From IMG/VR virus record IMGVR_UViG_3300037246_001948, positions 1 through 48,024 of that record: a stretch of DNA of 48,024 nt. One strand, written 5' to 3'. Position numbers and translations under genes: made by a program. Numbering within the stretch: the stretch's first letter is position 1; each line of letters begins with the position of its first letter. The stretch comes from a virus. Below, one piece after another: positions 1 through 48,024 of this stretch. The notes under the pieces were generated by a model. That model was given only the letters and a program-made list of their open reading frames with translations. It had not been told where the DNA came from and searched no databases.

Positions 1-89
1 GGCCCGAAGAGAAGAAGGCAGAGTACGAAGAACGCGTCGATCAAGAGAGAGGCGAAATCGACGACGCGTTGTTTGATTTGACTGACTAA
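1..89 (+). CDS. C-terminal end of an acidic hypothetical protein (partial)
   Basis: The third forward frame is open from the window edge to a TAA at 87-89 and encodes a very charged tail rich in Glu and Asp, ending DALFDLTD. The other two forward frames stop at about 75-83. A good ribosome binding site (AAGGAG) for the next gene follows 2-3 bases after the stop, as expected at a real gene end. The start lies outside the window. No function can be given from about 28 residues. Confidence 0.6.
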   Translation, partial: PEEKKAEYEERVDQERGEIDDALFDLTD

Positions 90-100
90 AAGGAGACGAT

Positions 101-349
101 ATGCCATCGATACCGATTCAGTTAGGTGATTTGCTTACGCTCGCGGCCATGGCTTCTAAAGCCTGTGAGCACATGTCTTGCTTCGCGGCGGGGCTGATTC
201 AGGGCGAGAAGGAGGTCGAAGCTAATCAAATATTGAGCATGAAGAACGATTGTATCCAGGTTCTCGGGAAGCTTGACCGTGAAAACCCAGGGCTCATACC
301 TGTCCCGCACGACGGAGTGGAGTGGTCAGTGAGAGCTACAAAAACCTGA
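101..349 (+). CDS. Hypothetical protein, 82 aa
   Basis: ATG start preceded by AAAAGGAGACGAT, a strong Shine-Dalgarno at good spacing. The product is a small soluble protein with a helical N-terminal half containing Cys at about residues 22 and 27 and no recognisable motif. It ends inside the next gene, overlapping it by 28 bases, which suggests translational coupling. It belongs to the tightly packed plus-strand run of small phage genes. I do not recognise the family. Confidence 0.7.
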   Translation: MPSIPIQLGDLLTLAAMASKACEHMSCFAAGLIQGEKEVEANQILSMKNDCIQVLGKLDRENPGLIPVPHDGVEWSVRATKT

Positions 350-663
350 TGGCAATGTACGATGCGTTGATCTACCCCGACAGAGTAGAGATTGGCGGGT
401 ATGTTAATACGGGCGGTATCTACTACGGTCCATACAATAAAGTTATCTGTATTGGGAAGAGCGACAATCGCATCGCTCTGCACATCAAAGGACACAATCA
501 GTTTTGGAGTCAGACCCGTCATTATATTCGTGCACATATAATTGTCCTTGAAGTTGAAAAGCTAGATGAGCATGGCGCATGGTGTTGTCGCAATATATGG
601 GAGATGGATTGTGGGCGACAGACAAAGAAGGTGAAGGCGGAAGCTCTTGCTCTGCTTGAGTGA
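322..663 (+). CDS. Hypothetical protein, 113 aa
   Basis: GTG start at 322 with GGAG five to six bases upstream (313-316), inside the end of the previous gene. The product is mixed alpha/beta, rich in aromatic residues (repeated Tyr, Trp, His) and has a Cys-Cys pair (WCCRN) near residue 91. No signal peptide or membrane segment is visible. The 112 bases after it (664-775) hold no convincing gene; a weak GTG frame from 676 to 783 has no ribosome binding site. Function unknown. Confidence 0.7.
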   Translation: MVSESYKNLMAMYDALIYPDRVEIGGYVNTGGIYYGPYNKVICIGKSDNRIALHIKGHNQFWSQTRHYIRAHIIVLEVEKLDEHGAWCCRNIWEMDCGRQTKKVKAEALALLE

Positions 664-775
664 GCTGGTCCATTCGTGACAGCTATTCCAATCGGCGTTG
701 CAAACCCGCCGAGTCCACCCACACTGGCCTTTCACACCAGTAGGACTGACGGTGGATTGGCTCAACCGAGGCTCA

Positions 776-916
776 ATGGCTAAGATAGTACGGCTAAAAT
801 CCGGATGGGTGTGCTGGGCACAGAAGCCGCGTCTCATAGATCGGCTGAGATATTTCTGGTGGAGGATAAGGAACAGGAACATCAAGAACAATGGTTCCGG
901 ATCATTTCGTCTTTGA
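776..916 (+). CDS. Small basic hypothetical protein, 46 aa
   Basis: ATG at 776 with GAGG at 768-771. A longer frame from a TTG at 698 exists, but that start has no ribosome binding site and the extra residues look random, so the ATG is preferred. The product is short and strongly basic, with a Trp/Arg-rich middle (RYFWWRIRNRN) that could bind nucleic acid or lie on a membrane. Function unknown; moderate doubt that it is real. Confidence 0.45.
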   Translation: MAKIVRLKSGWVCWAQKPRLIDRLRYFWWRIRNRNIKNNGSGSFRL

Positions 917-930
917 GGAGCGTTGAGTTA

Positions 931-1098
931 ATGTCAATTATCGAAAGCTTGAAACTCTGGCAAGAAACCTGTGTCCAAGCAACAGCATCAGATCAGATCA
1001 TCATCGACTTATGTGATCTATTCTTGGAGGGCAAGGAAACACCTGAGGAACTGACGAAGATTAAAGAGCGCATCGATGCTCTTGATAACGAGTGTTAA
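931..1098 (+). CDS. Small helical hypothetical protein, 55 aa
   Basis: ATG at 931 with TTGAGGAG at 913-920. The reading frame is open further upstream (from 805), but that stretch overlaps the preceding gene and lacks a ribosome binding site, so the shorter form is chosen. The protein is acidic and mostly helical, starting MSIIESLKLW and ending IDALDNEC; a short coiled coil is possible. Function unknown. Confidence 0.6.
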   Translation: MSIIESLKLWQETCVQATASDQIIIDLCDLFLEGKETPEELTKIKERIDALDNEC

Positions 1099-1109
1099 CG
1101 AAAGGTTGA

Positions 1110-1283
1110 ATGGTGGGCGAGAAAAAGATACACTACGAGGAACATGGCTGGTGGATAGGAGAGAGAGTTCAGAAAACATATTGCGGTCTAATCATGGATT
1201 CGAATAGCGGTAGGTATTTGGTGACCGACAATCAAGCAGCTGTAACTTGTAAAAACTGTATGAGGGGCCTACGCAAGAGGTGA
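1110..1283 (+). CDS. Small protein with a C-terminal CxxC, 57 aa
   Basis: Read directly from the sequence: ATG at 1110, TGA at 1281-1283, with AAAGG at 1102-1105. The product starts MVGEKKIHYEEHGWW and ends with a CKNC pair followed by basic residues (MRGLRKR). A single CxxC plus the Cys near residue 25 could bind a metal, but no full zinc ribbon is visible. It sits in the packed gene row, and its stop is directly followed by the next start. Function unknown. Confidence 0.6.
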   Translation: MVGEKKIHYEEHGWWIGERVQKTYCGLIMDSNSGRYLVTDNQAAVTCKNCMRGLRKR

Positions 1284-1376
1284 ATGATGAGACAATTCCT
1301 GATTATTGTATGTGGATACGGGCTTGTTTTTATTAGTCTGTATCTTGAATGGCGACACCGGGTGAGGCAGCGATGA
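1284..1376 (+). CDS. Tiny single-pass membrane protein, 30 aa
   Basis: ATG at 1284 immediately after the previous stop; TGA at 1374-1376 overlaps the ATG of the next gene. Residues 5-22 form one hydrophobic helix (FLIIVCGYGLVFISLYL) followed by a basic tail (WRHRVRQR), giving a predicted cytoplasmic C-terminus. Such small proteins are often spanin-like, holin-like or superinfection factors in phages, but nothing here decides between these. It is supported mainly by its exact fit between two genes and its clear topology. Confidence 0.5.
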   Translation: MMRQFLIIVCGYGLVFISLYLEWRHRVRQR

Positions 1377-1588
1377 ATACAAAGAGAGATGCTACCCTCG
1401 TTGAAATTCGTAAGGAAGATGGAGCACAACGCTACAGATTTGGTCCAGGCCGGGATGATATTGTTTGGTTGTGTGGACCAGACCGACCACAAGGAGCCAA
1501 GCTAGGCGATAAGGGAGACCTAGTCTACAGCTCAGATGGAAGCCGAGGCCGCTGGATATTTCATAAGCGAAAGGTGAAAGAAAAATGA
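1373..1588 (+). CDS. Hypothetical protein, 71 aa
   Basis: ATG at 1373 overlaps the previous stop (ATGA) and has GAGG at 1364-1367. A start at 1349 is possible but lies inside the preceding gene and has no ribosome binding site. The product is basic and beta-rich with many Gly and Asp residues (RFGPGRDDIVW, GDKGDLVYSSDG), suggesting a small beta-barrel. Its last bases overlap the start of the glycosidase gene. Function unknown. Confidence 0.6.
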   Translation: MNTKRDATLVEIRKEDGAQRYRFGPGRDDIVWLCGPDRPQGAKLGDKGDLVYSSDGSRGRWIFHKRKVKEK

Positions 1589-2400
1589 AGAAACTACTTG
1601 TATTCGCAACAGTTCTGGTAATGGTTTTATTGCTGGTGATAGGAGGCGAGCAAGCCCTGGCTGATGATCCTCCGGACGATAAAGGGTTAGCGATAAGCGA
1701 TTTCATCCCTACTGACATTGACCTTCTGGGATCTGACTGGTGGTATGTGTACGGCAACAACCCATCTCCAACGAATCTGGGAGACGATCGATATGTTCCC
1801 ATGCTACAGTTTGGAAACACAGCATCTAATCTCCCGGCAGATTACGATGGTCACATTCTAGTATTCAACGAACCAGATCTGCCAGGACAGGCAGTTTATA
1901 CACCACAGCAAGCCTACGATAAATTCCAGGTTCTCAAAAGCCACTATGTCAATGCGACTTTCGTATTTGGAAATATCTCTCATCTAGGGTTGTCGTGGAT
2001 AGAAGAATACATGGTGCTATGCGACACCGACTGCCCCGAGTTGTGGGGGATCCACTGCTATCCGTGGAATGAGTGGCAATTCTGTGCAGATTTCCTTCCT
2101 ACAGTCCATGACGTCATAGGAACCGATATGTGGCTGACAGAAACACAGGCAACCATCGACGGCGACCCTGCGCTTCTTGTAGAAATCATCAACTGGACCA
2201 AAGAAACATCATGGGTTCCCCGCTACGCAGTCTTTGGTAACAGAGATATGTCGGGCGAATATTGGTGGCCCGAGGATTGGGGAGATGTTGCTCTCGTAGA
2301 CGACAACGGAGAGCTCACATATCTGGGCCGTATCTACAGAGACGAGGCCTTTAAGATATTCATGCCGATTTTCATGGTGGGTGACGGCTTTTTATGGTGA
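1585..2400 (+). CDS. Secreted clan GH-A-like glycoside hydrolase, 271 aa
   Basis: The first 26 residues form a typical Sec signal peptide: MKK, a long hydrophobic core, then a likely cut after ALA. The mature part looks like a TIM-barrel glycosidase of the 'glycosyl hydrolase catalytic core' (Asl1/GH128-like) group. It has VFNEPD (acid/base Glu about residue 96), HCYP near 157-160 and WLTETQ (nucleophile Glu about 186), the usual NEP and TE pair of clan GH-A. The barrel is at the short end for the clan. The product should leave the cytoplasm and may act on host surface or extracellular polysaccharide, either to aid release or to change an infected host. It shares an ATGA overlap with the gene before it. 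The precise family and substrate are inferred from motifs only. Confidence 0.75.
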   Translation: MKKLLVFATVLVMVLLLVIGGEQALADDPPDDKGLAISDFIPTDIDLLGSDWWYVYGNNPSPTNLGDDRYVPMLQFGNTASNLPADYDGHILVFNEPDLPGQAVYTPQQAYDKFQVLKSHYVNATFVFGNISHLGLSWIEEYMVLCDTDCPELWGIHCYPWNEWQFCADFLPTVHDVIGTDMWLTETQATIDGDPALLVEIINWTKETSWVPRYAVFGNRDMSGEYWWPEDWGDVALVDDNGELTYLGRIYRDEAFKIFMPIFMVGDGFLW

Positions 2401-2442
2401 GTGACTCTAGGGTTACGATAAGAGCACCTAGCGAAAGGATGA

Positions 2443-2682
2443 ATGATGATTTACGTATTGTTGATTATTGCCATTGTCATGTATGGCGCCGGTCTTGTCC
2501 ACGCTAGAAAATTCCGAATGATGAGTGAGTGGAGTAAGATCAAATGCAAGGCTTGTGGATGGAAAGGAACCGAGGAAGCGCTTACTTATGGCATACCTGG
2601 ATGCCCTAATTGCGGAAGTGTTGAGGATCTAGTATACGTGAGCGATGGCGCACCCGTACCAGATGAGGCGCAAGGACTCTAG
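2443..2682 (+). CDS. Membrane-anchored zinc-ribbon protein, 79 aa
   Basis: ATG at 2443 (or the adjacent ATG at 2446) with GAAAGGA just upstream. Residues 2-20 form one membrane helix. They are followed by a four-cysteine zinc ribbon, CKACGWKG at about 35-42 and CPNCGS at about 54-59. The ribbon should lie on one face of the inner membrane. Zinc-ribbon proteins with a membrane anchor are common and of varied role; I cannot assign a partner. The gene follows the secreted glycosidase by 42 bases. Confidence 0.7.
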   Translation: MMIYVLLIIAIVMYGAGLVHARKFRMMSEWSKIKCKACGWKGTEEALTYGIPGCPNCGSVEDLVYVSDGAPVPDEAQGL

Positions 2683-2683
2683 G

Positions 2684-2998
2684 ATGGATGAAATCGATCC
2701 CATGGAGGTAAGCGACGAAGAATTTTATCGTCACAAGAAGGAAATGCATAAGCACTACGAACAATGGTTCCTTGATCTCTGTCAAGGGATATGGGACGAA
2801 TATTTCGCAGGCATGTTTGCTATGATCAAAATGATCAAAGCGGAAACAATTTACGCGGACGAGGATTTCACCTGCCCTCACTGTGGAGAGAGCTGGGCGC
2901 TATTTCCTCGTAAGGACGGAAGGTGTGTTTGTCATAGGTGTCTAACTATATTTGTGATGAAAAGAGGAGCTGACGATGGCAGTGACGGAGACAAGTAG
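2684..2998 (+). CDS. Zinc-ribbon hypothetical protein, 104 aa
   Basis: ATG at 2684, one base after the previous stop, with AAGGA at 2672-2676. An in-frame ATG at 2645 is possible, but it lies deep in the preceding gene and lacks a good ribosome binding site. The N-terminal 65 residues are acidic and helical. The C-terminal part has CPHCGESW and CVCHRC, a treble of Cys pairs typical of a zinc ribbon. The C-terminus overlaps the next gene by 23 bases. A DNA- or RNA-contacting role is plausible but not shown. Confidence 0.65.
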   Translation: MDEIDPMEVSDEEFYRHKKEMHKHYEQWFLDLCQGIWDEYFAGMFAMIKMIKAETIYADEDFTCPHCGESWALFPRKDGRCVCHRCLTIFVMKRGADDGSDGDK

Positions 2999-3323
2999 AC
3001 GCGCATACTACGCAGTTGTATTGGAAGGCGAAGATTTAGAGTCACGGAAAGATATAATCATGGCCTTCATGCTTGCTGCCAAGCGACCTGTGACCAGGAG
3101 GGACATATCTGAATACACCGAAATTCCAATGCACATCGTAAGCGCCCGGGTGAAAGGGTTGATCGGGACAGACAAGGACAACCCCGATTACATTTGGGTT
3201 CATCACATTGGGAGATGTAAGTACAATACCCAAAAGAAGATAGAGGTAGAATACCTGGTGCCAATGATCGAAGCATTCAAGGAACGGAGGCAATTCGATT
3301 GGTCACAGGCAACTCTGATATAA
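2976..3323 (+). CDS. Winged-helix-like DNA-binding protein, 115 aa
   Basis: ATG at 2976 with AGAGGAG upstream, starting within the end of the previous gene. Residues 25-65 read like a winged helix-turn-helix: a helix ending LAAKRPVTRRDISEY, then EIPMHIVSARVKGLIG as the recognition helix, then a beta hairpin (IWVHHIG). This layout is common in small phage regulators and in replication initiators. The C-terminal 30 residues are helical. It is directly upstream of the RusA-like gene and overlaps it by 25 bases, so it may act in the same replication/recombination step. Assigned by fold pattern only. Confidence 0.5.
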   Translation: MAVTETSRRAYYAVVLEGEDLESRKDIIMAFMLAAKRPVTRRDISEYTEIPMHIVSARVKGLIGTDKDNPDYIWVHHIGRCKYNTQKKIEVEYLVPMIEAFKERRQFDWSQATLI

Positions 3324-3751
3324 CATCCCCAGAAGAACTAAAAACCATCCTCGTCTACTATGAAGGCAAGCCTATCGGCAAGCCGACCATGACTCAGTCT
3401 GATAAATGGGCTGATCCTCCGCGTCCACCTGTCGAGAGATGGTACGAGTTCAAGAACGGACTCATGGCTGCAGCCTTGGAACAAGGGTTCCGACCTGGCG
3501 TGATGGAGATCCGGGCCCTTGGTGTGGCAGCTTTTATCAAGATGCCGAAGTCCTGGTCGAAGAAGAAGAAGCTGGCTATGAATGGCAAGCTCCACCTTTC
3601 GAAACCCGATCTATCCAACATCTTCAAAGCAGTTGAGGATGCTCTCACTGAGAAAGACGAGACGATTGCTATCTATTTGGGAGGCTCGAAACATTGGGCG
3701 CCTGCGGGTGGCCTGAGTATTATGTTGCAGGTAATCGATGAGCGATCTTGA
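3299..3751 (+). CDS. RusA-like Holliday junction resolvase, 150 aa
   Basis: TTG start at 3299 with CGGAGG at 3285-3290, overlapping the previous gene. The length and motif order fit RusA: an N-terminal GKPTMTQSDKW strand region, basic residues PRPPVERWYEF, the signature KPDLSNIFKAVEDAL (about 102-116), then KDETI (about 119-123). RusA enzymes are dimers that cut four-way DNA junctions and remove branches from phage DNA before packaging. In the family the signature is normally KPDxDN; here the second acidic position is Ser106, while Asp104 and Asp120 remain. The enzyme may be weakened, or a nearby acidic residue (Glu113 or Asp114) may compensate. Confidence 0.75.
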   Translation: MVTGNSDITSPEELKTILVYYEGKPIGKPTMTQSDKWADPPRPPVERWYEFKNGLMAAALEQGFRPGVMEIRALGVAAFIKMPKSWSKKKKLAMNGKLHLSKPDLSNIFKAVEDALTEKDETIAIYLGGSKHWAPAGGLSIMLQVIDERS

Positions 3752-4160
3752 CGATCATTTTGGACCCAAGCCCGAACCCCGGGAGATCGATCTGCCCAAG
3801 AACGTTCGTTCCTGGCGTTGCTCTAGCCAGCTATGGTCCACGCTCGACGCTTTCATTGATGAGTGGCCTGAGCTCATGCCAAGAGGTAGTAAGTCTTCTC
3901 TTTATCGTGCAACCGAGGATCTTCTATCTGAGGTTGGAGAGGCAGCTGGCCCTGGGTATGTCAAATGGGCGAGTCAGATTATCCGGAATGAAAAACCCGA
4001 GCTGATCGATGGCATGAAAGACCCTCGATCGCTCATGTTTCTTTTGGGTAAGTGGAGACGAGAGAAGGGTGGGGATCTGTGCCCCGATTGCAGAGAGCAT
4101 TACTCCAGCTGTGAATGTGAGTGGGGATCGGAAAGACGCAACCTCAAATACTTCGGTTAA
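3738..4160 (+). CDS. Hypothetical protein with Cys-rich C-terminus, 140 aa
   Basis: ATG at 3738 overlaps the end of the RusA-like gene by 14 bases. The N-terminal 110 residues look helical and soluble. The end carries CPDCREHYSSCEC, four Cys that could hold one zinc. It is the last gene of the plus-strand run before the strong hairpin at 4167-4206. I do not recognise the family; the position next to a resolvase suggests a DNA-related role, which is only inference. Confidence 0.65.
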   Translation: MSDLDDHFGPKPEPREIDLPKNVRSWRCSSQLWSTLDAFIDEWPELMPRGSKSSLYRATEDLLSEVGEAAGPGYVKWASQIIRNEKPELIDGMKDPRSLMFLLGKWRREKGGDLCPDCREHYSSCECEWGSERRNLKYFG

Positions 4161-4166
4161 AAGACA

Positions 4167-4206
4167 AGACACTGGTTCCTTGCGCCGAACAAGAGAACCA
4201 GTGTCT
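4167..4206. terminator. Bidirectional transcription terminator between convergent genes
   Basis: A perfect 12-bp inverted repeat, AGACACTGGTTC (4167-4178) and GAACCAGTGTCT (4195-4206). It is extended inward by CTTG/CAAG (4179-4182 with 4190-4193) across a one-base bulge, leaving a 7-base loop. It is followed by TTT on the plus strand, and A-rich sequence (TTAAAAGACA) precedes it, giving U-rich tracts in both directions. It lies six bases after the last plus-strand gene and about 50 bases beyond the end of the minus-strand gene, so it can insulate both. Confidence 0.8.
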
Positions 4207-4255
4207 TTAAGAAAGGAGCTGCATGCCGCGAGTTTCTGCTCGAGGCAATCCTTAT

Positions 4256-4678
4256 TCAGCCAAGCCGATGTGGTGAACTCGGTTGTGCAGATCTCGCATA
4301 AGCGCCATCTTTTACCTTCATGTATTGCCACTGACCTGAGAGCCAATTTAGCATGACCAGAATCAGTGAAGCATATGCAGGAGGTATCAAAGCAGGAGCC
4401 TCAAGCGCGAGTAAAGTCTGTGCAAATGTCCCGATAACACCAGCAAGGATCACAGGTATGATTACCTTGACCCATCTTGGGAAGTTATGCCAGGCTTTCC
4501 AGTTTTCTAGGAGTAGGGAAATCACGGCGCCGGCGAGAAAAACACTACCACCGCCGGCAGCAATCCAGATGAGGAGTTCTTCGATCGAACCAAACCCCGC
4601 AGCTTGGAAAGCTAGGATGAAAAAGGTACAGAGAAGCAAGAAGAAAATGAACAAGCGGAAACGGATCTTAGTCAACAT
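4256..4678 (-). CDS. Small multi-pass membrane protein, candidate holin, 140 aa
   Basis: ATG at 4678-4676 with a perfect AAGGAGGT (4684-4691) upstream and its own promoter-like sequence at 4717-4745. It has a short basic N-terminus, then hydrophobic helices at about 7-29, 34-57, 70-92 and 97-113, and a polar basic C-terminal tail (residues 117-140). Size, helix number and charged tail fit a holin, and it sits downstream of the endolysin group, but it has no signature that I recognise. It could instead be another phage membrane factor. A private promoter would let it be timed apart from the rest of the lysis genes. Confidence 0.55.
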   Translation of the reverse strand: MLTKIRFRLFIFFLLLCTFFILAFQAAGFGSIEELLIWIAAGGGSVFLAGAVISLLLENWKAWHNFPRWVKVIIPVILAGVIGTFAQTLLALEAPALIPPAYASLILVMLNWLSGQWQYMKVKDGAYARSAQPSSPHRLG

Positions 4679-4716
4679 CTACAACCTCCTTGAATGATCG
4701 GACTCAATCTGTGAAT

Positions 4717-4745
4717 ATACTACAATAGGATGAATCATATGTCAA
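4717..4745 (-). promoter_or_regulatory. Sigma70-like promoter for the small membrane protein gene
   Basis: On the minus strand TTGACA (4745-4740) is followed after exactly 17 bases by TAGTAT (4722-4717), within TTGTAGTATATTC. The -35 box is perfect and the -10 box matches four of six positions. The start of the candidate holin gene lies about 40 bases further on, after a perfect ribosome binding site. The -10 region resembles those at 47139-47152, 7141-7154 and 18758-18770. Confidence 0.7.
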
Positions 4746-4768
4746 GTCTGCGGCATTCCTCCCTTCAT

Positions 4769-4804
4769 CCTGCGAGACTGTGGAAACACGCTGCTCCTCG
4801 CAGG
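4769..4804. repeat. Perfect 8-bp inverted repeat with inner hairpin
   Basis: CCTGCGAG (4769-4776) pairs with CTCGCAGG (4797-4804). Inside, TGTG-GAAA-CACG forms a short second hairpin. It lies between the end of the MptE/DUF115-like gene (4881) and the promoter at 4717-4745. There is no U tract on either side, so it is not a standard terminator; it may stabilise the 3' end of the message or bind a protein. A smaller 6-bp hairpin (TCTGGC/GCCAGA) lies at about 4860-4875. Together these account for the 200-base gap 4679-4880. Confidence 0.5.
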
Positions 4805-4880
4805 CTAACAATCTACACAGCAATACCCACAATTGGGCTCAAATCTTCGTAGCGAGCATTCTGGCTGAGGCCAGAGCTGC

Positions 4881-5633
4881 CTAAATAGCTGGTTGTGATC
4901 GTTTGCCGTAGAATTTTTCATAGTTTCCTGCCGGCAGCGTTGTGATGAGTGTTGGCATGCTCAGGTTGATGATCTCTTTCTCAAACTGCTGCATATATTC
5001 GAGGCATTCCCCAGCCTGCTCATCGTAAGCCTCATGCTTGTAGATCTCATCCGGATCATCAGGATTGTATTTGACCGCCTCCCCGTTATACCAGTGGGGG
5101 ATTCGGTTCAAGCCCGGGTTGTCTTTCCAGTCTCCTACTCGCGTGGTTCCTTGCTTCGCAAAGGTGCCGTCGAACCCAACAGTAAGGAACCGTCGTACTC
5201 CCATGTGCTTCCCGATATGAATAGCTGTGAGCAGACTGGTCGAGTAGGTTGGTCCCAACCCATCTGTGTTGCCAATTCCCTCAACCTGGTCATAACATCG
5301 GAAAGGTATAAAATTTTCCAGACCGACTCTCTTTAGGTACTCCGGATCGGTCTCGTCTTTTTCGGAGACGAAGGCATATGTCGTCTCCAGCAGACGATCG
5401 ATCGCTAGAAAACAGGGAGGATCTAAAGCGTGCCAATAGGTTGGTACCCATCCTTTGAGCGGAGACGGAGAACCATCAGCCAGTGTCTCGGTGTACCAGG
5501 GTCCGTAATTGAGTCCGATAGAGGATAAGCTATTCAGAAAATCGACGGGGATATTGAGCAAGCTAAGACCATTGCCGACAATGATCATGTCCTCGCCGGC
5601 ATGTCTATCTTTGAAGTCCTCGTATTTAACCAC
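4881..5633 (-). CDS. MptE/DUF115-like Rossmann-fold protein, 250 aa
   Basis: The N-terminal part GEDMIIVGNGLSLLNIP (about 13-29) is a glycine-rich strand-loop-helix. It matches the start of DUF115/MptE-like and sialyltransferase-like proteins, where it binds a nucleotide or nucleotide sugar. Later strands include FLTVGFDGTF (about 148-157), also typical of the group, where an Asp follows a hydrophobic strand. Such proteins in phages are linked to glycan or surface modification, for example of virion or host sugars. It overlaps the XhlA-like gene by eight bases and ends the row begun by the endolysin. The family call rests on the two motifs. Confidence 0.55.
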   Translation of the reverse strand: MVKYEDFKDRHAGEDMIIVGNGLSLLNIPVDFLNSLSSIGLNYGPWYTETLADGSPSPLKGWVPTYWHALDPPCFLAIDRLLETTYAFVSEKDETDPEYLKRVGLENFIPFRCYDQVEGIGNTDGLGPTYSTSLLTAIHIGKHMGVRRFLTVGFDGTFAKQGTTRVGDWKDNPGLNRIPHWYNGEAVKYNPDDPDEIYKHEAYDEQAGECLEYMQQFEKEIINLSMPTLITTLPAGNYEKFYGKRSQPAI

Positions 5634-5928
5634 TGAGCATCTTCAAGACAGCATATATTGTTACCGCTACGCTGCCGCCACCAAGCAAGATGGGCAGAGC
5701 GATTTTCTCAAGGATCCACTTGAACGTGACCGGCTCTTTGATCTTGCCGTTCACCGTATTGTGCACAGCAGCTATCCCATCCAACATCTCATCTTGCTTC
5801 TTCGAGAGATTTTTATAATCCTCTGCTGCTCCTTCTTGCAACGTCTCGAGACGGACAACACATTTTCCGAGGTCCACCATGTCACCCTCCAACTTCGTCA
5901 CGCGTCGATCAAAAGCACCTTCAACCAT
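5626..5928 (-). CDS. XhlA-like coiled-coil membrane protein, 100 aa
   Basis: Residues 5-65 form an amphipathic helix with heptad-like spacing (RVTKLEGDMVDLGKCVVRLE). They are followed by one membrane helix at about 72-96 and a very short tail. This is the layout of haemolysin XhlA-like proteins and related phage lysis accessory proteins, which sit in the membrane with the coiled coil in the cytoplasm and assist the holin and endolysin. It starts one base before the endolysin stop region ends (5928/5929) and overlaps the next gene, so it is part of the lysis operon. Could also be a virion membrane-contact protein. Confidence 0.6.
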   Translation of the reverse strand: MVEGAFDRRVTKLEGDMVDLGKCVVRLETLQEGAAEDYKNLSKKQDEMLDGIAAVHNTVNGKIKEPVTFKWILEKIALPILLGGGSVAVTIYAVLKMLSG

Positions 5929-6720
5929 TTAGACCTCCACTTCTGTCAGTTCCACCCTGCCAGCCGGATAGGAGATTTGGATTGGAAGCTTCTCCGGCAG
6001 AGGATCAATCGTGTGATCCCCGAGTAACTTATCTATAGCAGCTTTAATCAAACTGTCTAAATCCATGTCCTTTAGATAGGGAGCCAGCCTGGCCTTACAA
6101 GAAACCTGCCAGCCGAGAACCTGTGTTCTCTTTATCCTACCCAAGTAGGGAGTGAAATTATTGCTGATCGGCAGGTGCTTGTGCAGATCTGCATGGTTCC
6201 GACACTGCTGCCACTTACCATCGAGCATAAAGAAAACGTAGTGGGCGATGATGAACAGCTTACCGATCTCAATGGTTCTCTTGATATGTGTGGTCCACCA
6301 CTCGCCCCGGGTGTAGCCGATCACCGGCAGCTCGAAGATCTCTGCATCTTTGAACGATTGTTCTGCGTTGTCTGTTAACACTTCATCTGTCTGATAGAAA
6401 GTGAGCTCAAAGTCAAGCATGATGGCATCTGGAATGCGATCGCCGATAGCCACGCACCAACGATCCTGTATGTCTGCGCGTATCGGGTTCGGCCACAGAT
6501 AAGCGATGATCTTGACGTCATGTTTCCGGAAGGCATCGAAGTAGTGGGCGTAGGATCTGTCCGGTGCCCCATTCACCAAGCAGGCGCGCAAAATTACATT
6601 CTTTATGTTTGGATTCTGGGCCATGAACGCGTCGACGTCGATCCAGCTACCGTTAGCGTTTTGCTGCCAGGAGCTCCAGTCGATCGTGTCTTGTGTCTCT
6701 TCTTTTGCAGGCCAGGACAT
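5929..6720 (-). CDS. GH25-like lysozyme (endolysin), 263 aa
   Basis: The pattern fits a GH25 muramidase barrel: DTIDWSSWQ at the first strand (residues 11-19, catalytic-site Asp), VILRAC at about 43-48, an AHYFDAFRKHDVKIIAYLW strand-helix-strand, then the conserved MLDFEL (Asp103 and Glu105, the DxE catalytic motif), and VIGYTRGEWW near 133-142. GH25 enzymes cut the MurNAc-GlcNAc bond of peptidoglycan. There is no signal peptide, so export must depend on a holin. The C-terminal 60 residues have no known wall-binding repeat. The neighbouring XhlA-like and membrane proteins support a lysis role. Confidence 0.75.
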   Translation of the reverse strand: MSWPAKEETQDTIDWSSWQQNANGSWIDVDAFMAQNPNIKNVILRACLVNGAPDRSYAHYFDAFRKHDVKIIAYLWPNPIRADIQDRWCVAIGDRIPDAIMLDFELTFYQTDEVLTDNAEQSFKDAEIFELPVIGYTRGEWWTTHIKRTIEIGKLFIIAHYVFFMLDGKWQQCRNHADLHKHLPISNNFTPYLGRIKRTQVLGWQVSCKARLAPYLKDMDLDSLIKAAIDKLLGDHTIDPLPEKLPIQISYPAGRVELTEVEV

Positions 6721-6728
6721 TATTCTTT

Positions 6729-7124
6729 TTACTCCTCTGGAACTGGAATCGGCTCCTCATCAAGCAGCTCCTCGGGCGGGATCTCGGCAGCCTTTGATTT
6801 CTTCTTCGACTTCTTATCCAGCTTCTCTTCTGGCTTGATCGTATCCTCTAACGAAAAGGCATGTGTCGCCAGATTCGACGGTACTTCTTGCTTGTTAAAA
6901 GCCTTTTCGATATGGTCCAAAATCCACTGTACTTCCAGCTCAGACAGTTCATAGTCGGAGACGCTCTTTGCGTCTTCAAAGGGTACGGGAACTGCTACCT
7001 CGTGAAGATCTAAGTGGTCTCCTATTTTCGTTACAAGCCGGCCATCTGTTCTATTAACTCCCGGCAGGTTGACGATCAGCCAACTGACTAAAACTCGTTC
7101 ACCCTTGCTAATTCTGTATTTCAT
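6729..7124 (-). CDS. Hypothetical protein with charged C-terminal tail, 131 aa
   Basis: The first 90 residues look like a compact beta-rich domain. Residues 95-131 are a low-complexity charged tail, first Lys-rich (KLDKKSKKKSKAAE) and then Glu/Pro-rich, likely disordered. It lies between the fibre and the endolysin, where small tail accessory or fibre-assembly proteins often occur. It is preceded by a 27-base gap with a promoter-like motif. The start is supported by TGGAGAAACGAAG upstream. Function unknown. Confidence 0.65.
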   Translation of the reverse strand: MKYRISKGERVLVSWLIVNLPGVNRTDGRLVTKIGDHLDLHEVAVPVPFEDAKSVSDYELSELEVQWILDHIEKAFNKQEVPSNLATHAFSLEDTIKPEEKLDKKSKKKSKAAEIPPEELLDEEPIPVPEE

Positions 7125-7138
7125 CTTCGTTTCTCCAC

Positions 7139-7160
7139 GGTTAGTATTATTCTACACTAG
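7139..7160 (-). promoter_or_regulatory. Promoter-like motif TAGTGTAGAATA in a coupling break
   Basis: The minus strand reads CTAGTGTAGAATAATACTAA across the end of the fibre gene and the gap before the 131-aa gene. The 12-mer TAGTGTAGAATA recurs exactly at 18761-18775, also at a junction without overlap. The stop codon falls at a different place in the motif in the two copies, so coding does not explain it. TAGAAT would be a good -10 box; no strong -35 is visible. Confidence 0.4.
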
Positions 7161-10100
7161 TTTGGTTTCGTTCCCAGCGTCGTCTCGGAACCATAGTTCG
7201 CAAGGAGTAGCATCCTTAATAAAAATCTGCCCATATCCAGCCTCGTCACCAACCGCCGCCGCTCTTTCCAAAATCTTGATCGGGACAACGGTTCGCAGAC
7301 CCCCGGAGTCAAGCTGGGTGTGGAATTGGTACACGCCGTCCATCACCGCGTTAAATTGGAACATGCCTTCCTCAGCACCATCAGCATTGTCTACTATTTT
7401 TCCTGTAAAGCCAGCATAAGTTAGCAATTCAGGCGTTCCCGCATCGTTCTTCCCCAAGAACGAGATACCACCAACATCAAGTCCATCAGTATTTACATCT
7501 GTGTACATTGACAGATATGCCGCTCCGGTCCCTCCGCCTCTTATACTCATAACTGGTACAAGGCTTCCGCCATCTGTCAGATACCAGTAGAGACGACCTT
7601 TCTCAGAACCATCAGTAACAACCGACATGAGATTGTATATCGCGCCATATTCTGTTAGATTATCAGCAGAATCTAGCCCATAAAAAGAGAGCGCACCAGC
7701 AGAACCCCAAGCTCCCTTAGCGTCTGTTTGCAACCTAAACTCAGGGGCGGTCGCATGATGAGATGTGATCGTGCCGTTAGCCTCGAAAATAGTCGATGGT
7801 GTAGCTGTGCCGATGCCGATATAGCCGTCTGAACCCCGCAAGAAAAAAGCGTGCGTATAAATGTCACTCCCTACGCGGAAGTCTACATCCACGTTGACAC
7901 TGTTGACTATCACGCCATCGGTTGAAACCTCAAATAAATTCCAGATAGATACCGGATTGGCTTGAGCGTCCTGAACATACATGGTAATCGTGCCTACTCC
8001 GGCATTATCCCAAAGAGAGATTCCGGCACTGCCTTCATCCGTTTGGTCCCCCCTAAATGCCGCTCCGACATAGTCTAGGTTAAACCAGAGGTCAAACCTA
8101 TCGCCAGCCAACGCCTTTCCTATCCGTCCGTAAGTGTTATCGCCGTTAACGGCTATTCGTATCCACGCTTGCGTCACATCGTCTATGTCAAGCGCAGTCG
8201 CAGGTGCTCGAGTTCCGATACCTACGTTACCATCAGAGCCTTGAACAAAAAAGGCATCGTCTAGATTGTCGCTCTCGACACGGTAGTCCATATCAATACC
8301 GCCGTCATTGACAACGACCTCTGTTGCTAAGAATGAGAGGGGATATGCAACCGCCCCTGCTACATATGTAGCGAAGTAGATCCCTGAACTCTCGGCTCCG
8401 TCGCTGACATCATCTAGCGCAACTAATAGGCTCAAGGCTAGTACTAGTTGATCGTTATCGTTCTCAACGAAGAATCCCTGACGCTGACCGAATCCATTAG
8501 CCGGGGTTCCAGACGAATAGAGGGTGTGATTATGGAAGGCTTGTAGGCCTATAGTGTTAGGAGTGGTTTTTCTACTCTCAAATACCCCACCGCCCCCTTG
8601 AAGAGCATAATACAGGGCATGATAACCCTCAGTAGAGAGGCTAATAGCGCTGGAGCCTGACCCTCCAGACTCTTTGGTGGCTCCAAGAGCAAGACTACCG
8701 GATCTGTTTGGAGTTGATCCGGTGGATCCCCCATATATAACAGCAAAGGATGTGTTGTCCCCAAAGTCAGACCAACGCAGTGATTTGCTTGCTTGTGCCG
8801 CCGACTCATCAAACCAGACACCACTCTGCCAGAGTTTTACAGCTCCCGCACCGAATATGGCACTACCGTCCGTGTCAATATATCCCTGAGTTGTTGTCCC
8901 GCCCCTAAACAACAGCTGCCCTGTGGACCGGTCCCATAGTATATTGGCCTTGGATGCTGTGTTGTCTCCAAGTAGCACATCCCCCGCCCCAAGAGATTCA
9001 GAGTTATAGGATTGGGCGTTTGAAAGGATAACAAGGGATGTGGTAGCTGCTGCGGCGAGGTTAGAACCAAAGAACGCGTCGCCATCATTATCTAGGCGAA
9101 TCGTCTCGGCCCCTGCATGATGCATCACAATATCGCCGTCGACGAGCTGTGTGGCTTCGAAAATTACGGCATAGTTGGGGTCAGTGGGATCGTATCTGAA
9201 GTGAGCGCCTGCAGGATCTCCAACGTGCATCTTGTAATTGCCTGAATGATCACCTATAAAGACTCCTACACCCACCAGGTAGTCGGTTGCATTTCCTAGC
9301 TTAATAGCTCCTGATGTGATTGTAACGTCGCCTGCAATAGTGGCAGACGTAGCTACAAGCGCACCAGCTGGGCTTACCCTGAAAGGAGCAGATGCAGGCG
9401 TAGCGCTCCCAGCATAGAAAGCTGGATTTACCCCGCCGCTGTCTAAGCCAACAGTGTTGGCTCCGCTGCCTGCAACCAGTGATGTAGCTCCCAGTGTCCA
9501 CCCGCCGATCACACCTGCCGTGGCAGTAATACCAGTGGCATCTAGGACAACAGCGCCAGCGCCGGCTAAAGCCTTACCATCTGTGGCCCGTAGGCCAAAC
9601 TGCAGCACATCATTATTGATGCCTGCAACGTGCCATTCCTCACCGTTATACAGAAAAGCAGGGTAGCCCATTCGAACACCGATAAAACCGGATCCGGGAT
9701 TCTTATTGTTTCCAACTCGGAACTCTCCTGCTCTAACCAACCCTAGATTTATATCTATGTCTGATAAACCATTAATTGTAGTGATTGTGTTGGCTGATAT
9801 ATTGCTCACTTCGCCAAACAATTGCTCTACTTGGGCTTCCAGCTGCAAGACACGAGCTTGTTCTGCTGCAGTCCACGCAAAATCCATCTCGCCGGTAGCT
9901 AAAAATATAGTCTGCCCGACAACTTGTCTGCCACCCAAAGATGGTTGCAAATCGATATGGCGCCGCATCCAATCTTCAAGTGCCATCATGTCGTATATGA
10001 TCTCGACAGGAAGATCGTAAACAGTCCAACCCATATCAGCAAGGAGTTGCATCTGCTGTTGATCCTTGATGATTTGAACACGCGTCTGATGTGTGGGCCC

Positions 10101-10505
10101 CTGGACGCGAACAATTAGCCGTCTTTGAGGAAACAAGAAGTCAGCAACTATTCCCCCGAGCTGCAGTCGACCACCAAGCAACGAAGATTGAAAATCGAAA
10201 TCTATATCAGGAGACAGCCTCCGCTTTCGAAGCTGCTTGTAGAAAATGCGCTCAGGTAATGTGCCTCGCACCTTTGAAAGCGAGACAGCTCGCAGCTCTC
10301 GGGGATCTTCAGCTACATCTACCCGGCCCGATGGACGGCGATGAATTATCAATCCTTCTACTCGAGGGAGGCGATCTCTGAGTCTGTAGCTTGTAATCTT
10401 GAATGGTCGCCACGGCCGCGGTTTGGCCTTCTTAACCATGCGAGATTTAAGCGGCTTGATTTTGCCAACTTGCGTATAAACAGGGCGTTTCTTCTTCACT
10501 GGCAT
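7152..10505 (-). CDS. Tail fibre protein with a nuclease-fold-like N-terminus, 1117 aa
   Basis: The first 40 residues are basic. Residues about 80-180 resemble the DUF559/VSR branch of PD-(D/E)XK nucleases: GTLPERIF, VADF (Asp122), LIVRVQG (131-136), GPTH, Asp148 and GWTVYDLP. The usual IExDG is VRVQG, so the active-site Glu and Asp are lost. A coiled-coil stretch follows (about 210-240). The rest is repetitive and Gly/Ala/Thr-rich, with GIGT(A/R)xP motifs near residues 760 and 900 that are typical of fibre shafts. The C-terminus (EAGYGQIFIKD, LWFRDDAGNE) matches common phage fibre ends. It overlaps the nozzle-like gene by TAATG. The role is host binding; the function of the N-terminal domain is inferred to be structural. 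Confidence 0.75.
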   Translation of the reverse strand: MPVKKKRPVYTQVGKIKPLKSRMVKKAKPRPWRPFKITSYRLRDRLPRVEGLIIHRRPSGRVDVAEDPRELRAVSLSKVRGTLPERIFYKQLRKRRLSPDIDFDFQSSLLGGRLQLGGIVADFLFPQRRLIVRVQGPTHQTRVQIIKDQQQMQLLADMGWTVYDLPVEIIYDMMALEDWMRRHIDLQPSLGGRQVVGQTIFLATGEMDFAWTAAEQARVLQLEAQVEQLFGEVSNISANTITTINGLSDIDINLGLVRAGEFRVGNNKNPGSGFIGVRMGYPAFLYNGEEWHVAGINNDVLQFGLRATDGKALAGAGAVVLDATGITATAGVIGGWTLGATSLVAGSGANTVGLDSGGVNPAFYAGSATPASAPFRVSPAGALVATSATIAGDVTITSGAIKLGNATDYLVGVGVFIGDHSGNYKMHVGDPAGAHFRYDPTDPNYAVIFEATQLVDGDIVMHHAGAETIRLDNDGDAFFGSNLAAAATTSLVILSNAQSYNSESLGAGDVLLGDNTASKANILWDRSTGQLLFRGGTTTQGYIDTDGSAIFGAGAVKLWQSGVWFDESAAQASKSLRWSDFGDNTSFAVIYGGSTGSTPNRSGSLALGATKESGGSGSSAISLSTEGYHALYYALQGGGGVFESRKTTPNTIGLQAFHNHTLYSSGTPANGFGQRQGFFVENDNDQLVLALSLLVALDDVSDGAESSGIYFATYVAGAVAYPLSFLATEVVVNDGGIDMDYRVESDNLDDAFFVQGSDGNVGIGTRAPATALDIDDVTQAWIRIAVNGDNTYGRIGKALAGDRFDLWFNLDYVGAAFRGDQTDEGSAGISLWDNAGVGTITMYVQDAQANPVSIWNLFEVSTDGVIVNSVNVDVDFRVGSDIYTHAFFLRGSDGYIGIGTATPSTIFEANGTITSHHATAPEFRLQTDAKGAWGSAGALSFYGLDSADNLTEYGAIYNLMSVVTDGSEKGRLYWYLTDGGSLVPVMSIRGGGTGAAYLSMYTDVNTDGLDVGGISFLGKNDAGTPELLTYAGFTGKIVDNADGAEEGMFQFNAVMDGVYQFHTQLDSGGLRTVVPIKILERAAAVGDEAGYGQIFIKDATPCELWFRDDAGNETKLV

Positions 10506-12784
10506 TACGTCACCAACCCTGTCTCTACCAGGCTTACACGGAAGCGATATTCAAGTGCTCCACCTTCCCTGCCGTCCTTATCGCTGATAGCTACAAGACG
10601 TCCATTCATCGAGGTCAAATAACAGTAGTAATCTGTGCCATCTAAATCTTTGAACGCGATCGATTTCGCCGAATCTCTGGCTGCTTTCAGTTGATTTTTT
10701 ATTTCCTCGGACGTCTGATCCATAATGTAATCGCCGAAGCGAGCATAGCTGGCACCAATAATTTCCATGACCCAGCCGTATACGGTCTTCGGACGCATGA
10801 TATATCTGATCGTCACGTCTTCAATGATCGGGGCATTAGAGTTCATAGCACAGGAGATCGTGAATCGAAGTGAAATAAAATTATATTCAACAGATGGAGG
10901 AGCACCGGAGAACGGCAGCTCTGTCACCCCTGCAGAAGTAATCGTGCCAAGGTTCGTCCACGACCCATAATCAAGTTTATATTCCACGACTATTGTTTGT
11001 GAAGTTGCAAGATTAATCGCACTTACGATAACTGATGGGGATGATTTAAGAACCCGCTTTTGTCCCATCGTCATTTGCGACATGGTTATTCTGTGTGTGC
11101 CTGACGCTTTATAATCTGCAGCTGGATACTCACTCCTAGCTCGCTGTTTCTTATACAGAGTGGCATTGGTTACTCCAGTTCCTACAAGATCATTGTGGAG
11201 CCAGAAGCGATTATTGATTGTGTCGTTTGCAAGCATTGTCCAGCCAACAGATGTTGTTGGAAGCGTGTTGATTGTGTGCCATCCGACACCATTCCATGAA
11301 AGCAAATAGCCTTCGTACTTGTCGGTGGTCTTGATTGCTGTGCAGTATAAAAATTCGCCTTTGGCAAGGAAGTTATCGAATTCCCCGAGTTCCTCAAATG
11401 ATTCGCCGTCCATGGATGCGAGCACCGTTGGCCTACTGATAGTTAGCCAAGTTAGACGACTAAAAAATGGAGAAATAGGGAACGGATCCGCATTGGATGT
11501 AGGAGAAATATCTGTAACCTTTGCGCCGTTCCATGTGATGATCTTGTCCTGAATTGGGAAGATAAGCAACCCATTCCACACAGCCATAGAGCAGAAGTTT
11601 GTGGAATGATATTCGTCAGAGTAATCAAGAACCTTGCGAGCTATGTTGTCTTCACCAATAGACCAGAGCCCATCATAACGAGCTGTATACAAGGCAGTTC
11701 CGTAAGTGATGATGTAGACCACCGGGACAGAGCCGGGACCCACTATAATCACGTCTGCGTCAAGCGGCCCATCTCCTTCAAGATCACTCAAGTCTGTTTC
11801 AGATCCCCGGTGAACATAGTTTGTGCCGTGTTCGTGAACGTAGGTGTAGCCATTATGCATGACTGCCCGCCCAAAGTTGCGAGCGAAGCCATTGACACCG
11901 CATTTTGTCCAGACCGGTGAGCCCGATCCGCTGATCAAACTCCATGGACCCCCAGCTGTAACTGTGCCGGTACCATCGTTCCCGCCAGCATGAGCAGCCT
12001 CTACCAAATACATCGCATCGCCGCTTGCAAGCAGCGCCGCAAGGACTTCGGCAGACGTGGTCACACCATCGTCGATCGTGACGGTGATAACATTTCCAAC
12101 AACGGCGACTGTGGCTGTGCCTGGCCCGAACCCGGTTCCGCCATCTACATAGGTTAGCGTGATTGAGTTGCCATCTGTGCCGTACTCAAGCGCTGTAAGC
12201 AGAAGATCGTTGTTGTCGCCGCCCAAAGCCGTCGTCAGGGCAGCCCTGGCGCCCGTCTCCACGTTTCCAGTGAGAGACTTATACATTAGGCCATTTCGTA
12301 GATTTGTGGGCGGACAGACGAAAATGTAGGTTCCGTTGGAAAAAGCGAAGTTGATCCCCCCGGGCCATGTAGTAGCCCATCCATCTGAGCCTGGAGTGTC
12401 TAACCTGCGCAGTCCTACCTCTCCATATGTGTAAAATTTGTTGGCAAACCCGAAGCCGCCATGTTTTGTATTGTTGTCTTCATCGCTAACATGGAGTTGG
12501 GCAGAGCGCAGAATAACGCCCGGGAATCGAGCATCAATGTCTCCCTCGGAGACAACATAGCCCATCGGATCTGTGCCCCAAAGATAACCAATACCATGTG
12601 ACCAAGACTCTTGTGTGAGCGGCTGGTAGAGCTGCAGATCTCCGAATGATGCAGACGTACCAGGCGTCTCGCCACGAGGCGCATAGTCAGACACATCTTG
12701 AATTTGGTAGCTGTTGGGAACGAGCCGGTAAGACTTATCGTTGATCTTTACGTCTTCCCTAAGTCCCGCGGGGAGATCTGTCAT
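10505..12784 (-). CDS. Tail nozzle-like virion protein, 759 aa
   Basis: A long beta-rich protein with many Trp, Tyr and Gly residues and repeating strand patterns (ADVIIVGPGSVPVVYIITYG, LYTARYDGLWSIGED) that suggest a beta-propeller. Length and position, after the adaptor-like gene and before the fibre, match the tail nozzle (tubular protein B) of podoviruses. The C-terminal part has an extra beta domain (VIVSAINLATSQTIVVEY). It starts with an ATG 12 bases after the adaptor-like gene, with GGAGGG upstream. No catalytic motif is seen. Identified by order and fold pattern, not by direct similarity. Confidence 0.55.
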   Translation of the reverse strand: MTDLPAGLREDVKINDKSYRLVPNSYQIQDVSDYAPRGETPGTSASFGDLQLYQPLTQESWSHGIGYLWGTDPMGYVVSEGDIDARFPGVILRSAQLHVSDEDNNTKHGGFGFANKFYTYGEVGLRRLDTPGSDGWATTWPGGINFAFSNGTYIFVCPPTNLRNGLMYKSLTGNVETGARAALTTALGGDNNDLLLTALEYGTDGNSITLTYVDGGTGFGPGTATVAVVGNVITVTIDDGVTTSAEVLAALLASGDAMYLVEAAHAGGNDGTGTVTAGGPWSLISGSGSPVWTKCGVNGFARNFGRAVMHNGYTYVHEHGTNYVHRGSETDLSDLEGDGPLDADVIIVGPGSVPVVYIITYGTALYTARYDGLWSIGEDNIARKVLDYSDEYHSTNFCSMAVWNGLLIFPIQDKIITWNGAKVTDISPTSNADPFPISPFFSRLTWLTISRPTVLASMDGESFEELGEFDNFLAKGEFLYCTAIKTTDKYEGYLLSWNGVGWHTINTLPTTSVGWTMLANDTINNRFWLHNDLVGTGVTNATLYKKQRARSEYPAADYKASGTHRITMSQMTMGQKRVLKSSPSVIVSAINLATSQTIVVEYKLDYGSWTNLGTITSAGVTELPFSGAPPSVEYNFISLRFTISCAMNSNAPIIEDVTIRYIMRPKTVYGWVMEIIGASYARFGDYIMDQTSEEIKNQLKAARDSAKSIAFKDLDGTDYYCYLTSMNGRLVAISDKDGREGGALEYRFRVSLVETGLVT

Positions 12785-12796
12785 ACCAACCCTCCA

Positions 12797-13915
12797 TTAG
12801 AAACCCGCCCAATCAAGCGGGTCGCCATCTACGTTAGCATATGCGAGGGCTGGATCATCTTCTGTCCAGAACAGTTGATCCGGAGCTTGGAAAGCTTTGG
12901 CTGCTTTAATTGCTTCTGACTTGATCATCTGGTCAGTAAAGTTACTATCGAAGCGCGCTCTGTCTGCGTTGCTATCGTCTTTGTGCCAATCATATAAAGC
13001 AGCCCTGGCTCTGGAGAGCACAAAATCGATAGGAACAGCTGTCGTGGCGGCATCGGTGTCGAGCTCAGCAGGGACAGTGATGTAACGGATCATAATGCGG
13101 GAGCCGGCGAATTGATTATCATACGCAGCTTTGAAGCGCATCTTGTCCGGCCATTGTTTATTGTCAAAATCACAGGCATGGACTGGATACCAGTCTTCGT
13201 CCTTTTTTGTAGGGTTAGTGATGGCAACCAGCGTATCCGCTTTTGGCGCTGCTCCAATTGCAAGAACCCAGGTAATCTTCTTGGTTGCGTTATCGATCGT
13301 AGCAATCTTTCTAGCAGAGCCTTTGCCTGTGCCATCGTAGAAAGTGATCCAGTAGTCTGTGGTCAAATGGCTAATATCTTCAGTGGTATCGAGGGTGCAT
13401 TCTGTGGTTGTGCCTGTGGACGCAACACCATATCGCCCAACCGAAGATGGCCTTTCAACCCAAACCTGAAAAACCATAAAGGGTTTCATGGTCGTGAGAA
13501 AAGTGTATTCCATCATGTCTCGAGCGACACATAATGAGAAGTCTTCTTTGGTCTCAAAGAATTCAGGCCACGCATTGCGCATGGCCTCGTTGATTGCTTC
13601 GTGAACCATCTTTGGGCTGTAAAAATCGAGGATCTCAAATAGTGCAGCAGTTCCCATTCCGGTGGGCGTGAATTCAAGTGTGACGTTTTTACTTACCTTG
13701 TTGGAATCAATGATCATCCTGGTTTCGTCGTTTGCAAGCTCATAGTACCAGGAGCGATTCCAGAAGTCGTCTCGCTGGACAAGAAAATTAGCCACGATAA
13801 CCACGTCAGTTTGCGAAGTGATTGCTTCTTGGCTGGTGTAGCGATAGAAGCGCATACCCATCTGACGCCCTAGTGCACGACGCAGATCTTTTCTCGTCTC
13901 CGTAGGCTCAGCCAT
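12797..13915 (-). CDS. Head-to-tail adaptor-like virion protein, 372 aa
   Basis: The protein has a helical N-terminus (TRKDLRRALGRQMG), a beta-rich middle and a C-terminal helical part (FVLSRARAALYDWHKDD). Residues about 160-235 contain an inserted beta module (TTECTLDTT, GTGKGSARKIATID, TLVAITNP) of a kind often found in phage tail and capsid-linked proteins. It lies between the basic repeat protein and the nozzle-like gene, the place of an adaptor or tubular protein A. No enzymatic motif. Call rests on order and architecture. Confidence 0.5.
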   Translation of the reverse strand: MAEPTETRKDLRRALGRQMGMRFYRYTSQEAITSQTDVVIVANFLVQRDDFWNRSWYYELANDETRMIIDSNKVSKNVTLEFTPTGMGTAALFEILDFYSPKMVHEAINEAMRNAWPEFFETKEDFSLCVARDMMEYTFLTTMKPFMVFQVWVERPSSVGRYGVASTGTTTECTLDTTEDISHLTTDYWITFYDGTGKGSARKIATIDNATKKITWVLAIGAAPKADTLVAITNPTKKDEDWYPVHACDFDNKQWPDKMRFKAAYDNQFAGSRIMIRYITVPAELDTDAATTAVPIDFVLSRARAALYDWHKDDSNADRARFDSNFTDQMIKSEAIKAAKAFQAPDQLFWTEDDPALAYANVDGDPLDWAGF

Positions 13916-13918
13916 AGA

Positions 13919-14683
13919 CTATGCCTTTCGCTTCTTTCCGGCCGCGGCCATCTTCTGAAAACGCTTCTTGCCGTATTTTTTTCTACCGATCGCAGCGGCT
14001 ACTGCCTCTCCACTCTTCGCGCCACTAGCCTTAGCCGATTTTGCCAATGCTTTAAAGCGCTTACCACTACCCGGCTTCGATGTTGCTTTCGCCTTCTGGT
14101 AATTTTTGCGAGCTGCAATACGGGCAGATAGAGACTTTTTGCGCTTGCGCCGCCCAACAGATTGTGCCGATTTAGGAACAGAACGAGCACGCTCCGTTGT
14201 TTTCACCATCTGGAGTTTTTTGCGGCGAGCTGCAGAACGAGCAAGAGGTCTTTTGCGAGGTGCAGAACGATCACGCTCCGTTGTTTCTACCGTCTGGAGC
14301 CTTTTGCGAGCTGCAGAACGAGCAAGAGGTCTTTCGCGAGGTGCAGAACGATCACGCTCCGTTGTTTCTACCGTCTGGAGCCTTTTGCGAGCTGCAGAAC
14401 GAGCAAGAGGTCTTTCGCGAGGTGCAGAACGATCACGCTCCGTTGTTTCTACCGTCTGGAGCCTTTTGCGAGCTGCAGAACGAGCAAGAGGTCTTTCGCG
14501 AGTTGCGGAACGATCACGCTCTGTTGTTTCTACCATCCGGAGCTTTTTGCGGCGAGCTGCAGAACGAGCAAGTAAAGACTTTCTACGTTTGCGCCGCTTA
14601 AGAGATTGTGCTGATTTAGGAACAGAAGCTGCCATATTTGTTTTCACGCTCGCAGAGAACGTGCCTCCAGTGATCTTCGGCAT
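13919..14683 (-). CDS. Very basic tandem-repeat protein, 254 aa
   Basis: Arg and Lys dominate throughout. The centre is built from 27-residue units containing DRSAPRERPLARSAARKRL followed by QTVETTE. An outer repeat, SVPKSAQS then RRKR and AR.AAR, brackets them at residues about 20-45 and 165-195. The C-terminus (AAAIGRKKYGKKRFQKMAA) is another basic module. The composition resembles histone H1-like or protamine-like DNA-compacting proteins. It lies among virion genes, with TAATG overlap to the gene before and 3 bases to the gene after, so it may be packaged with the genome. The DNA repeats leave other frames open by chance; the gene order and overlaps favour this strand. Confidence 0.6.
   Translation of the reverse strand: MPKITGGTFSASVKTNMAASVPKSAQSLKRRKRRKSLLARSAARRKKLRMVETTERDRSATRERPLARSAARKRLQTVETTERDRSAPRERPLARSAARKRLQTVETTERDRSAPRERPLARSAARKRLQTVETTERDRSAPRKRPLARSAARRKKLQMVKTTERARSVPKSAQSVGRRKRKKSLSARIAARKNYQKAKATSKPGSGKRFKALAKSAKASGAKSGEAVAAAIGRKKYGKKRFQKMAAAGKKRKA
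14249..14572. repeat. 81-bp tandem repeat, four units plus a degenerate one
   Basis: Units begin at 14249, 14330, 14411 and 14492, exactly 81 bases apart. The second and third are nearly identical and the fourth has several changes. A fifth, degenerate copy with a 3-base insertion covers about 14165-14248. The period is a multiple of three, so gain or loss of a unit keeps the basic protein in frame. Near identity of the central units points to recent expansion. Confidence 0.85.
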
Positions 14684-15063
14684 TACTCAATCCATACAGC
14701 TTTGAAGCCGACATATCCTATCGCCCCACCGTCGTCCGCGGACAAAGCAATGACTACTGCCTTACCAGCAGGGAATCTCAGGGCAGGAGAAAAATCAAGG
14801 TTCTGTACCCCGGCGATCCCGATTGGGATTGCAAAATGGTCAGTAGCAGCAGGACACTCAATCGTAAACTCCTCACTAGCAGCAGGAGCTACATCAAAAC
14901 CGAAGTACACTCCAGAGATACACCAGCTTCCAACAGTCTCGGCTGCTGTAGGTGTGCGAGTTGTCTTGCGAGCTGGTAGTGTTTTTGTGGCAATTGTATC
15001 CGCTGCCGGCTTATGGAACATATCTCCAGCAGCCAATACGCCAGCCGTTTCTTGTTTACTCAT
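14683..15063 (-). CDS. Beta-rich capsid-associated protein, 126 aa
   Basis: After a flexible N-terminus (Ala/Thr/Lys-rich, residues 1-45), the rest is a likely beta sandwich: ISGVYFGFDVAP, EEFTIECPA, PALRFPAGKAVVIALSADD, IGYVGFKAVWIE. This looks like a receptor-binding or decoration-type virion fold. Good ribosome binding site (GAGG) before the ATG. It ends by TAATG overlap with the basic repeat gene. No catalytic residues. Role inferred from position in the head gene group. Confidence 0.55.
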   Translation of the reverse strand: MSKQETAGVLAAGDMFHKPAADTIATKTLPARKTTRTPTAAETVGSWCISGVYFGFDVAPAASEEFTIECPAATDHFAIPIGIAGVQNLDFSPALRFPAGKAVVIALSADDGGAIGYVGFKAVWIE

Positions 15064-15072
15064 CTGAACCTC

Positions 15073-15849
15073 CTACATATCATCGCCAGCCATAGGCATG
15101 GGCTCCGTGGGAGATCCATACTTAGAGCTGACAGCGTTCCAATCGTCGACCAACACTCTTTCGTGTCTGTGTTTTCCACGATCGGTCGCGCTCAAAATAT
15201 GCTTGCGCGCCGCCAGCTCTTCTTTCTCAAGCATCATCTGACGGTAGCGATCGGCCACAATTTTAGGAACCTTGATGGGTTGACCAGCAGGAAGTTGCCA
15301 CTCCATACCATTGATTCGTATAACCTCGTTGTACAGTTTTGGAATAGTAAACCCCCCCTGACCACGAATAAAAACTACCTTGCCTGGGGAAAGTATTTCT
15401 TCTTGAGGCATATCTTTGAGGGATTGAATAAATCTTTGACGATCCAGAGAAGCATTCGCTTTCAATGCTGCAGTCGTACTCGAAACAGCTTTTGCCGCGT
15501 CTGCTTGAGCTTGTGCTCGGATTGCTGGATCGACGCTATCTGAAACATCTGCCGCATGCTCCAGAATCTTATCTCTATCCTCGTCCCATTTCCTTTGAGC
15601 ATTTTCCATTTCGACAATGCGCTCTCTGATCTTGCTGAGTTCATCTCGGAGCGCTAGGCCGTCTTCGTCTTGCTGATCCATGCGCGACAGAACAGAGCCC
15701 ATCCCTTTCAGAAGTTGATCGAGCTGGAGCCCTATGTCTAACGCTTCAAGACCGGAGGTTGTTGCAGGATGTGACTCCTCAGCCGCTTGTACAGCGACTT
15801 CCTCCATGCCTGAAATCTGCCCACCATCTTCAGGATCATTATCGTCCAC
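15073..15849 (-). CDS. Coiled-coil virion-region protein, 258 aa
   Basis: An acidic start (MDDNDPEDGGQ) is followed by a long coiled coil at about residues 40-150 (ELSKIRERIVEMENAQRKWDE, then Ala-rich helices). The C-terminal part is compact and mixed, including KVVFIRGQGGFTIPKLYNE and a helical VADRYRQMMLEKEELAARK. It starts with a good ribosome binding site (AAGGAG) and lies between capsid accessory genes. Could be a head-completion or internal protein. I do not recognise the family. The 52-base gap before it holds a hairpin-like GAGAGGGG/CCCCTCTC repeat at about 15870-15893. Confidence 0.55.
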   Translation of the reverse strand: MDDNDPEDGGQISGMEEVAVQAAEESHPATTSGLEALDIGLQLDQLLKGMGSVLSRMDQQDEDGLALRDELSKIRERIVEMENAQRKWDEDRDKILEHAADVSDSVDPAIRAQAQADAAKAVSSTTAALKANASLDRQRFIQSLKDMPQEEILSPGKVVFIRGQGGFTIPKLYNEVIRINGMEWQLPAGQPIKVPKIVADRYRQMMLEKEELAARKHILSATDRGKHRHERVLVDDWNAVSSKYGSPTEPMPMAGDDM

Positions 15850-15869
15850 GATATATCTCCTTAGATATG

Positions 15870-15894
15870 AGAGAGGGGATTGCTCCCCTCTCTA
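15870..15894 (-). terminator. Hairpin in the gap after a capsid accessory gene
   Basis: GAGAGGGG and CCCCTCTC pair around the short loop ATTGCT in the gap between 15849 and 15902. On the minus strand the hairpin follows the stop of the 152-aa capsid accessory gene and precedes the start of the coiled-coil gene. Downstream on that strand the sequence is ATATCTAAGG, not a U tract, so it may weaken rather than stop transcription, lowering the level of later genes relative to capsid. Confidence 0.5.
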
Positions 15895-15901
15895 TTTCCG
15901 A

Positions 15902-16360
15902 TTAGTTGTACTTCGACCAATCCCGGATATAGAAGATATGAACCTTACACGCACCTGTTGAGGCACCTGTAGCCCCATGTGTCCAGGTCATATCGATTGT
16001 ATCTGCAGCTGTGAACAAGAAACCACCAGCTCCGGGCTGGGAGTCGTCTGCCTTCGATGTTTTGAAGCCAAGAGTTCCAAGCGCAGCTATGGTGTCGTCC
16101 ATGTAGCGATCAACGTCACTATCACCGATCGTCATGGCCGCCGAGGATCCGTTATAGACCTCGGTAACCTCGAGAACCACCTCAACGATAAACGTGTCGG
16201 GTGGGATGTTGAACAGCGGGATTACGGTCGGAGCACCGGTTTCGGTATAGATATGCTCGCTGGAGGTCTTATGAAGAATTGCCGACCCCACGACCATAGC
16301 CATGTCCTCACCAGGCGGATGCTTGGGAGGGGCGCGTAATTCGACTAATGCTACAGCCAT
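15902..16360 (-). CDS. Capsid accessory (decoration-like) protein, 152 aa
   Basis: A mostly beta protein with strands such as DTFIVEVVLEVTEVYNG, a TIGDSDVDRYMDDTI motif at about 78-92 and the end CKVHIFYIRDWSKYN. It shares the TxGD...DxY..xTI pattern and the closing 'IDM/IDI...V.I.Y' strand with the 148-aa protein just upstream, so the two look like paralogues. Small beta proteins next to a major capsid gene are often decoration or cementing proteins; that role is inference. Good start with GGAGGG upstream. Confidence 0.55.
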   Translation of the reverse strand: MAVALVELRAPPKHPPGEDMAMVVGSAILHKTSSEHIYTETGAPTVIPLFNIPPDTFIVEVVLEVTEVYNGSSAAMTIGDSDVDRYMDDTIAALGTLGFKTSKADDSQPGAGGFLFTAADTIDMTWTHGATGASTGACKVHIFYIRDWSKYN

Positions 16361-16378
16361 ATTCGATTCCTACCCTCC

Positions 16379-16825
16379 TTATGTATCTGCCCCGACTTCG
16401 CTGTACAGGATGTTAACTTCCATCAAGCCAGCGATGACAACGGCGGCACCGACGTCAATGTCGATGGCGTCGGCAGCAATATATACCTTGCCGCCTGCAA
16501 AGGTCGTGGAACCTTCGTCCACCATGCCTTTGTAGATGCCAGTCGTTACAGCAGTCTGCGGCGCAACGATGGTCGTAGTCAAGTAACCATCAGATGTTGC
16601 TCCGTCACCAATATCAAGAGTGACGGCAGTTGTGAAAGCCGTGATAACGCGAGATTTTACATCGTGAATCACGGTGCCTGCAGGAACATTCACAGCAGGC
16701 ACAACTGCGATGGCGCTCAAGGCTACATCACCGCCGATCCCGGCAGTGAAGCGGAAAGACTTGACTGCACCCGGGTTTTCCTGTAGGTGAAGGGTCTCGC
16801 CCTCACCAGGAAGAGTTAGTGCCAT
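16379..16825 (-). CDS. Capsid accessory (decoration-like) protein, 148 aa
   Basis: A beta-rich, Val/Thr/Ala-rich protein: VPAGTVIHDVKSRVITAF, VTLDIGDGATSDGYLTTTI at about 68-86, and DAIDIDVGAAVVIAGLMEVNILY near the end. It is the gene directly after the major capsid gene, the normal place for a head decoration or stabilising protein, and is paralogous to the following 152-aa protein. ATG with GAGGTG upstream. No signal or membrane segment. Function inferred from context. Confidence 0.6.
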   Translation of the reverse strand: MALTLPGEGETLHLQENPGAVKSFRFTAGIGGDVALSAIAVVPAVNVPAGTVIHDVKSRVITAFTTAVTLDIGDGATSDGYLTTTIVAPQTAVTTGIYKGMVDEGSTTFAGGKVYIAADAIDIDVGAAVVIAGLMEVNILYSEVGADT

Positions 16826-16890
16826 AGTTTCACCTCTTTGAGCATTCCTAAGATGCCCTAAGCGTCGCTAGTCTTTAGTTTGGTCCTTCT

Positions 16891-17895
16891 TTATGTATCA
16901 CTAAAGATGTTGGTATGCTCCAGGTCGACGAGGAAGGCGATGTTCAGCACAATCTCATCTTCTGCAGCTTTCCAACCTAGCGTAGCTCGCTGATTCAACG
17001 CGTCGTCAGACCCGGCAGAACCGAGCTGCTTCCCGATGATCTCGACCGGGGAACCGAACTTACCACCGGTTCCAGGCTTACCTTCCGGTCCCTGTGTGTC
17101 CACTTGCTTCGGAGTGATAGCTCCGATCCCCACACAACCATACGCCTGCTCACCGATGAACAACGCTGAGTACACGTCGGTTGTTCCAACACCGCCGTCT
17201 GCGTACTCGCGCGCGTTCGAAGTAACGTAAATGTCACACATCAAGAAACGCCCAACCAAGGCTGTGCGAATCGGGGAGGCAGCCTCGCGGCTTGCCTCGG
17301 CAACAAAGACGTTAACGAACGTCGGTTCTTGCATGAGCGTGAAGTAGCTGTGAGGATGCAGGACTACCTGGAACACACCGCCGATTGGCATTGCGTTCGC
17401 GGCCATGAGGGTCGCAACTGCGATGATGAAATCCCGATAGGAAATATCATCGGCTGGGGAATCCAGCGTGGCTCGGGTCTTAGAGTTGGCATAGACCTTT
17501 GTTGCACCAGCGGTAATCACATCGCGGACCAGGGTATCTATGGACAAACCAGCCTGTTCACCGAGAATCCCTGAGACCTCGGTGACGAATGGATCCATGG
17601 CGGTCATTTCGATTTCGTCAGTGTAGCCAACCCACGCTCCATAGAATAGCGGGGTTGCTGTGACTGGCGTAATCGTAGGTGCGGCTTGTTCAGCAGGCGT
17701 GGTGCCTTCTGTCAGAGCCGTGGTAACAGCTGCAAAGCCTGAGTATCGACGCCATTCCATCGATCCAAACTTATTCAGCTTAGCTCGTACAGCCCAACGC
17801 GGGTGAACAAGGCGTGGTAACGCTCTCCACAAAAGCCGTTTCTCATAAAAGCTTTTAACAGCCGTTGCGAAAGCGGTTTGGGTTATTGCTGTCAT
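16891..17895 (-). CDS. Major capsid protein, N4-gp56 family, 334 aa
   Basis: The N-terminal third has the signature order of the N4-gp56 capsid family: a basic helix (SFYEKRLLWRALPRLVHPRW), the strand FGSMEWRRYSGF, ATTALTEGTTP (TALTEGTTP at about 59-67), then YGAWVGYTDEIEMTAMDP. Later come the conserved ISYRDFIIAVATLMAANAMP (about 153-172) and VVLHPHSYFTLMQ, followed by VGRFLMCDIYVTSNA. These proteins have the HK97 fold and form the head shell. Its Shine-Dalgarno (AGGAGG) lies inside a strong hairpin. The scaffold gene is directly upstream and two decoration-like genes follow, as in other phages. Confidence 0.85.
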   Translation of the reverse strand: MTAITQTAFATAVKSFYEKRLLWRALPRLVHPRWAVRAKLNKFGSMEWRRYSGFAAVTTALTEGTTPAEQAAPTITPVTATPLFYGAWVGYTDEIEMTAMDPFVTEVSGILGEQAGLSIDTLVRDVITAGATKVYANSKTRATLDSPADDISYRDFIIAVATLMAANAMPIGGVFQVVLHPHSYFTLMQEPTFVNVFVAEASREAASPIRTALVGRFLMCDIYVTSNAREYADGGVGTTDVYSALFIGEQAYGCVGIGAITPKQVDTQGPEGKPGTGGKFGSPVEIIGKQLGSAGSDDALNQRATLGWKAAEDEIVLNIAFLVDLEHTNIFSDT

Positions 17896-17951
17896 GTCAT
17901 TCCTCCTGCCTGTCAGAGCCCACGGAAGAATGACCTACCTTTTAGACAGGC
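17896..17951 (-). promoter_or_regulatory. Stem sequestering the capsid Shine-Dalgarno, with interleaved second stem
   Basis: In minus-strand RNA, GUCAUUCUUCC (17934-17924) pairs with GGAGGAAUGAC (17906-17896) over 11 bp including one G-U pair. The loop is 17 bases. The AGGAGG ribosome binding site of the capsid gene is at 17907-17902, so nearly all of it is buried. A second stem, GCCUGUC (17951-17945, last codons of the scaffold gene) with GACAGGC (17914-17908), starts before the first stem and ends in its loop, giving a pseudoknot order. It could tune capsid translation or couple it to scaffold translation. Confidence 0.6.
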
Positions 17952-18745
17952 ATATCTTCTTCTTTGATGTCACCAGCTTCAAAGGCATCATAAAGAGCTT
18001 CTCTCTCATGCTCCGGTATGTCTGCCATCCGCTTCTTTGCAGGGGCAGCTCCGGGTACCTTTGTTTGCACCTTGGGCGGCTTCTTGCCCACAGCCGTCGC
18101 CACAACCGTCGGTGCTCCAGGAACTTGCAGTTTGCTTGCGGTGATAAATGCTTCGAGCTGCTCATTCCTAGATCGAAGGCCAGCTACGAGCACCTGGGTA
18201 CCTTGCCAACCTCCCGAATGGAAGACCTCGAACCCCTCACTTCTCTTAAGAGAGTCAGATTCAAGTCCAATCTGGTTGACAAAGAAATCCTCCCAGGCAA
18301 GCATTGATTCTCTCTGCTGCAACGAGAACTCACGCTGGTCTAGCTGACCAGATTGATTCTCAAGCCGTGTCAATTCACGCTGCTGGAGATAGACTACCTT
18401 TTCATCGTCAGGCAAGTCTTTTATTTCCAGCTCTGCGAGCCGGTCACCCATCACTTCCTCACGCTGTTGAAACTCTGACTGCATTTGGAAAGTGGAGCGA
18501 TCATGATTCGACTTGAGCGTATCCATGTTGCCTTGCAAAGTGCCCAATGCTGTCTGTGACTGCTCAAACTGCTCTTGCCAATTAGGTTCGTCCTCCGCCG
18601 GGGTGACGGGCGCCGCTTCCGTTGTAACGGGTACAGCCCCTTCTTCCTCAGGCGCCAACTCCTCAGTAACCGGTGCTACCGGCTCTTCGAACTCAGCCCC
18701 AGGAATAGTCTCGGTGGTAACTCCTTCTTGGGTTGGTAGTGTCAC
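17942..18745 (-). CDS. Capsid scaffolding protein, 267 aa
   Basis: GTG start with TAGGAGG five bases upstream. The protein has an acidic Glu/Pro/Thr-rich start (residues 1-55), a long coiled coil (about 55-150, rich in Gln and Glu, e.g. QQRELTRLENQSGQLDQRE), a helical middle, and a C-terminal basic-then-acidic region (KKPPKVQTKV, DIKEEDMPV). This is typical of phage scaffolds, which guide capsid assembly and leave before packaging. It lies immediately before the major capsid gene. No protease motif is visible. Confidence 0.75.
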   Translation of the reverse strand: MTLPTQEGVTTETIPGAEFEEPVAPVTEELAPEEEGAVPVTTEAAPVTPAEDEPNWQEQFEQSQTALGTLQGNMDTLKSNHDRSTFQMQSEFQQREEVMGDRLAELEIKDLPDDEKVVYLQQRELTRLENQSGQLDQREFSLQQRESMLAWEDFFVNQIGLESDSLKRSEGFEVFHSGGWQGTQVLVAGLRSRNEQLEAFITASKLQVPGAPTVVATAVGKKPPKVQTKVPGAAPAKKRMADIPEHEREALYDAFEAGDIKEEDMPV

Positions 18746-18755
18746 TGTAACCTCC

Positions 18756-18775
18756 TATTAGTATTCTACACTAAC
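18756..18775 (-). promoter_or_regulatory. Promoter-like motif TAGTGTAGAATA before the scaffold gene
   Basis: The minus strand reads TTAGTGTAGAATACTAATAG from the stop codon of the giant gene to the ribosome binding site of the scaffold gene. It shares TAGTGTAGAATA and a following CTAA with the copy at 7139-7160. TAGAAT would serve as a -10 box. No good -35 box is visible 16-18 bases upstream. The position would allow the scaffold-capsid block to be expressed above the giant gene. Confidence 0.4.
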
Positions 18776-21700
18776 GTTGCAACTGTGGCCCACCTTCATA
18801 TTGCTTTCGCAGTTCTGTGATGGGGGTCCACAAGCTTTGCACTTGCTCAATGAACGATTGTTCCTGCGGAAACTTTGATTTCAAATATTCTAAGTATTCG
18901 TTAGCCGCTTCTGAAATCGATTGTCCTGTCTTCGCGGCTTCTTCCACCTCCTCCACTAATTCATCTGGAACTTCTTTCAATAATACCACCGGCCACTTAA
19001 CAAGCTTTGTGGCCCTACCTCTACCAACACCCCTCCTCAGCAAATCACGCACATCTGTAGACGATCGATGTGCAAGTGTCGGGAGAGTTTGAATCACAGG
19101 CTCCCTCGCTCGAGCGCCTGTCGTAGACTTACCTGCTCCTCCAGCACTTGAATAGCCTCCCCCGGTGGCTGCGTTCGGATGGTAATACTGTGCCCAAAGA
19201 GGATGATCAAGTGCATATTGATCTCGCAGATCCCAAAATGCTTCTAGCTCTGGATGAGCTGCCCGGAAATCTGCCCTCTCTGCTCGAGGAAGCTCATTGT
19301 ACTGTGCGGAGATAACAAAGATGTTGTCGCCGAAGTTTACTTTCGCAAGCTGCTTATAAGTATTGTGAAGATCCTGAACATAGGACCATTCCTGCAGTTG
19401 TCCCTCTGTTGGCTGTTCTAAATTCAAGCTGCCTGCCGCAGCAGTAATCAAGGAATAGAATTTTTCAAACTCATCTTCTTTCCAAGCCAGCGGATCACCT
19501 TCTGACGACCACCACTTGTCCCAATCTCGAGGATCGCCACCGTAAGCCCAGAACGCTCGTTCCAAATCTTTCTTGTTTGGCCCGACCCAGCTCATCCACA
19601 ACCAGATTTGATCAGCCATCTTCTCCTGGTCACTCTTGGTCGCATCCAATCTACCTTGAACATCCATGACACCAGAGTTGAGAACCTCTCGTATCTCTTC
19701 TCGAGAGAACTTGTTACCGTATACCTGCTCTACCCAATTGATGAGTGTTTGCTCATTGGGAGCTGCCGGCCAGGCCATCCTGAATCGCATCTCTGCCAAA
19801 TCACGATCGTAACCTGTCTTCCCTTCAACGGCGCTCCAGAACTCAGTCCAATATTTATCATCCCAAACCCGGTTGAGTGCATCGAGAACACTATCGTTCT
19901 CGAGATCCCAAACATTCATAGCCTCCTTGGTTGAGATTGAAAGCAGGTCCGGCCACACAGCGTCAGGTGGCAAAGTCGTCAAATCTCTCTGGAAATGAGG
20001 TAGCGTTTGTGCTCCAATCATAGGGAGATCCCGCTCCCACTGTGCAACACGCTCCTTATATTCTATGTAGGACTCCCCATCGTCCCGATTCCAAGAAGGC
20101 TTTGTGCTGAGCAAAAGTCCAAACCAAGTGTCTGCGAACCAGTCAGCCCATTCCGATTCTGATTTTGCAGGACCGGGATGGGTAACTGTGCGGCGCGCAA
20201 GCGCATAGTTATCAGTCGTCTCTGCCCATGTCTTATGCCCCGCATATTCGTCGTAATAACCTTCCTTCAGTTCATAAGGTGCTCCGACTGGCAGGCTCTT
20301 CAAATTGGTCTGCAGCTCATCGTAAAGCACTTCGTTATAAGCGAAGTAATCTCTGCGCTGGATCTGCTTCAAAACATCCTGCTCTACATATTGTCGCCTA
20401 CGCTCACCATACAATTGCCCTTCGGTCGGTGTGCGTGTCCAGGAGACAGTAGAGTAAAGGCCATAGATCACACCCTCATCCACAGAGTACCGTCGTTCCT
20501 GCCATCTTTCACGACGAGCCTGTTCTTCTCCTGGTAGCTCAAAGATTTTTGCACCGACTTCGTCGTTCACCATGTCTCGCAAGAAATTGATTTCGTGGCG
20601 TAGCTCACGGAGCGCTGCCTCTGCGTCCGAGTAAGCTTTGGGATAAATGCCAGTGAAGAAGCCGATGAGCCGGTTGTAATATTCCGTCTCTTCTGTATAT
20701 TTTTGTGCCTTGTCCCAAATCGGGTGGCCCTCACGCTCAAGAATTGCTTGCTCTGTAGCGAGCGCAATCTCAGCTTTCTCCTCAGGAGGAGCTTCCAACA
20801 TGACGTCCCACTGCATCGCCAGCATGTCTCGCTCGACAAGGTAGTCTTTCCACGTGACTTGCGGCGTGAGATATTCCCAGCTCTGCGGCCAGAGGTGTAA
20901 CTTCCGCAGCTGAGAAAGAATGTCATATTGAATCCATGGTGGAACCAGATCCAAAGCTGGGATGATCGATCTCGACGGGAATTGTTCCTCGTCGACCATG
21001 CCAGTCTTGCGAATCAGAGTCTCCCACCAGGGAGCAAGGTTGAAACCCATCTGCCTACCCCATCTATAGGCAAGATTGATCGTCTGCTCTGCGGGACCAA
21101 GATCTGCCATCTGGTCACGTGGATCGCCGTAGACGGTGTATTCCATCGGGAGAACAACCTTGGCTGACAGCGGCCCGAGCGGGTTGATCCACAAATTATC
21201 TGTGCCCGGTACAGGGATATATCCTCTGAGCCTGTTCAGCGGTCGACCCTCGCTGTCTATAGCCCCACGCTGATAAACGAAACGCTCGCTCATGTTCTGA
21301 TACTTCATCCAGAAAGCGAGCAGCTGAGGATGAGAAGAGATAGCTTCAATCCAGAAGGGGATGCTCCTGGTCGGGAACTTCCAGAAAGGGAAGAACTTTT
21401 TAGCAATCGAGTCGATGTTGTACTCGGTTGCATAGTCAATCATCACCTTCAGCGTCTCGGGGAGAGCACCTTCCACCGTCTCGCCGGCGAGCTCACCACC
21501 ATGACGAGCCACATCCCGCACTTCCGTCTTAGCCTTAAGAGCCGCTTGTGCCCAATCGACCATCTTCTGAGCATCTTCTTCGGGGATCGCCTTGAACATA
21601 TCGTCGGCGCCACCGTCGACGAGCCATCGATACCAGTTATCGTAAGCATTCATAGCCGCATGTAACTCAGCAACCGCGCCCTGCGCTGCTATCTGCTGAA

Positions 21701-24700
21701 CCACCTTACCCTTTGGCCTCATCCAAATTGGAATGAAACCAGCGCCCACAAACATATCGGGCGTATCGCCAATGTTGTACTTGAGCTGCTGAGCAAGCGA
21801 ATTGATCTCATTGATCAAATCCTGAACTGGTTTATCCGCTCCCTTAACAACATCGCCTCTTGCAATAGCTTGTACGATTCTGTCTCGATCTCTCTCGAGC
21901 ATTCTAAGGAATGTCGCATGATCTCTTGCTTCTTCGCCAAACTGCGCGATCCACTGCCTAGAGATCGCAGACTGCTCAAAAGCTTGCTTATGAACTTCAT
22001 CGACAAGAAACTCCTCTCCAGCTACGATCGACTCATTGAACATGGTAATCTGTGGACCCGCCTCAGTGGCGACGACCATCGGTTGTGGATCGCCAGGTGC
22101 ACGTGCTTCCGGAGGAACATCGAATACGCTCGGGGGTTTCTCAGGAAGCGACGGGTCTACCAAGTCATAAACAACTGTTCCATAACTGCTGTTATCTGCT
22201 TCTGATATGTGACGAACATCCACACCATCAAACCCAGCCTTTTTCATTACTCTAGTAGATGCCGTGTCTACTTGTTTTGTTGCCCAAAGATTTCCACCGG
22301 CATCTGCAATTGCTTCTTTAACTTCATTGATACTGTCTTCTAGAACTTGTGCGTCTATATCAATTCCGAGCTTTTGTAGTTGCTCTTGGAGGGTAGTAAT
22401 TTGGAATCCTGCGGGGTCTAATTTACTTAGGGAAAGCTTGTTTACATCTCTTAAAGTATCATGCAGCGCAAGCGCCTCTTCCCAATCTTTCGGCTTATGT
22501 AGATTGTAGTTGCCAATGTCTACCGTTTGTACTGGTCTTCCGGCAGTCCTTCCGACAGCTAATTCTTCTGAGGACACAAAGTATGTTCCTGTTCCAAAAT
22601 GCCCGGTACCTCGACCAGGATCCATTTTATCTAGGAATGTGTCGGTTCCTTTCCCCAAATCTCCTGCGTGATAAGCCAAATTGGGATTCTTTTCTGCAGC
22701 TCTAGCAACCTCAGCAATCTCCTCAGTAATCGCGCCCATATCATTTGCGACAACCTGAATATCCATTGCCGTAGCGCCCTTGAGTCGTAATTCCTCCATC
22801 TTTCCAGCCAAGTCTTCGAGCTGATAACTCAATTCCTCAATGTGTGCATATGCGTCTACATCGAAACTTGCCAGGTCCCGGGCTTCCTGTAGCGTCTCCG
22901 GCCCAATCTTAGGATCAATGACAAGCTGTGCAGAAGGTAAACCGACCGTAGGCATGGGAGCGTTGGGATCTGCATAACCAGCAGCGAACTGCGTCTCCCA
23001 GCCTTCTCGCTTCCATGGCGGTATTGTTCGATCGGCAGGAATTTCAAATCCAGCTTCGCTTGGCAGTAGCTCAGTCGGAATATCTGCATAGGGGCTTGGT
23101 GTGCTGGCATCGTCGATGGCGAATAAAAATTCCATCATCTCATCATCAGAAGCCATAGTCTTCGCATCTTGACCGCTGATAAGGGCCCCCATGCGCTCCA
23201 TCGATTTCATCGTGCGCTTGGTGTATTTCTCCTCGAGGGCTATATCTGCATATAACCAATACAATTCACCATGTGACTGACTTCCCATGCGGAACGTGCG
23301 TCCCGCCGTCTGGTCGACACCCAGGGCCGTGTAGGGAACCGTCAGGTTGATCTGCACTCTTGGATAGTCACCGATCGTATCGTGCAAAGAGAGTCCGGTT
23401 CCACCGGCATCGATGGTTGCGATCATAACGTTGGACTTACCAGAGTTGAACGCGTCCATCGCTGCGATTCGCTTGGCGCCGGTCACATCACCAGAAATCA
23501 CTACCGCATCCGGAAACTCAGCCAGCAAAACATCTATCGGGCTTTTGATTTCGACACCAGATTCGATGAGGGCTTTGTAATAACCAGGCATAGGAGACTT
23601 CTTACCATAGGTCTTCCTACCTGCTATGAAATCTGTAAGGTGCTGATCAAATTTGGATCCCTGTTTGCGCCACACAAAGAAAGATACGCTGTTGCCATCA
23701 GCCAGCTTTTGTGTGCCTAGCTCGATCGCTGCATCCAGCTTACCGTTTTCTAAGATTGCCCTACCGATCCCCACGCGCTGTGCTTCGATGATCGATGCCG
23801 ATCGACCTACCGAGAATTTGTCTGTGATCTCCATAAAGCGGGAATACATATCTGCTGTGTCTTGGGTAATCGGAACCGGCACACTGGCCGAGTACATATA
23901 CAGCGCTTCACCAGTCGTTGAGTTGAAATTGTTACGGAACGACTGTTCGTGCCGGATATATCGGCCTTCTCTCACCAGCTCATCGTTAAGTGTTGCGAGG
24001 CTCTTCGGAGTAACGTTATCAAACGTCTCGATGTAGACCTGGAAGGGCTCTCCACCAGCGCTGTAGCGAGTGACTTCTCGCTCCACCCGCTCGATCCCTA
24101 AGAACTCCAGCATGTCGTCGAAGGTTTCGAAAACATTTGTATCCCGCATCAAATAACCTGCATGCAGGGGAGATTCTAGCGGCGTAGCTGACAGATAAAG
24201 AGTATGGTCTGCCCATTCTCCCAAATTCACTCCAGCTACAGCCGTGTTGATCTCCTGGTACCAATTCTTGAGGAAGTGACTCTCATCGAAGATCAGCAAA
24301 TCGAGCTGCTGATTAGAAAGCATTTGAGAAAAGGTCTTCTTCTGCGCCCAAGCATTCATAGAGCTGTAAGTTGTTGCGAAAACAACCCCACGCTCTCCAG
24401 TGGTGATTGCTTCGGGCAGCGCATCCTTGGTTGCGAACTGTCGTACCTCAATTCCGAGAGGCTTCAGTACATCTTCCCACTGGCTGATGATCTGCCTGTT
24501 GGGGGCCACAAGCAGAAGCCGATCTCCACCACGCTCGATCACCTGATCAGCAATTAGAGCTGCGGAGAAAGTCTTACCTGTGCCTGTGCCATCGCCGATA
24601 ACATAACCCTTAGCTGTGTCGAAGGAAGTGAACGCTCGATTGGCAGTATCTACCTGGTGCTCATAAAAGGTGAAAGCCTTGAGAGCCGCCTCTTCTTCAC

Positions 24701-27700
24701 CAAGACCTTGCTTCAGGAAATAGCTTCTGGTTCTTTCGAAGGCGTTGTCAATGTATTCGGCTGAGACGTATCCTCCTGGTTGCGGGAGGAGCTCGCTAGA
24801 TACCGTGACGATGCCTGAGTCTGCCCTGACACCCGCAGCGAGTCCACCCCCGGCATGCGTGGCAGGTGATTCGCGAGGTACTCGTCGTCCCTCCGGCCCG
24901 GGTACAGCGGAGTGAGGTCTAGCCTGCCCCACACTTTCGGAGACAGCGACACTTGGGGCTGCTTCTCCTGGGGTGGGGATTTCTCCTTTGGCCGGCTCAA
25001 TTTCGACTGGCGGCGCTGTAACAGGCTCCGCAGCTTTTTCAATCCTGAGTTTTTCTGCATCTTCTATCTCCTCCAGTGATCTTTGCAATACCTCTACAGG
25101 GTCCTCATCACGCAAAGCATCACGAACAACCTGCGAATCGAGATCCGCTTCTTTCACCTGACTATTGAAATCAAGGCCGCGAGCCTTGGACGATTTTTGA
25201 AGATCGTTGATATGAGATTGTGCAACACCGGCCTCAGTAGCTTCCTGAATTTCCTTGCGAATAAGTTGCTCCCGCGCCCATGCGCGACGGACTTCGGGTG
25301 GAATATCAACAATTCCTATCGGCGGTGCTTCCGGAACAGCAGCTCTAGCTTCCGTAATAGCCGTTCGCTGTGCCTCATCAAGCGACACACCCTCATCCAA
25401 CAACTCCTGAATACGAGTGCGATCAACCTCGACTCGCTCAATATCGATCTGCGCGAGCTCCTGCGCGGCAACATCAACGTCCTGCATCGTGCGCGGGATA
25501 GCCGGGTCAAGACCAGAGATCCTACTTAGCTCCGCTTCTTTTAATTTGAGATTATCGATAACACGTTGCGCTTGTTCTAAATCAACACCTAACTGCTCCG
25601 CAAGACCGGGATTGTTTATCACCCGCTGAGCTGTAACCTTGCTCCCCCTGAGAGTCCTGATCTCTGCCTGCACCTTAGCAAAGGACGACAACCAGGACTC
25701 ATCCATCGCAAACAAACCAAGCTGCACAGAGCGCTCAATCCTCGGCCCAAATGTTTTTAGGAACTGCTTGAATTGAGCAACTGATGGTTGATACTCAGCA
25801 AGATATGACCTAAATATCTGCTGCTGAAACTCTGGATTGATCGAGAACTCTCGTACTGCATCAGCAAATGCAAATCCGTGGCTCTCTCCAAACCACGAAT
25901 AGCGGCCAACATCCCGAGCAATATCCGTCGAGAGTTCAGTCAGACTTGCAAGCCTGGCTACATAACCAGCCTTGTTCGGATCGTTGTAAATAACCCTAGC
26001 AAGATCGGTTTCTGAATCTCCCGCAGCCATCAGCGTAGCAAATACACGACCTTTTTCAAATGCCGTCTGCTCTGCCCGAATCATATTATCGATGCTTGCA
26101 AGGTATTTCGCTTCTTCATACGGAAGCTGATAGACCAACATAGGAAGCTCATTATGGCCGGCAACCTGCGCAGCCCCAAAACGGTGATGCCCACCCATCA
26201 TTACCAGGTCGCCGTCTTTGATTCCTTTACCATAGAGAGCTGCCTCCCCCGGCTGAACCACATTGACCTTAACTGGCTCGTATTGTTTCCAATCCCATTG
26301 AGAAGCAATGCTATTTATACGCGCCCGGTCAACCTGCATAATTTCTCCGGATGTGGTGCGAGGTTGAAACTCAGGTATCGTCTGAACATCCTCAATCTGC
26401 ACCTTCCCCAAACTCCAACTCAGATCATCTGCCATATCGATCGGTTTTACAGGAGCAGTCGGTCCCATAACCGGGCCAGAAGGAGCTACAGGGGGCACAG
26501 CTGGCCCAGGGCGAGGCGCAGGCGGCGGTGTGCGACCATAGAACGCATCGGTCCAGCGAGCGCCTTCTGGAGCATCTCGCATCATAATTGCTTCGAACTC
26601 CTGGAGTACGGTGGAAATCTCCATGGGGTATTTCTTGCGCCAGATCTTCGTAGCATCATGGATCGCAACCAGCCGGCCATCAGCATCTAATTCAAGCGGG
26701 AACCCAATACTATCCATCCAATCAAGATAGGTCATGCGCTCAATGTATCTGGCTTCGCCCGACGCAATCGTTTCAATAAATTCGTCGGCTAACATTTTAT
26801 GTGAGATCCAGATCTCCTCTTGAACTCGCCAGAAAACACCCCACTTCGTACCGGAGAAGTAACCGCGAGCCTGATCTTTTAGGACAATCTGCCACCTGAG
26901 AAAATCCTGCGTCCTACTTCGCAGCTGTGTTGTGTCGTCCCACCAGACCCACAAATGATCAGGATAATCTTCTCCTGGTCGCAATTTACTCAATTCGTCA
27001 TGGAGCTCAGCAATGCTTCCGCGTAGTTCCACACCAGCTTTACGAGCCGCAGCCGCTTCCGGTCCTTTGCGATCGGCGAGTGCTGCCAGCTCCTCGTCAA
27101 TTTGATCGAGGATTGCCTGACGCCCTTCTGGTGTCATGCTATCTGGACGCGGGGGAAGATCAGGATCGGGTGGACGAATGAAAGGATCGATCGGCGCATC
27201 CGGAGGCGGGTTCCGCCGCAGCCATTCCTGAGCAGCGTAATCTTGTGTACCATCCGGCATCAATGGCTGAGGTCGATTGCCTGCTTCAATCAATTCACGA
27301 TTGACATTATCCATCGCCTCAAGAAGCTGCTCGTCAGTCGCCCTGCTTGTCAAAATCCTCGATCGTCTAGCAGCATCATCCGGTGTTACATCCGGCGCCC
27401 GGATTTCATCCAGAGCATCAGTCAGTGTCCTGGCTTCTCGCTCTACCTCATCTGCAAATTCCTCAGCCGCCGCCTGTTGCTCAGGGGTAATCGCCCCAGC
27501 TTGAGCTGCAGCTTGTTCTTCATCGATTGGAACAGTGACCTTCGGCTTATCAATCCCCTTGCGTTCTACCCATTCTGCGACCAGGTCTTCGCGCAACCCC
27601 ACGGTTCCTGTGTCGGGATCTCGAACAATTACTCCTTCATCCATGAGCTGCTTAACGTGCTCAAGTTGCGCCGGGGAAGGATCTGCACCACGGTTCAAGG

Positions 27701-30700
27701 CTCGAGCAAAGACGGAGGGCTCCGTGTAGCCATCGGGAAGTGCATTGGCATCGAGAATATCATCTACGATTGGATGAGAAGCCTGTGGTGTAGTGTCCAT
27801 CCTGCGCGCTTCATCGATCGCACTCTCAACTTGCCTGCCTAAATCATCTACCTTCCGGGCAGCTGAGGCCTGGGCAGCACGTTCAGGATCAATAATGCCG
27901 CGGGACAAAATCACATCGTCAGCATCCATCGTCCGGTTGATCGCACTCCACTCCTGCACATACTCATCCATCAAACCATCGAATACAGACTGTAAACGTT
28001 CAGGAGTCCAATCAGCTTCACGTAAGACAGGGCGCAGCTTCTCCACAGCGTTGTCAATAAAGGTCCGCTGTGTTTCAACTGGCATACCCCGCAGCCAGGT
28101 ATTGACTTCATCAGGAATTAAGAATGAGAAAATAGGCCGGCCACGACCAGCACCTTTACCATAGACCGCATCAGCAATAAGCTGCTCGAGTTTTGCAGGA
28201 TTAGCCTCTGCCTGTTTCCATATCGATCGAGCACGTCTAATGGTATCGGGAGAAGCGTCTCCAAGAAGCTGCACAATCAGACGCTCACCAACTTTGGCAT
28301 CCATAGGAAGGAACGTGCGCCAGTAAAGGCTGTCATACAGACGCGCACTCATAGCAAACTCGAACCATGCGTTGTACTGCTTCATAGAAGAACCAAAGTT
28401 CGCCCAGTTCCAAACACGCATGGCCTTAGCCATAGTGGGATAATTTTCAGCGAAGGTCTCGACTACCTTAACGCTTCTTGTCCAGAACGGACGCTTGCCA
28501 AGCGGCCACGGCAAATCTGCAATGGTCGACGTCCCAATTTCACCAAAGAAATAGGTAAGTGGTCCATATGCAGGAGCTTGACCTAAAGGAAGTGCTGCTC
28601 CTGCCTCGGTAACAGGGAAACGCATGTATATTTCACGCGGCATTGGTGTGCGCCGCATAATGTCGTCAAGGTTCTGGAAAGGAGCTGCGCCATAAAGAAT
28701 GTGGCGAAAACCCGAGTCCATGAAGTTGATCCCCGTAAAGCCTGGTCGAGCCGAGAGCACCTGTTCAATCCAGCTGCGACGCAACCAGTCATAAGCACCG
28801 CCAAAGACAACTCTACCTTTCGTAACTAACCGATCGCCATATTTCGCTCTAGCATTACTAATAAAAATGGCTTCAAATGTGCCTGCTAATTCCTCAACAA
28901 CAAGGACCGGCGCCGGTGTAAGGCTGTCCAACACTCGAATATCTGTAATGCCATTCGCCATCGCCATACGACGAGTTTCTCGAGCGGCACGTTCAACCGC
29001 ACTATCCGCCATACGCGCCCAATCTTCGGGGCGCGCCAGCTGAGCAAGTTCATCTGCGTAGCGGAGCTGCCTTGTACCCACCGTGGCCGGGGTATGTCTC
29101 GCAAGCCCAAACTCATCGACAAGCCCCACGAAAGCACGATTATCCTTTGACGACTGCATGATCGTCGCAAAGAGCTCGCTTGCGCGAAACCCTACACGCC
29201 TCGACAAAGAAACAGTCGTCTCTCTCGTAAGCCAGCGAATACTACTACCCAGCGCAGGAACCTTATAAGACAAATCCAGGGCCGCAGCACCAGTCTTGCG
29301 CAGAATTCGCCACGCGCCCTTCAGACCTCGCTCCCAAATCACGTTGAACATGGCGAGATTTCCAATATCGAAAATCGCCTCGCCGATCATTTCAACCACA
29401 GGATCTTCGTAGCGTTCTTTCAGCCTAAAGGCTTCCCAATACCCCAGATCGCGACCCATTTGTGCAACGAGCGAGTCCCGCTGTTCTAAATATTCACCTT
29501 CTGCATCTTTGTCCAGCATCCAGGTGAAAGAAAAATCAGGGTCGACCTCCACCACCACCCTGCCAATCTTTTTCCTACCCTGAGTAAATAGCTGATTACC
29601 TTCCTGTGCATATTCTGTAACAGCCTTCTCCCAAGCCTCAGCGGCGAAAGCTTCTTGATTGAACCAGGGATGTTTGTCAGGATCCATAAAGGCGCCGGTT
29701 GCGAGAGCGTAGTAATACGCAGCTCCCATAAGATCGCCGAAACCCTCAGATACATCATCGTGCAAAGGCATAAGCTCTTCAGTATCCACAACCCGCCATG
29801 CTTCGCGAGCCGCTTCTTTACGAAGCCGAGCAAAATCCCAATCAGGATTCAATTCTTTGAGTTTATCGAAATAGAAACGATACTCAGGTAAGCTAACAAT
29901 TCGCTGAGCCGCAAAGGCATAGTCCAGAAACTCCGACTTCTCCTCTGTAGTTAATTCATCATAAGGCTTCCGTAGATTCTTCGGGAGGAGGTCAACGTTC
30001 ATGCCGGGAACTTGATGTATTTCTGGAGCGCCAGGTAACCCACTCAGAAAAGTCTCTGTTGTCGTGGGAAGCCGGATGGCAAAAGCGTTGTCTATCGTCG
30101 GGAACGGAGGATTCTCTTCAAAGTAATCCCGCATGAACTCAATGCCGGAGCCCCACACATCCTCAACATCTTCTAATCGCTCCAGCACATGATCGTTCCA
30201 ATACATGCTGATAGGATAATAATCCCAAAAGTTCTTAGGTTCTTTTACTTTGTCAGGATCTAGCCATGGGTCTAAATAAATCCCAACCAATCTAGCAATG
30301 GGCGCATAAGGAGAAAAATTGACCCCCAATCGTGCCACAGAAATCAAGCCTTCGATACCTTGACCAAATACATCTATCCCCGGATTCGTCTGCCTTATTA
30401 CACCCCACTTACCCTTCGGGATCTGCCAAAGAGCAGAAAAGAGTCTCCATATCGGCGGGCGCTTACGAATGTCTGCAGGAACAACCTTCGTCTGCCCTGT
30501 TTCAGGATCATCTACATCTATCCAGACCCGCTCATCCTGTCCTTCCGGAGTAATGAAGAGCTGCTTGCCATGCTTCCACCATGAATCGAGCAATCTTCCA
30601 GCTCCAATGAAAGGACTTACCTCACCACGAAGAATAGTATTGGCAATAGCCACGTTCTCTGTTTGCCAATCCACCTGTATCTTGAAAATATCACCAATAC

Positions 30701-31124
30701 CAAAATCGTAAGGCACCAGACGAGAACCGTCTTCTCGCTGATCCGGCTTGGTCGACCGAGCACTCATAAACTCTTGGAACGATAGTTCTCCCTCAGTAAG
30801 TCCTGCAGTAGCGGGGGAGAGCCGCTGTTCCTTCTCGGGTGTACGGAGCGCTTCGAGTAATCGAGGATCCGCAGGAGAATACGGCGCCATCATCGCAGGA
30901 GAATACGCTTCTTCCAGTAAGGACGTCAGAGAATCAGCGTTCCTCGCAGGTGGTGGGGGTACACTTTTGGATACATACGCTGTCAAACGATCAGACAACG
31001 GCGTACCACCTGGCGGCTTCAGTAGCTCAGAAGCAGCCCATGATTCAAACTCTGGCTCTTCCCAAAATTTATCGGCCTTGAACCTAGCGCCGTATTGGCC
31101 TAAGCGGAATCGTCTCTTAGCCAT
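18771..31124 (-). CDS. Giant polyvalent virion protein with ParB-like, SF2 helicase and ADP-ribosyltransferase-like domains, 4117 aa
   Basis: ATG at 31124 with GAGG upstream. One uninterrupted frame of 12.35 kb. Visible modules: N-terminal unassigned region (1-1500, with the LSARPGFTGINFMDSGFRH stretch seen in large phage polyvalent proteins); ParB/Srx-like domain at about 1570-1740 (GGHHRFGAA near 1641, then IDNMIRAEQTAFEKG); SF2 helicase of SNF2/strawberry-notch type at about 2150-2700 (GDGTGTGKT near 2175, DESH near 2280, LSATP near 2308, GGTGLSL near 2570, QTAGRTFRMG near 2602); ADP-ribosyltransferase-like fold at about 2815-2990 (YHAG, GTGTYF, GFDGV, VVYDL); then a long helical, Trp-rich C-terminus with FFPFWKFPTRS near 3242. 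It lies between portal and scaffold, so it is probably a virion protein ejected with DNA, acting on the incoming genome or host proteins. No RNA polymerase motifs were found. Confidence 0.8.
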   Translation of the reverse strand: MAKRRFRLGQYGARFKADKFWEEPEFESWAASELLKPPGGTPLSDRLTAYVSKSVPPPPARNADSLTSLLEEAYSPAMMAPYSPADPRLLEALRTPEKEQRLSPATAGLTEGELSFQEFMSARSTKPDQREDGSRLVPYDFGIGDIFKIQVDWQTENVAIANTILRGEVSPFIGAGRLLDSWWKHGKQLFITPEGQDERVWIDVDDPETGQTKVVPADIRKRPPIWRLFSALWQIPKGKWGVIRQTNPGIDVFGQGIEGLISVARLGVNFSPYAPIARLVGIYLDPWLDPDKVKEPKNFWDYYPISMYWNDHVLERLEDVEDVWGSGIEFMRDYFEENPPFPTIDNAFAIRLPTTTETFLSGLPGAPEIHQVPGMNVDLLPKNLRKPYDELTTEEKSEFLDYAFAAQRIVSLPEYRFYFDKLKELNPDWDFARLRKEAAREAWRVVDTEELMPLHDDVSEGFGDLMGAAYYYALATGAFMDPDKHPWFNQEAFAAEAWEKAVTEYAQEGNQLFTQGRKKIGRVVVEVDPDFSFTWMLDKDAEGEYLEQRDSLVAQMGRDLGYWEAFRLKERYEDPVVEMIGEAIFDIGNLAMFNVIWERGLKGAWRILRKTGAAALDLSYKVPALGSSIRWLTRETTVSLSRRVGFRASELFATIMQSSKDNRAFVGLVDEFGLARHTPATVGTRQLRYADELAQLARPEDWARMADSAVERAARETRRMAMANGITDIRVLDSLTPAPVLVVEELAGTFEAIFISNARAKYGDRLVTKGRVVFGGAYDWLRRSWIEQVLSARPGFTGINFMDSGFRHILYGAAPFQNLDDIMRRTPMPREIYMRFPVTEAGAALPLGQAPAYGPLTYFFGEIGTSTIADLPWPLGKRPFWTRSVKVVETFAENYPTMAKAMRVWNWANFGSSMKQYNAWFEFAMSARLYDSLYWRTFLPMDAKVGERLIVQLLGDASPDTIRRARSIWKQAEANPAKLEQLIADAVYGKGAGRGRPIFSFLIPDEVNTWLRGMPVETQRTFIDNAVEKLRPVLREADWTPERLQSVFDGLMDEYVQEWSAINRTMDADDVILSRGIIDPERAAQASAARKVDDLGRQVESAIDEARRMDTTPQASHPIVDDILDANALPDGYTEPSVFARALNRGADPSPAQLEHVKQLMDEGVIVRDPDTGTVGLREDLVAEWVERKGIDKPKVTVPIDEEQAAAQAGAITPEQQAAAEEFADEVEREARTLTDALDEIRAPDVTPDDAARRSRILTSRATDEQLLEAMDNVNRELIEAGNRPQPLMPDGTQDYAAQEWLRRNPPPDAPIDPFIRPPDPDLPPRPDSMTPEGRQAILDQIDEELAALADRKGPEAAAARKAGVELRGSIAELHDELSKLRPGEDYPDHLWVWWDDTTQLRSRTQDFLRWQIVLKDQARGYFSGTKWGVFWRVQEEIWISHKMLADEFIETIASGEARYIERMTYLDWMDSIGFPLELDADGRLVAIHDATKIWRKKYPMEISTVLQEFEAIMMRDAPEGARWTDAFYGRTPPPAPRPGPAVPPVAPSGPVMGPTAPVKPIDMADDLSWSLGKVQIEDVQTIPEFQPRTTSGEIMQVDRARINSIASQWDWKQYEPVKVNVVQPGEAALYGKGIKDGDLVMMGGHHRFGAAQVAGHNELPMLVYQLPYEEAKYLASIDNMIRAEQTAFEKGRVFATLMAAGDSETDLARVIYNDPNKAGYVARLASLTELSTDIARDVGRYSWFGESHGFAFADAVREFSINPEFQQQIFRSYLAEYQPSVAQFKQFLKTFGPRIERSVQLGLFAMDESWLSSFAKVQAEIRTLRGSKVTAQRVINNPGLAEQLGVDLEQAQRVIDNLKLKEAELSRISGLDPAIPRTMQDVDVAAQELAQIDIERVEVDRTRIQELLDEGVSLDEAQRTAITEARAAVPEAPPIGIVDIPPEVRRAWAREQLIRKEIQEATEAGVAQSHINDLQKSSKARGLDFNSQVKEADLDSQVVRDALRDEDPVEVLQRSLEEIEDAEKLRIEKAAEPVTAPPVEIEPAKGEIPTPGEAAPSVAVSESVGQARPHSAVPGPEGRRVPRESPATHAGGGLAAGVRADSGIVTVSSELLPQPGGYVSAEYIDNAFERTRSYFLKQGLGEEEAALKAFTFYEHQVDTANRAFTSFDTAKGYVIGDGTGTGKTFSAALIADQVIERGGDRLLLVAPNRQIISQWEDVLKPLGIEVRQFATKDALPEAITTGERGVVFATTYSSMNAWAQKKTFSQMLSNQQLDLLIFDESHFLKNWYQEINTAVAGVNLGEWADHTLYLSATPLESPLHAGYLMRDTNVFETFDDMLEFLGIERVEREVTRYSAGGEPFQVYIETFDNVTPKSLATLNDELVREGRYIRHEQSFRNNFNSTTGEALYMYSASVPVPITQDTADMYSRFMEITDKFSVGRSASIIEAQRVGIGRAILENGKLDAAIELGTQKLADGNSVSFFVWRKQGSKFDQHLTDFIAGRKTYGKKSPMPGYYKALIESGVEIKSPIDVLLAEFPDAVVISGDVTGAKRIAAMDAFNSGKSNVMIATIDAGGTGLSLHDTIGDYPRVQINLTVPYTALGVDQTAGRTFRMGSQSHGELYWLYADIALEEKYTKRTMKSMERMGALISGQDAKTMASDDEMMEFLFAIDDASTPSPYADIPTELLPSEAGFEIPADRTIPPWKREGWETQFAAGYADPNAPMPTVGLPSAQLVIDPKIGPETLQEARDLASFDVDAYAHIEELSYQLEDLAGKMEELRLKGATAMDIQVVANDMGAITEEIAEVARAAEKNPNLAYHAGDLGKGTDTFLDKMDPGRGTGHFGTGTYFVSSEELAVGRTAGRPVQTVDIGNYNLHKPKDWEEALALHDTLRDVNKLSLSKLDPAGFQITTLQEQLQKLGIDIDAQVLEDSINEVKEAIADAGGNLWATKQVDTASTRVMKKAGFDGVDVRHISEADNSSYGTVVYDLVDPSLPEKPPSVFDVPPEARAPGDPQPMVVATEAGPQITMFNESIVAGEEFLVDEVHKQAFEQSAISRQWIAQFGEEARDHATFLRMLERDRDRIVQAIARGDVVKGADKPVQDLINEINSLAQQLKYNIGDTPDMFVGAGFIPIWMRPKGKVVQQIAAQGAVAELHAAMNAYDNWYRWLVDGGADDMFKAIPEEDAQKMVDWAQAALKAKTEVRDVARHGGELAGETVEGALPETLKVMIDYATEYNIDSIAKKFFPFWKFPTRSIPFWIEAISSHPQLLAFWMKYQNMSERFVYQRGAIDSEGRPLNRLRGYIPVPGTDNLWINPLGPLSAKVVLPMEYTVYGDPRDQMADLGPAEQTINLAYRWGRQMGFNLAPWWETLIRKTGMVDEEQFPSRSIIPALDLVPPWIQYDILSQLRKLHLWPQSWEYLTPQVTWKDYLVERDMLAMQWDVMLEAPPEEKAEIALATEQAILEREGHPIWDKAQKYTEETEYYNRLIGFFTGIYPKAYSDAEAALRELRHEINFLRDMVNDEVGAKIFELPGEEQARRERWQERRYSVDEGVIYGLYSTVSWTRTPTEGQLYGERRRQYVEQDVLKQIQRRDYFAYNEVLYDELQTNLKSLPVGAPYELKEGYYDEYAGHKTWAETTDNYALARRTVTHPGPAKSESEWADWFADTWFGLLLSTKPSWNRDDGESYIEYKERVAQWERDLPMIGAQTLPHFQRDLTTLPPDAVWPDLLSISTKEAMNVWDLENDSVLDALNRVWDDKYWTEFWSAVEGKTGYDRDLAEMRFRMAWPAAPNEQTLINWVEQVYGNKFSREEIREVLNSGVMDVQGRLDATKSDQEKMADQIWLWMSWVGPNKKDLERAFWAYGGDPRDWDKWWSSEGDPLAWKEDEFEKFYSLITAAAGSLNLEQPTEGQLQEWSYVQDLHNTYKQLAKVNFGDNIFVISAQYNELPRAERADFRAAHPELEAFWDLRDQYALDHPLWAQYYHPNAATGGGYSSAGGAGKSTTGARAREPVIQTLPTLAHRSSTDVRDLLRRGVGRGRATKLVKWPVVLLKEVPDELVEEVEEAAKTGQSISEAANEYLEYLKSKFPQEQSFIEQVQSLWTPITELRKQYEGGPQLQR

Positions 31125-31134
31125 TCAGCCTCGC

Positions 31135-31524
31135 CTATTTCTCAAACGGATTCACAACCTTTGTCCGTTTCGCCGGAGGTGTATTCGAAGCCTCTTTTTC
31201 CTCGATCTCATCGTCGAGCATGCCGGGATCGGCTTCTTCCTCAACGACCTCTTCCTCCACAACTTCAACAACTGGCATAAACTTCACGCCAAGGACCGCT
31301 ATCCTGGCTCCATGGGTAGCCATCCCAGCAACAGTCCAGCCCTCAAAATCCTTATTGAATTGCAATTCCTCCTTCGCATTCAGCATCGCAAGCTGGAAGA
31401 ATTTGTAGACCGGCTTCATGGGAATCCCATCAGGCGCAATCTCAATCTTCGGAGGAGTCGAGTAATCGATTTCCTCATCAGCGGATTCAATCGGTCCCAC
31501 ATCAGTCAACGGTTGGTCAGTCAT
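31135..31524 (-). CDS. Acidic hypothetical protein, 129 aa
   Basis: A compact central part (residues 28-85: GIPMKPVYKFFQLAMLN, ARIAVLGVKFMPV) lies between acidic, low-complexity ends (EEEVVEEEADPG, DDEIEEKE). The C-terminus turns basic (PAKRTKVVNPFEK). It starts by TAATG-type overlap with the gene before and ends ten bases before the giant gene. It may be a virion accessory or a partner of the giant protein. Family not recognised. Confidence 0.6.
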   Translation of the reverse strand: MTDQPLTDVGPIESADEEIDYSTPPKIEIAPDGIPMKPVYKFFQLAMLNAKEELQFNKDFEGWTVAGMATHGARIAVLGVKFMPVVEVVEEEVVEEEADPGMLDDEIEEKEASNTPPAKRTKVVNPFEK

Positions 31525-32606
31525 TAGAAAAATCTCCTATTTGGCGCTCCAAACCGACCTGCCTGCTGAGGCATCATTTGTCCAGCAGTGAAGAACGGCT
31601 TGGTAAGCATTTGCCCAAGCGGCCCAAAGGGTTGTAATTCACCTCCACCCGCCTGAGACAAGAACGGATCTATGGAACTCAACATACTCAGATATTGCTG
31701 GCGCGTCTGCCCTGTCTCGCCTGACCCTCCCCTGCCGGCGACGGAACCCATGATGTTCTGCAGCCACTTATAGCCAGGTCCCAACTTCCAGCGATTACCC
31801 TGCACCATCGCCTCTCGCATGTTACTGAGATTCTGTATTGCATCTGTAGCTCGCTGGGACGACATAAAGTATCTGCGCATCTGATCGCTCAGAGGCTCCA
31901 CTTTCTTGACGCCGCCATCTCCCCAAACACCGGACACCGGCCTGCCTTGACTCATCAGATAGCGCGCCTGGTCTTCAGTCACTGTGGAAACCTCAGGGAT
32001 TTTTCCGGGTTTATACGCGCTCATCTCCGTATCAAACATGGCATAGAGCGAGTGAGCTGTACGCACCTGATCTTCAGGGCTAAGATACGGAATCATCGCA
32101 TTGAGCATAGCGCCATAAGCCGTCTCTGGCGTCACTTCTTTAGGAACAAACGCCTCCCACCAGTCCGGCGCAGCTCCTCCGGCGAGCTCGTACCCTCCCT
32201 CATCCCACTCAAACATCTCATAACCATCCTCAGGTGCCGCAAGAGAAGGTAGATCTCCAGCGCCAGCCATAAAAGGCGCGACCGGTTCATTCACCGTCAT
32301 GCCGCCACCGCGAGGGTCGATGCTGGTAATTTCATATCCCTCTGCGACCAATTGCGCCAAATTCGCTGCTTCCTCTGAAGTAGGGCTAAAATTAGTCTGC
32401 TGAAACATCGACCACCAGACAGCAGGAGGAACGCCGGTTGATTCTGCCAGATTCTCAATCCGGGCTCCTGTTTCGGTTTGTTCTACAGGTGGACTAGACG
32501 GCGCCGATGGCGGTACATACGCCGGTCTAGGCGGCAATACTGCTCTTGGTACCGTTCTCGGTATACGAGTAATTCCTCTGCCTAATCGTCCTCTACCTCT
32601 CGGCAT
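31524..32606 (-). CDS. Proline-rich virion-region protein, 360 aa
   Basis: The first 45 residues are basic then proline-rich and likely disordered (RGRGRLGRGI, PPRPAYVPPSAP). The middle is acidic and helical, with YEMFEWDEGGYELAGGAAPDWW near 130-150. The C-terminus is Gly/Gln/Phe-rich (AGQMMPQQAGRFGAPNRRFF). It lies in the portal-to-giant-protein group and overlaps its upstream neighbour by 14 bases. No enzyme motif. Probably a minor virion or assembly protein, by position only. Confidence 0.55.
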   Translation of the reverse strand: MPRGRGRLGRGITRIPRTVPRAVLPPRPAYVPPSAPSSPPVEQTETGARIENLAESTGVPPAVWWSMFQQTNFSPTSEEAANLAQLVAEGYEITSIDPRGGGMTVNEPVAPFMAGAGDLPSLAAPEDGYEMFEWDEGGYELAGGAAPDWWEAFVPKEVTPETAYGAMLNAMIPYLSPEDQVRTAHSLYAMFDTEMSAYKPGKIPEVSTVTEDQARYLMSQGRPVSGVWGDGGVKKVEPLSDQMRRYFMSSQRATDAIQNLSNMREAMVQGNRWKLGPGYKWLQNIMGSVAGRGGSGETGQTRQQYLSMLSSIDPFLSQAGGGELQPFGPLGQMLTKPFFTAGQMMPQQAGRFGAPNRRFF

Positions 32607-32823
32607 GGCCCATCTTCTCCTTCTCCATCGCTAAAACGTATTCAATTGTTGCATCGGGCCCATACTTCTCAGCGATTTCATCCAACATCTCGGGAGTCAT
32701 TTGTTCATACAACTCAATCTTCCTGCTGCTCTTACGACCAGTAAGAGATTCTTTCATTTCACGATGCGCTGATTCCATAGCTTCCTTCATATCGTCACGC
32801 ACTTCAAAGAGATTTTTGCTCAT
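32593..32823 (-). CDS. Small helical charged protein, 76 aa
   Basis: Nearly all helical and highly charged, with Met-rich amphipathic segments (DDMKEAMESAHREMKESL, then PEMLDEIAEKYG). It overlaps the portal gene end by four bases and the next gene by 14. Small charged helical proteins just after the portal can act in head assembly; there is no direct evidence here. Family not recognised. Confidence 0.6.
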   Translation of the reverse strand: MSKNLFEVRDDMKEAMESAHREMKESLTGRKSSRKIELYEQMTPEMLDEIAEKYGPDATIEYVLAMEKEKMGHAER

Positions 32824-34781
32824 CTTCCAAAACCTCCAGCAAGATTGGGCGCGACTTGAACCATCTCCTCGAGCATCTTGCCGTCTTCCTGACCAAACGG
32901 CGCTCCACCTTCTTCAACTGGATAAGCACCTGGCACAATCGGGGTAGAGCTGACTCCAGTTATAGCTTCGGCCTTCCGCCCTTCAGTTGGTCGACCCGGT
33001 TCTCCAGGCATGCCTTGTTCCGTGTATCTCTGAAGCAACATCGCAGCGATCTTATTATTTTCTTTCGTTGCCAATTCTTCAAGATACTCCATCATTATCA
33101 GCTCTTGGAACGCCGGCAGTTCCTTGACTTTCTGGATATTCATGCGCCGCTCTTCATCGTCTGGTTGCGGCACATTGAGATAGCGCTGCATAATCGTCCA
33201 GTTCGAAAGGAACGGACTAGCCTGTGTCGCGTGAGCGATCTCCCGCGTATCCATGCCTGGGTACTTCGGCTTGATCGTCACATCTACACGGAAGCCTTCG
33301 CACTTGCGACCTACAATCTTATCGTAGAAGAATTTGCCGCGCATCTTACCGTACACATGAATCTCCGCATTCTCCGCAAAATTCTTGATCAGATTCAGAG
33401 TCTTGTGTGCCCATATCGCCCACCCCTGCTCGAGCTGCTGACTCGGTGTGACAAGCCTGATCTGGCCGCTATCAATAAGCTGACTGATTGCATAGCCGGC
33501 CATATTCTTCACGCCTTCACCATACATTGCAGCAGGGAACGATGATTCTTGTGATTTTGCCTGCAAGAGAGATAGCTGGCTCTCTACGTCCGGCGGTGTC
33601 CCGGGCCATTCCGGGAACCCAAGGTCCTCTTCAAGCGAGAGCTGTGCCACGCGGCCCAGGCCCGGATCAAGCTTAACCTTCCTGGCATCCCTTGTTCTGC
33701 TGACAAGAGGTAGACCCGCATACAGGTCAATCAGTCGTGCCTGGCGATTGAACCGCGTCTCTATGTGAGGAACAATGTGCTGCATAGCATGAAGCAGTGA
33801 CTCCCCCCAATCTTCAGGTTTCTTGCGCCCGATCGGCTTCCAGAAAAATAACGTATAAGGAATTTCGTCGTAGCCCTCGGCAATCTCCAGCGGCTTGATC
33901 AAATAATCAGCATAGATAACTGCATTTCTTACAATAATTACCGGCTTGCGCTCCCAAATCTGTTCGCCTTTTTCGTCTACGGTCGGCGCACCTGTCTCAG
34001 GATCGATGATAGGTATCGGCTCACCATCATCGTCTTCAACCAACTCAAACCCACTTATGTATTCCCAATAGTCTATGAACTCATGCTTCTCGGTCTCCTT
34101 CTCATCCTTAGACTTTTGTGCAAACGCCGGTATCTCGATTCCCTCATCTTTCTCCACATCCTCAATCGTGCGATCGTCAGCATAGAAAAGTGACAACCAT
34201 CGTTTTTTGCCCCCCGGGATCACATATAAATTCAGAGCATCTAACACCTGGACACGAAGCGGAAGATCAGTGAACATAGCGACGATCGGCTTACCATCTT
34301 CTTCATCTGGCGTTTCGGGTTGCGGCTGCATAAACATCTCATGGTATTCATCATCCCAAACCGTACGGATCACACTGACACCGTCTCTTGCGAGCTGTAT
34401 AATATGTTCGTGGTTAATGTTGATCTCGTCACGAATAGCGCTGATATGAAGAGCAGCATTCAGCACTTTCTCAATCATGCTTGAGCGTCTGCCTTCTTCG
34501 GAACCTGGGGTAAAGCCGTAGGCTTTGAAATCTATCGCGTTGGCAGACAGAATAGAAACCGCAAGATCAACTGCATTAGTGTAGTCGGGCCAGCTAACGC
34601 GGCGCTCCTGAGCTTTGGGCTTCTTTTTATAATGCTTAAATCCGTAGAGCTTGCGATAGTTTTTAATCCGATCATGCAACTTCTCCATGTTCGTCTTCGC
34701 GTTTTGCCAGCGATCCTTGATGTAATCAGGGACCTGCTTCATTTCTTGGTCGTCAGTGTATTTCACCGTTGCACTAGGCAT
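32820..34781 (-). CDS. Portal protein, 653 aa
   Basis: Follows TerL by two bases and has the portal layout: an N-terminal helical clip/wing start (VPDYIKDRWQNAKTNMEKL), RRVSWPDYTNAVDLAVSIL, then beta-rich wing segments (VQVLDALNLYVIPGGKKRW), DYWEYISGFEL, and long C-terminal helices. DAMxHIVPHIETRFNRQAR-like sequence near residue 330 and PAAMYGEGVKNMAGYAISQL near 415 match the stem and crown helices of podovirus-type portals. The C-terminal 60 residues are Gly/Pro/Glu-rich and likely disordered. Portals form the dodecameric ring for DNA entry and exit. Confidence 0.75.
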   Translation of the reverse strand: MPSATVKYTDDQEMKQVPDYIKDRWQNAKTNMEKLHDRIKNYRKLYGFKHYKKKPKAQERRVSWPDYTNAVDLAVSILSANAIDFKAYGFTPGSEEGRRSSMIEKVLNAALHISAIRDEININHEHIIQLARDGVSVIRTVWDDEYHEMFMQPQPETPDEEDGKPIVAMFTDLPLRVQVLDALNLYVIPGGKKRWLSLFYADDRTIEDVEKDEGIEIPAFAQKSKDEKETEKHEFIDYWEYISGFELVEDDDGEPIPIIDPETGAPTVDEKGEQIWERKPVIIVRNAVIYADYLIKPLEIAEGYDEIPYTLFFWKPIGRKKPEDWGESLLHAMQHIVPHIETRFNRQARLIDLYAGLPLVSRTRDARKVKLDPGLGRVAQLSLEEDLGFPEWPGTPPDVESQLSLLQAKSQESSFPAAMYGEGVKNMAGYAISQLIDSGQIRLVTPSQQLEQGWAIWAHKTLNLIKNFAENAEIHVYGKMRGKFFYDKIVGRKCEGFRVDVTIKPKYPGMDTREIAHATQASPFLSNWTIMQRYLNVPQPDDEERRMNIQKVKELPAFQELIMMEYLEELATKENNKIAAMLLQRYTEQGMPGEPGRPTEGRKAEAITGVSSTPIVPGAYPVEEGGAPFGQEDGKMLEEMVQVAPNLAGGFGR

Positions 34782-34783
34782 GT

Positions 34784-36481
34784 TTATTCTCCGTACCAGT
34801 CTTCATCTTCTAAGACTTCATCATCTGAAGTCCTCAGCTCAAACGGAAGCGCCTGCTCCTGCTTCCAGCGTTCATAGTCTACCGGCCACTCAGAGGTATC
34901 AGCAAATGGAGATTCAATAATCACCTCTTCATCCAGCGGAATGCCGCCTGAGTTCACGCTCTCTAATGCCGAAATAGCCAGGGCAATTGCATAGTCGTTC
35001 TTTGCTCCTGACTTCACCTTTGACAACCGCGCACCCCTACCACGATCTTCCGCTACCGCAGCCGCTACGTGTTTTCGGCACTCGTCGTCAGCATACGTCT
35101 CGAATCTATCATACTTCAATAAGCTATAAAGCTCCTCAGTTGCAGGGATCATATGCGCGTCTGTCTGAGTAACCTCATGCATCGGAAGACCCATTGCTGC
35201 CAAACGAACGCCCGATCCGTGGAATTGATATGGGTCATACCCTATGTAATAAACACGATATTTCACAAACTGAGACAGCACCCAATTTTCAACAATAGCA
35301 GGGTTCAACGGCTCAGCAGCGCTTCCCTGCCAGATCTTATGAAATGCCTGCCTGACCTTCTTTGTCTTCCAATCAAAATAAGTCCCGACAGCCGCAGCGC
35401 AGTTGTGTTTCGGAGCAAAGTCGATCCCGATCGAAATCGCTTTCGTACGCGAAGGTAGAAGAGGCCCCTTCAAAGTAAGGGATTTATCCCACCAATCCAT
35501 GTCGATAAATTGCTCACTCGAAGAGGCAAATCTGTTATCGTGCAAGCGTATATATGCACCAGAGCGCTGCTCATCCTTCTCATCCTCATAATATTCTTTA
35601 TCCTGCCAGGGCATCGTCGGTTCGTGGAACCAGCAGGTAAATACACGTTTATGCTCCCACACAGGATAAGGAAATAGCTCCTGAACCAGTGTTCCCTTAC
35701 CCTCTTTATATTCCTCCGGCCCAACGTTCCTGGTGTACATCTTCCACAACAAATTCTCTTCATCTGATCTGCCGGTCGATCCAGGCTCATATCCAGCATA
35801 CGTGACCACCAACCGAAGAGATGCCGGCTCTGTCGGGACCGGACCCATCTCATCCCACATCCGGTGATGAAGCTCCGAAGTGTAGCCCCAAAGCTCGTCC
35901 CACACTGTCAGGCCGTGGCGAGATCCTGCAGCCGATGTGTTGTGCATGCCAAGAACAATGATCTCCGTCTCGTTGCCCGTAAGGATCACCCGGTCCAAAC
36001 GCACCTTAGCCTTCAACCACGGCATATGATTACAGGCATAGGCAACATCTTTGAACACTCGTTCCTTAGCCTGCAAAGCATCATTAGCTATGACGTAGAT
36101 TTCATTATGATCGCCACGGCTCCAGGCATACCAAAGAGTAATCGCGGCCGCAAGCGCAGTCTTACCAGATTTTTTGGGGAAGCTCAGAATGATGGTACGG
36201 AAAACGAACTCTAATCCACCGGCCTTAAATGCCAATGCCACCCTCAGAAGCGCCTTCTGGAGTGGCGTCAATTCCATGAGCGACGGCTCTTTAACCCACC
36301 GACCGTTTTCCCAACGGCGGTCGACTACAAAGCCATAGTCACTCTCCATCCACGCAACGAAATCCGTCTTCCAGGTTTCAACCTGTTCAGCCGTCGGTGG
36401 TGGTAGATCCTTCAGGATGGCCCTGCCCAAGTTCAGCATGACCATCGCTTGCTCGACCAGGCCGAGCGTCTGAGTCTCCAT
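34784..36481 (-). CDS. terL: Terminase large subunit, 565 aa
   Basis: ATG at 36481 with GGAGGAAG upstream; a start 13 codons earlier exists but lacks a binding site. ATPase: Walker A-like SFPKKSGKT at about 100-108, with Lys-rich deviation typical of terminases; Walker B LTVWDE at 191-196. Nuclease: AISIGIDFAPK (Asp354), YYIGYDPYQ (Asp416) and KNDYAIALAISAL (Asp496), the three acidic positions of the RNase H-like domain. It packages DNA into the procapsid through the portal encoded next to it. The first 95 bases overlap the 113-aa gene upstream. Confidence 0.9.
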   Translation of the reverse strand: METQTLGLVEQAMVMLNLGRAILKDLPPPTAEQVETWKTDFVAWMESDYGFVVDRRWENGRWVKEPSLMELTPLQKALLRVALAFKAGGLEFVFRTIILSFPKKSGKTALAAAITLWYAWSRGDHNEIYVIANDALQAKERVFKDVAYACNHMPWLKAKVRLDRVILTGNETEIIVLGMHNTSAAGSRHGLTVWDELWGYTSELHHRMWDEMGPVPTEPASLRLVVTYAGYEPGSTGRSDEENLLWKMYTRNVGPEEYKEGKGTLVQELFPYPVWEHKRVFTCWFHEPTMPWQDKEYYEDEKDEQRSGAYIRLHDNRFASSSEQFIDMDWWDKSLTLKGPLLPSRTKAISIGIDFAPKHNCAAAVGTYFDWKTKKVRQAFHKIWQGSAAEPLNPAIVENWVLSQFVKYRVYYIGYDPYQFHGSGVRLAAMGLPMHEVTQTDAHMIPATEELYSLLKYDRFETYADDECRKHVAAAVAEDRGRGARLSKVKSGAKNDYAIALAISALESVNSGGIPLDEEVIIESPFADTSEWPVDYERWKQEQALPFELRTSDDEVLEDEDWYGE

Positions 36482-36728
36482 CTTCCTCCACTTGATCAGA
36501 CAGCATAGTAAGCATAACACCGCTGAGCATGTGGATCAGAGCCAGCGCCTCCGTCTCGTTTAGAATAATCTGTAACGTATTATCTACGTTGGGAAAATTG
36601 AAACGCAGATACATCGTATCTGCAGGGTGTCCGACAATGATTCCTGCCTCGAGCGTCTTCTCTCCCACAAACTCGATCTCTGAGCATATTTCAAATTCAA
36701 GCCCATCATCCTCGGTCGTTGGCATCAT
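36387..36728 (-). CDS. Acidic hypothetical protein overlapping terL, 113 aa
   Basis: ATG at 36728 or 36725. The first 75 residues look like a compact beta-then-helix domain (LEFEICSEIEFVGEK, MYLRFNFPNVDNTLQIILNETEALALIHML), followed by a Gly/Asp-rich tail. The tail is encoded in the 95 bases shared with terL, so the overlap probably arose by stop loss. It is immediately downstream of an HTH gene. Could be part of the small terminase unit; this is not shown by any motif. Confidence 0.55.
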   Translation of the reverse strand: MMPTTEDDGLEFEICSEIEFVGEKTLEAGIIVGHPADTMYLRFNFPNVDNTLQIILNETEALALIHMLSGVMLTMLSDQVEEDGDSDARPGRASDGHAELGQGHPEGSTTTDG

Positions 36729-36733
36729 TCAAA

Positions 36734-37177
36734 TTATTTCCCTGGAAGCGTTGGAAGCTTTGGAAGCAGTTTGAGCCGAAGTTCTGTCGGCTTGACCGCC
36801 TTCACCCTGAACCGGCTACCCTTAAGCTCCACAATCTCATCTACCCGGAACCAGCCGCCGTGATTGGGAAACAAACCTTCCAACATCTCTTTCGATTCTG
36901 CCGAACCATCAGACATTTCAAACTTACCCTGTCCTGTGTCCATTTTTTCCTCCGCTTCTAGTTTACCATTATCTCCTAATTCCTCAGCCTTGCGCTTGAT
37001 CTGATTCATATATATTTGAACACTTCGCTTCTTGACACCTAGATGCTCAGCAATCTCTTGAGCGTTCCACCCTCGAACAACAAGGTACAGCACAAAGCGC
37101 TGCTTTGGCGTTACAGCCCAAAACAGCCTGACAAGCCTCCTGCCACGCATTGCTCTCTGAGAGTACCCGTCTTCCAT
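36734..37177 (-). CDS. Helix-turn-helix protein, possible small terminase or regulator, 147 aa
   Basis: Residues 20-66 form a LuxR/sigma-region-4 type HTH: VTPKQRFVLYLVVRGWNAQEIAEHLGVKKRSVQIYMNQIKRKAE, here split as TPKQRFVLYLVVRGW, NAQEIAEHLGV and KKRSVQIYMNQIKRK. The remainder has a charged linker and a beta-rich end (GGWFRVDEIVELKGSRFRVKAV) closing with an L-P-x repeat that comes from a 9-base tandem repeat. Position just upstream of terL suggests a small terminase; the HTH alone fits a regulator equally well. Confidence 0.6.
   Translation of the reverse strand: MEDGYSQRAMRGRRLVRLFWAVTPKQRFVLYLVVRGWNAQEIAEHLGVKKRSVQIYMNQIKRKAEELGDNGKLEAEEKMDTGQGKFEMSDGSAESKEMLEGLFPNHGGWFRVDEIVELKGSRFRVKAVKPTELRLKLLPKLPTLPGK
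36741..36767. repeat. Three tandem 9-base units TGGAAGCNN
   Basis: TGGAAGCGT, TGGAAGCTT and TGGAAGCAG follow each other and encode the L-P-x periodic end (LPKLPTLPGK) of the HTH protein. The in-frame period suggests slippage growth. No regulatory meaning is visible. Confidence 0.6.
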
Positions 37178-37180
37178 ACA

Positions 37181-37378
37181 TCAGTCACTACGCGCAAAAT
37201 TCTCCAGCTCAGTATCGTCTGCTTCAATAATAAGATAGACAATATCTAAGACAGTCTGCTCCAGACCATCCCGGGATCCATCCAACATCTTCTCCCGGTG
37301 ATCGTCAGCTAAATGATACGCCAAATCAGAATCATTCGCAAACTCTCGCGAACAAAAAGGACACTGTACCGACTGCAT
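37181..37378 (-). CDS. C2H2 zinc-finger protein, 65 aa
   Basis: The ATG at 37378 is chosen because GGAG lies nine to ten bases upstream; starts at 37396 or 37456 lack a binding site and would add random-looking basic residues. Residues 5-27 make a classic finger: CPFCSREFANDSDLAYHLADDH. The rest is an acidic helix (LEQTVLDIVYLIIEADDTELE). Prokaryotic C2H2 proteins of this kind are frequent in phages and can bind DNA or protein. It lies between the Tat-signal protein and the HTH gene. Confidence 0.65.
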   Translation of the reverse strand: MQSVQCPFCSREFANDSDLAYHLADDHREKMLDGSRDGLEQTVLDIVYLIIEADDTELENFARSD

Positions 37379-37398
37379 AATCAAGCGTCTCCACATCT

Positions 37399-37878
37399 TT
37401 ATGTGGCGCCGCCGACTCCTATTGTCAGTGTGGCGTCCTCTGCTATGACTTTCCATTCGATCTGAGTCTCGTCCTCAGGGATGGCTTCGCTGTAAACGAT
37501 CACCGCGCCCAGCGACTTCCCGGTCTTTGTATTCAAATACTGAGCTCGATTCGGATCGATCTCCAGGAGCATCATTTCGTCGTCTAGGCCAAACTCTTCC
37601 CGTAGATATTTGTCCCACGAATCCATCAAATCGGCGTACAGCCAGGGGGGCATAATCATGTAGTAAGGTCCACTGACGCGGGCCTCTTCCAGCAAGGAGA
37701 CAGCGTTCAAAAAGTCGGCGTAGGTGATCTGATCCGAAACCGCCGCTCCAACGGCCCCAGCCTCCTCTAAGGAGGCTAAGACTTTTGGGCCAGCTGCAAT
37801 CGCGCCGGCCAAAATAGCCATCGTCTTAACAAAAGCCCGTCGACCTACAGTTTGATCACCCATCTCCCCACCAATCAT
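37399..37878 (-). CDS. Tat-signal-like protein with capsid-like body, 159 aa
   Basis: The N-terminus has a twin-arginine motif, GRRAFVKT at about 12-19, then a hydrophobic stretch (MAILAGAIAAGPKVLA) and a possible cut after LAS. The body, ITYADFLNAVSLLEEARVSG then YYMIMPPWLYADLMDSW and LGAVIVYSEAIPED, follows the same order as SYRDFIIAVATLMAANA, VVLHPHSYFTLMQ and LMCDIYVTSNARE in the major capsid protein of this window. It may be an exported relic of a capsid domain or an unrelated fold. Two start choices (37878, 37863) remain open. It overlaps the upstream gene by 23 bases. Confidence 0.5.
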   Translation of the reverse strand: MIGGEMGDQTVGRRAFVKTMAILAGAIAAGPKVLASLEEAGAVGAAVSDQITYADFLNAVSLLEEARVSGPYYMIMPPWLYADLMDSWDKYLREEFGLDDEMMLLEIDPNRAQYLNTKTGKSLGAVIVYSEAIPEDETQIEWKVIAEDATLTIGVGGAT

Positions 37879-38236
37879 CCTTGTTATAAATCTTCCGGAG
37901 ATAGGGAGACGTTTCGATACAATGCATCAGCTCTGCATCTGTCAAATCGCCTGTACGCATCTTCAGAAGCGCATCAGCAAGTATCTTTTCTATATCGCAA
38001 TCCCTCAGTTCATTCAGCCAATTTTTCAGGAGTCTAAACTCATCCTGCTTGCAAGTCAATGCAAACTTGGCTTTCTGGCGCCAGTCCCAATACTTCTTGC
38101 TGACCATTCTCTCCTGAGTCTCGAGATCGATACGATTGCGATCGCCAAGTTGTATCTCAATGCTGCGCATTTCCGAACGCAGCACATCCATCCGATCACG
38201 ACATTCCTGTTCATCTGTAGGAACTATACCAGGCAT
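37856..38236 (-). CDS. Helical coiled-coil hypothetical protein, 126 aa
   Basis: Highly charged and helical with heptad-like runs (ECRDRMDVLRSEMRSIEIQL) and a Trp/Lys-rich centre (YWDWRQKAKFALTCKQDEF). The end is acidic with DDWWGDG. It lies six bases from the gene before it. Coiled-coil phage proteins of this size include recombination and regulatory accessories; nothing here decides. Family not recognised. Confidence 0.6.
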   Translation of the reverse strand: MPGIVPTDEQECRDRMDVLRSEMRSIEIQLGDRNRIDLETQERMVSKKYWDWRQKAKFALTCKQDEFRLLKNWLNELRDCDIEKILADALLKMRTGDLTDAELMHCIETSPYLRKIYNKDDWWGDG

Positions 38237-38242
38237 CGATGA

Positions 38243-38482
38243 TCACTCCTCCTCTTTCAAGACAAAGTTCTCACAGGCGTCTGTAGGTCTAGATCTCCAC
38301 GGATAGCCGTTACGATTCACACAATTGAAACAATGCCCACCCTGGACTATAGATATTTCGAGCCAGTTTTCGCAATCCTCTACTTCGTAACTGCGCCGAT
38401 CCTTGCAGCTGGCAATACAGAAAGCTTTACCGGTGCTGGCGGCGTATCGAAGGCACTCGTCGGTATGTTTATAATCGCCCAC
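38243..38482 (-). CDS. Cys-rich probable zinc protein, 79 aa
   Basis: GTG at 38482 is favoured over the ATG at 38512 because AAGGAG lies six bases before it, and it overlaps the previous stop by one base (TAGTG). Eight Cys are seen: CLRYAAS, CIASC, CENW, CFNC and ACENF, enough for two zinc sites. DNA-contacting or folding role unknown. It is one link in a chain of small overlapping genes. Confidence 0.55.
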   Translation of the reverse strand: MGDYKHTDECLRYAASTGKAFCIASCKDRRSYEVEDCENWLEISIVQGGHCFNCVNRNGYPWRSRPTDACENFVLKEEE

Positions 38483-38670
38483 TATTTCTCCTTCCGAAGC
38501 TGCACAGCCCATCTACAGACCACAGCTCGAAATCCATCCTCAAACTCAACCAAGATGCTATTCTTCTTACCCCTCGCAAGCACTCTACAGAGCTGTCCTT
38601 TGCGCTTGCCAAGTTCCGGATACTTCCCATTGCAGGTTCCCCAAACCCACTTATGCGTCAGTCGTTTCAC
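38482..38670 (-). CDS. Small basic SH3-like phage protein, 62 aa
   Basis: GTG start at 38670 overlaps the end of the DUF4031-fusion gene (GGTGA). The sequence LGKRKGQLCRVLARGKKNS, followed by ILVEFEDGFRAVVCRWAV, is a beta-barrel pattern of a kind I recall from many phage genomes, where it remains of unknown function. Basic charge suggests nucleic acid contact. It is directly coupled to the following Cys-rich gene. Confidence 0.65.
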   Translation of the reverse strand: MKRLTHKWVWGTCNGKYPELGKRKGQLCRVLARGKKNSILVEFEDGFRAVVCRWAVQLRKEK

Positions 38671-39236
38671 CTACCTGTGTAGTCACGGAACGATGGTTCT
38701 CCCCTTCCATCCACACCTGAGCGTATCACACGATCCAGCTCAGCAGCAATCAGGGCTCCTGCTTTGACCAAGTTACGCTTATATGTCGACGGCTTCCACC
38801 ACACCTCATCCCAAGGCCAGTATCTCGGTACGACGTGCGCCATCTCACCCTCTCCATACAGCGCATAGCAAACCGCAGCCTCGACCATGCTCCCGCCAGA
38901 GTGTTCATCATCGTGTTCCGGCGTCCAGCCCTCTTCATCAAAGTGCCGCTGTCTTTCATCAGTAATCAGTTCAACACCTGTCTTCATCTCTCTATTCTCC
39001 TCTCGCAACCGAATCACCAATTCCTCTGCTGTGATCTCAATCGTACCGTACTCCACAGCCAGCTTCCGCTTGCTCATCGAAACGTCGTAATGCGGTCGTC
39101 GCCCATCTTGAAACCACTCACGCTTCATCCCAATCCTGCCAGCCATCTCATGCAATTCTTCTTCTGTATCCGCGATCATGTGACACATCTTCATACGCCC
39201 AAACGGGATGAACACATCGTCAACGTAGACTGGCAC
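38667..39236 (-). CDS. DUF4031 domain fused to a second phage domain, 189 aa
   Basis: GTG at 39236 is preferred because AAGGA lies about six bases upstream and it starts just after the previous stop; a longer form from 39356 would overlap that gene by 118 bases. Residues 1-75 match DUF4031: VYVDDVFIPFGRMKMCHMIAD, here as YVDD, RMKMCHM, EELHEMAGRIGM and PHYDVSMSKRKLA. Residues 90-185 hold a separate motif set, DERQRHFDEEGWTPEHDDEH and WPWDEVWWKP and KAGALIAAELDR, known from many phage proteins of unknown role. Both domains have conserved acidic and His residues suggesting metal-dependent chemistry, perhaps on nucleotides; inference only. Confidence 0.65.
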   Translation of the reverse strand: MPVYVDDVFIPFGRMKMCHMIADTEEELHEMAGRIGMKREWFQDGRRPHYDVSMSKRKLAVEYGTIEITAEELVIRLREENREMKTGVELITDERQRHFDEEGWTPEHDDEHSGGSMVEAAVCYALYGEGEMAHVVPRYWPWDEVWWKPSTYKRNLVKAGALIAAELDRVIRSGVDGRGEPSFRDYTGR

Positions 39237-39238
39237 AA

Positions 39239-39994
39239 TCAATCCTTCTTCTCCGCTCCGCACGTGCAGATACAGTCCTTGAACGCCACGTTTTTCAAGC
39301 ACATAGGCGCATGTACAGGAATAGTTTTCCTCAAGATGAACTCCACCAAATCCCAATCCTCGCCTTCCTGGACACGTTCTGCTCTCTCTCGCAGAGCTGC
39401 AAGGTTAGCCTCAGCCACGACAAGCCTTTGTTTAATATCAAACGGTTTAATATCAAACGAAGCATCCAGAAGAGTGACCTTCTCCCTTTCATGTGCCAAA
39501 TCCGCTTCAAGATGGGCGATTATCCTATCCCGCTCATCAATCAATTCCTCTCCCATCTTCGTCGTTTCTTCCAGCCTAGCTTGGACATGCTGAGTAAATC
39601 GTAAATTCCGCTTCGTGGCCTTCTTCCATGCATCGTGTTCCCGTAAGATCCAGCCAACGCGCTCGTCGGGGCCGTCGCCAAACGCAGAGGGAGGTTCGGG
39701 CAACCGCTGAATGGCAGCATCCAGCTCCTCGACTATCTGCCGCGCGCTAAGCCAGCTATTGAAATTCCTGTTCGCGCGTTTCCCTAGATCTTTGTTGAGA
39801 GCCTCGAGTCGCTTCTTCTCTTTGGCAAGCCGCATTCTCGTTCGTGCTTCTCTGACAGCCCTGGATCGCCAAGTTTCCACATCTAACATGATCCGAAAGA
39901 AGTCTCGCCTCACCAACCTTAAGTCAGCAACACCCAATCGCCTTGTTTGATAAATTGCCCTAGCTAGTAACTTCAATGCGCTCTCACTCATCAT
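39239..39994 (-). CDS. Long coiled-coil protein with C-terminal Cys pair, 251 aa
   Basis: ATG at 39994 (or the next codon, 39991) with GGGAGG upstream and one- to four-base overlap with the HNH gene; the frame is open further upstream but lies inside that gene. Basic helical N-terminus (VRRDFFRIMLDVETWRSRAV), coiled coil at about 40-75 and 140-190, and an end with CICTCG, which may bind zinc. A 15-base direct duplication at 39424-39453 produces the repeated FDIK in the coiled coil. Function unknown. Confidence 0.6.
   Translation of the reverse strand: MMSESALKLLARAIYQTRRLGVADLRLVRRDFFRIMLDVETWRSRAVREARTRMRLAKEKKRLEALNKDLGKRANRNFNSWLSARQIVEELDAAIQRLPEPPSAFGDGPDERVGWILREHDAWKKATKRNLRFTQHVQARLEETTKMGEELIDERDRIIAHLEADLAHEREKVTLLDASFDIKPFDIKQRLVVAEANLAALRERAERVQEGEDWDLVEFILRKTIPVHAPMCLKNVAFKDCICTCGAEKKD
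39424..39460. repeat. 15-base direct repeat, two copies
   Basis: GTTTAATATCAAACG occurs twice back to back within the coiled-coil gene, encoding the doubled FDIK motif. Each copy is itself a partial palindrome. It keeps the frame. Likely a slippage duplication. Confidence 0.55.
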
Positions 39995-40506
39995 CCATCC
40001 TCCCAATAATAGGTATCGTATTTTTCCATCTTCTTTTCCCGATATGCATCCCACCTTTTCTTAGTTGCCTTGTTCTTTAGTTTCTGCATCTTGGCGCCAA
40101 CTTCAGGATCTTCAAGTATGATTTTCAAATGCTGCCCCCGAGACAGAGCAACCAAATTCCCGGGTTCATCGTTCAGCGGATCTCCGTCAACATGGCGCAC
40201 AATCCAACCATCGGGAAGAGGTTTCCTATTCGCTTCTTCCCAAGCAATATGCGATCTCTGTCTCCAGACATTAGGTTCAGCAACCTTAACCCGCATGTAG
40301 CCTTTGGACATTGATTCTGTGCCAACAGGAACCAACGTCGGGGGTACATTACCTTTCTTGAATTGCGTCGCCGGCGAGCAGCTCCGTCCAATCTTGGCCT
40401 TATTCTGGCAGTCTTTGGAGCAATACTTCTTGCGCTCCAATAAGCTCTTGCGAACTATCATCACTTTGCCACAGGGAGCATAGGCGCACCATCTGATGTA
40501 ACCCAT
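39991..40506 (-). CDS. HNH endonuclease with N-terminal zinc finger, 171 aa
   Basis: N-terminal finger: CAYAPCGK (7-14) and YCSKDCQ (28-34). HNH core: WRQRSHIAWEEANRKPLP with His86, then GWIVRHVDGDPLND (His105, Asp107) and EPGNLVALSRGQHL (Asn117, His126). This is the compact HNH_3-type phage nuclease, often a homing or packaging-linked enzyme that nicks or cuts DNA. The gene is not next to terL here, so a free-standing mobile HNH gene is likely. Basic C-terminal tail (KNKATKKRWDAYREKKME). Confidence 0.8.
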   Translation of the reverse strand: MGYIRWCAYAPCGKVMIVRKSLLERKKYCSKDCQNKAKIGRSCSPATQFKKGNVPPTLVPVGTESMSKGYMRVKVAEPNVWRQRSHIAWEEANRKPLPDGWIVRHVDGDPLNDEPGNLVALSRGQHLKIILEDPEVGAKMQKLKNKATKKRWDAYREKKMEKYDTYYWEDG

Positions 40507-40509
40507 TGC

Positions 40510-40725
40510 CTACTTAGCCTTGAATGTCTCCAAGAGCTTCCCGATAGCCTTCAACGCCTCTATTCTGCACTCACCTAGACGTACAGCCAGGTCTGCCTTG
40601 ATGAGAACAGCGTCACGCATAAGATCATGTACACCACAAGAGCATTTAGCCGCCATTTCTTTCATATAATCACAATCCCCTGCATGTGGTGTCTCCATTA
40701 TTGCTGCAATTAAAGCATCCATCAT
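40510..40725 (-). CDS. Small helical hypothetical protein, 71 aa
   Basis: ATG at 40725 (or 40722) with GGGAGGT upstream and a four-base overlap with the DUF5131 gene; an upstream GTG-type start is inside that gene. Mostly helical, with three Cys in CDYM and KCSCG that might bind a metal, and a Leu/Ala/Lys-rich end (ALKAIGKLLETFKAK). Family not recognised. Confidence 0.6.
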   Translation of the reverse strand: MMDALIAAIMETPHAGDCDYMKEMAAKCSCGVHDLMRDAVLIKADLAVRLGECRIEALKAIGKLLETFKAK

Positions 40726-41492
40726 CCGACCTCCCACGGTAGATTATTCCAAAAATCGCCCATATATCGCCTGCCGCCCCAGGTACCGTTCACTTTCTTT
40801 GTCCCTCCCCACTGCTTGAAAAAGAAAGGAATATCTTTCCAGGCACAATCGTTCTGTATTCTCATCACCCAGGAAGGCTCCATTTTGCGATGGCCCGGGC
40901 CGCTCTCCCCGCCTACAGCCACCCCATCGATCAAATCCCCGATCGTCTCGTAGCCAGGCCCCCACCCTTGAGAAAGCGTGTCCCTAACGCGCATATCAAT
41001 AGAGCCAAGCAGAGGCTCAAAAGATATAAACCTACGAGCTGCAGGATTCATCATAAGATGAGGCAAACGCTTATCATATGCCTCCTGATCCTCCGCAGTA
41101 ATCCCAAGACAGATGTGGCTCCAATCCCTGTACAGATCCTTTGCCCAACCAGACGGAAGCATATTGGCAATATTCTCAGGACGCTTCGTGAGCAGTAGGT
41201 AAGTATGCCGGGGCGTCCGGCGCATGATCTCCCAAAAGTCTCGGCGCCATTCCTCTGGCACATCTGCATGAAAGAAGTCACTCAAATGCCCAACAAAGAT
41301 TGTAAGCGGCTCCTTCCATTTCAGGGGATCCTCGAACGTCGTCTTGCTGCGAACGATCGTTCCGAAGTCCTCTCCTACCCGCTTCGCTCTACGCGCAGCA
41401 TAGCAATTAGCACAGCCGGCAGAAACCGGATTACAGCCCCGCCATGGCGAACAGGATGCGTCACACCATTCAATAGCGCTCTCTTTAGCCAT
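40722..41492 (-). CDS. DUF5131 family (phage Gp37/Gp68) protein, 256 aa
   Basis: The start KESAIEWCDASCSPWRGCNP and then GCANCYAARRAKRVG is the hallmark of DUF5131: a Cys20-x6-Cys27-x2-Cys30 cluster next to a TIM-barrel-like body (IFVGHLSDFFHADVPEEW, TYLLLTKRPENIANML, RFISFEPLLGSIDM, GVAVGGESGPGHR). The Cys pattern and barrel suggest a radical-SAM-like or other Fe-S enzyme, but the reaction of the family is not known to me. ATG at 41492 is chosen because this is where the family begins; longer forms overlap the gene before. Confidence 0.85.
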   Translation of the reverse strand: MAKESAIEWCDASCSPWRGCNPVSAGCANCYAARRAKRVGEDFGTIVRSKTTFEDPLKWKEPLTIFVGHLSDFFHADVPEEWRRDFWEIMRRTPRHTYLLLTKRPENIANMLPSGWAKDLYRDWSHICLGITAEDQEAYDKRLPHLMMNPAARRFISFEPLLGSIDMRVRDTLSQGWGPGYETIGDLIDGVAVGGESGPGHRKMEPSWVMRIQNDCAWKDIPFFFKQWGGTKKVNGTWGGRRYMGDFWNNLPWEVG

Positions 41493-41646
41493 CGGGGGTC
41501 CAGTCCGGGTTATATCGCAACCGCTCCACATAATTCTTCCAGAGCTCACGCATTTCTCTACGAGGAAGCCCAAGCCGCTTAGCCTCTGCCTTAGCCATCT
41601 TGAGCGCTTTGCGACGCCTTTCTTTTCGGCTTAAATCGGGCTTCAT
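41485..41646 (-). CDS. Small basic helical protein, 53 aa
   Basis: ATG at 41646 overlaps the previous stop (ATGA). Very basic and helical: KERRRKALKMAKAEAKRLG. It ends within the start of the DUF5131 gene by ATGGCTAA overlap. It may bind nucleic acid. Function unknown. Confidence 0.55.
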   Translation of the reverse strand: MKPDLSRKERRRKALKMAKAEAKRLGLPRREMRELWKNYVERLRYNPDWTPDG

Positions 41647-41939
41647 GCGTCCACCGTTGTAACATTGCCCGGGTGATTCGGGCACTTCTCCGTATGCCTA
41701 TTCAGGTATGCCTGATATTTATATACCTTCTCGCACCAGGGACATGGGAAGTGGGGGAGAGATTTGTCTACCTCTTCCTTACCCCCCTTGTATTCCGACC
41801 CCAGCTCGACGCCGTAGTTCTCCAGAATTACCCGAAGCTCAGTCTGCAGCTTCTTAGGGTTTCTGAGCACTGCCTTCGCGTCTGCTACCGACAACTCCAA
41901 GTGAATCCCCTTGATCTCAGTCTTCGCTGTTATCAACAT
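41643..41939 (-). CDS. C2H2 zinc-finger protein, 98 aa
   Basis: The first 60 residues are alpha/beta (TEIKGIHLELSVADAKAVL, helix to about 45). The end has a C2H2/C2HC finger: CPWCEKVYKYQAYLNRHTEKC (Cys66, Cys69, His82, Cys86, nearby His). It overlaps the upstream MmcB-like gene by 23 bases. With the other C2H2 gene at 37181 it shows that these fingers recur in this genome. DNA binding is likely; target unknown. Confidence 0.65.
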   Translation of the reverse strand: MLITAKTEIKGIHLELSVADAKAVLRNPKKLQTELRVILENYGVELGSEYKGGKEEVDKSLPHFPCPWCEKVYKYQAYLNRHTEKCPNHPGNVTTVDA

Positions 41940-42759
41940 CTTTCTCCTCCAATTCTGGCATCGGGCGGCATTCGCCTACCCAGAAACCAGTATTCCAGTC
42001 ATATCGTTCGTGATATTCCTGGCCTGCACGTTGAGCGATGCGCCCTGCGAGCAACCAGGAAGGGTTGCCCACATCACGGACCGGAGCATCGATCACGATG
42101 CGCTTCGACTTATCCTTCCAAACCTCAATCAGACCACAATCGTCTGGAAAATCAGTGTGGTGCGCCAGCCCTCTGAGAGTGACGAAGTAAAACTGATGGC
42201 AGTGTCGCATTGCAACTGCCCTCTTCTCCGGGTCTCGCAGCTCCGAGAGAAGATCACCGCGATCGACCTTGATCTCGTATCCAATTGCAAGATAACGAGT
42301 GCCCATCCATACGCCAAGGGCGTAGGCATCGATCCTTCGCCCTTCTATTTCAAATTCAGTGAGGAAGATCCATCCACCATCGCTGCCATGCCACTCCTGG
42401 AGAGCTGCCTTGATCTCAGAGGCAGTGAAGTAAGGCTCAATAGTCTTCTTCGATTCGAAGTCTTCTGTCCTGAGTTTTCGAACAGTCGTGATCCCCCGAG
42501 CAGTGATCACATATTCATCATTCTCAAACTCTTTGTGTGGCCTATTAACGATCCGCAGCCATCCCTCCTTGAACATCGTGTCCACATTTCGTTTCTTGAG
42601 ATTGATCCCTGCGCCAATGGTGAAGGCCTCAGAAGGCTCATGCCTTGAATACTCCCCGATCGTAGGTAATGAAAACCGCCGATCATGCATGAAAATCGAG
42701 CACCCCGTTCTCTCCATCAGACGCAGGGCGCGAGCGTTAAGTGGGCTCGGTTTCTTCAC
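41917..42759 (-). CDS. PD-(D/E)XK nuclease-like (MmcB-like) protein with winged-helix-like N-terminus, 280 aa
   Basis: Residues 1-100 look like a winged helix (NLKKRNVDTMFKEGWLRIVN, ENDEYVITARGITTVRKL). Residues 130-215 carry the nuclease signature: RRIDAYALGVWMG (Asp144), IGYEIKVDRGDLLSEL (Glu162, Lys164), RDPEKRAVAM and HQFYFVTLRGL, closely following the MmcB-like/VRR-related pattern. Those proteins are linked to DNA repair or end processing. The catalytic residues are intact. It starts with the usual four-base overlap with the gene before it. Confidence 0.75.
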   Translation of the reverse strand: MKKPSPLNARALRLMERTGCSIFMHDRRFSLPTIGEYSRHEPSEAFTIGAGINLKKRNVDTMFKEGWLRIVNRPHKEFENDEYVITARGITTVRKLRTEDFESKKTIEPYFTASEIKAALQEWHGSDGGWIFLTEFEIEGRRIDAYALGVWMGTRYLAIGYEIKVDRGDLLSELRDPEKRAVAMRHCHQFYFVTLRGLAHHTDFPDDCGLIEVWKDKSKRIVIDAPVRDVGNPSWLLAGRIAQRAGQEYHERYDWNTGFWVGECRPMPELEEKDVDNSED

Positions 42760-42983
42760 CTGGCTTTATCCAGAGCACGTAGCGCCTCGAGAATGGCACG
42801 CTCCTCCCCGGTCACACGTTCTTTCTGCCAGGGCAGCTCAAGCCTCTCATGCATCACACGACAGGCAGCGGCCAGCTCCTTGAAAGCATCGTATACCTCG
42901 AGTTTCATAAATACGATCGGCGTCTCTAAATATTGAAGATTCATTTGTAATGATTCGTTATCCAGTTCTTCATTCTCAGTCAC
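42756..42983 (-). CDS. Small helical hypothetical protein, 75 aa
   Basis: Acidic N-terminus, then a helical body (FMKLEVYDAFKELAAACRVMH) and a charged end. Four-base overlaps with both neighbours. No motif I recognise. Likely a co-translated small phage protein. Confidence 0.6.
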   Translation of the reverse strand: MTENEELDNESLQMNLQYLETPIVFMKLEVYDAFKELAAACRVMHERLELPWQKERVTGEERAILEALRALDKAR

Positions 42984-43210
42984 TTCTTCTTCCTAGCCTC
43001 CATTTCCTCACTAATAAATTCACAGATGCGCCTCATGCAATCGGGATTGAACACACTCCCAATCACCGGGAAGAAAGCGTATTGTCGCCATCTGCCATAC
43101 CACTTGATCTCACCCAGGACAGCATCGTTTTTTCGAGCAATGACAAACCATTGCTTAGTCTTTTCCCCCTCATGGTAAAGCTCAAACCAAATCCACTTAT
43201 TTTCGCCCAT
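42980..43210 (-). CDS. Small phage protein with WYGRWRQYAFFP motif, 76 aa
   Basis: A beta-rich start (KWIWFELYHEGEKTKQWFV) followed by GEIKWYGRWRQYAFFP and then a FNPDCMRRICEFISEEME helix. I recall this pattern from many phage and bacterial small proteins without a known role. Overlaps its neighbours by one to four bases. Function unknown. Confidence 0.7.
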   Translation of the reverse strand: MGENKWIWFELYHEGEKTKQWFVIARKNDAVLGEIKWYGRWRQYAFFPVIGSVFNPDCMRRICEFISEEMEARKKK

Positions 43211-43611
43211 CAGTTCTCCAGAAGATCATTCATAATATCGAACGCCACCCCTGCCACCATCCCATACATACAAGCCTTCTGTTCCTCCCTGACGGCACCC
43301 CGATGAAAAGGGCGACACGTGTGACCAATTTCATGCGCTATTACCCCAATCAATTTCTTAGAGTCCACACCTTCTTCGAACCACAAGTGCATTATCTCTT
43401 TGTCCTCTAGCCAGCCCCATATCTCATCATCAGACAAAATCTTGGATATAGCCTCTTTCATAGACATGCGGTGCTCTTTGCCTGCCCAATCTCCCCATAT
43501 CCAAGTACCGTCTCGATCCTCAACCTCCGACACTTCACAACCTAAAAATGCAGCCATACACTCAAGCAAAGTCTCGTATCGGATCACCTTCAAGAGATCA
43601 GGCCCGCTCAT
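43210..43611 (-). CDS. HEIGH-motif metalloprotease-like protein, 133 aa
   Basis: IGVIAHEIGHTCRPFHRG has an HExxH-type zinc site at residues 93-97, with a downstream Glu pair (REEQK, about 109-112) as possible third ligand. The helix and spacing resemble ImmA/IrrE-like and zincin peptidases. In phages such proteins may cleave repressors or host proteins; LuxR-type HTH genes lie two genes upstream. The protein is short, with an N-terminal helical part and a Trp-rich stretch (GTWIWGDWAG). No signal peptide, so it should act in the cytoplasm. Confidence 0.65.
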   Translation of the reverse strand: MSGPDLLKVIRYETLLECMAAFLGCEVSEVEDRDGTWIWGDWAGKEHRMSMKEAISKILSDDEIWGWLEDKEIMHLWFEEGVDSKKLIGVIAHEIGHTCRPFHRGAVREEQKACMYGMVAGVAFDIMNDLLEN

Positions 43612-43807
43612 ATTTCAACACACCATCCTCGAGCCGGACCTTGTATTGCCCAGGCTCTTCGGTCGGATAAATTATTTGCTTCTGAGCTGCCTTGTTGATC
43701 TCGCACGTTTTCGCATCCTCATCTGTCCCGCACTCGGCAGGATGATGAAGACTCCAGCCTACCGCTGAGAAAAAGATTATGTGGCCGTCCCAATGTGATG
43801 TAGTCAA
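43598..43807 (-). CDS. Small hypothetical protein, 69 aa
   Basis: Beta-rich start (HIIFFSAVGWSLHH) with Cys at about 26 and 35, then a charged linker. The ending GQYKVRLEDGVLKYERA is strand-like. Overlaps the preceding LuxR-like gene by four bases and the metalloprotease-like gene by 14. Function unknown. Confidence 0.55.
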   Translation of the reverse strand: MTTSHWDGHIIFFSAVGWSLHHPAECGTDEDAKTCEINKAAQKQIIYPTEEPGQYKVRLEDGVLKYERA

Positions 43808-44133
43808 CAGTACCCTCCTGGCTGAGAACCCCCCCGGTTATTGCCATCCGGTTTATCTCTCCCTTCAAGAACTGCCTTTTTCACTCCATCATAGAAATCT
43901 TCATCAGTGACCAAATGCTGAGTAACGGCCTCCAAAGCACTATACACACCCATTTTCACATAAATATTTTGTCTGTGTCTCCTAACCGTCTTATCAGAAA
44001 TACCTAGTTTGTTTCCGATCTGCACAGCAGTTAACCCAAGCGCAGTGTTCAGAAGTATCTCGCGCTCTCGAGGCGACAAAGGTTTGCCTAATATGATCGT
44101 GTAGGTGCCGTGTTTCTGTCCTTTGGCCGTCAC
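43804..44133 (-). CDS. LuxR-type HTH regulator, 109 aa
   Basis: Residues 19-75 are a clear LuxR C-terminal HTH: LSPREREILLNTALGLTAVQ, then IGNKLGISDKTVRRHRQNI and YVKMGVYSALEAV. No receiver or ligand domain precedes it, so it is a stand-alone DNA-binding protein with a disordered Gly/Asn-rich end. It could control late or lysogeny-related genes. It overlaps neighbours by four bases on both sides. A second, more divergent HTH of the same class is at 36734-37177. Confidence 0.85.
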   Translation of the reverse strand: MTAKGQKHGTYTIILGKPLSPREREILLNTALGLTAVQIGNKLGISDKTVRRHRQNIYVKMGVYSALEAVTQHLVTDEDFYDGVKKAVLEGRDKPDGNNRGGSQPGGYC

Positions 44134-44450
44134 ATCTCCTCCGGTCGATAAAAGATATAGGAATGAAATTGACCCCTACCTCCCCCTCGTTGATTGGCGC
44201 TGGTCACAACCTCCTCAATTCCAATGCTTTCAAGAGCTTCGACGACCAATTTCTCTGTATCTAGCAAATTCTCTTTATTGCCCCAAGTAGTCAACTCAAG
44301 CGTCACAAGACCTGTCTGTCCAACAGGAAGTTTATTCATCCAGGAGCCGGTAAGCATCGTGATCTGAGCAGACCACTTCTCCAGATCCTTGGCTAGAACT
44401 TTTGCAAGGCTCTCCGGAGAGCTAACCACCCAATCAGGAGTCGGAAACAT
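44130..44450 (-). CDS. Hypothetical protein, 106 aa
   Basis: ATG at 44450 is preferred; starts up to 44558 would extend far into the preceding gene and add random-looking residues. Helical start (SLAKVLAKDLEKWSAQI), then strand-rich parts (TGLVTLELTTWGN, QFHSYIFYRPEEM). The two-layer pattern may be a small alpha/beta virion or regulatory protein. Not recognised. Confidence 0.55.
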   Translation of the reverse strand: MFPTPDWVVSSPESLAKVLAKDLEKWSAQITMLTGSWMNKLPVGQTGLVTLELTTWGNKENLLDTEKLVVEALESIGIEEVVTSANQRGGGRGQFHSYIFYRPEEM

Positions 44451-44796
44451 CGTTTTTCTCAGAGACGAGCGAGGCATAGGTTTCCGGATCGCAAATTCGG
44501 CATGCCATGATTTCAGGTTCGTAGACGGTCCCGCACTTTGGGCAAAAGAATCCTTCATCCTTTTGAGTAAGCATTAGCCTGTCTGCTAGCCGATTCAGCC
44601 AGGGATCATCCGCGAAATTGTCACGAATATAGTTCACGAACAACTCGGTCTCCGCCTTAGTAACCGGATGCAATATATAAATCCAGTCTGCCAATTTCTT
44701 CCCCTCTTCTAGGGAAATTATATAGAGCATCCCACCCAACGTAATCTCAAATCGCTGAATCCCTTTCGGATACTCCACCAGTTCAACTTTCATCAT
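44434..44796 (-). CDS. Zinc-ribbon-containing hypothetical protein, 120 aa
   Basis: ATG at 44796 (or 44793) with GAGGAG upstream, overlapping the gene before by 14 bases. N-terminal beta-rich part (VELVEYPKGIQRFEITLGG), a helical middle, and a rubredoxin-like zinc ribbon FCPKCGTVYEPEIMACRICD with two CxxC pairs. The ribbon may hold DNA or protein partners. Ends 16 bases inside the next gene. Confidence 0.65.
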   Translation of the reverse strand: MMKVELVEYPKGIQRFEITLGGMLYIISLEEGKKLADWIYILHPVTKAETELFVNYIRDNFADDPWLNRLADRLMLTQKDEGFFCPKCGTVYEPEIMACRICDPETYASLVSEKNDVSDS

Positions 44797-45157
44797 CCTG
44801 CTCCTCGAGTAGGGCAATCATTTTAGGATATGAATTGAGCTGACAAGTCCAGTAAAGATATATGCCCAGCTCTTGCGCCTTTCTATCAAAACATCGTGTG
44901 CACAAGATCCCATTTCCCTCCGGGTAACCGGATATGTTATTCCAGAGTTCATCATCTACATGCCATACCTGCTCAACCATTGAGTCACATTCCATGCACT
45001 TCTCAGTTCCGTCGTCACTTCCCTTCAGCGCCTCGAGCCGACGTATGATCGGCAGCCATTTCTCTCTGACCAGGTCAAGTGCGACTCCCTCGACCAGTTG
45101 GTACTCGCCGGCTTCTAGCGTATCAATAAAAAGCTCAACCTGTTCGCTGAATTTCAT
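44783..45157 (-). CDS. Zinc-finger hypothetical protein, 124 aa
   Basis: Helical start (EQVELFIDTLEAGEYQLV), then KCMECD (54-59) and ILCTRCFDRKAQELGI, with WHVDDELWNNISGYPEGNG between. This Cys-x2-Cys...W..d..W..v.g...g.LC.xC layout is common in phage small proteins, but its role is not known to me. A Trp/Cys end (YLYWTCQLN) follows. ATG overlaps the gene before by four bases. Confidence 0.7.
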   Translation of the reverse strand: MKFSEQVELFIDTLEAGEYQLVEGVALDLVREKWLPIIRRLEALKGSDDGTEKCMECDSMVEQVWHVDDELWNNISGYPEGNGILCTRCFDRKAQELGIYLYWTCQLNSYPKMIALLEEQDDES

Positions 45158-45369
45158 CTTAGCACTCCAGTAGGTTTCACATCTGGAAATTTAACCAATC
45201 TGTGCATATAGCCACACTCCCAACAATCTCTACCATCTCGAGGCCTTGAGGTGTATTTCTCGTGAAATCTGCACAATGCTATAGACTTCGCAAGGATTTC
45301 ATCCACCGACACGTCTTGTAGGTCTTTGAAATAGTCACTTCTTCCTTTCCTCGAAATGTTCCCTGCCAT
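45154..45369 (-). CDS. Hypothetical protein with Cys pair, 71 aa
   Basis: ATG at 45369 overlaps the previous TGA by one base (TGATG), with GGGGAG just before it; a TTG at 45372 is the alternative. Basic start, helix (VSVDEILAKSIALCRFHEKY), then DCWECGYMHRL with a CxxC. Single CxxC plus Cys and His upstream could bind one zinc. Function unknown. Confidence 0.6.
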   Translation of the reverse strand: MAGNISRKGRSDYFKDLQDVSVDEILAKSIALCRFHEKYTSRPRDGRDCWECGYMHRLVKFPDVKPTGVLR

Positions 45370-45548
45370 CAACTCCCCAATCGATCAGGATGCCACCAGT
45401 ACCAGAGCACTTTATATGGACCCCACATTTCGTAGGGTCTGCCAGGACGAGAGCGAAAACCCTGCCTCCGCAACTCTTTCTTCACCCACGCATCAATCTC
45501 TTTTTGTTTCGGATGGGTCACAGAAATGGATATAGGCAGAGGCAGCAT
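45369..45548 (-). CDS. Small Trp-rich basic protein, 50-59 aa
   Basis: The frame is open from an ATG at 45548 (59 aa) or a GTG at 45521 (50 aa) to a TGA at 45371-45369. The shared part is KQKEIDAWVKKELRRQG, then GRPYEMWGPYKVLWYWWHP. Neither start has a strong ribosome binding site; the GTG overlaps the stop of the upstream tiny gene. The exact fit between neighbours and the biased composition support a real gene. Function unknown. Confidence 0.5.
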   Translation of the reverse strand: MLPLPISISVTHPKQKEIDAWVKKELRRQGFRSRPGRPYEMWGPYKVLWYWWHPDRLGS

Positions 45549-45604
45549 ATTATTACTATGCCGATCGTGAACAGCATCGAGTAAATATTTATGAATTTAT
45601 CCAT
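45518..45604 (-). CDS. Tiny membrane protein, 28 aa
   Basis: ATG at 45604 with AGGAGA upstream; TGA at 45520-45518. Almost the whole product is one hydrophobic helix, MDKFINIYSMLFTIGIVII then CCLCLYPFL. It may be a membrane-acting peptide or a leader. Overlaps the next frame by a few bases. Real expression is uncertain but the ribosome binding site is good. Confidence 0.45.
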   Translation of the reverse strand: MDKFINIYSMLFTIGIVIICCLCLYPFL

Positions 45605-45611
45605 GATTCTC

Positions 45612-45998
45612 CTAGCTCAGATTATTGGGCCATTCGTTGCCGGTGACACCAGCTCCGACAAGAAAGTGTTGGATACGATAAAATGTCCTGTACCACCAGG
45701 TCCAGAGCTTCGATCGACGCATCCTGCGAGCAACGTAGAGAGCCGTCGCGAGCTTGTCAAAATCAGTTTCGTCGTCGACACAATAGACCCACGCTCCCTC
45801 ATATCTACCATTCAGAAACCACTTGAAGCCGCGTGTGCGACGGACAACGAGGTCGAGTACTCTCGGATCGAGCGGATCTTGCGTACCGAGCCGCTCCCTG
45901 TGTTCCCTCTCAATATATTCAAACAGTGGAACACGCTCCGACAGTTTCGACGCATGCTTAGCTACTAACCTTTCTGCGCCTTCATCAGTGTCAATCAT
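45612..45998 (-). CDS. Hypothetical protein, 128 aa
   Basis: ATG at 45998 with AGGAGG five bases upstream, overlapping the stop of the 61-aa gene. Helical and basic with a Trp/Tyr-rich stretch (KLWTWWYRTFYRIQHFLVG) near residue 100 and a conserved-looking RGFKWFLNGRYEGAWVYCV. No motif I know. Could be peripheral membrane-associated through the aromatic stretch. Confidence 0.6.
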   Translation of the reverse strand: MIDTDEGAERLVAKHASKLSERVPLFEYIEREHRERLGTQDPLDPRVLDLVVRRTRGFKWFLNGRYEGAWVYCVDDETDFDKLATALYVARRMRRSKLWTWWYRTFYRIQHFLVGAGVTGNEWPNNLS

Positions 45999-46183
45999 CA
46001 AATCCTCCTATTCGCATAGATAGAGAAGAGCGCCGCGAAGGAATTTGCCCTTACCTCGCGACGCTCTGTTTGCCTGTCGGTCCTCATATGAGATCTTACG
46101 AGTTCAAGCCCCTGCCGTATATCTGATAGCCAATATCTCAGGGCGTCAGGTTTTCCGACTAGCAAAACATATTCTGTTGGCAT
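45998..46183 (-). CDS. Small basic hypothetical protein, 61 aa
   Basis: ATG at 46183 with GAGAGG four bases upstream; a GTG four codons earlier is the alternative. Two helices, the second Arg-rich (RTDRQTERREVRANSF). It shares TGATG with the next gene. Function unknown. Confidence 0.55.
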   Translation of the reverse strand: MPTEYVLLVGKPDALRYWLSDIRQGLELVRSHMRTDRQTERREVRANSFAALFSIYANRRI

Positions 46184-46204
46184 CGCGCCTCTCACATATT
46201 TTAG

Positions 46205-46483
46205 TTAAAGCTCAATCCGTCGAATTATGCGACGCAGTCGCTCAGTCTGACTCAGAATCTCCTCTCGAGATCGGCGGATAACATTAGCCAGATCACAGAG
46301 CTCTATCTCTGGCACCGCCTTATCACAAGCCGTCTCAGGCGGCTCAGCTAACAAGACAACAGAGAGTCTATCCTCCAGCGCACTAATAGCACCCGCGTTT
46401 TCTGCGACGGTGCTCCTCAAGTGCTCCAGCTCTGCCTCGACTTGTCCTTCCGCTCTTTCTGCCATTGCCGGGGGTCCACCCAT
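46205..46483 (-). CDS. Coiled-coil hypothetical protein, 92 aa
   Basis: ATG at 46483 with AGGAGG nine bases upstream. Long amphipathic helices at 8-45 (QVEAELEHLRSTVAENAGAI) and 60-92 (NVIRRSREEILSQTERLRRI). Two Cys in the linker. It probably dimerises. Lies directly after the tRNA on the minus strand and may share its transcript. Confidence 0.6.
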   Translation of the reverse strand: MGGPPAMAERAEGQVEAELEHLRSTVAENAGAISALEDRLSVVLLAEPPETACDKAVPEIELCDLANVIRRSREEILSQTERLRRIIRRIEL

Positions 46484-46516
46484 CGTCTCGTCCTCCTATA
46501 TTCTAATTCGGCTCAG

Positions 46517-46589
46517 TAGCGCGGGTGGGATTCGAACCCACATCATTCGAACATATGAAGCTCGCGTGTTGCCAGTACACTACCGCGCA
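46517..46589 (-). tRNA. tRNA with CAU anticodon (Met or Ile2)
   Basis: On the minus strand: acceptor TGCGCGG pairs with CCGCGCT except a T-T mismatch at 1-72; D-arm GTGT/ACAC with loop ACTGGCA; anticodon stem CGAGC/GTTCG (one G-U) around TTCATAT, so anticodon CAU; variable region AATGAT of six; T-arm GTGGG-TTCGAAT-CCCAC. Discriminator A, no encoded CCA. The anticodon stem lacks the three G-C pairs of initiators, so elongator Met or lysidine-modified Ile are the options. Confidence 0.8.
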
Positions 46590-46651
46590 TTATTGCGTGT
46601 TGTTTACTCGGATGCGACCCCCGAGGGCTGCACGTCTGCCGGATAAAAAGG

Positions 46652-46680
46652 ATTATACGGATGCACTACACATCACCACC
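46652..46680 (-). promoter_or_regulatory. Possible promoter upstream of the tRNA
   Basis: A perfect TATAAT (46657-46652 on the minus strand) lies about 60 bases before the tRNA. The region 17 bases upstream (GGTGGT) is a poor -35 box. The spacer between it and the tRNA (46590-46651) contains a CCC/GGG hairpin but no gene. Supported only by the -10 box and position. Confidence 0.35.
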
Positions 46681-46692
46681 TTTATTGTGTTG

Positions 46693-46998
46693 CTAGCAGG
46701 GAGGCGTATTAAGATCTTCCCTTCCATGCTCCGGAAATATCGCTCTGTTGTAAATCATGTACGCCATCTTTTTATCTACGGAGTACATTTCGATAGCAGC
46801 TAGAAGATCTCTTGCCTTGGTGAAAATGCTCAAAGTAGAACTCACTATCTGCAACGCATCTCCCGGAACCAATATATTTCCGTCCTCCTGCTCCTCACCA
46901 ACCATTCTCACGAATGACTCGACCACATCAATCTCGTCGATCGTAGAGCGCAACATCCTGATCTCAGCACGCAGTTTATCTAACGTCACCTCAGCCAT
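46693..46998 (-). CDS. Helical hypothetical protein, 101 aa
   Basis: ATG at 46998 with GAGGAG upstream; an earlier start at 47088 would add a Ser/Cys-rich unstructured piece and lacks a binding site. Coiled-coil start (VTLDKLRAEIRMLRSTIDEI), then helices (ALQIVSSTLSIFTKARDLLA). The product is acidic. It is the first gene after the promoter-like sequence at 47139-47173. Function unknown. Confidence 0.6.
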   Translation of the reverse strand: MAEVTLDKLRAEIRMLRSTIDEIDVVESFVRMVGEEQEDGNILVPGDALQIVSSTLSIFTKARDLLAAIEMYSVDKKMAYMIYNRAIFPEHGREDLNTPPC

Positions 46999-47138
46999 CC
47001 CACCGCTCCTCTTATGTCGCCAGCAGGGAGACGTGCGCGTCAGAGCACTTCCCAAGTCGCAGGACGGAGAACTCGATTCCTGCCCCACAGATCTAATCTC
47101 TCCAAAAGATTCTGTAGACTTGGTCCTCCCCGCCAGCT

Positions 47139-47173
47139 ATATACTAAAATAGCACAGTATTCGCTGTTGTCAA
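47139..47173 (-). promoter_or_regulatory. Promoter for the minus-strand accessory genes
   Basis: TTGACA (47173-47168 on the minus strand) is followed by TATTTT after 16 bases, within CTATTTTAGTATATAG. The block CTATT(G/T)TAGTATAT is shared with the promoter at 4717-4745 (CTATTGTAGTATAT), though spacing to TTGACA differs by four bases. It would drive the 46693-46998 gene and possibly the long row behind it. Confidence 0.6.
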
Positions 47174-47211
47174 GGGATGCTTATACGGCATCGCTCATTA
47201 CCCAGACGAAA

Positions 47212-47240
47212 AATACTTAGGAGGGGCCCCCCGTAGTATT
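47212..47240 (-). terminator. Rho-independent-like terminator for the 142-aa gene
   Basis: On the minus strand AATACT (47240-47235) pairs with AGTATT (47217-47212). Inside this is a G6/C-rich stem (GGGG with CTCC over four pairs), and the stem is followed by a U tract (TTTTT at 47213-47209). It lies between the gene at 47451-47879 and the promoter at 47139-47173, so it separates the two units. Confidence 0.65.
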
Positions 47241-47289
47241 GAGCAGTATAGTAGTCGTTTTTGTCCCTAGCCCTTATATCATTGTAGAC

Positions 47290-47440
47290 CCTGAATAGGA
47301 AACGTGGGTGGGGGTGGTGCGTGTGCGGGGTATGCCGCGGTTGGAGTTGGGATCTGCGCCTGCCTCCCACCAGTACCACATGCTGCGCTCTGTCTGCCTG
47401 GTGGATCGGCGGCGCGCAGCTGGGTCGCTTAGTATTTATA
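47290..47440. other. GC-rich foldable non-coding stretch
   Basis: No convincing gene lies between 46999 and 47450 apart from the promoter and terminator. This part is much richer in G and C than its surroundings. It starts with a G-run stretch on the plus strand (GGGTGGGGGTGG near 47305). It can fold: CTGCGCC (47354-47360) with GGCGC-GCAG (47411-47419), and CCACCAG (47367-47373) with CTGGTGG (47398-47404), with a 24-base loop. It could be a structured RNA, an untranslated leader or trailer, or a DNA site such as an origin; short open frames here look random. Confidence 0.45.
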
Positions 47441-47450
47441 AGCTACCCTG

Positions 47451-47879
47451 TTACGCCAGGCTTGCTAGGTCGGGGTTGGCGTCCTTGGTTTTTCTGTGCT
47501 TGCGGTAAGCATCGTAGGCGCGGCGCTCACTCTCCACCAGGCGACCGTATAAGCCACCCAATACTGAGATTTGCGAGGGTTCCTTAGCCATCAGAGACTC
47601 AAGGTATCCGACCATGACCCCGAGGCTTAACGCTCGTTGCTCCATTATTCCAGCTGCACCAGCTGACCGATACAACGCGGCCAGGTCTTCGCAGATCGGC
47701 GCCAGCTGCGCAGATGCGCGGCCCCAAAACGTTACCACGTGCGCCATTGACCCTTGGATCTCCAAATCGGCGCCACCTGGTAGAAGATTGTCCTCCATTT
47801 CCACCTCATCGCCTCGCTTAAGTACTTTCGCTGCCGCCTTCATTGTATCATGTGCAGAAATTGTGCGCATGGCATCCAT
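47451..47879 (-). CDS. Hypothetical helical protein, 142 aa
   Basis: Ends just before the GC-rich stretch and is followed by a good terminator. Alanine-rich helices (RASAQLAPICEDLAALYRSA, LSLGVMVGYLESLMAKE) and a basic Lys/Arg-rich end (YDAYRKHRKTKD). Starts at 47879, 47870, 47843 and an internal ATG preceded by GAGGTGG are possible; none of the first three has a clear ribosome binding site. It is divergent to the plus-strand gene at 47996, the classic place of a regulator, but no HTH is visible. Confidence 0.55.
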   Translation of the reverse strand: MDAMRTISAHDTMKAAAKVLKRGDEVEMEDNLLPGGADLEIQGSMAHVVTFWGRASAQLAPICEDLAALYRSAGAAGIMEQRALSLGVMVGYLESLMAKEPSQISVLGGLYGRLVESERRAYDAYRKHRKTKDANPDLASLA

Positions 47880-47929
47880 CGAATGCGCGACTGGCGCGGC
47901 AGCACTCGCCGAATTAAGTAATGACTTGT

Positions 47930-47958
47930 TTGACTCTCACTCCCACCTATGCTAGACT
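47930..47958 (+). promoter_or_regulatory. Sigma70-like promoter for the plus-strand operon
   Basis: TTGACT (47930-47935) and TAGACT (47953-47958) are separated by 17 bases. The first matches five of six and the second four of six consensus positions. A gene start with a GAAGGAAGGG ribosome binding site follows at 47996. It points out of the window and would serve the opposite strand to most genes here. Confidence 0.65.
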
Positions 47959-47977
47959 TCTATAGAAGAAGAATAGC
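47951..47977. promoter_or_regulatory. Palindromic operator-like site at the plus-strand promoter
   Basis: CTTCTATAGAAG (47957-47968) is a perfect 12-base palindrome overlapping the end of the -10 box and the expected start of transcription. It is flanked by GCTA (47951-47954) and TAGC (47974-47977). The position would let a dimeric repressor block the promoter. Confidence 0.5.
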
Positions 47978-47995
47978 AGAGAAGGAAGGGACACA

Positions 47996-48024
47996 ATGGC
48001 ATTTGAAAAAAAGTACGTTGGAGC
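47996..48024 (+). CDS. Start of a plus-strand gene (partial)
   Basis: ATG at 47996 with GAAGGAAGGG upstream and a good promoter; only MAFEKKYVG can be read before the window ends. It is the first gene of a plus-strand unit. Its frame does not continue into the partial frame at 1-89 if the two window ends were joined, so simple circular closure is not supported. Function unknown. Confidence 0.6.

Follow-up and report, generated by a model that had tools for sequence, protein, structure and literature searches.

A giant polyvalent-type phage protein encoded among head genes, with a C-terminal domain common to a family of giants with variable middles

The locus and its giant reading frame

The window analysed here, the whole stretch of 48,024 bases, is an entire IMG/VR record in which an exact terminal repeat is absent. 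A single frame of 4,117 codons, beginning with ATG and free of internal stops, occupies positions 18771–31124 on the minus strand, where all window features given below also lie. This polyvalent-type open reading frame (ORF) agrees with the initial annotation, and each of the motifs listed there was found at its residues in the 4,117-aa giant.

On one side of the giant lie three small genes (76, 360 and 129 aa; 31135–32823), a 653-aa gene at the portal position (32820–34781) and the terminase large subunit gene (34784–36520; phrog_9, 5e-32). On the other side come a 267-aa gene at the scaffold position (17942–18745) and the gene of an HK97/N4-gp56-like major capsid protein (16891–17895; phrog_1357, 4e-38, and tblastn). 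The giant had been described as lying between portal and scaffold. For the portal part of that placement, the 653-aa protein matches an HMM of the relatives' portal-position genes (E = 2.3e-24); no curated portal model matched it, and a profile search of the PDB gave nothing relevant. The scaffold part is positional, with relatives having a gene of 208–285 aa there and a search for sequence homology of the 267-aa protein finding none.

For the giant, the capsid protein and the terminase alike, scans at the DNA level and with single proteins turned up no close relatives, and the N- and C-terminal parts of the giant matched none of the named phages by tblastn. A scan of genome contigs returned mostly distant generic helicases and yielded no host assignment.

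A C-terminal domain in a fixed gene slot

The C-terminal end of the giant (residues 3223–4103; 18816–21458) belongs to a domain common to about 40 giant IMG/VR proteins of about 1.6–4.1 kaa. One of them, L011, shares both this end and the gene slot with the window giant, and scans with the shared end gave 42 loci; the family, which we call the chassis family, comprises L011, L231, L232, L234, L236–L276 and the complete genome MW202608.1. An HMM built from 29 relatives, with the window protein excluded, matches the window giant at E = 2e-20, most strongly at residues 3228–3284 and 3917–4097, and scores 66 bits, compared with 2.4 bits for the best of 100 shuffles. The family has no match in Pfam and no sequence match in the PDB. 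A model of the domain from L234 is largely helical and of moderate confidence (pLDDT 71, pTM 0.50), and a fold search with it against the PDB and BFVD returned nothing below E = 0.001. The earlier guess that this end might hold a new domain is thereby borne out, and limited literature searches found no description of the family.

In family members, a gene of 208–285 aa (around 230 aa) usually comes next after the giant, and the capsid gene after that. The capsid-position genes number 36 with that of the window; 18 of these match phrog_212, 8 phrog_1328 and 5 phrog_1357, all of them major head proteins, with overlaps between these families possible. The order in MW202608.1 is terminase, a 631-aa gene, a LysM gene, a 2,156-aa giant, a 233-aa gene and capsid. 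The window giant occupies the same slot, with the portal-position gene on one side and the 267-aa and capsid genes on the other. The LysM gene (L295:8119–9504) directly precedes the MW202608.1 giant, and the matching region of the window holds the 360-aa gene. In L011, the chassis is divided, one half in each of two ORFs that differ in frame and share a 65-nt overlap (2578–6285 and 6221–13663), an arrangement that could reflect a split gene, a frameshift or an assembly error.

Between the ends, the family proteins vary. Across 17 complete members, lengths are 906–1,183 aa for the N-terminal part, 329–2,198 aa for the middle and 695–836 aa for the C-terminal part, and mean pairwise coverage is 0.63, 0.18 and 0.91, respectively, a contrast that is partly built in because the boundaries were set by the limits of alignment to one member. 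The middles of 29 relatives carry ART-PolyVal (9), ddrB-ParB (9), GGDEF (3), helicase (2) and RadC (1) domains, often along with a zincin-like HExxH motif. One giant with both GGDEF and ddrB-ParB (L231:2–10504) also contains internally repeated segments.

The window giant matches this family in its C-terminal domain and its slot between portal-position and capsid genes; its cargo differs, and its N-terminal part is not detectably shared. No relatives were found for residues 1–1560 (26445–31124), which show no detectable relation to the conserved N-terminal approximately 1,000 aa of the family, so that only half of the window protein can be placed on the chassis. Divergence beyond detection may account for the missing match. 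Homology of this stretch to the family N-terminal part or to the split 1,235-aa ORF of L011 was considered and is not claimed, with a whole-length z of only 3.7 and non-significant local tests.

Domains of the interior

The interior of the window giant begins with a probable ParB/Spo0J-like domain at about residues 1575–1740 (25905–26402), which has a GGHHRFGAA box at residues 1644–1652. Matches to TIGR00180 (8.9e-6), phrog_1033 (3.2e-6) and Spo0J in the PDB (1vz0; 1.3e-3) lend the proposed ParB assignment moderate support, and the match to Pfam ParB_N reaches only 0.013.

Residues 2131–2680 (23085–24734) are firmly predicted to be an SF2 helicase of the SNF2/strawberry-notch type. The Pfam matches to ResIII (9.7e-14), AAA_34 (2.1e-12) and Helicase_C_4, the strawberry-notch family (1.5e-6), confirm the SF2 helicase claimed for residues 2150–2700. 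The motif set is full, with GDGTGTGKT (2177–2185), DESH (2280–2283) and SATP (2312–2315) followed in the C-terminal half by GGTGLSLHD (2574–2582) and QTAGRTFRMG (2605–2614). In the PDB, a profile of the close helicase clade matches RapA and SNF2-type remodellers.

The closest helicase kin, in the IMG/VR loci L010, L090, L098 and L011, came from two alignment-based scans. The helicases of L010, L090 and L098 are about 33% identical to that of the window giant and group with it in the helicase tree (98/91), apart from L011 and L240, the two chassis-family members with helicases, and apart from the DarB-like giants. Yet a search of the L010, L090 and L098 giants did not find the window protein's C-terminal domain; those of L010 and L090 instead have an N-terminal SLT (transglycosylase) domain and a C-terminal LPD38 domain. 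Because the window helicase clusters with giants that lack its C-terminal domain, parts appear to have been exchanged between giants. Cargo and chassis thus seem to have different histories, and the presence of a similar motor on unrelated giants suggests that the gene slot has evolved independently of the cargo.

The third interior segment (residues 2810–2999; 22128–22697) resembles an ADP-ribosyltransferase (ART). Its motifs start at residues 2818 (YHAG), 2844 (GTGTYF) and 2964 (GFDGV), and H2819, Y2848 and D2966 are colinear with the ART active-site set, the H-Y-D set described by Iyer et al. 2017 (PMC5512222). Against an HMM of 12 ART-PolyVal domains, the majority taken from related giants, the segment scores 12.8 bits, and the best of 1,000 shuffles scores 5.9. 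The signal is weak but non-random, and an ART is plausible here: the motifs, their order and the score lean towards the original claim. A curated Pfam match does not, as the segment falls below the ART-PolyVal (PF18760) cut-off and no match to that family is present in the window's record. The alternative that the segment is not an ART, leaving the giant as an ejection protein that only handles DNA, draws on that missing Pfam match and on a single-sequence AlphaFold model of the segment that is uninformative (pLDDT 43). We regard it as unlikely, while giving it real weight, in view of the colinear H-Y-D set, a score exceeding all of the shuffles and the curated ART-PolyVal domains that nine of the 29 relatives hold between the same conserved ends. 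It is otherwise compatible with a head-borne carrier.

Together, the helicase and ParB-like domains in one polypeptide, with the weaker ART-like segment, support the proposed reading of the giant as a polyvalent protein. Such proteins were defined by Iyer et al. 2017, with hub domains including DdrB-ParB, SWI2/SNF2 and ART (PMC5512222), so the combination seen here is not new in kind. As in that class, several disparate domains sit in one huge polypeptide whose gene adjoins virion genes, with terminase and capsid as neighbours. Unlike that class, the window giant has no curated LPD or peptidase domain that we could find, its ParB-like part fits canonical ParB models rather than ddrB-ParB, and it has an unlabelled C-terminal domain and a slot between portal-position and capsid genes. 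Within the limited literature searches, what is new is the C-terminal chassis family with its fixed slot and variable middle.

Possible packaging and ejection of the giant

The shared C-terminal domain and the variable middle cargo suggest a head-borne carrier for injected effectors. We consider it probable that such a head-associated carrier underlies the window giant, a polyvalent phage protein with interchangeable interior cargo, and that the giant is packaged and then expelled on infection. Its packaging and ejection are inferred from the gene position, from the kin with SLT and LPD38 domains and from the precedents of the JC1 giant and the N4 virion RNA polymerase (vRNAP), and its enzymatic activities and targets are likewise inferred. 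Made late, the giant would most likely be placed in the procapsid near the portal, in few copies, by its C-terminal domain (about residues 3220–4100), with the ParB-like domain, the SNF2-type motor and the ART-like domain as interchangeable cargo. At infection it would be ejected together with the DNA or before it, probably in an unfolded state, and would refold inside the cell. The motor and the ParB-like domain may then attach to the incoming DNA and travel along it, serving its protection or its early processing in the way proposed for DarB; the ART-like domain may modify host proteins.

A broader reading would make the chassis family a widespread head-borne delivery system with conserved N- and C-terminal ends, a fixed pre-capsid slot and interior effectors (ART, ParB, GGDEF, SNF2 motors and RadC) that can be swapped, including with other chassis, and that is distinct from MuF toxins, N4 vRNAP and DarB. 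We put this forward tentatively, as possible rather than probable. If the C-terminal domain does carry cargo into the head and out through the tail, it would offer a testable answer to how giant effectors are loaded, and new effectors could be found by reading what lies in the variable middle, flanked by the conserved ends.

The initial annotation had likened the giant to N4 vRNAP, which is ejected (PMC12633501). The likeness holds for delivery: N4 vRNAP (gp50), of about 3.5 kaa, is carried in the head and ejected, and is comparable to the window giant only in how it would work, as profile and PDB searches found no single-subunit RNA polymerase domain in the latter. Since no methylase, MuF domain or RNA polymerase domain could be detected in the window giant, we do not file it as a DarB protein, a MuF toxin or a vRNAP.

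The nearest named kin, by helicase only (about 25–35% identity), are podovirus giants annotated as PLxRFG or DarB-like antirestriction proteins. These giants (Parlo, Skulduggery, ZX1 and Bcep22/JC1) are 3.7–4.5 kaa long and have a homologous SNF2-type motor, to which their likeness to the window giant is confined. One of them, the 4,515-aa DarB-like JC1 gp69, was found in CsCl-purified virions by mass spectrometry (PMC9144972). The virion location of that protein, and the resemblance of the window helicase to those of the Parlo and Skulduggery giants, could suggest that the window giant is itself a DarB-type antirestriction protein, an injected motor–methylase that protects the genome and to which the other domains are accessory. 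DarB is defined by its motor–methylase pair (PMC5512222), however, and searches of Pfam, NCBIfam and PHROGs found no methylase in the window giant; the fused adenine methylase of DarB type (with LPD36) was likewise absent in profile searches. The tree separates the window helicase from the DarB-like giants, and the gene positions differ, with the window gene between portal-position and capsid genes and those of the named kin after the tail genes and beside the lysis genes, where the virion genes end. We therefore judge this explanation improbable. The largest ORF found here, of 6,003 aa, has a DarB-like helicase (L088:1679–19690), and a giant with ART-PolyVal in its record (L022:4859–18406) has, at 4,515 aa, the length of JC1 gp69 and is probably its close relative.

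We find it very unlikely that the giant is a MuF-like portal-associated polymorphic toxin. It does resemble MuF toxins and SPP1 gp7, in that its gene comes after the portal-position gene and it combines constant with variable enzymatic parts, and the ART-like cargo fits too, ART being common among MuF toxins (PMC5576092). Nevertheless, no MuF domain was found in the window giant or in six relatives scanned whole, and the cargo of the giant lies in the middle rather than at the C terminus. Finally, the idea that it is a non-virion late protein for replication or genome handling, lying among head genes by chance, would suit the helicase and ParB-like domains as parts of DNA metabolism but is most unlikely given the constant place that such giants have, across dozens of divergent phages, between the portal-position gene and the capsid gene, the N-terminal SLT and C-terminal LPD38 domains of the L010 and L090 giants, and the JC1 homologue found in virions.

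Elsewhere in the window, the late-gene cluster includes a 1,117-aa protein (7152–10505) with a DUF559-like stretch at residues 81–163 (E = 2.4e-5), an unusual place for this endonuclease-related family. A glycosyl hydrolase family 25 lysozyme, probably the endolysin, is encoded at 5929–6720, and a tRNA-Met (CAT) at 46516–46589.
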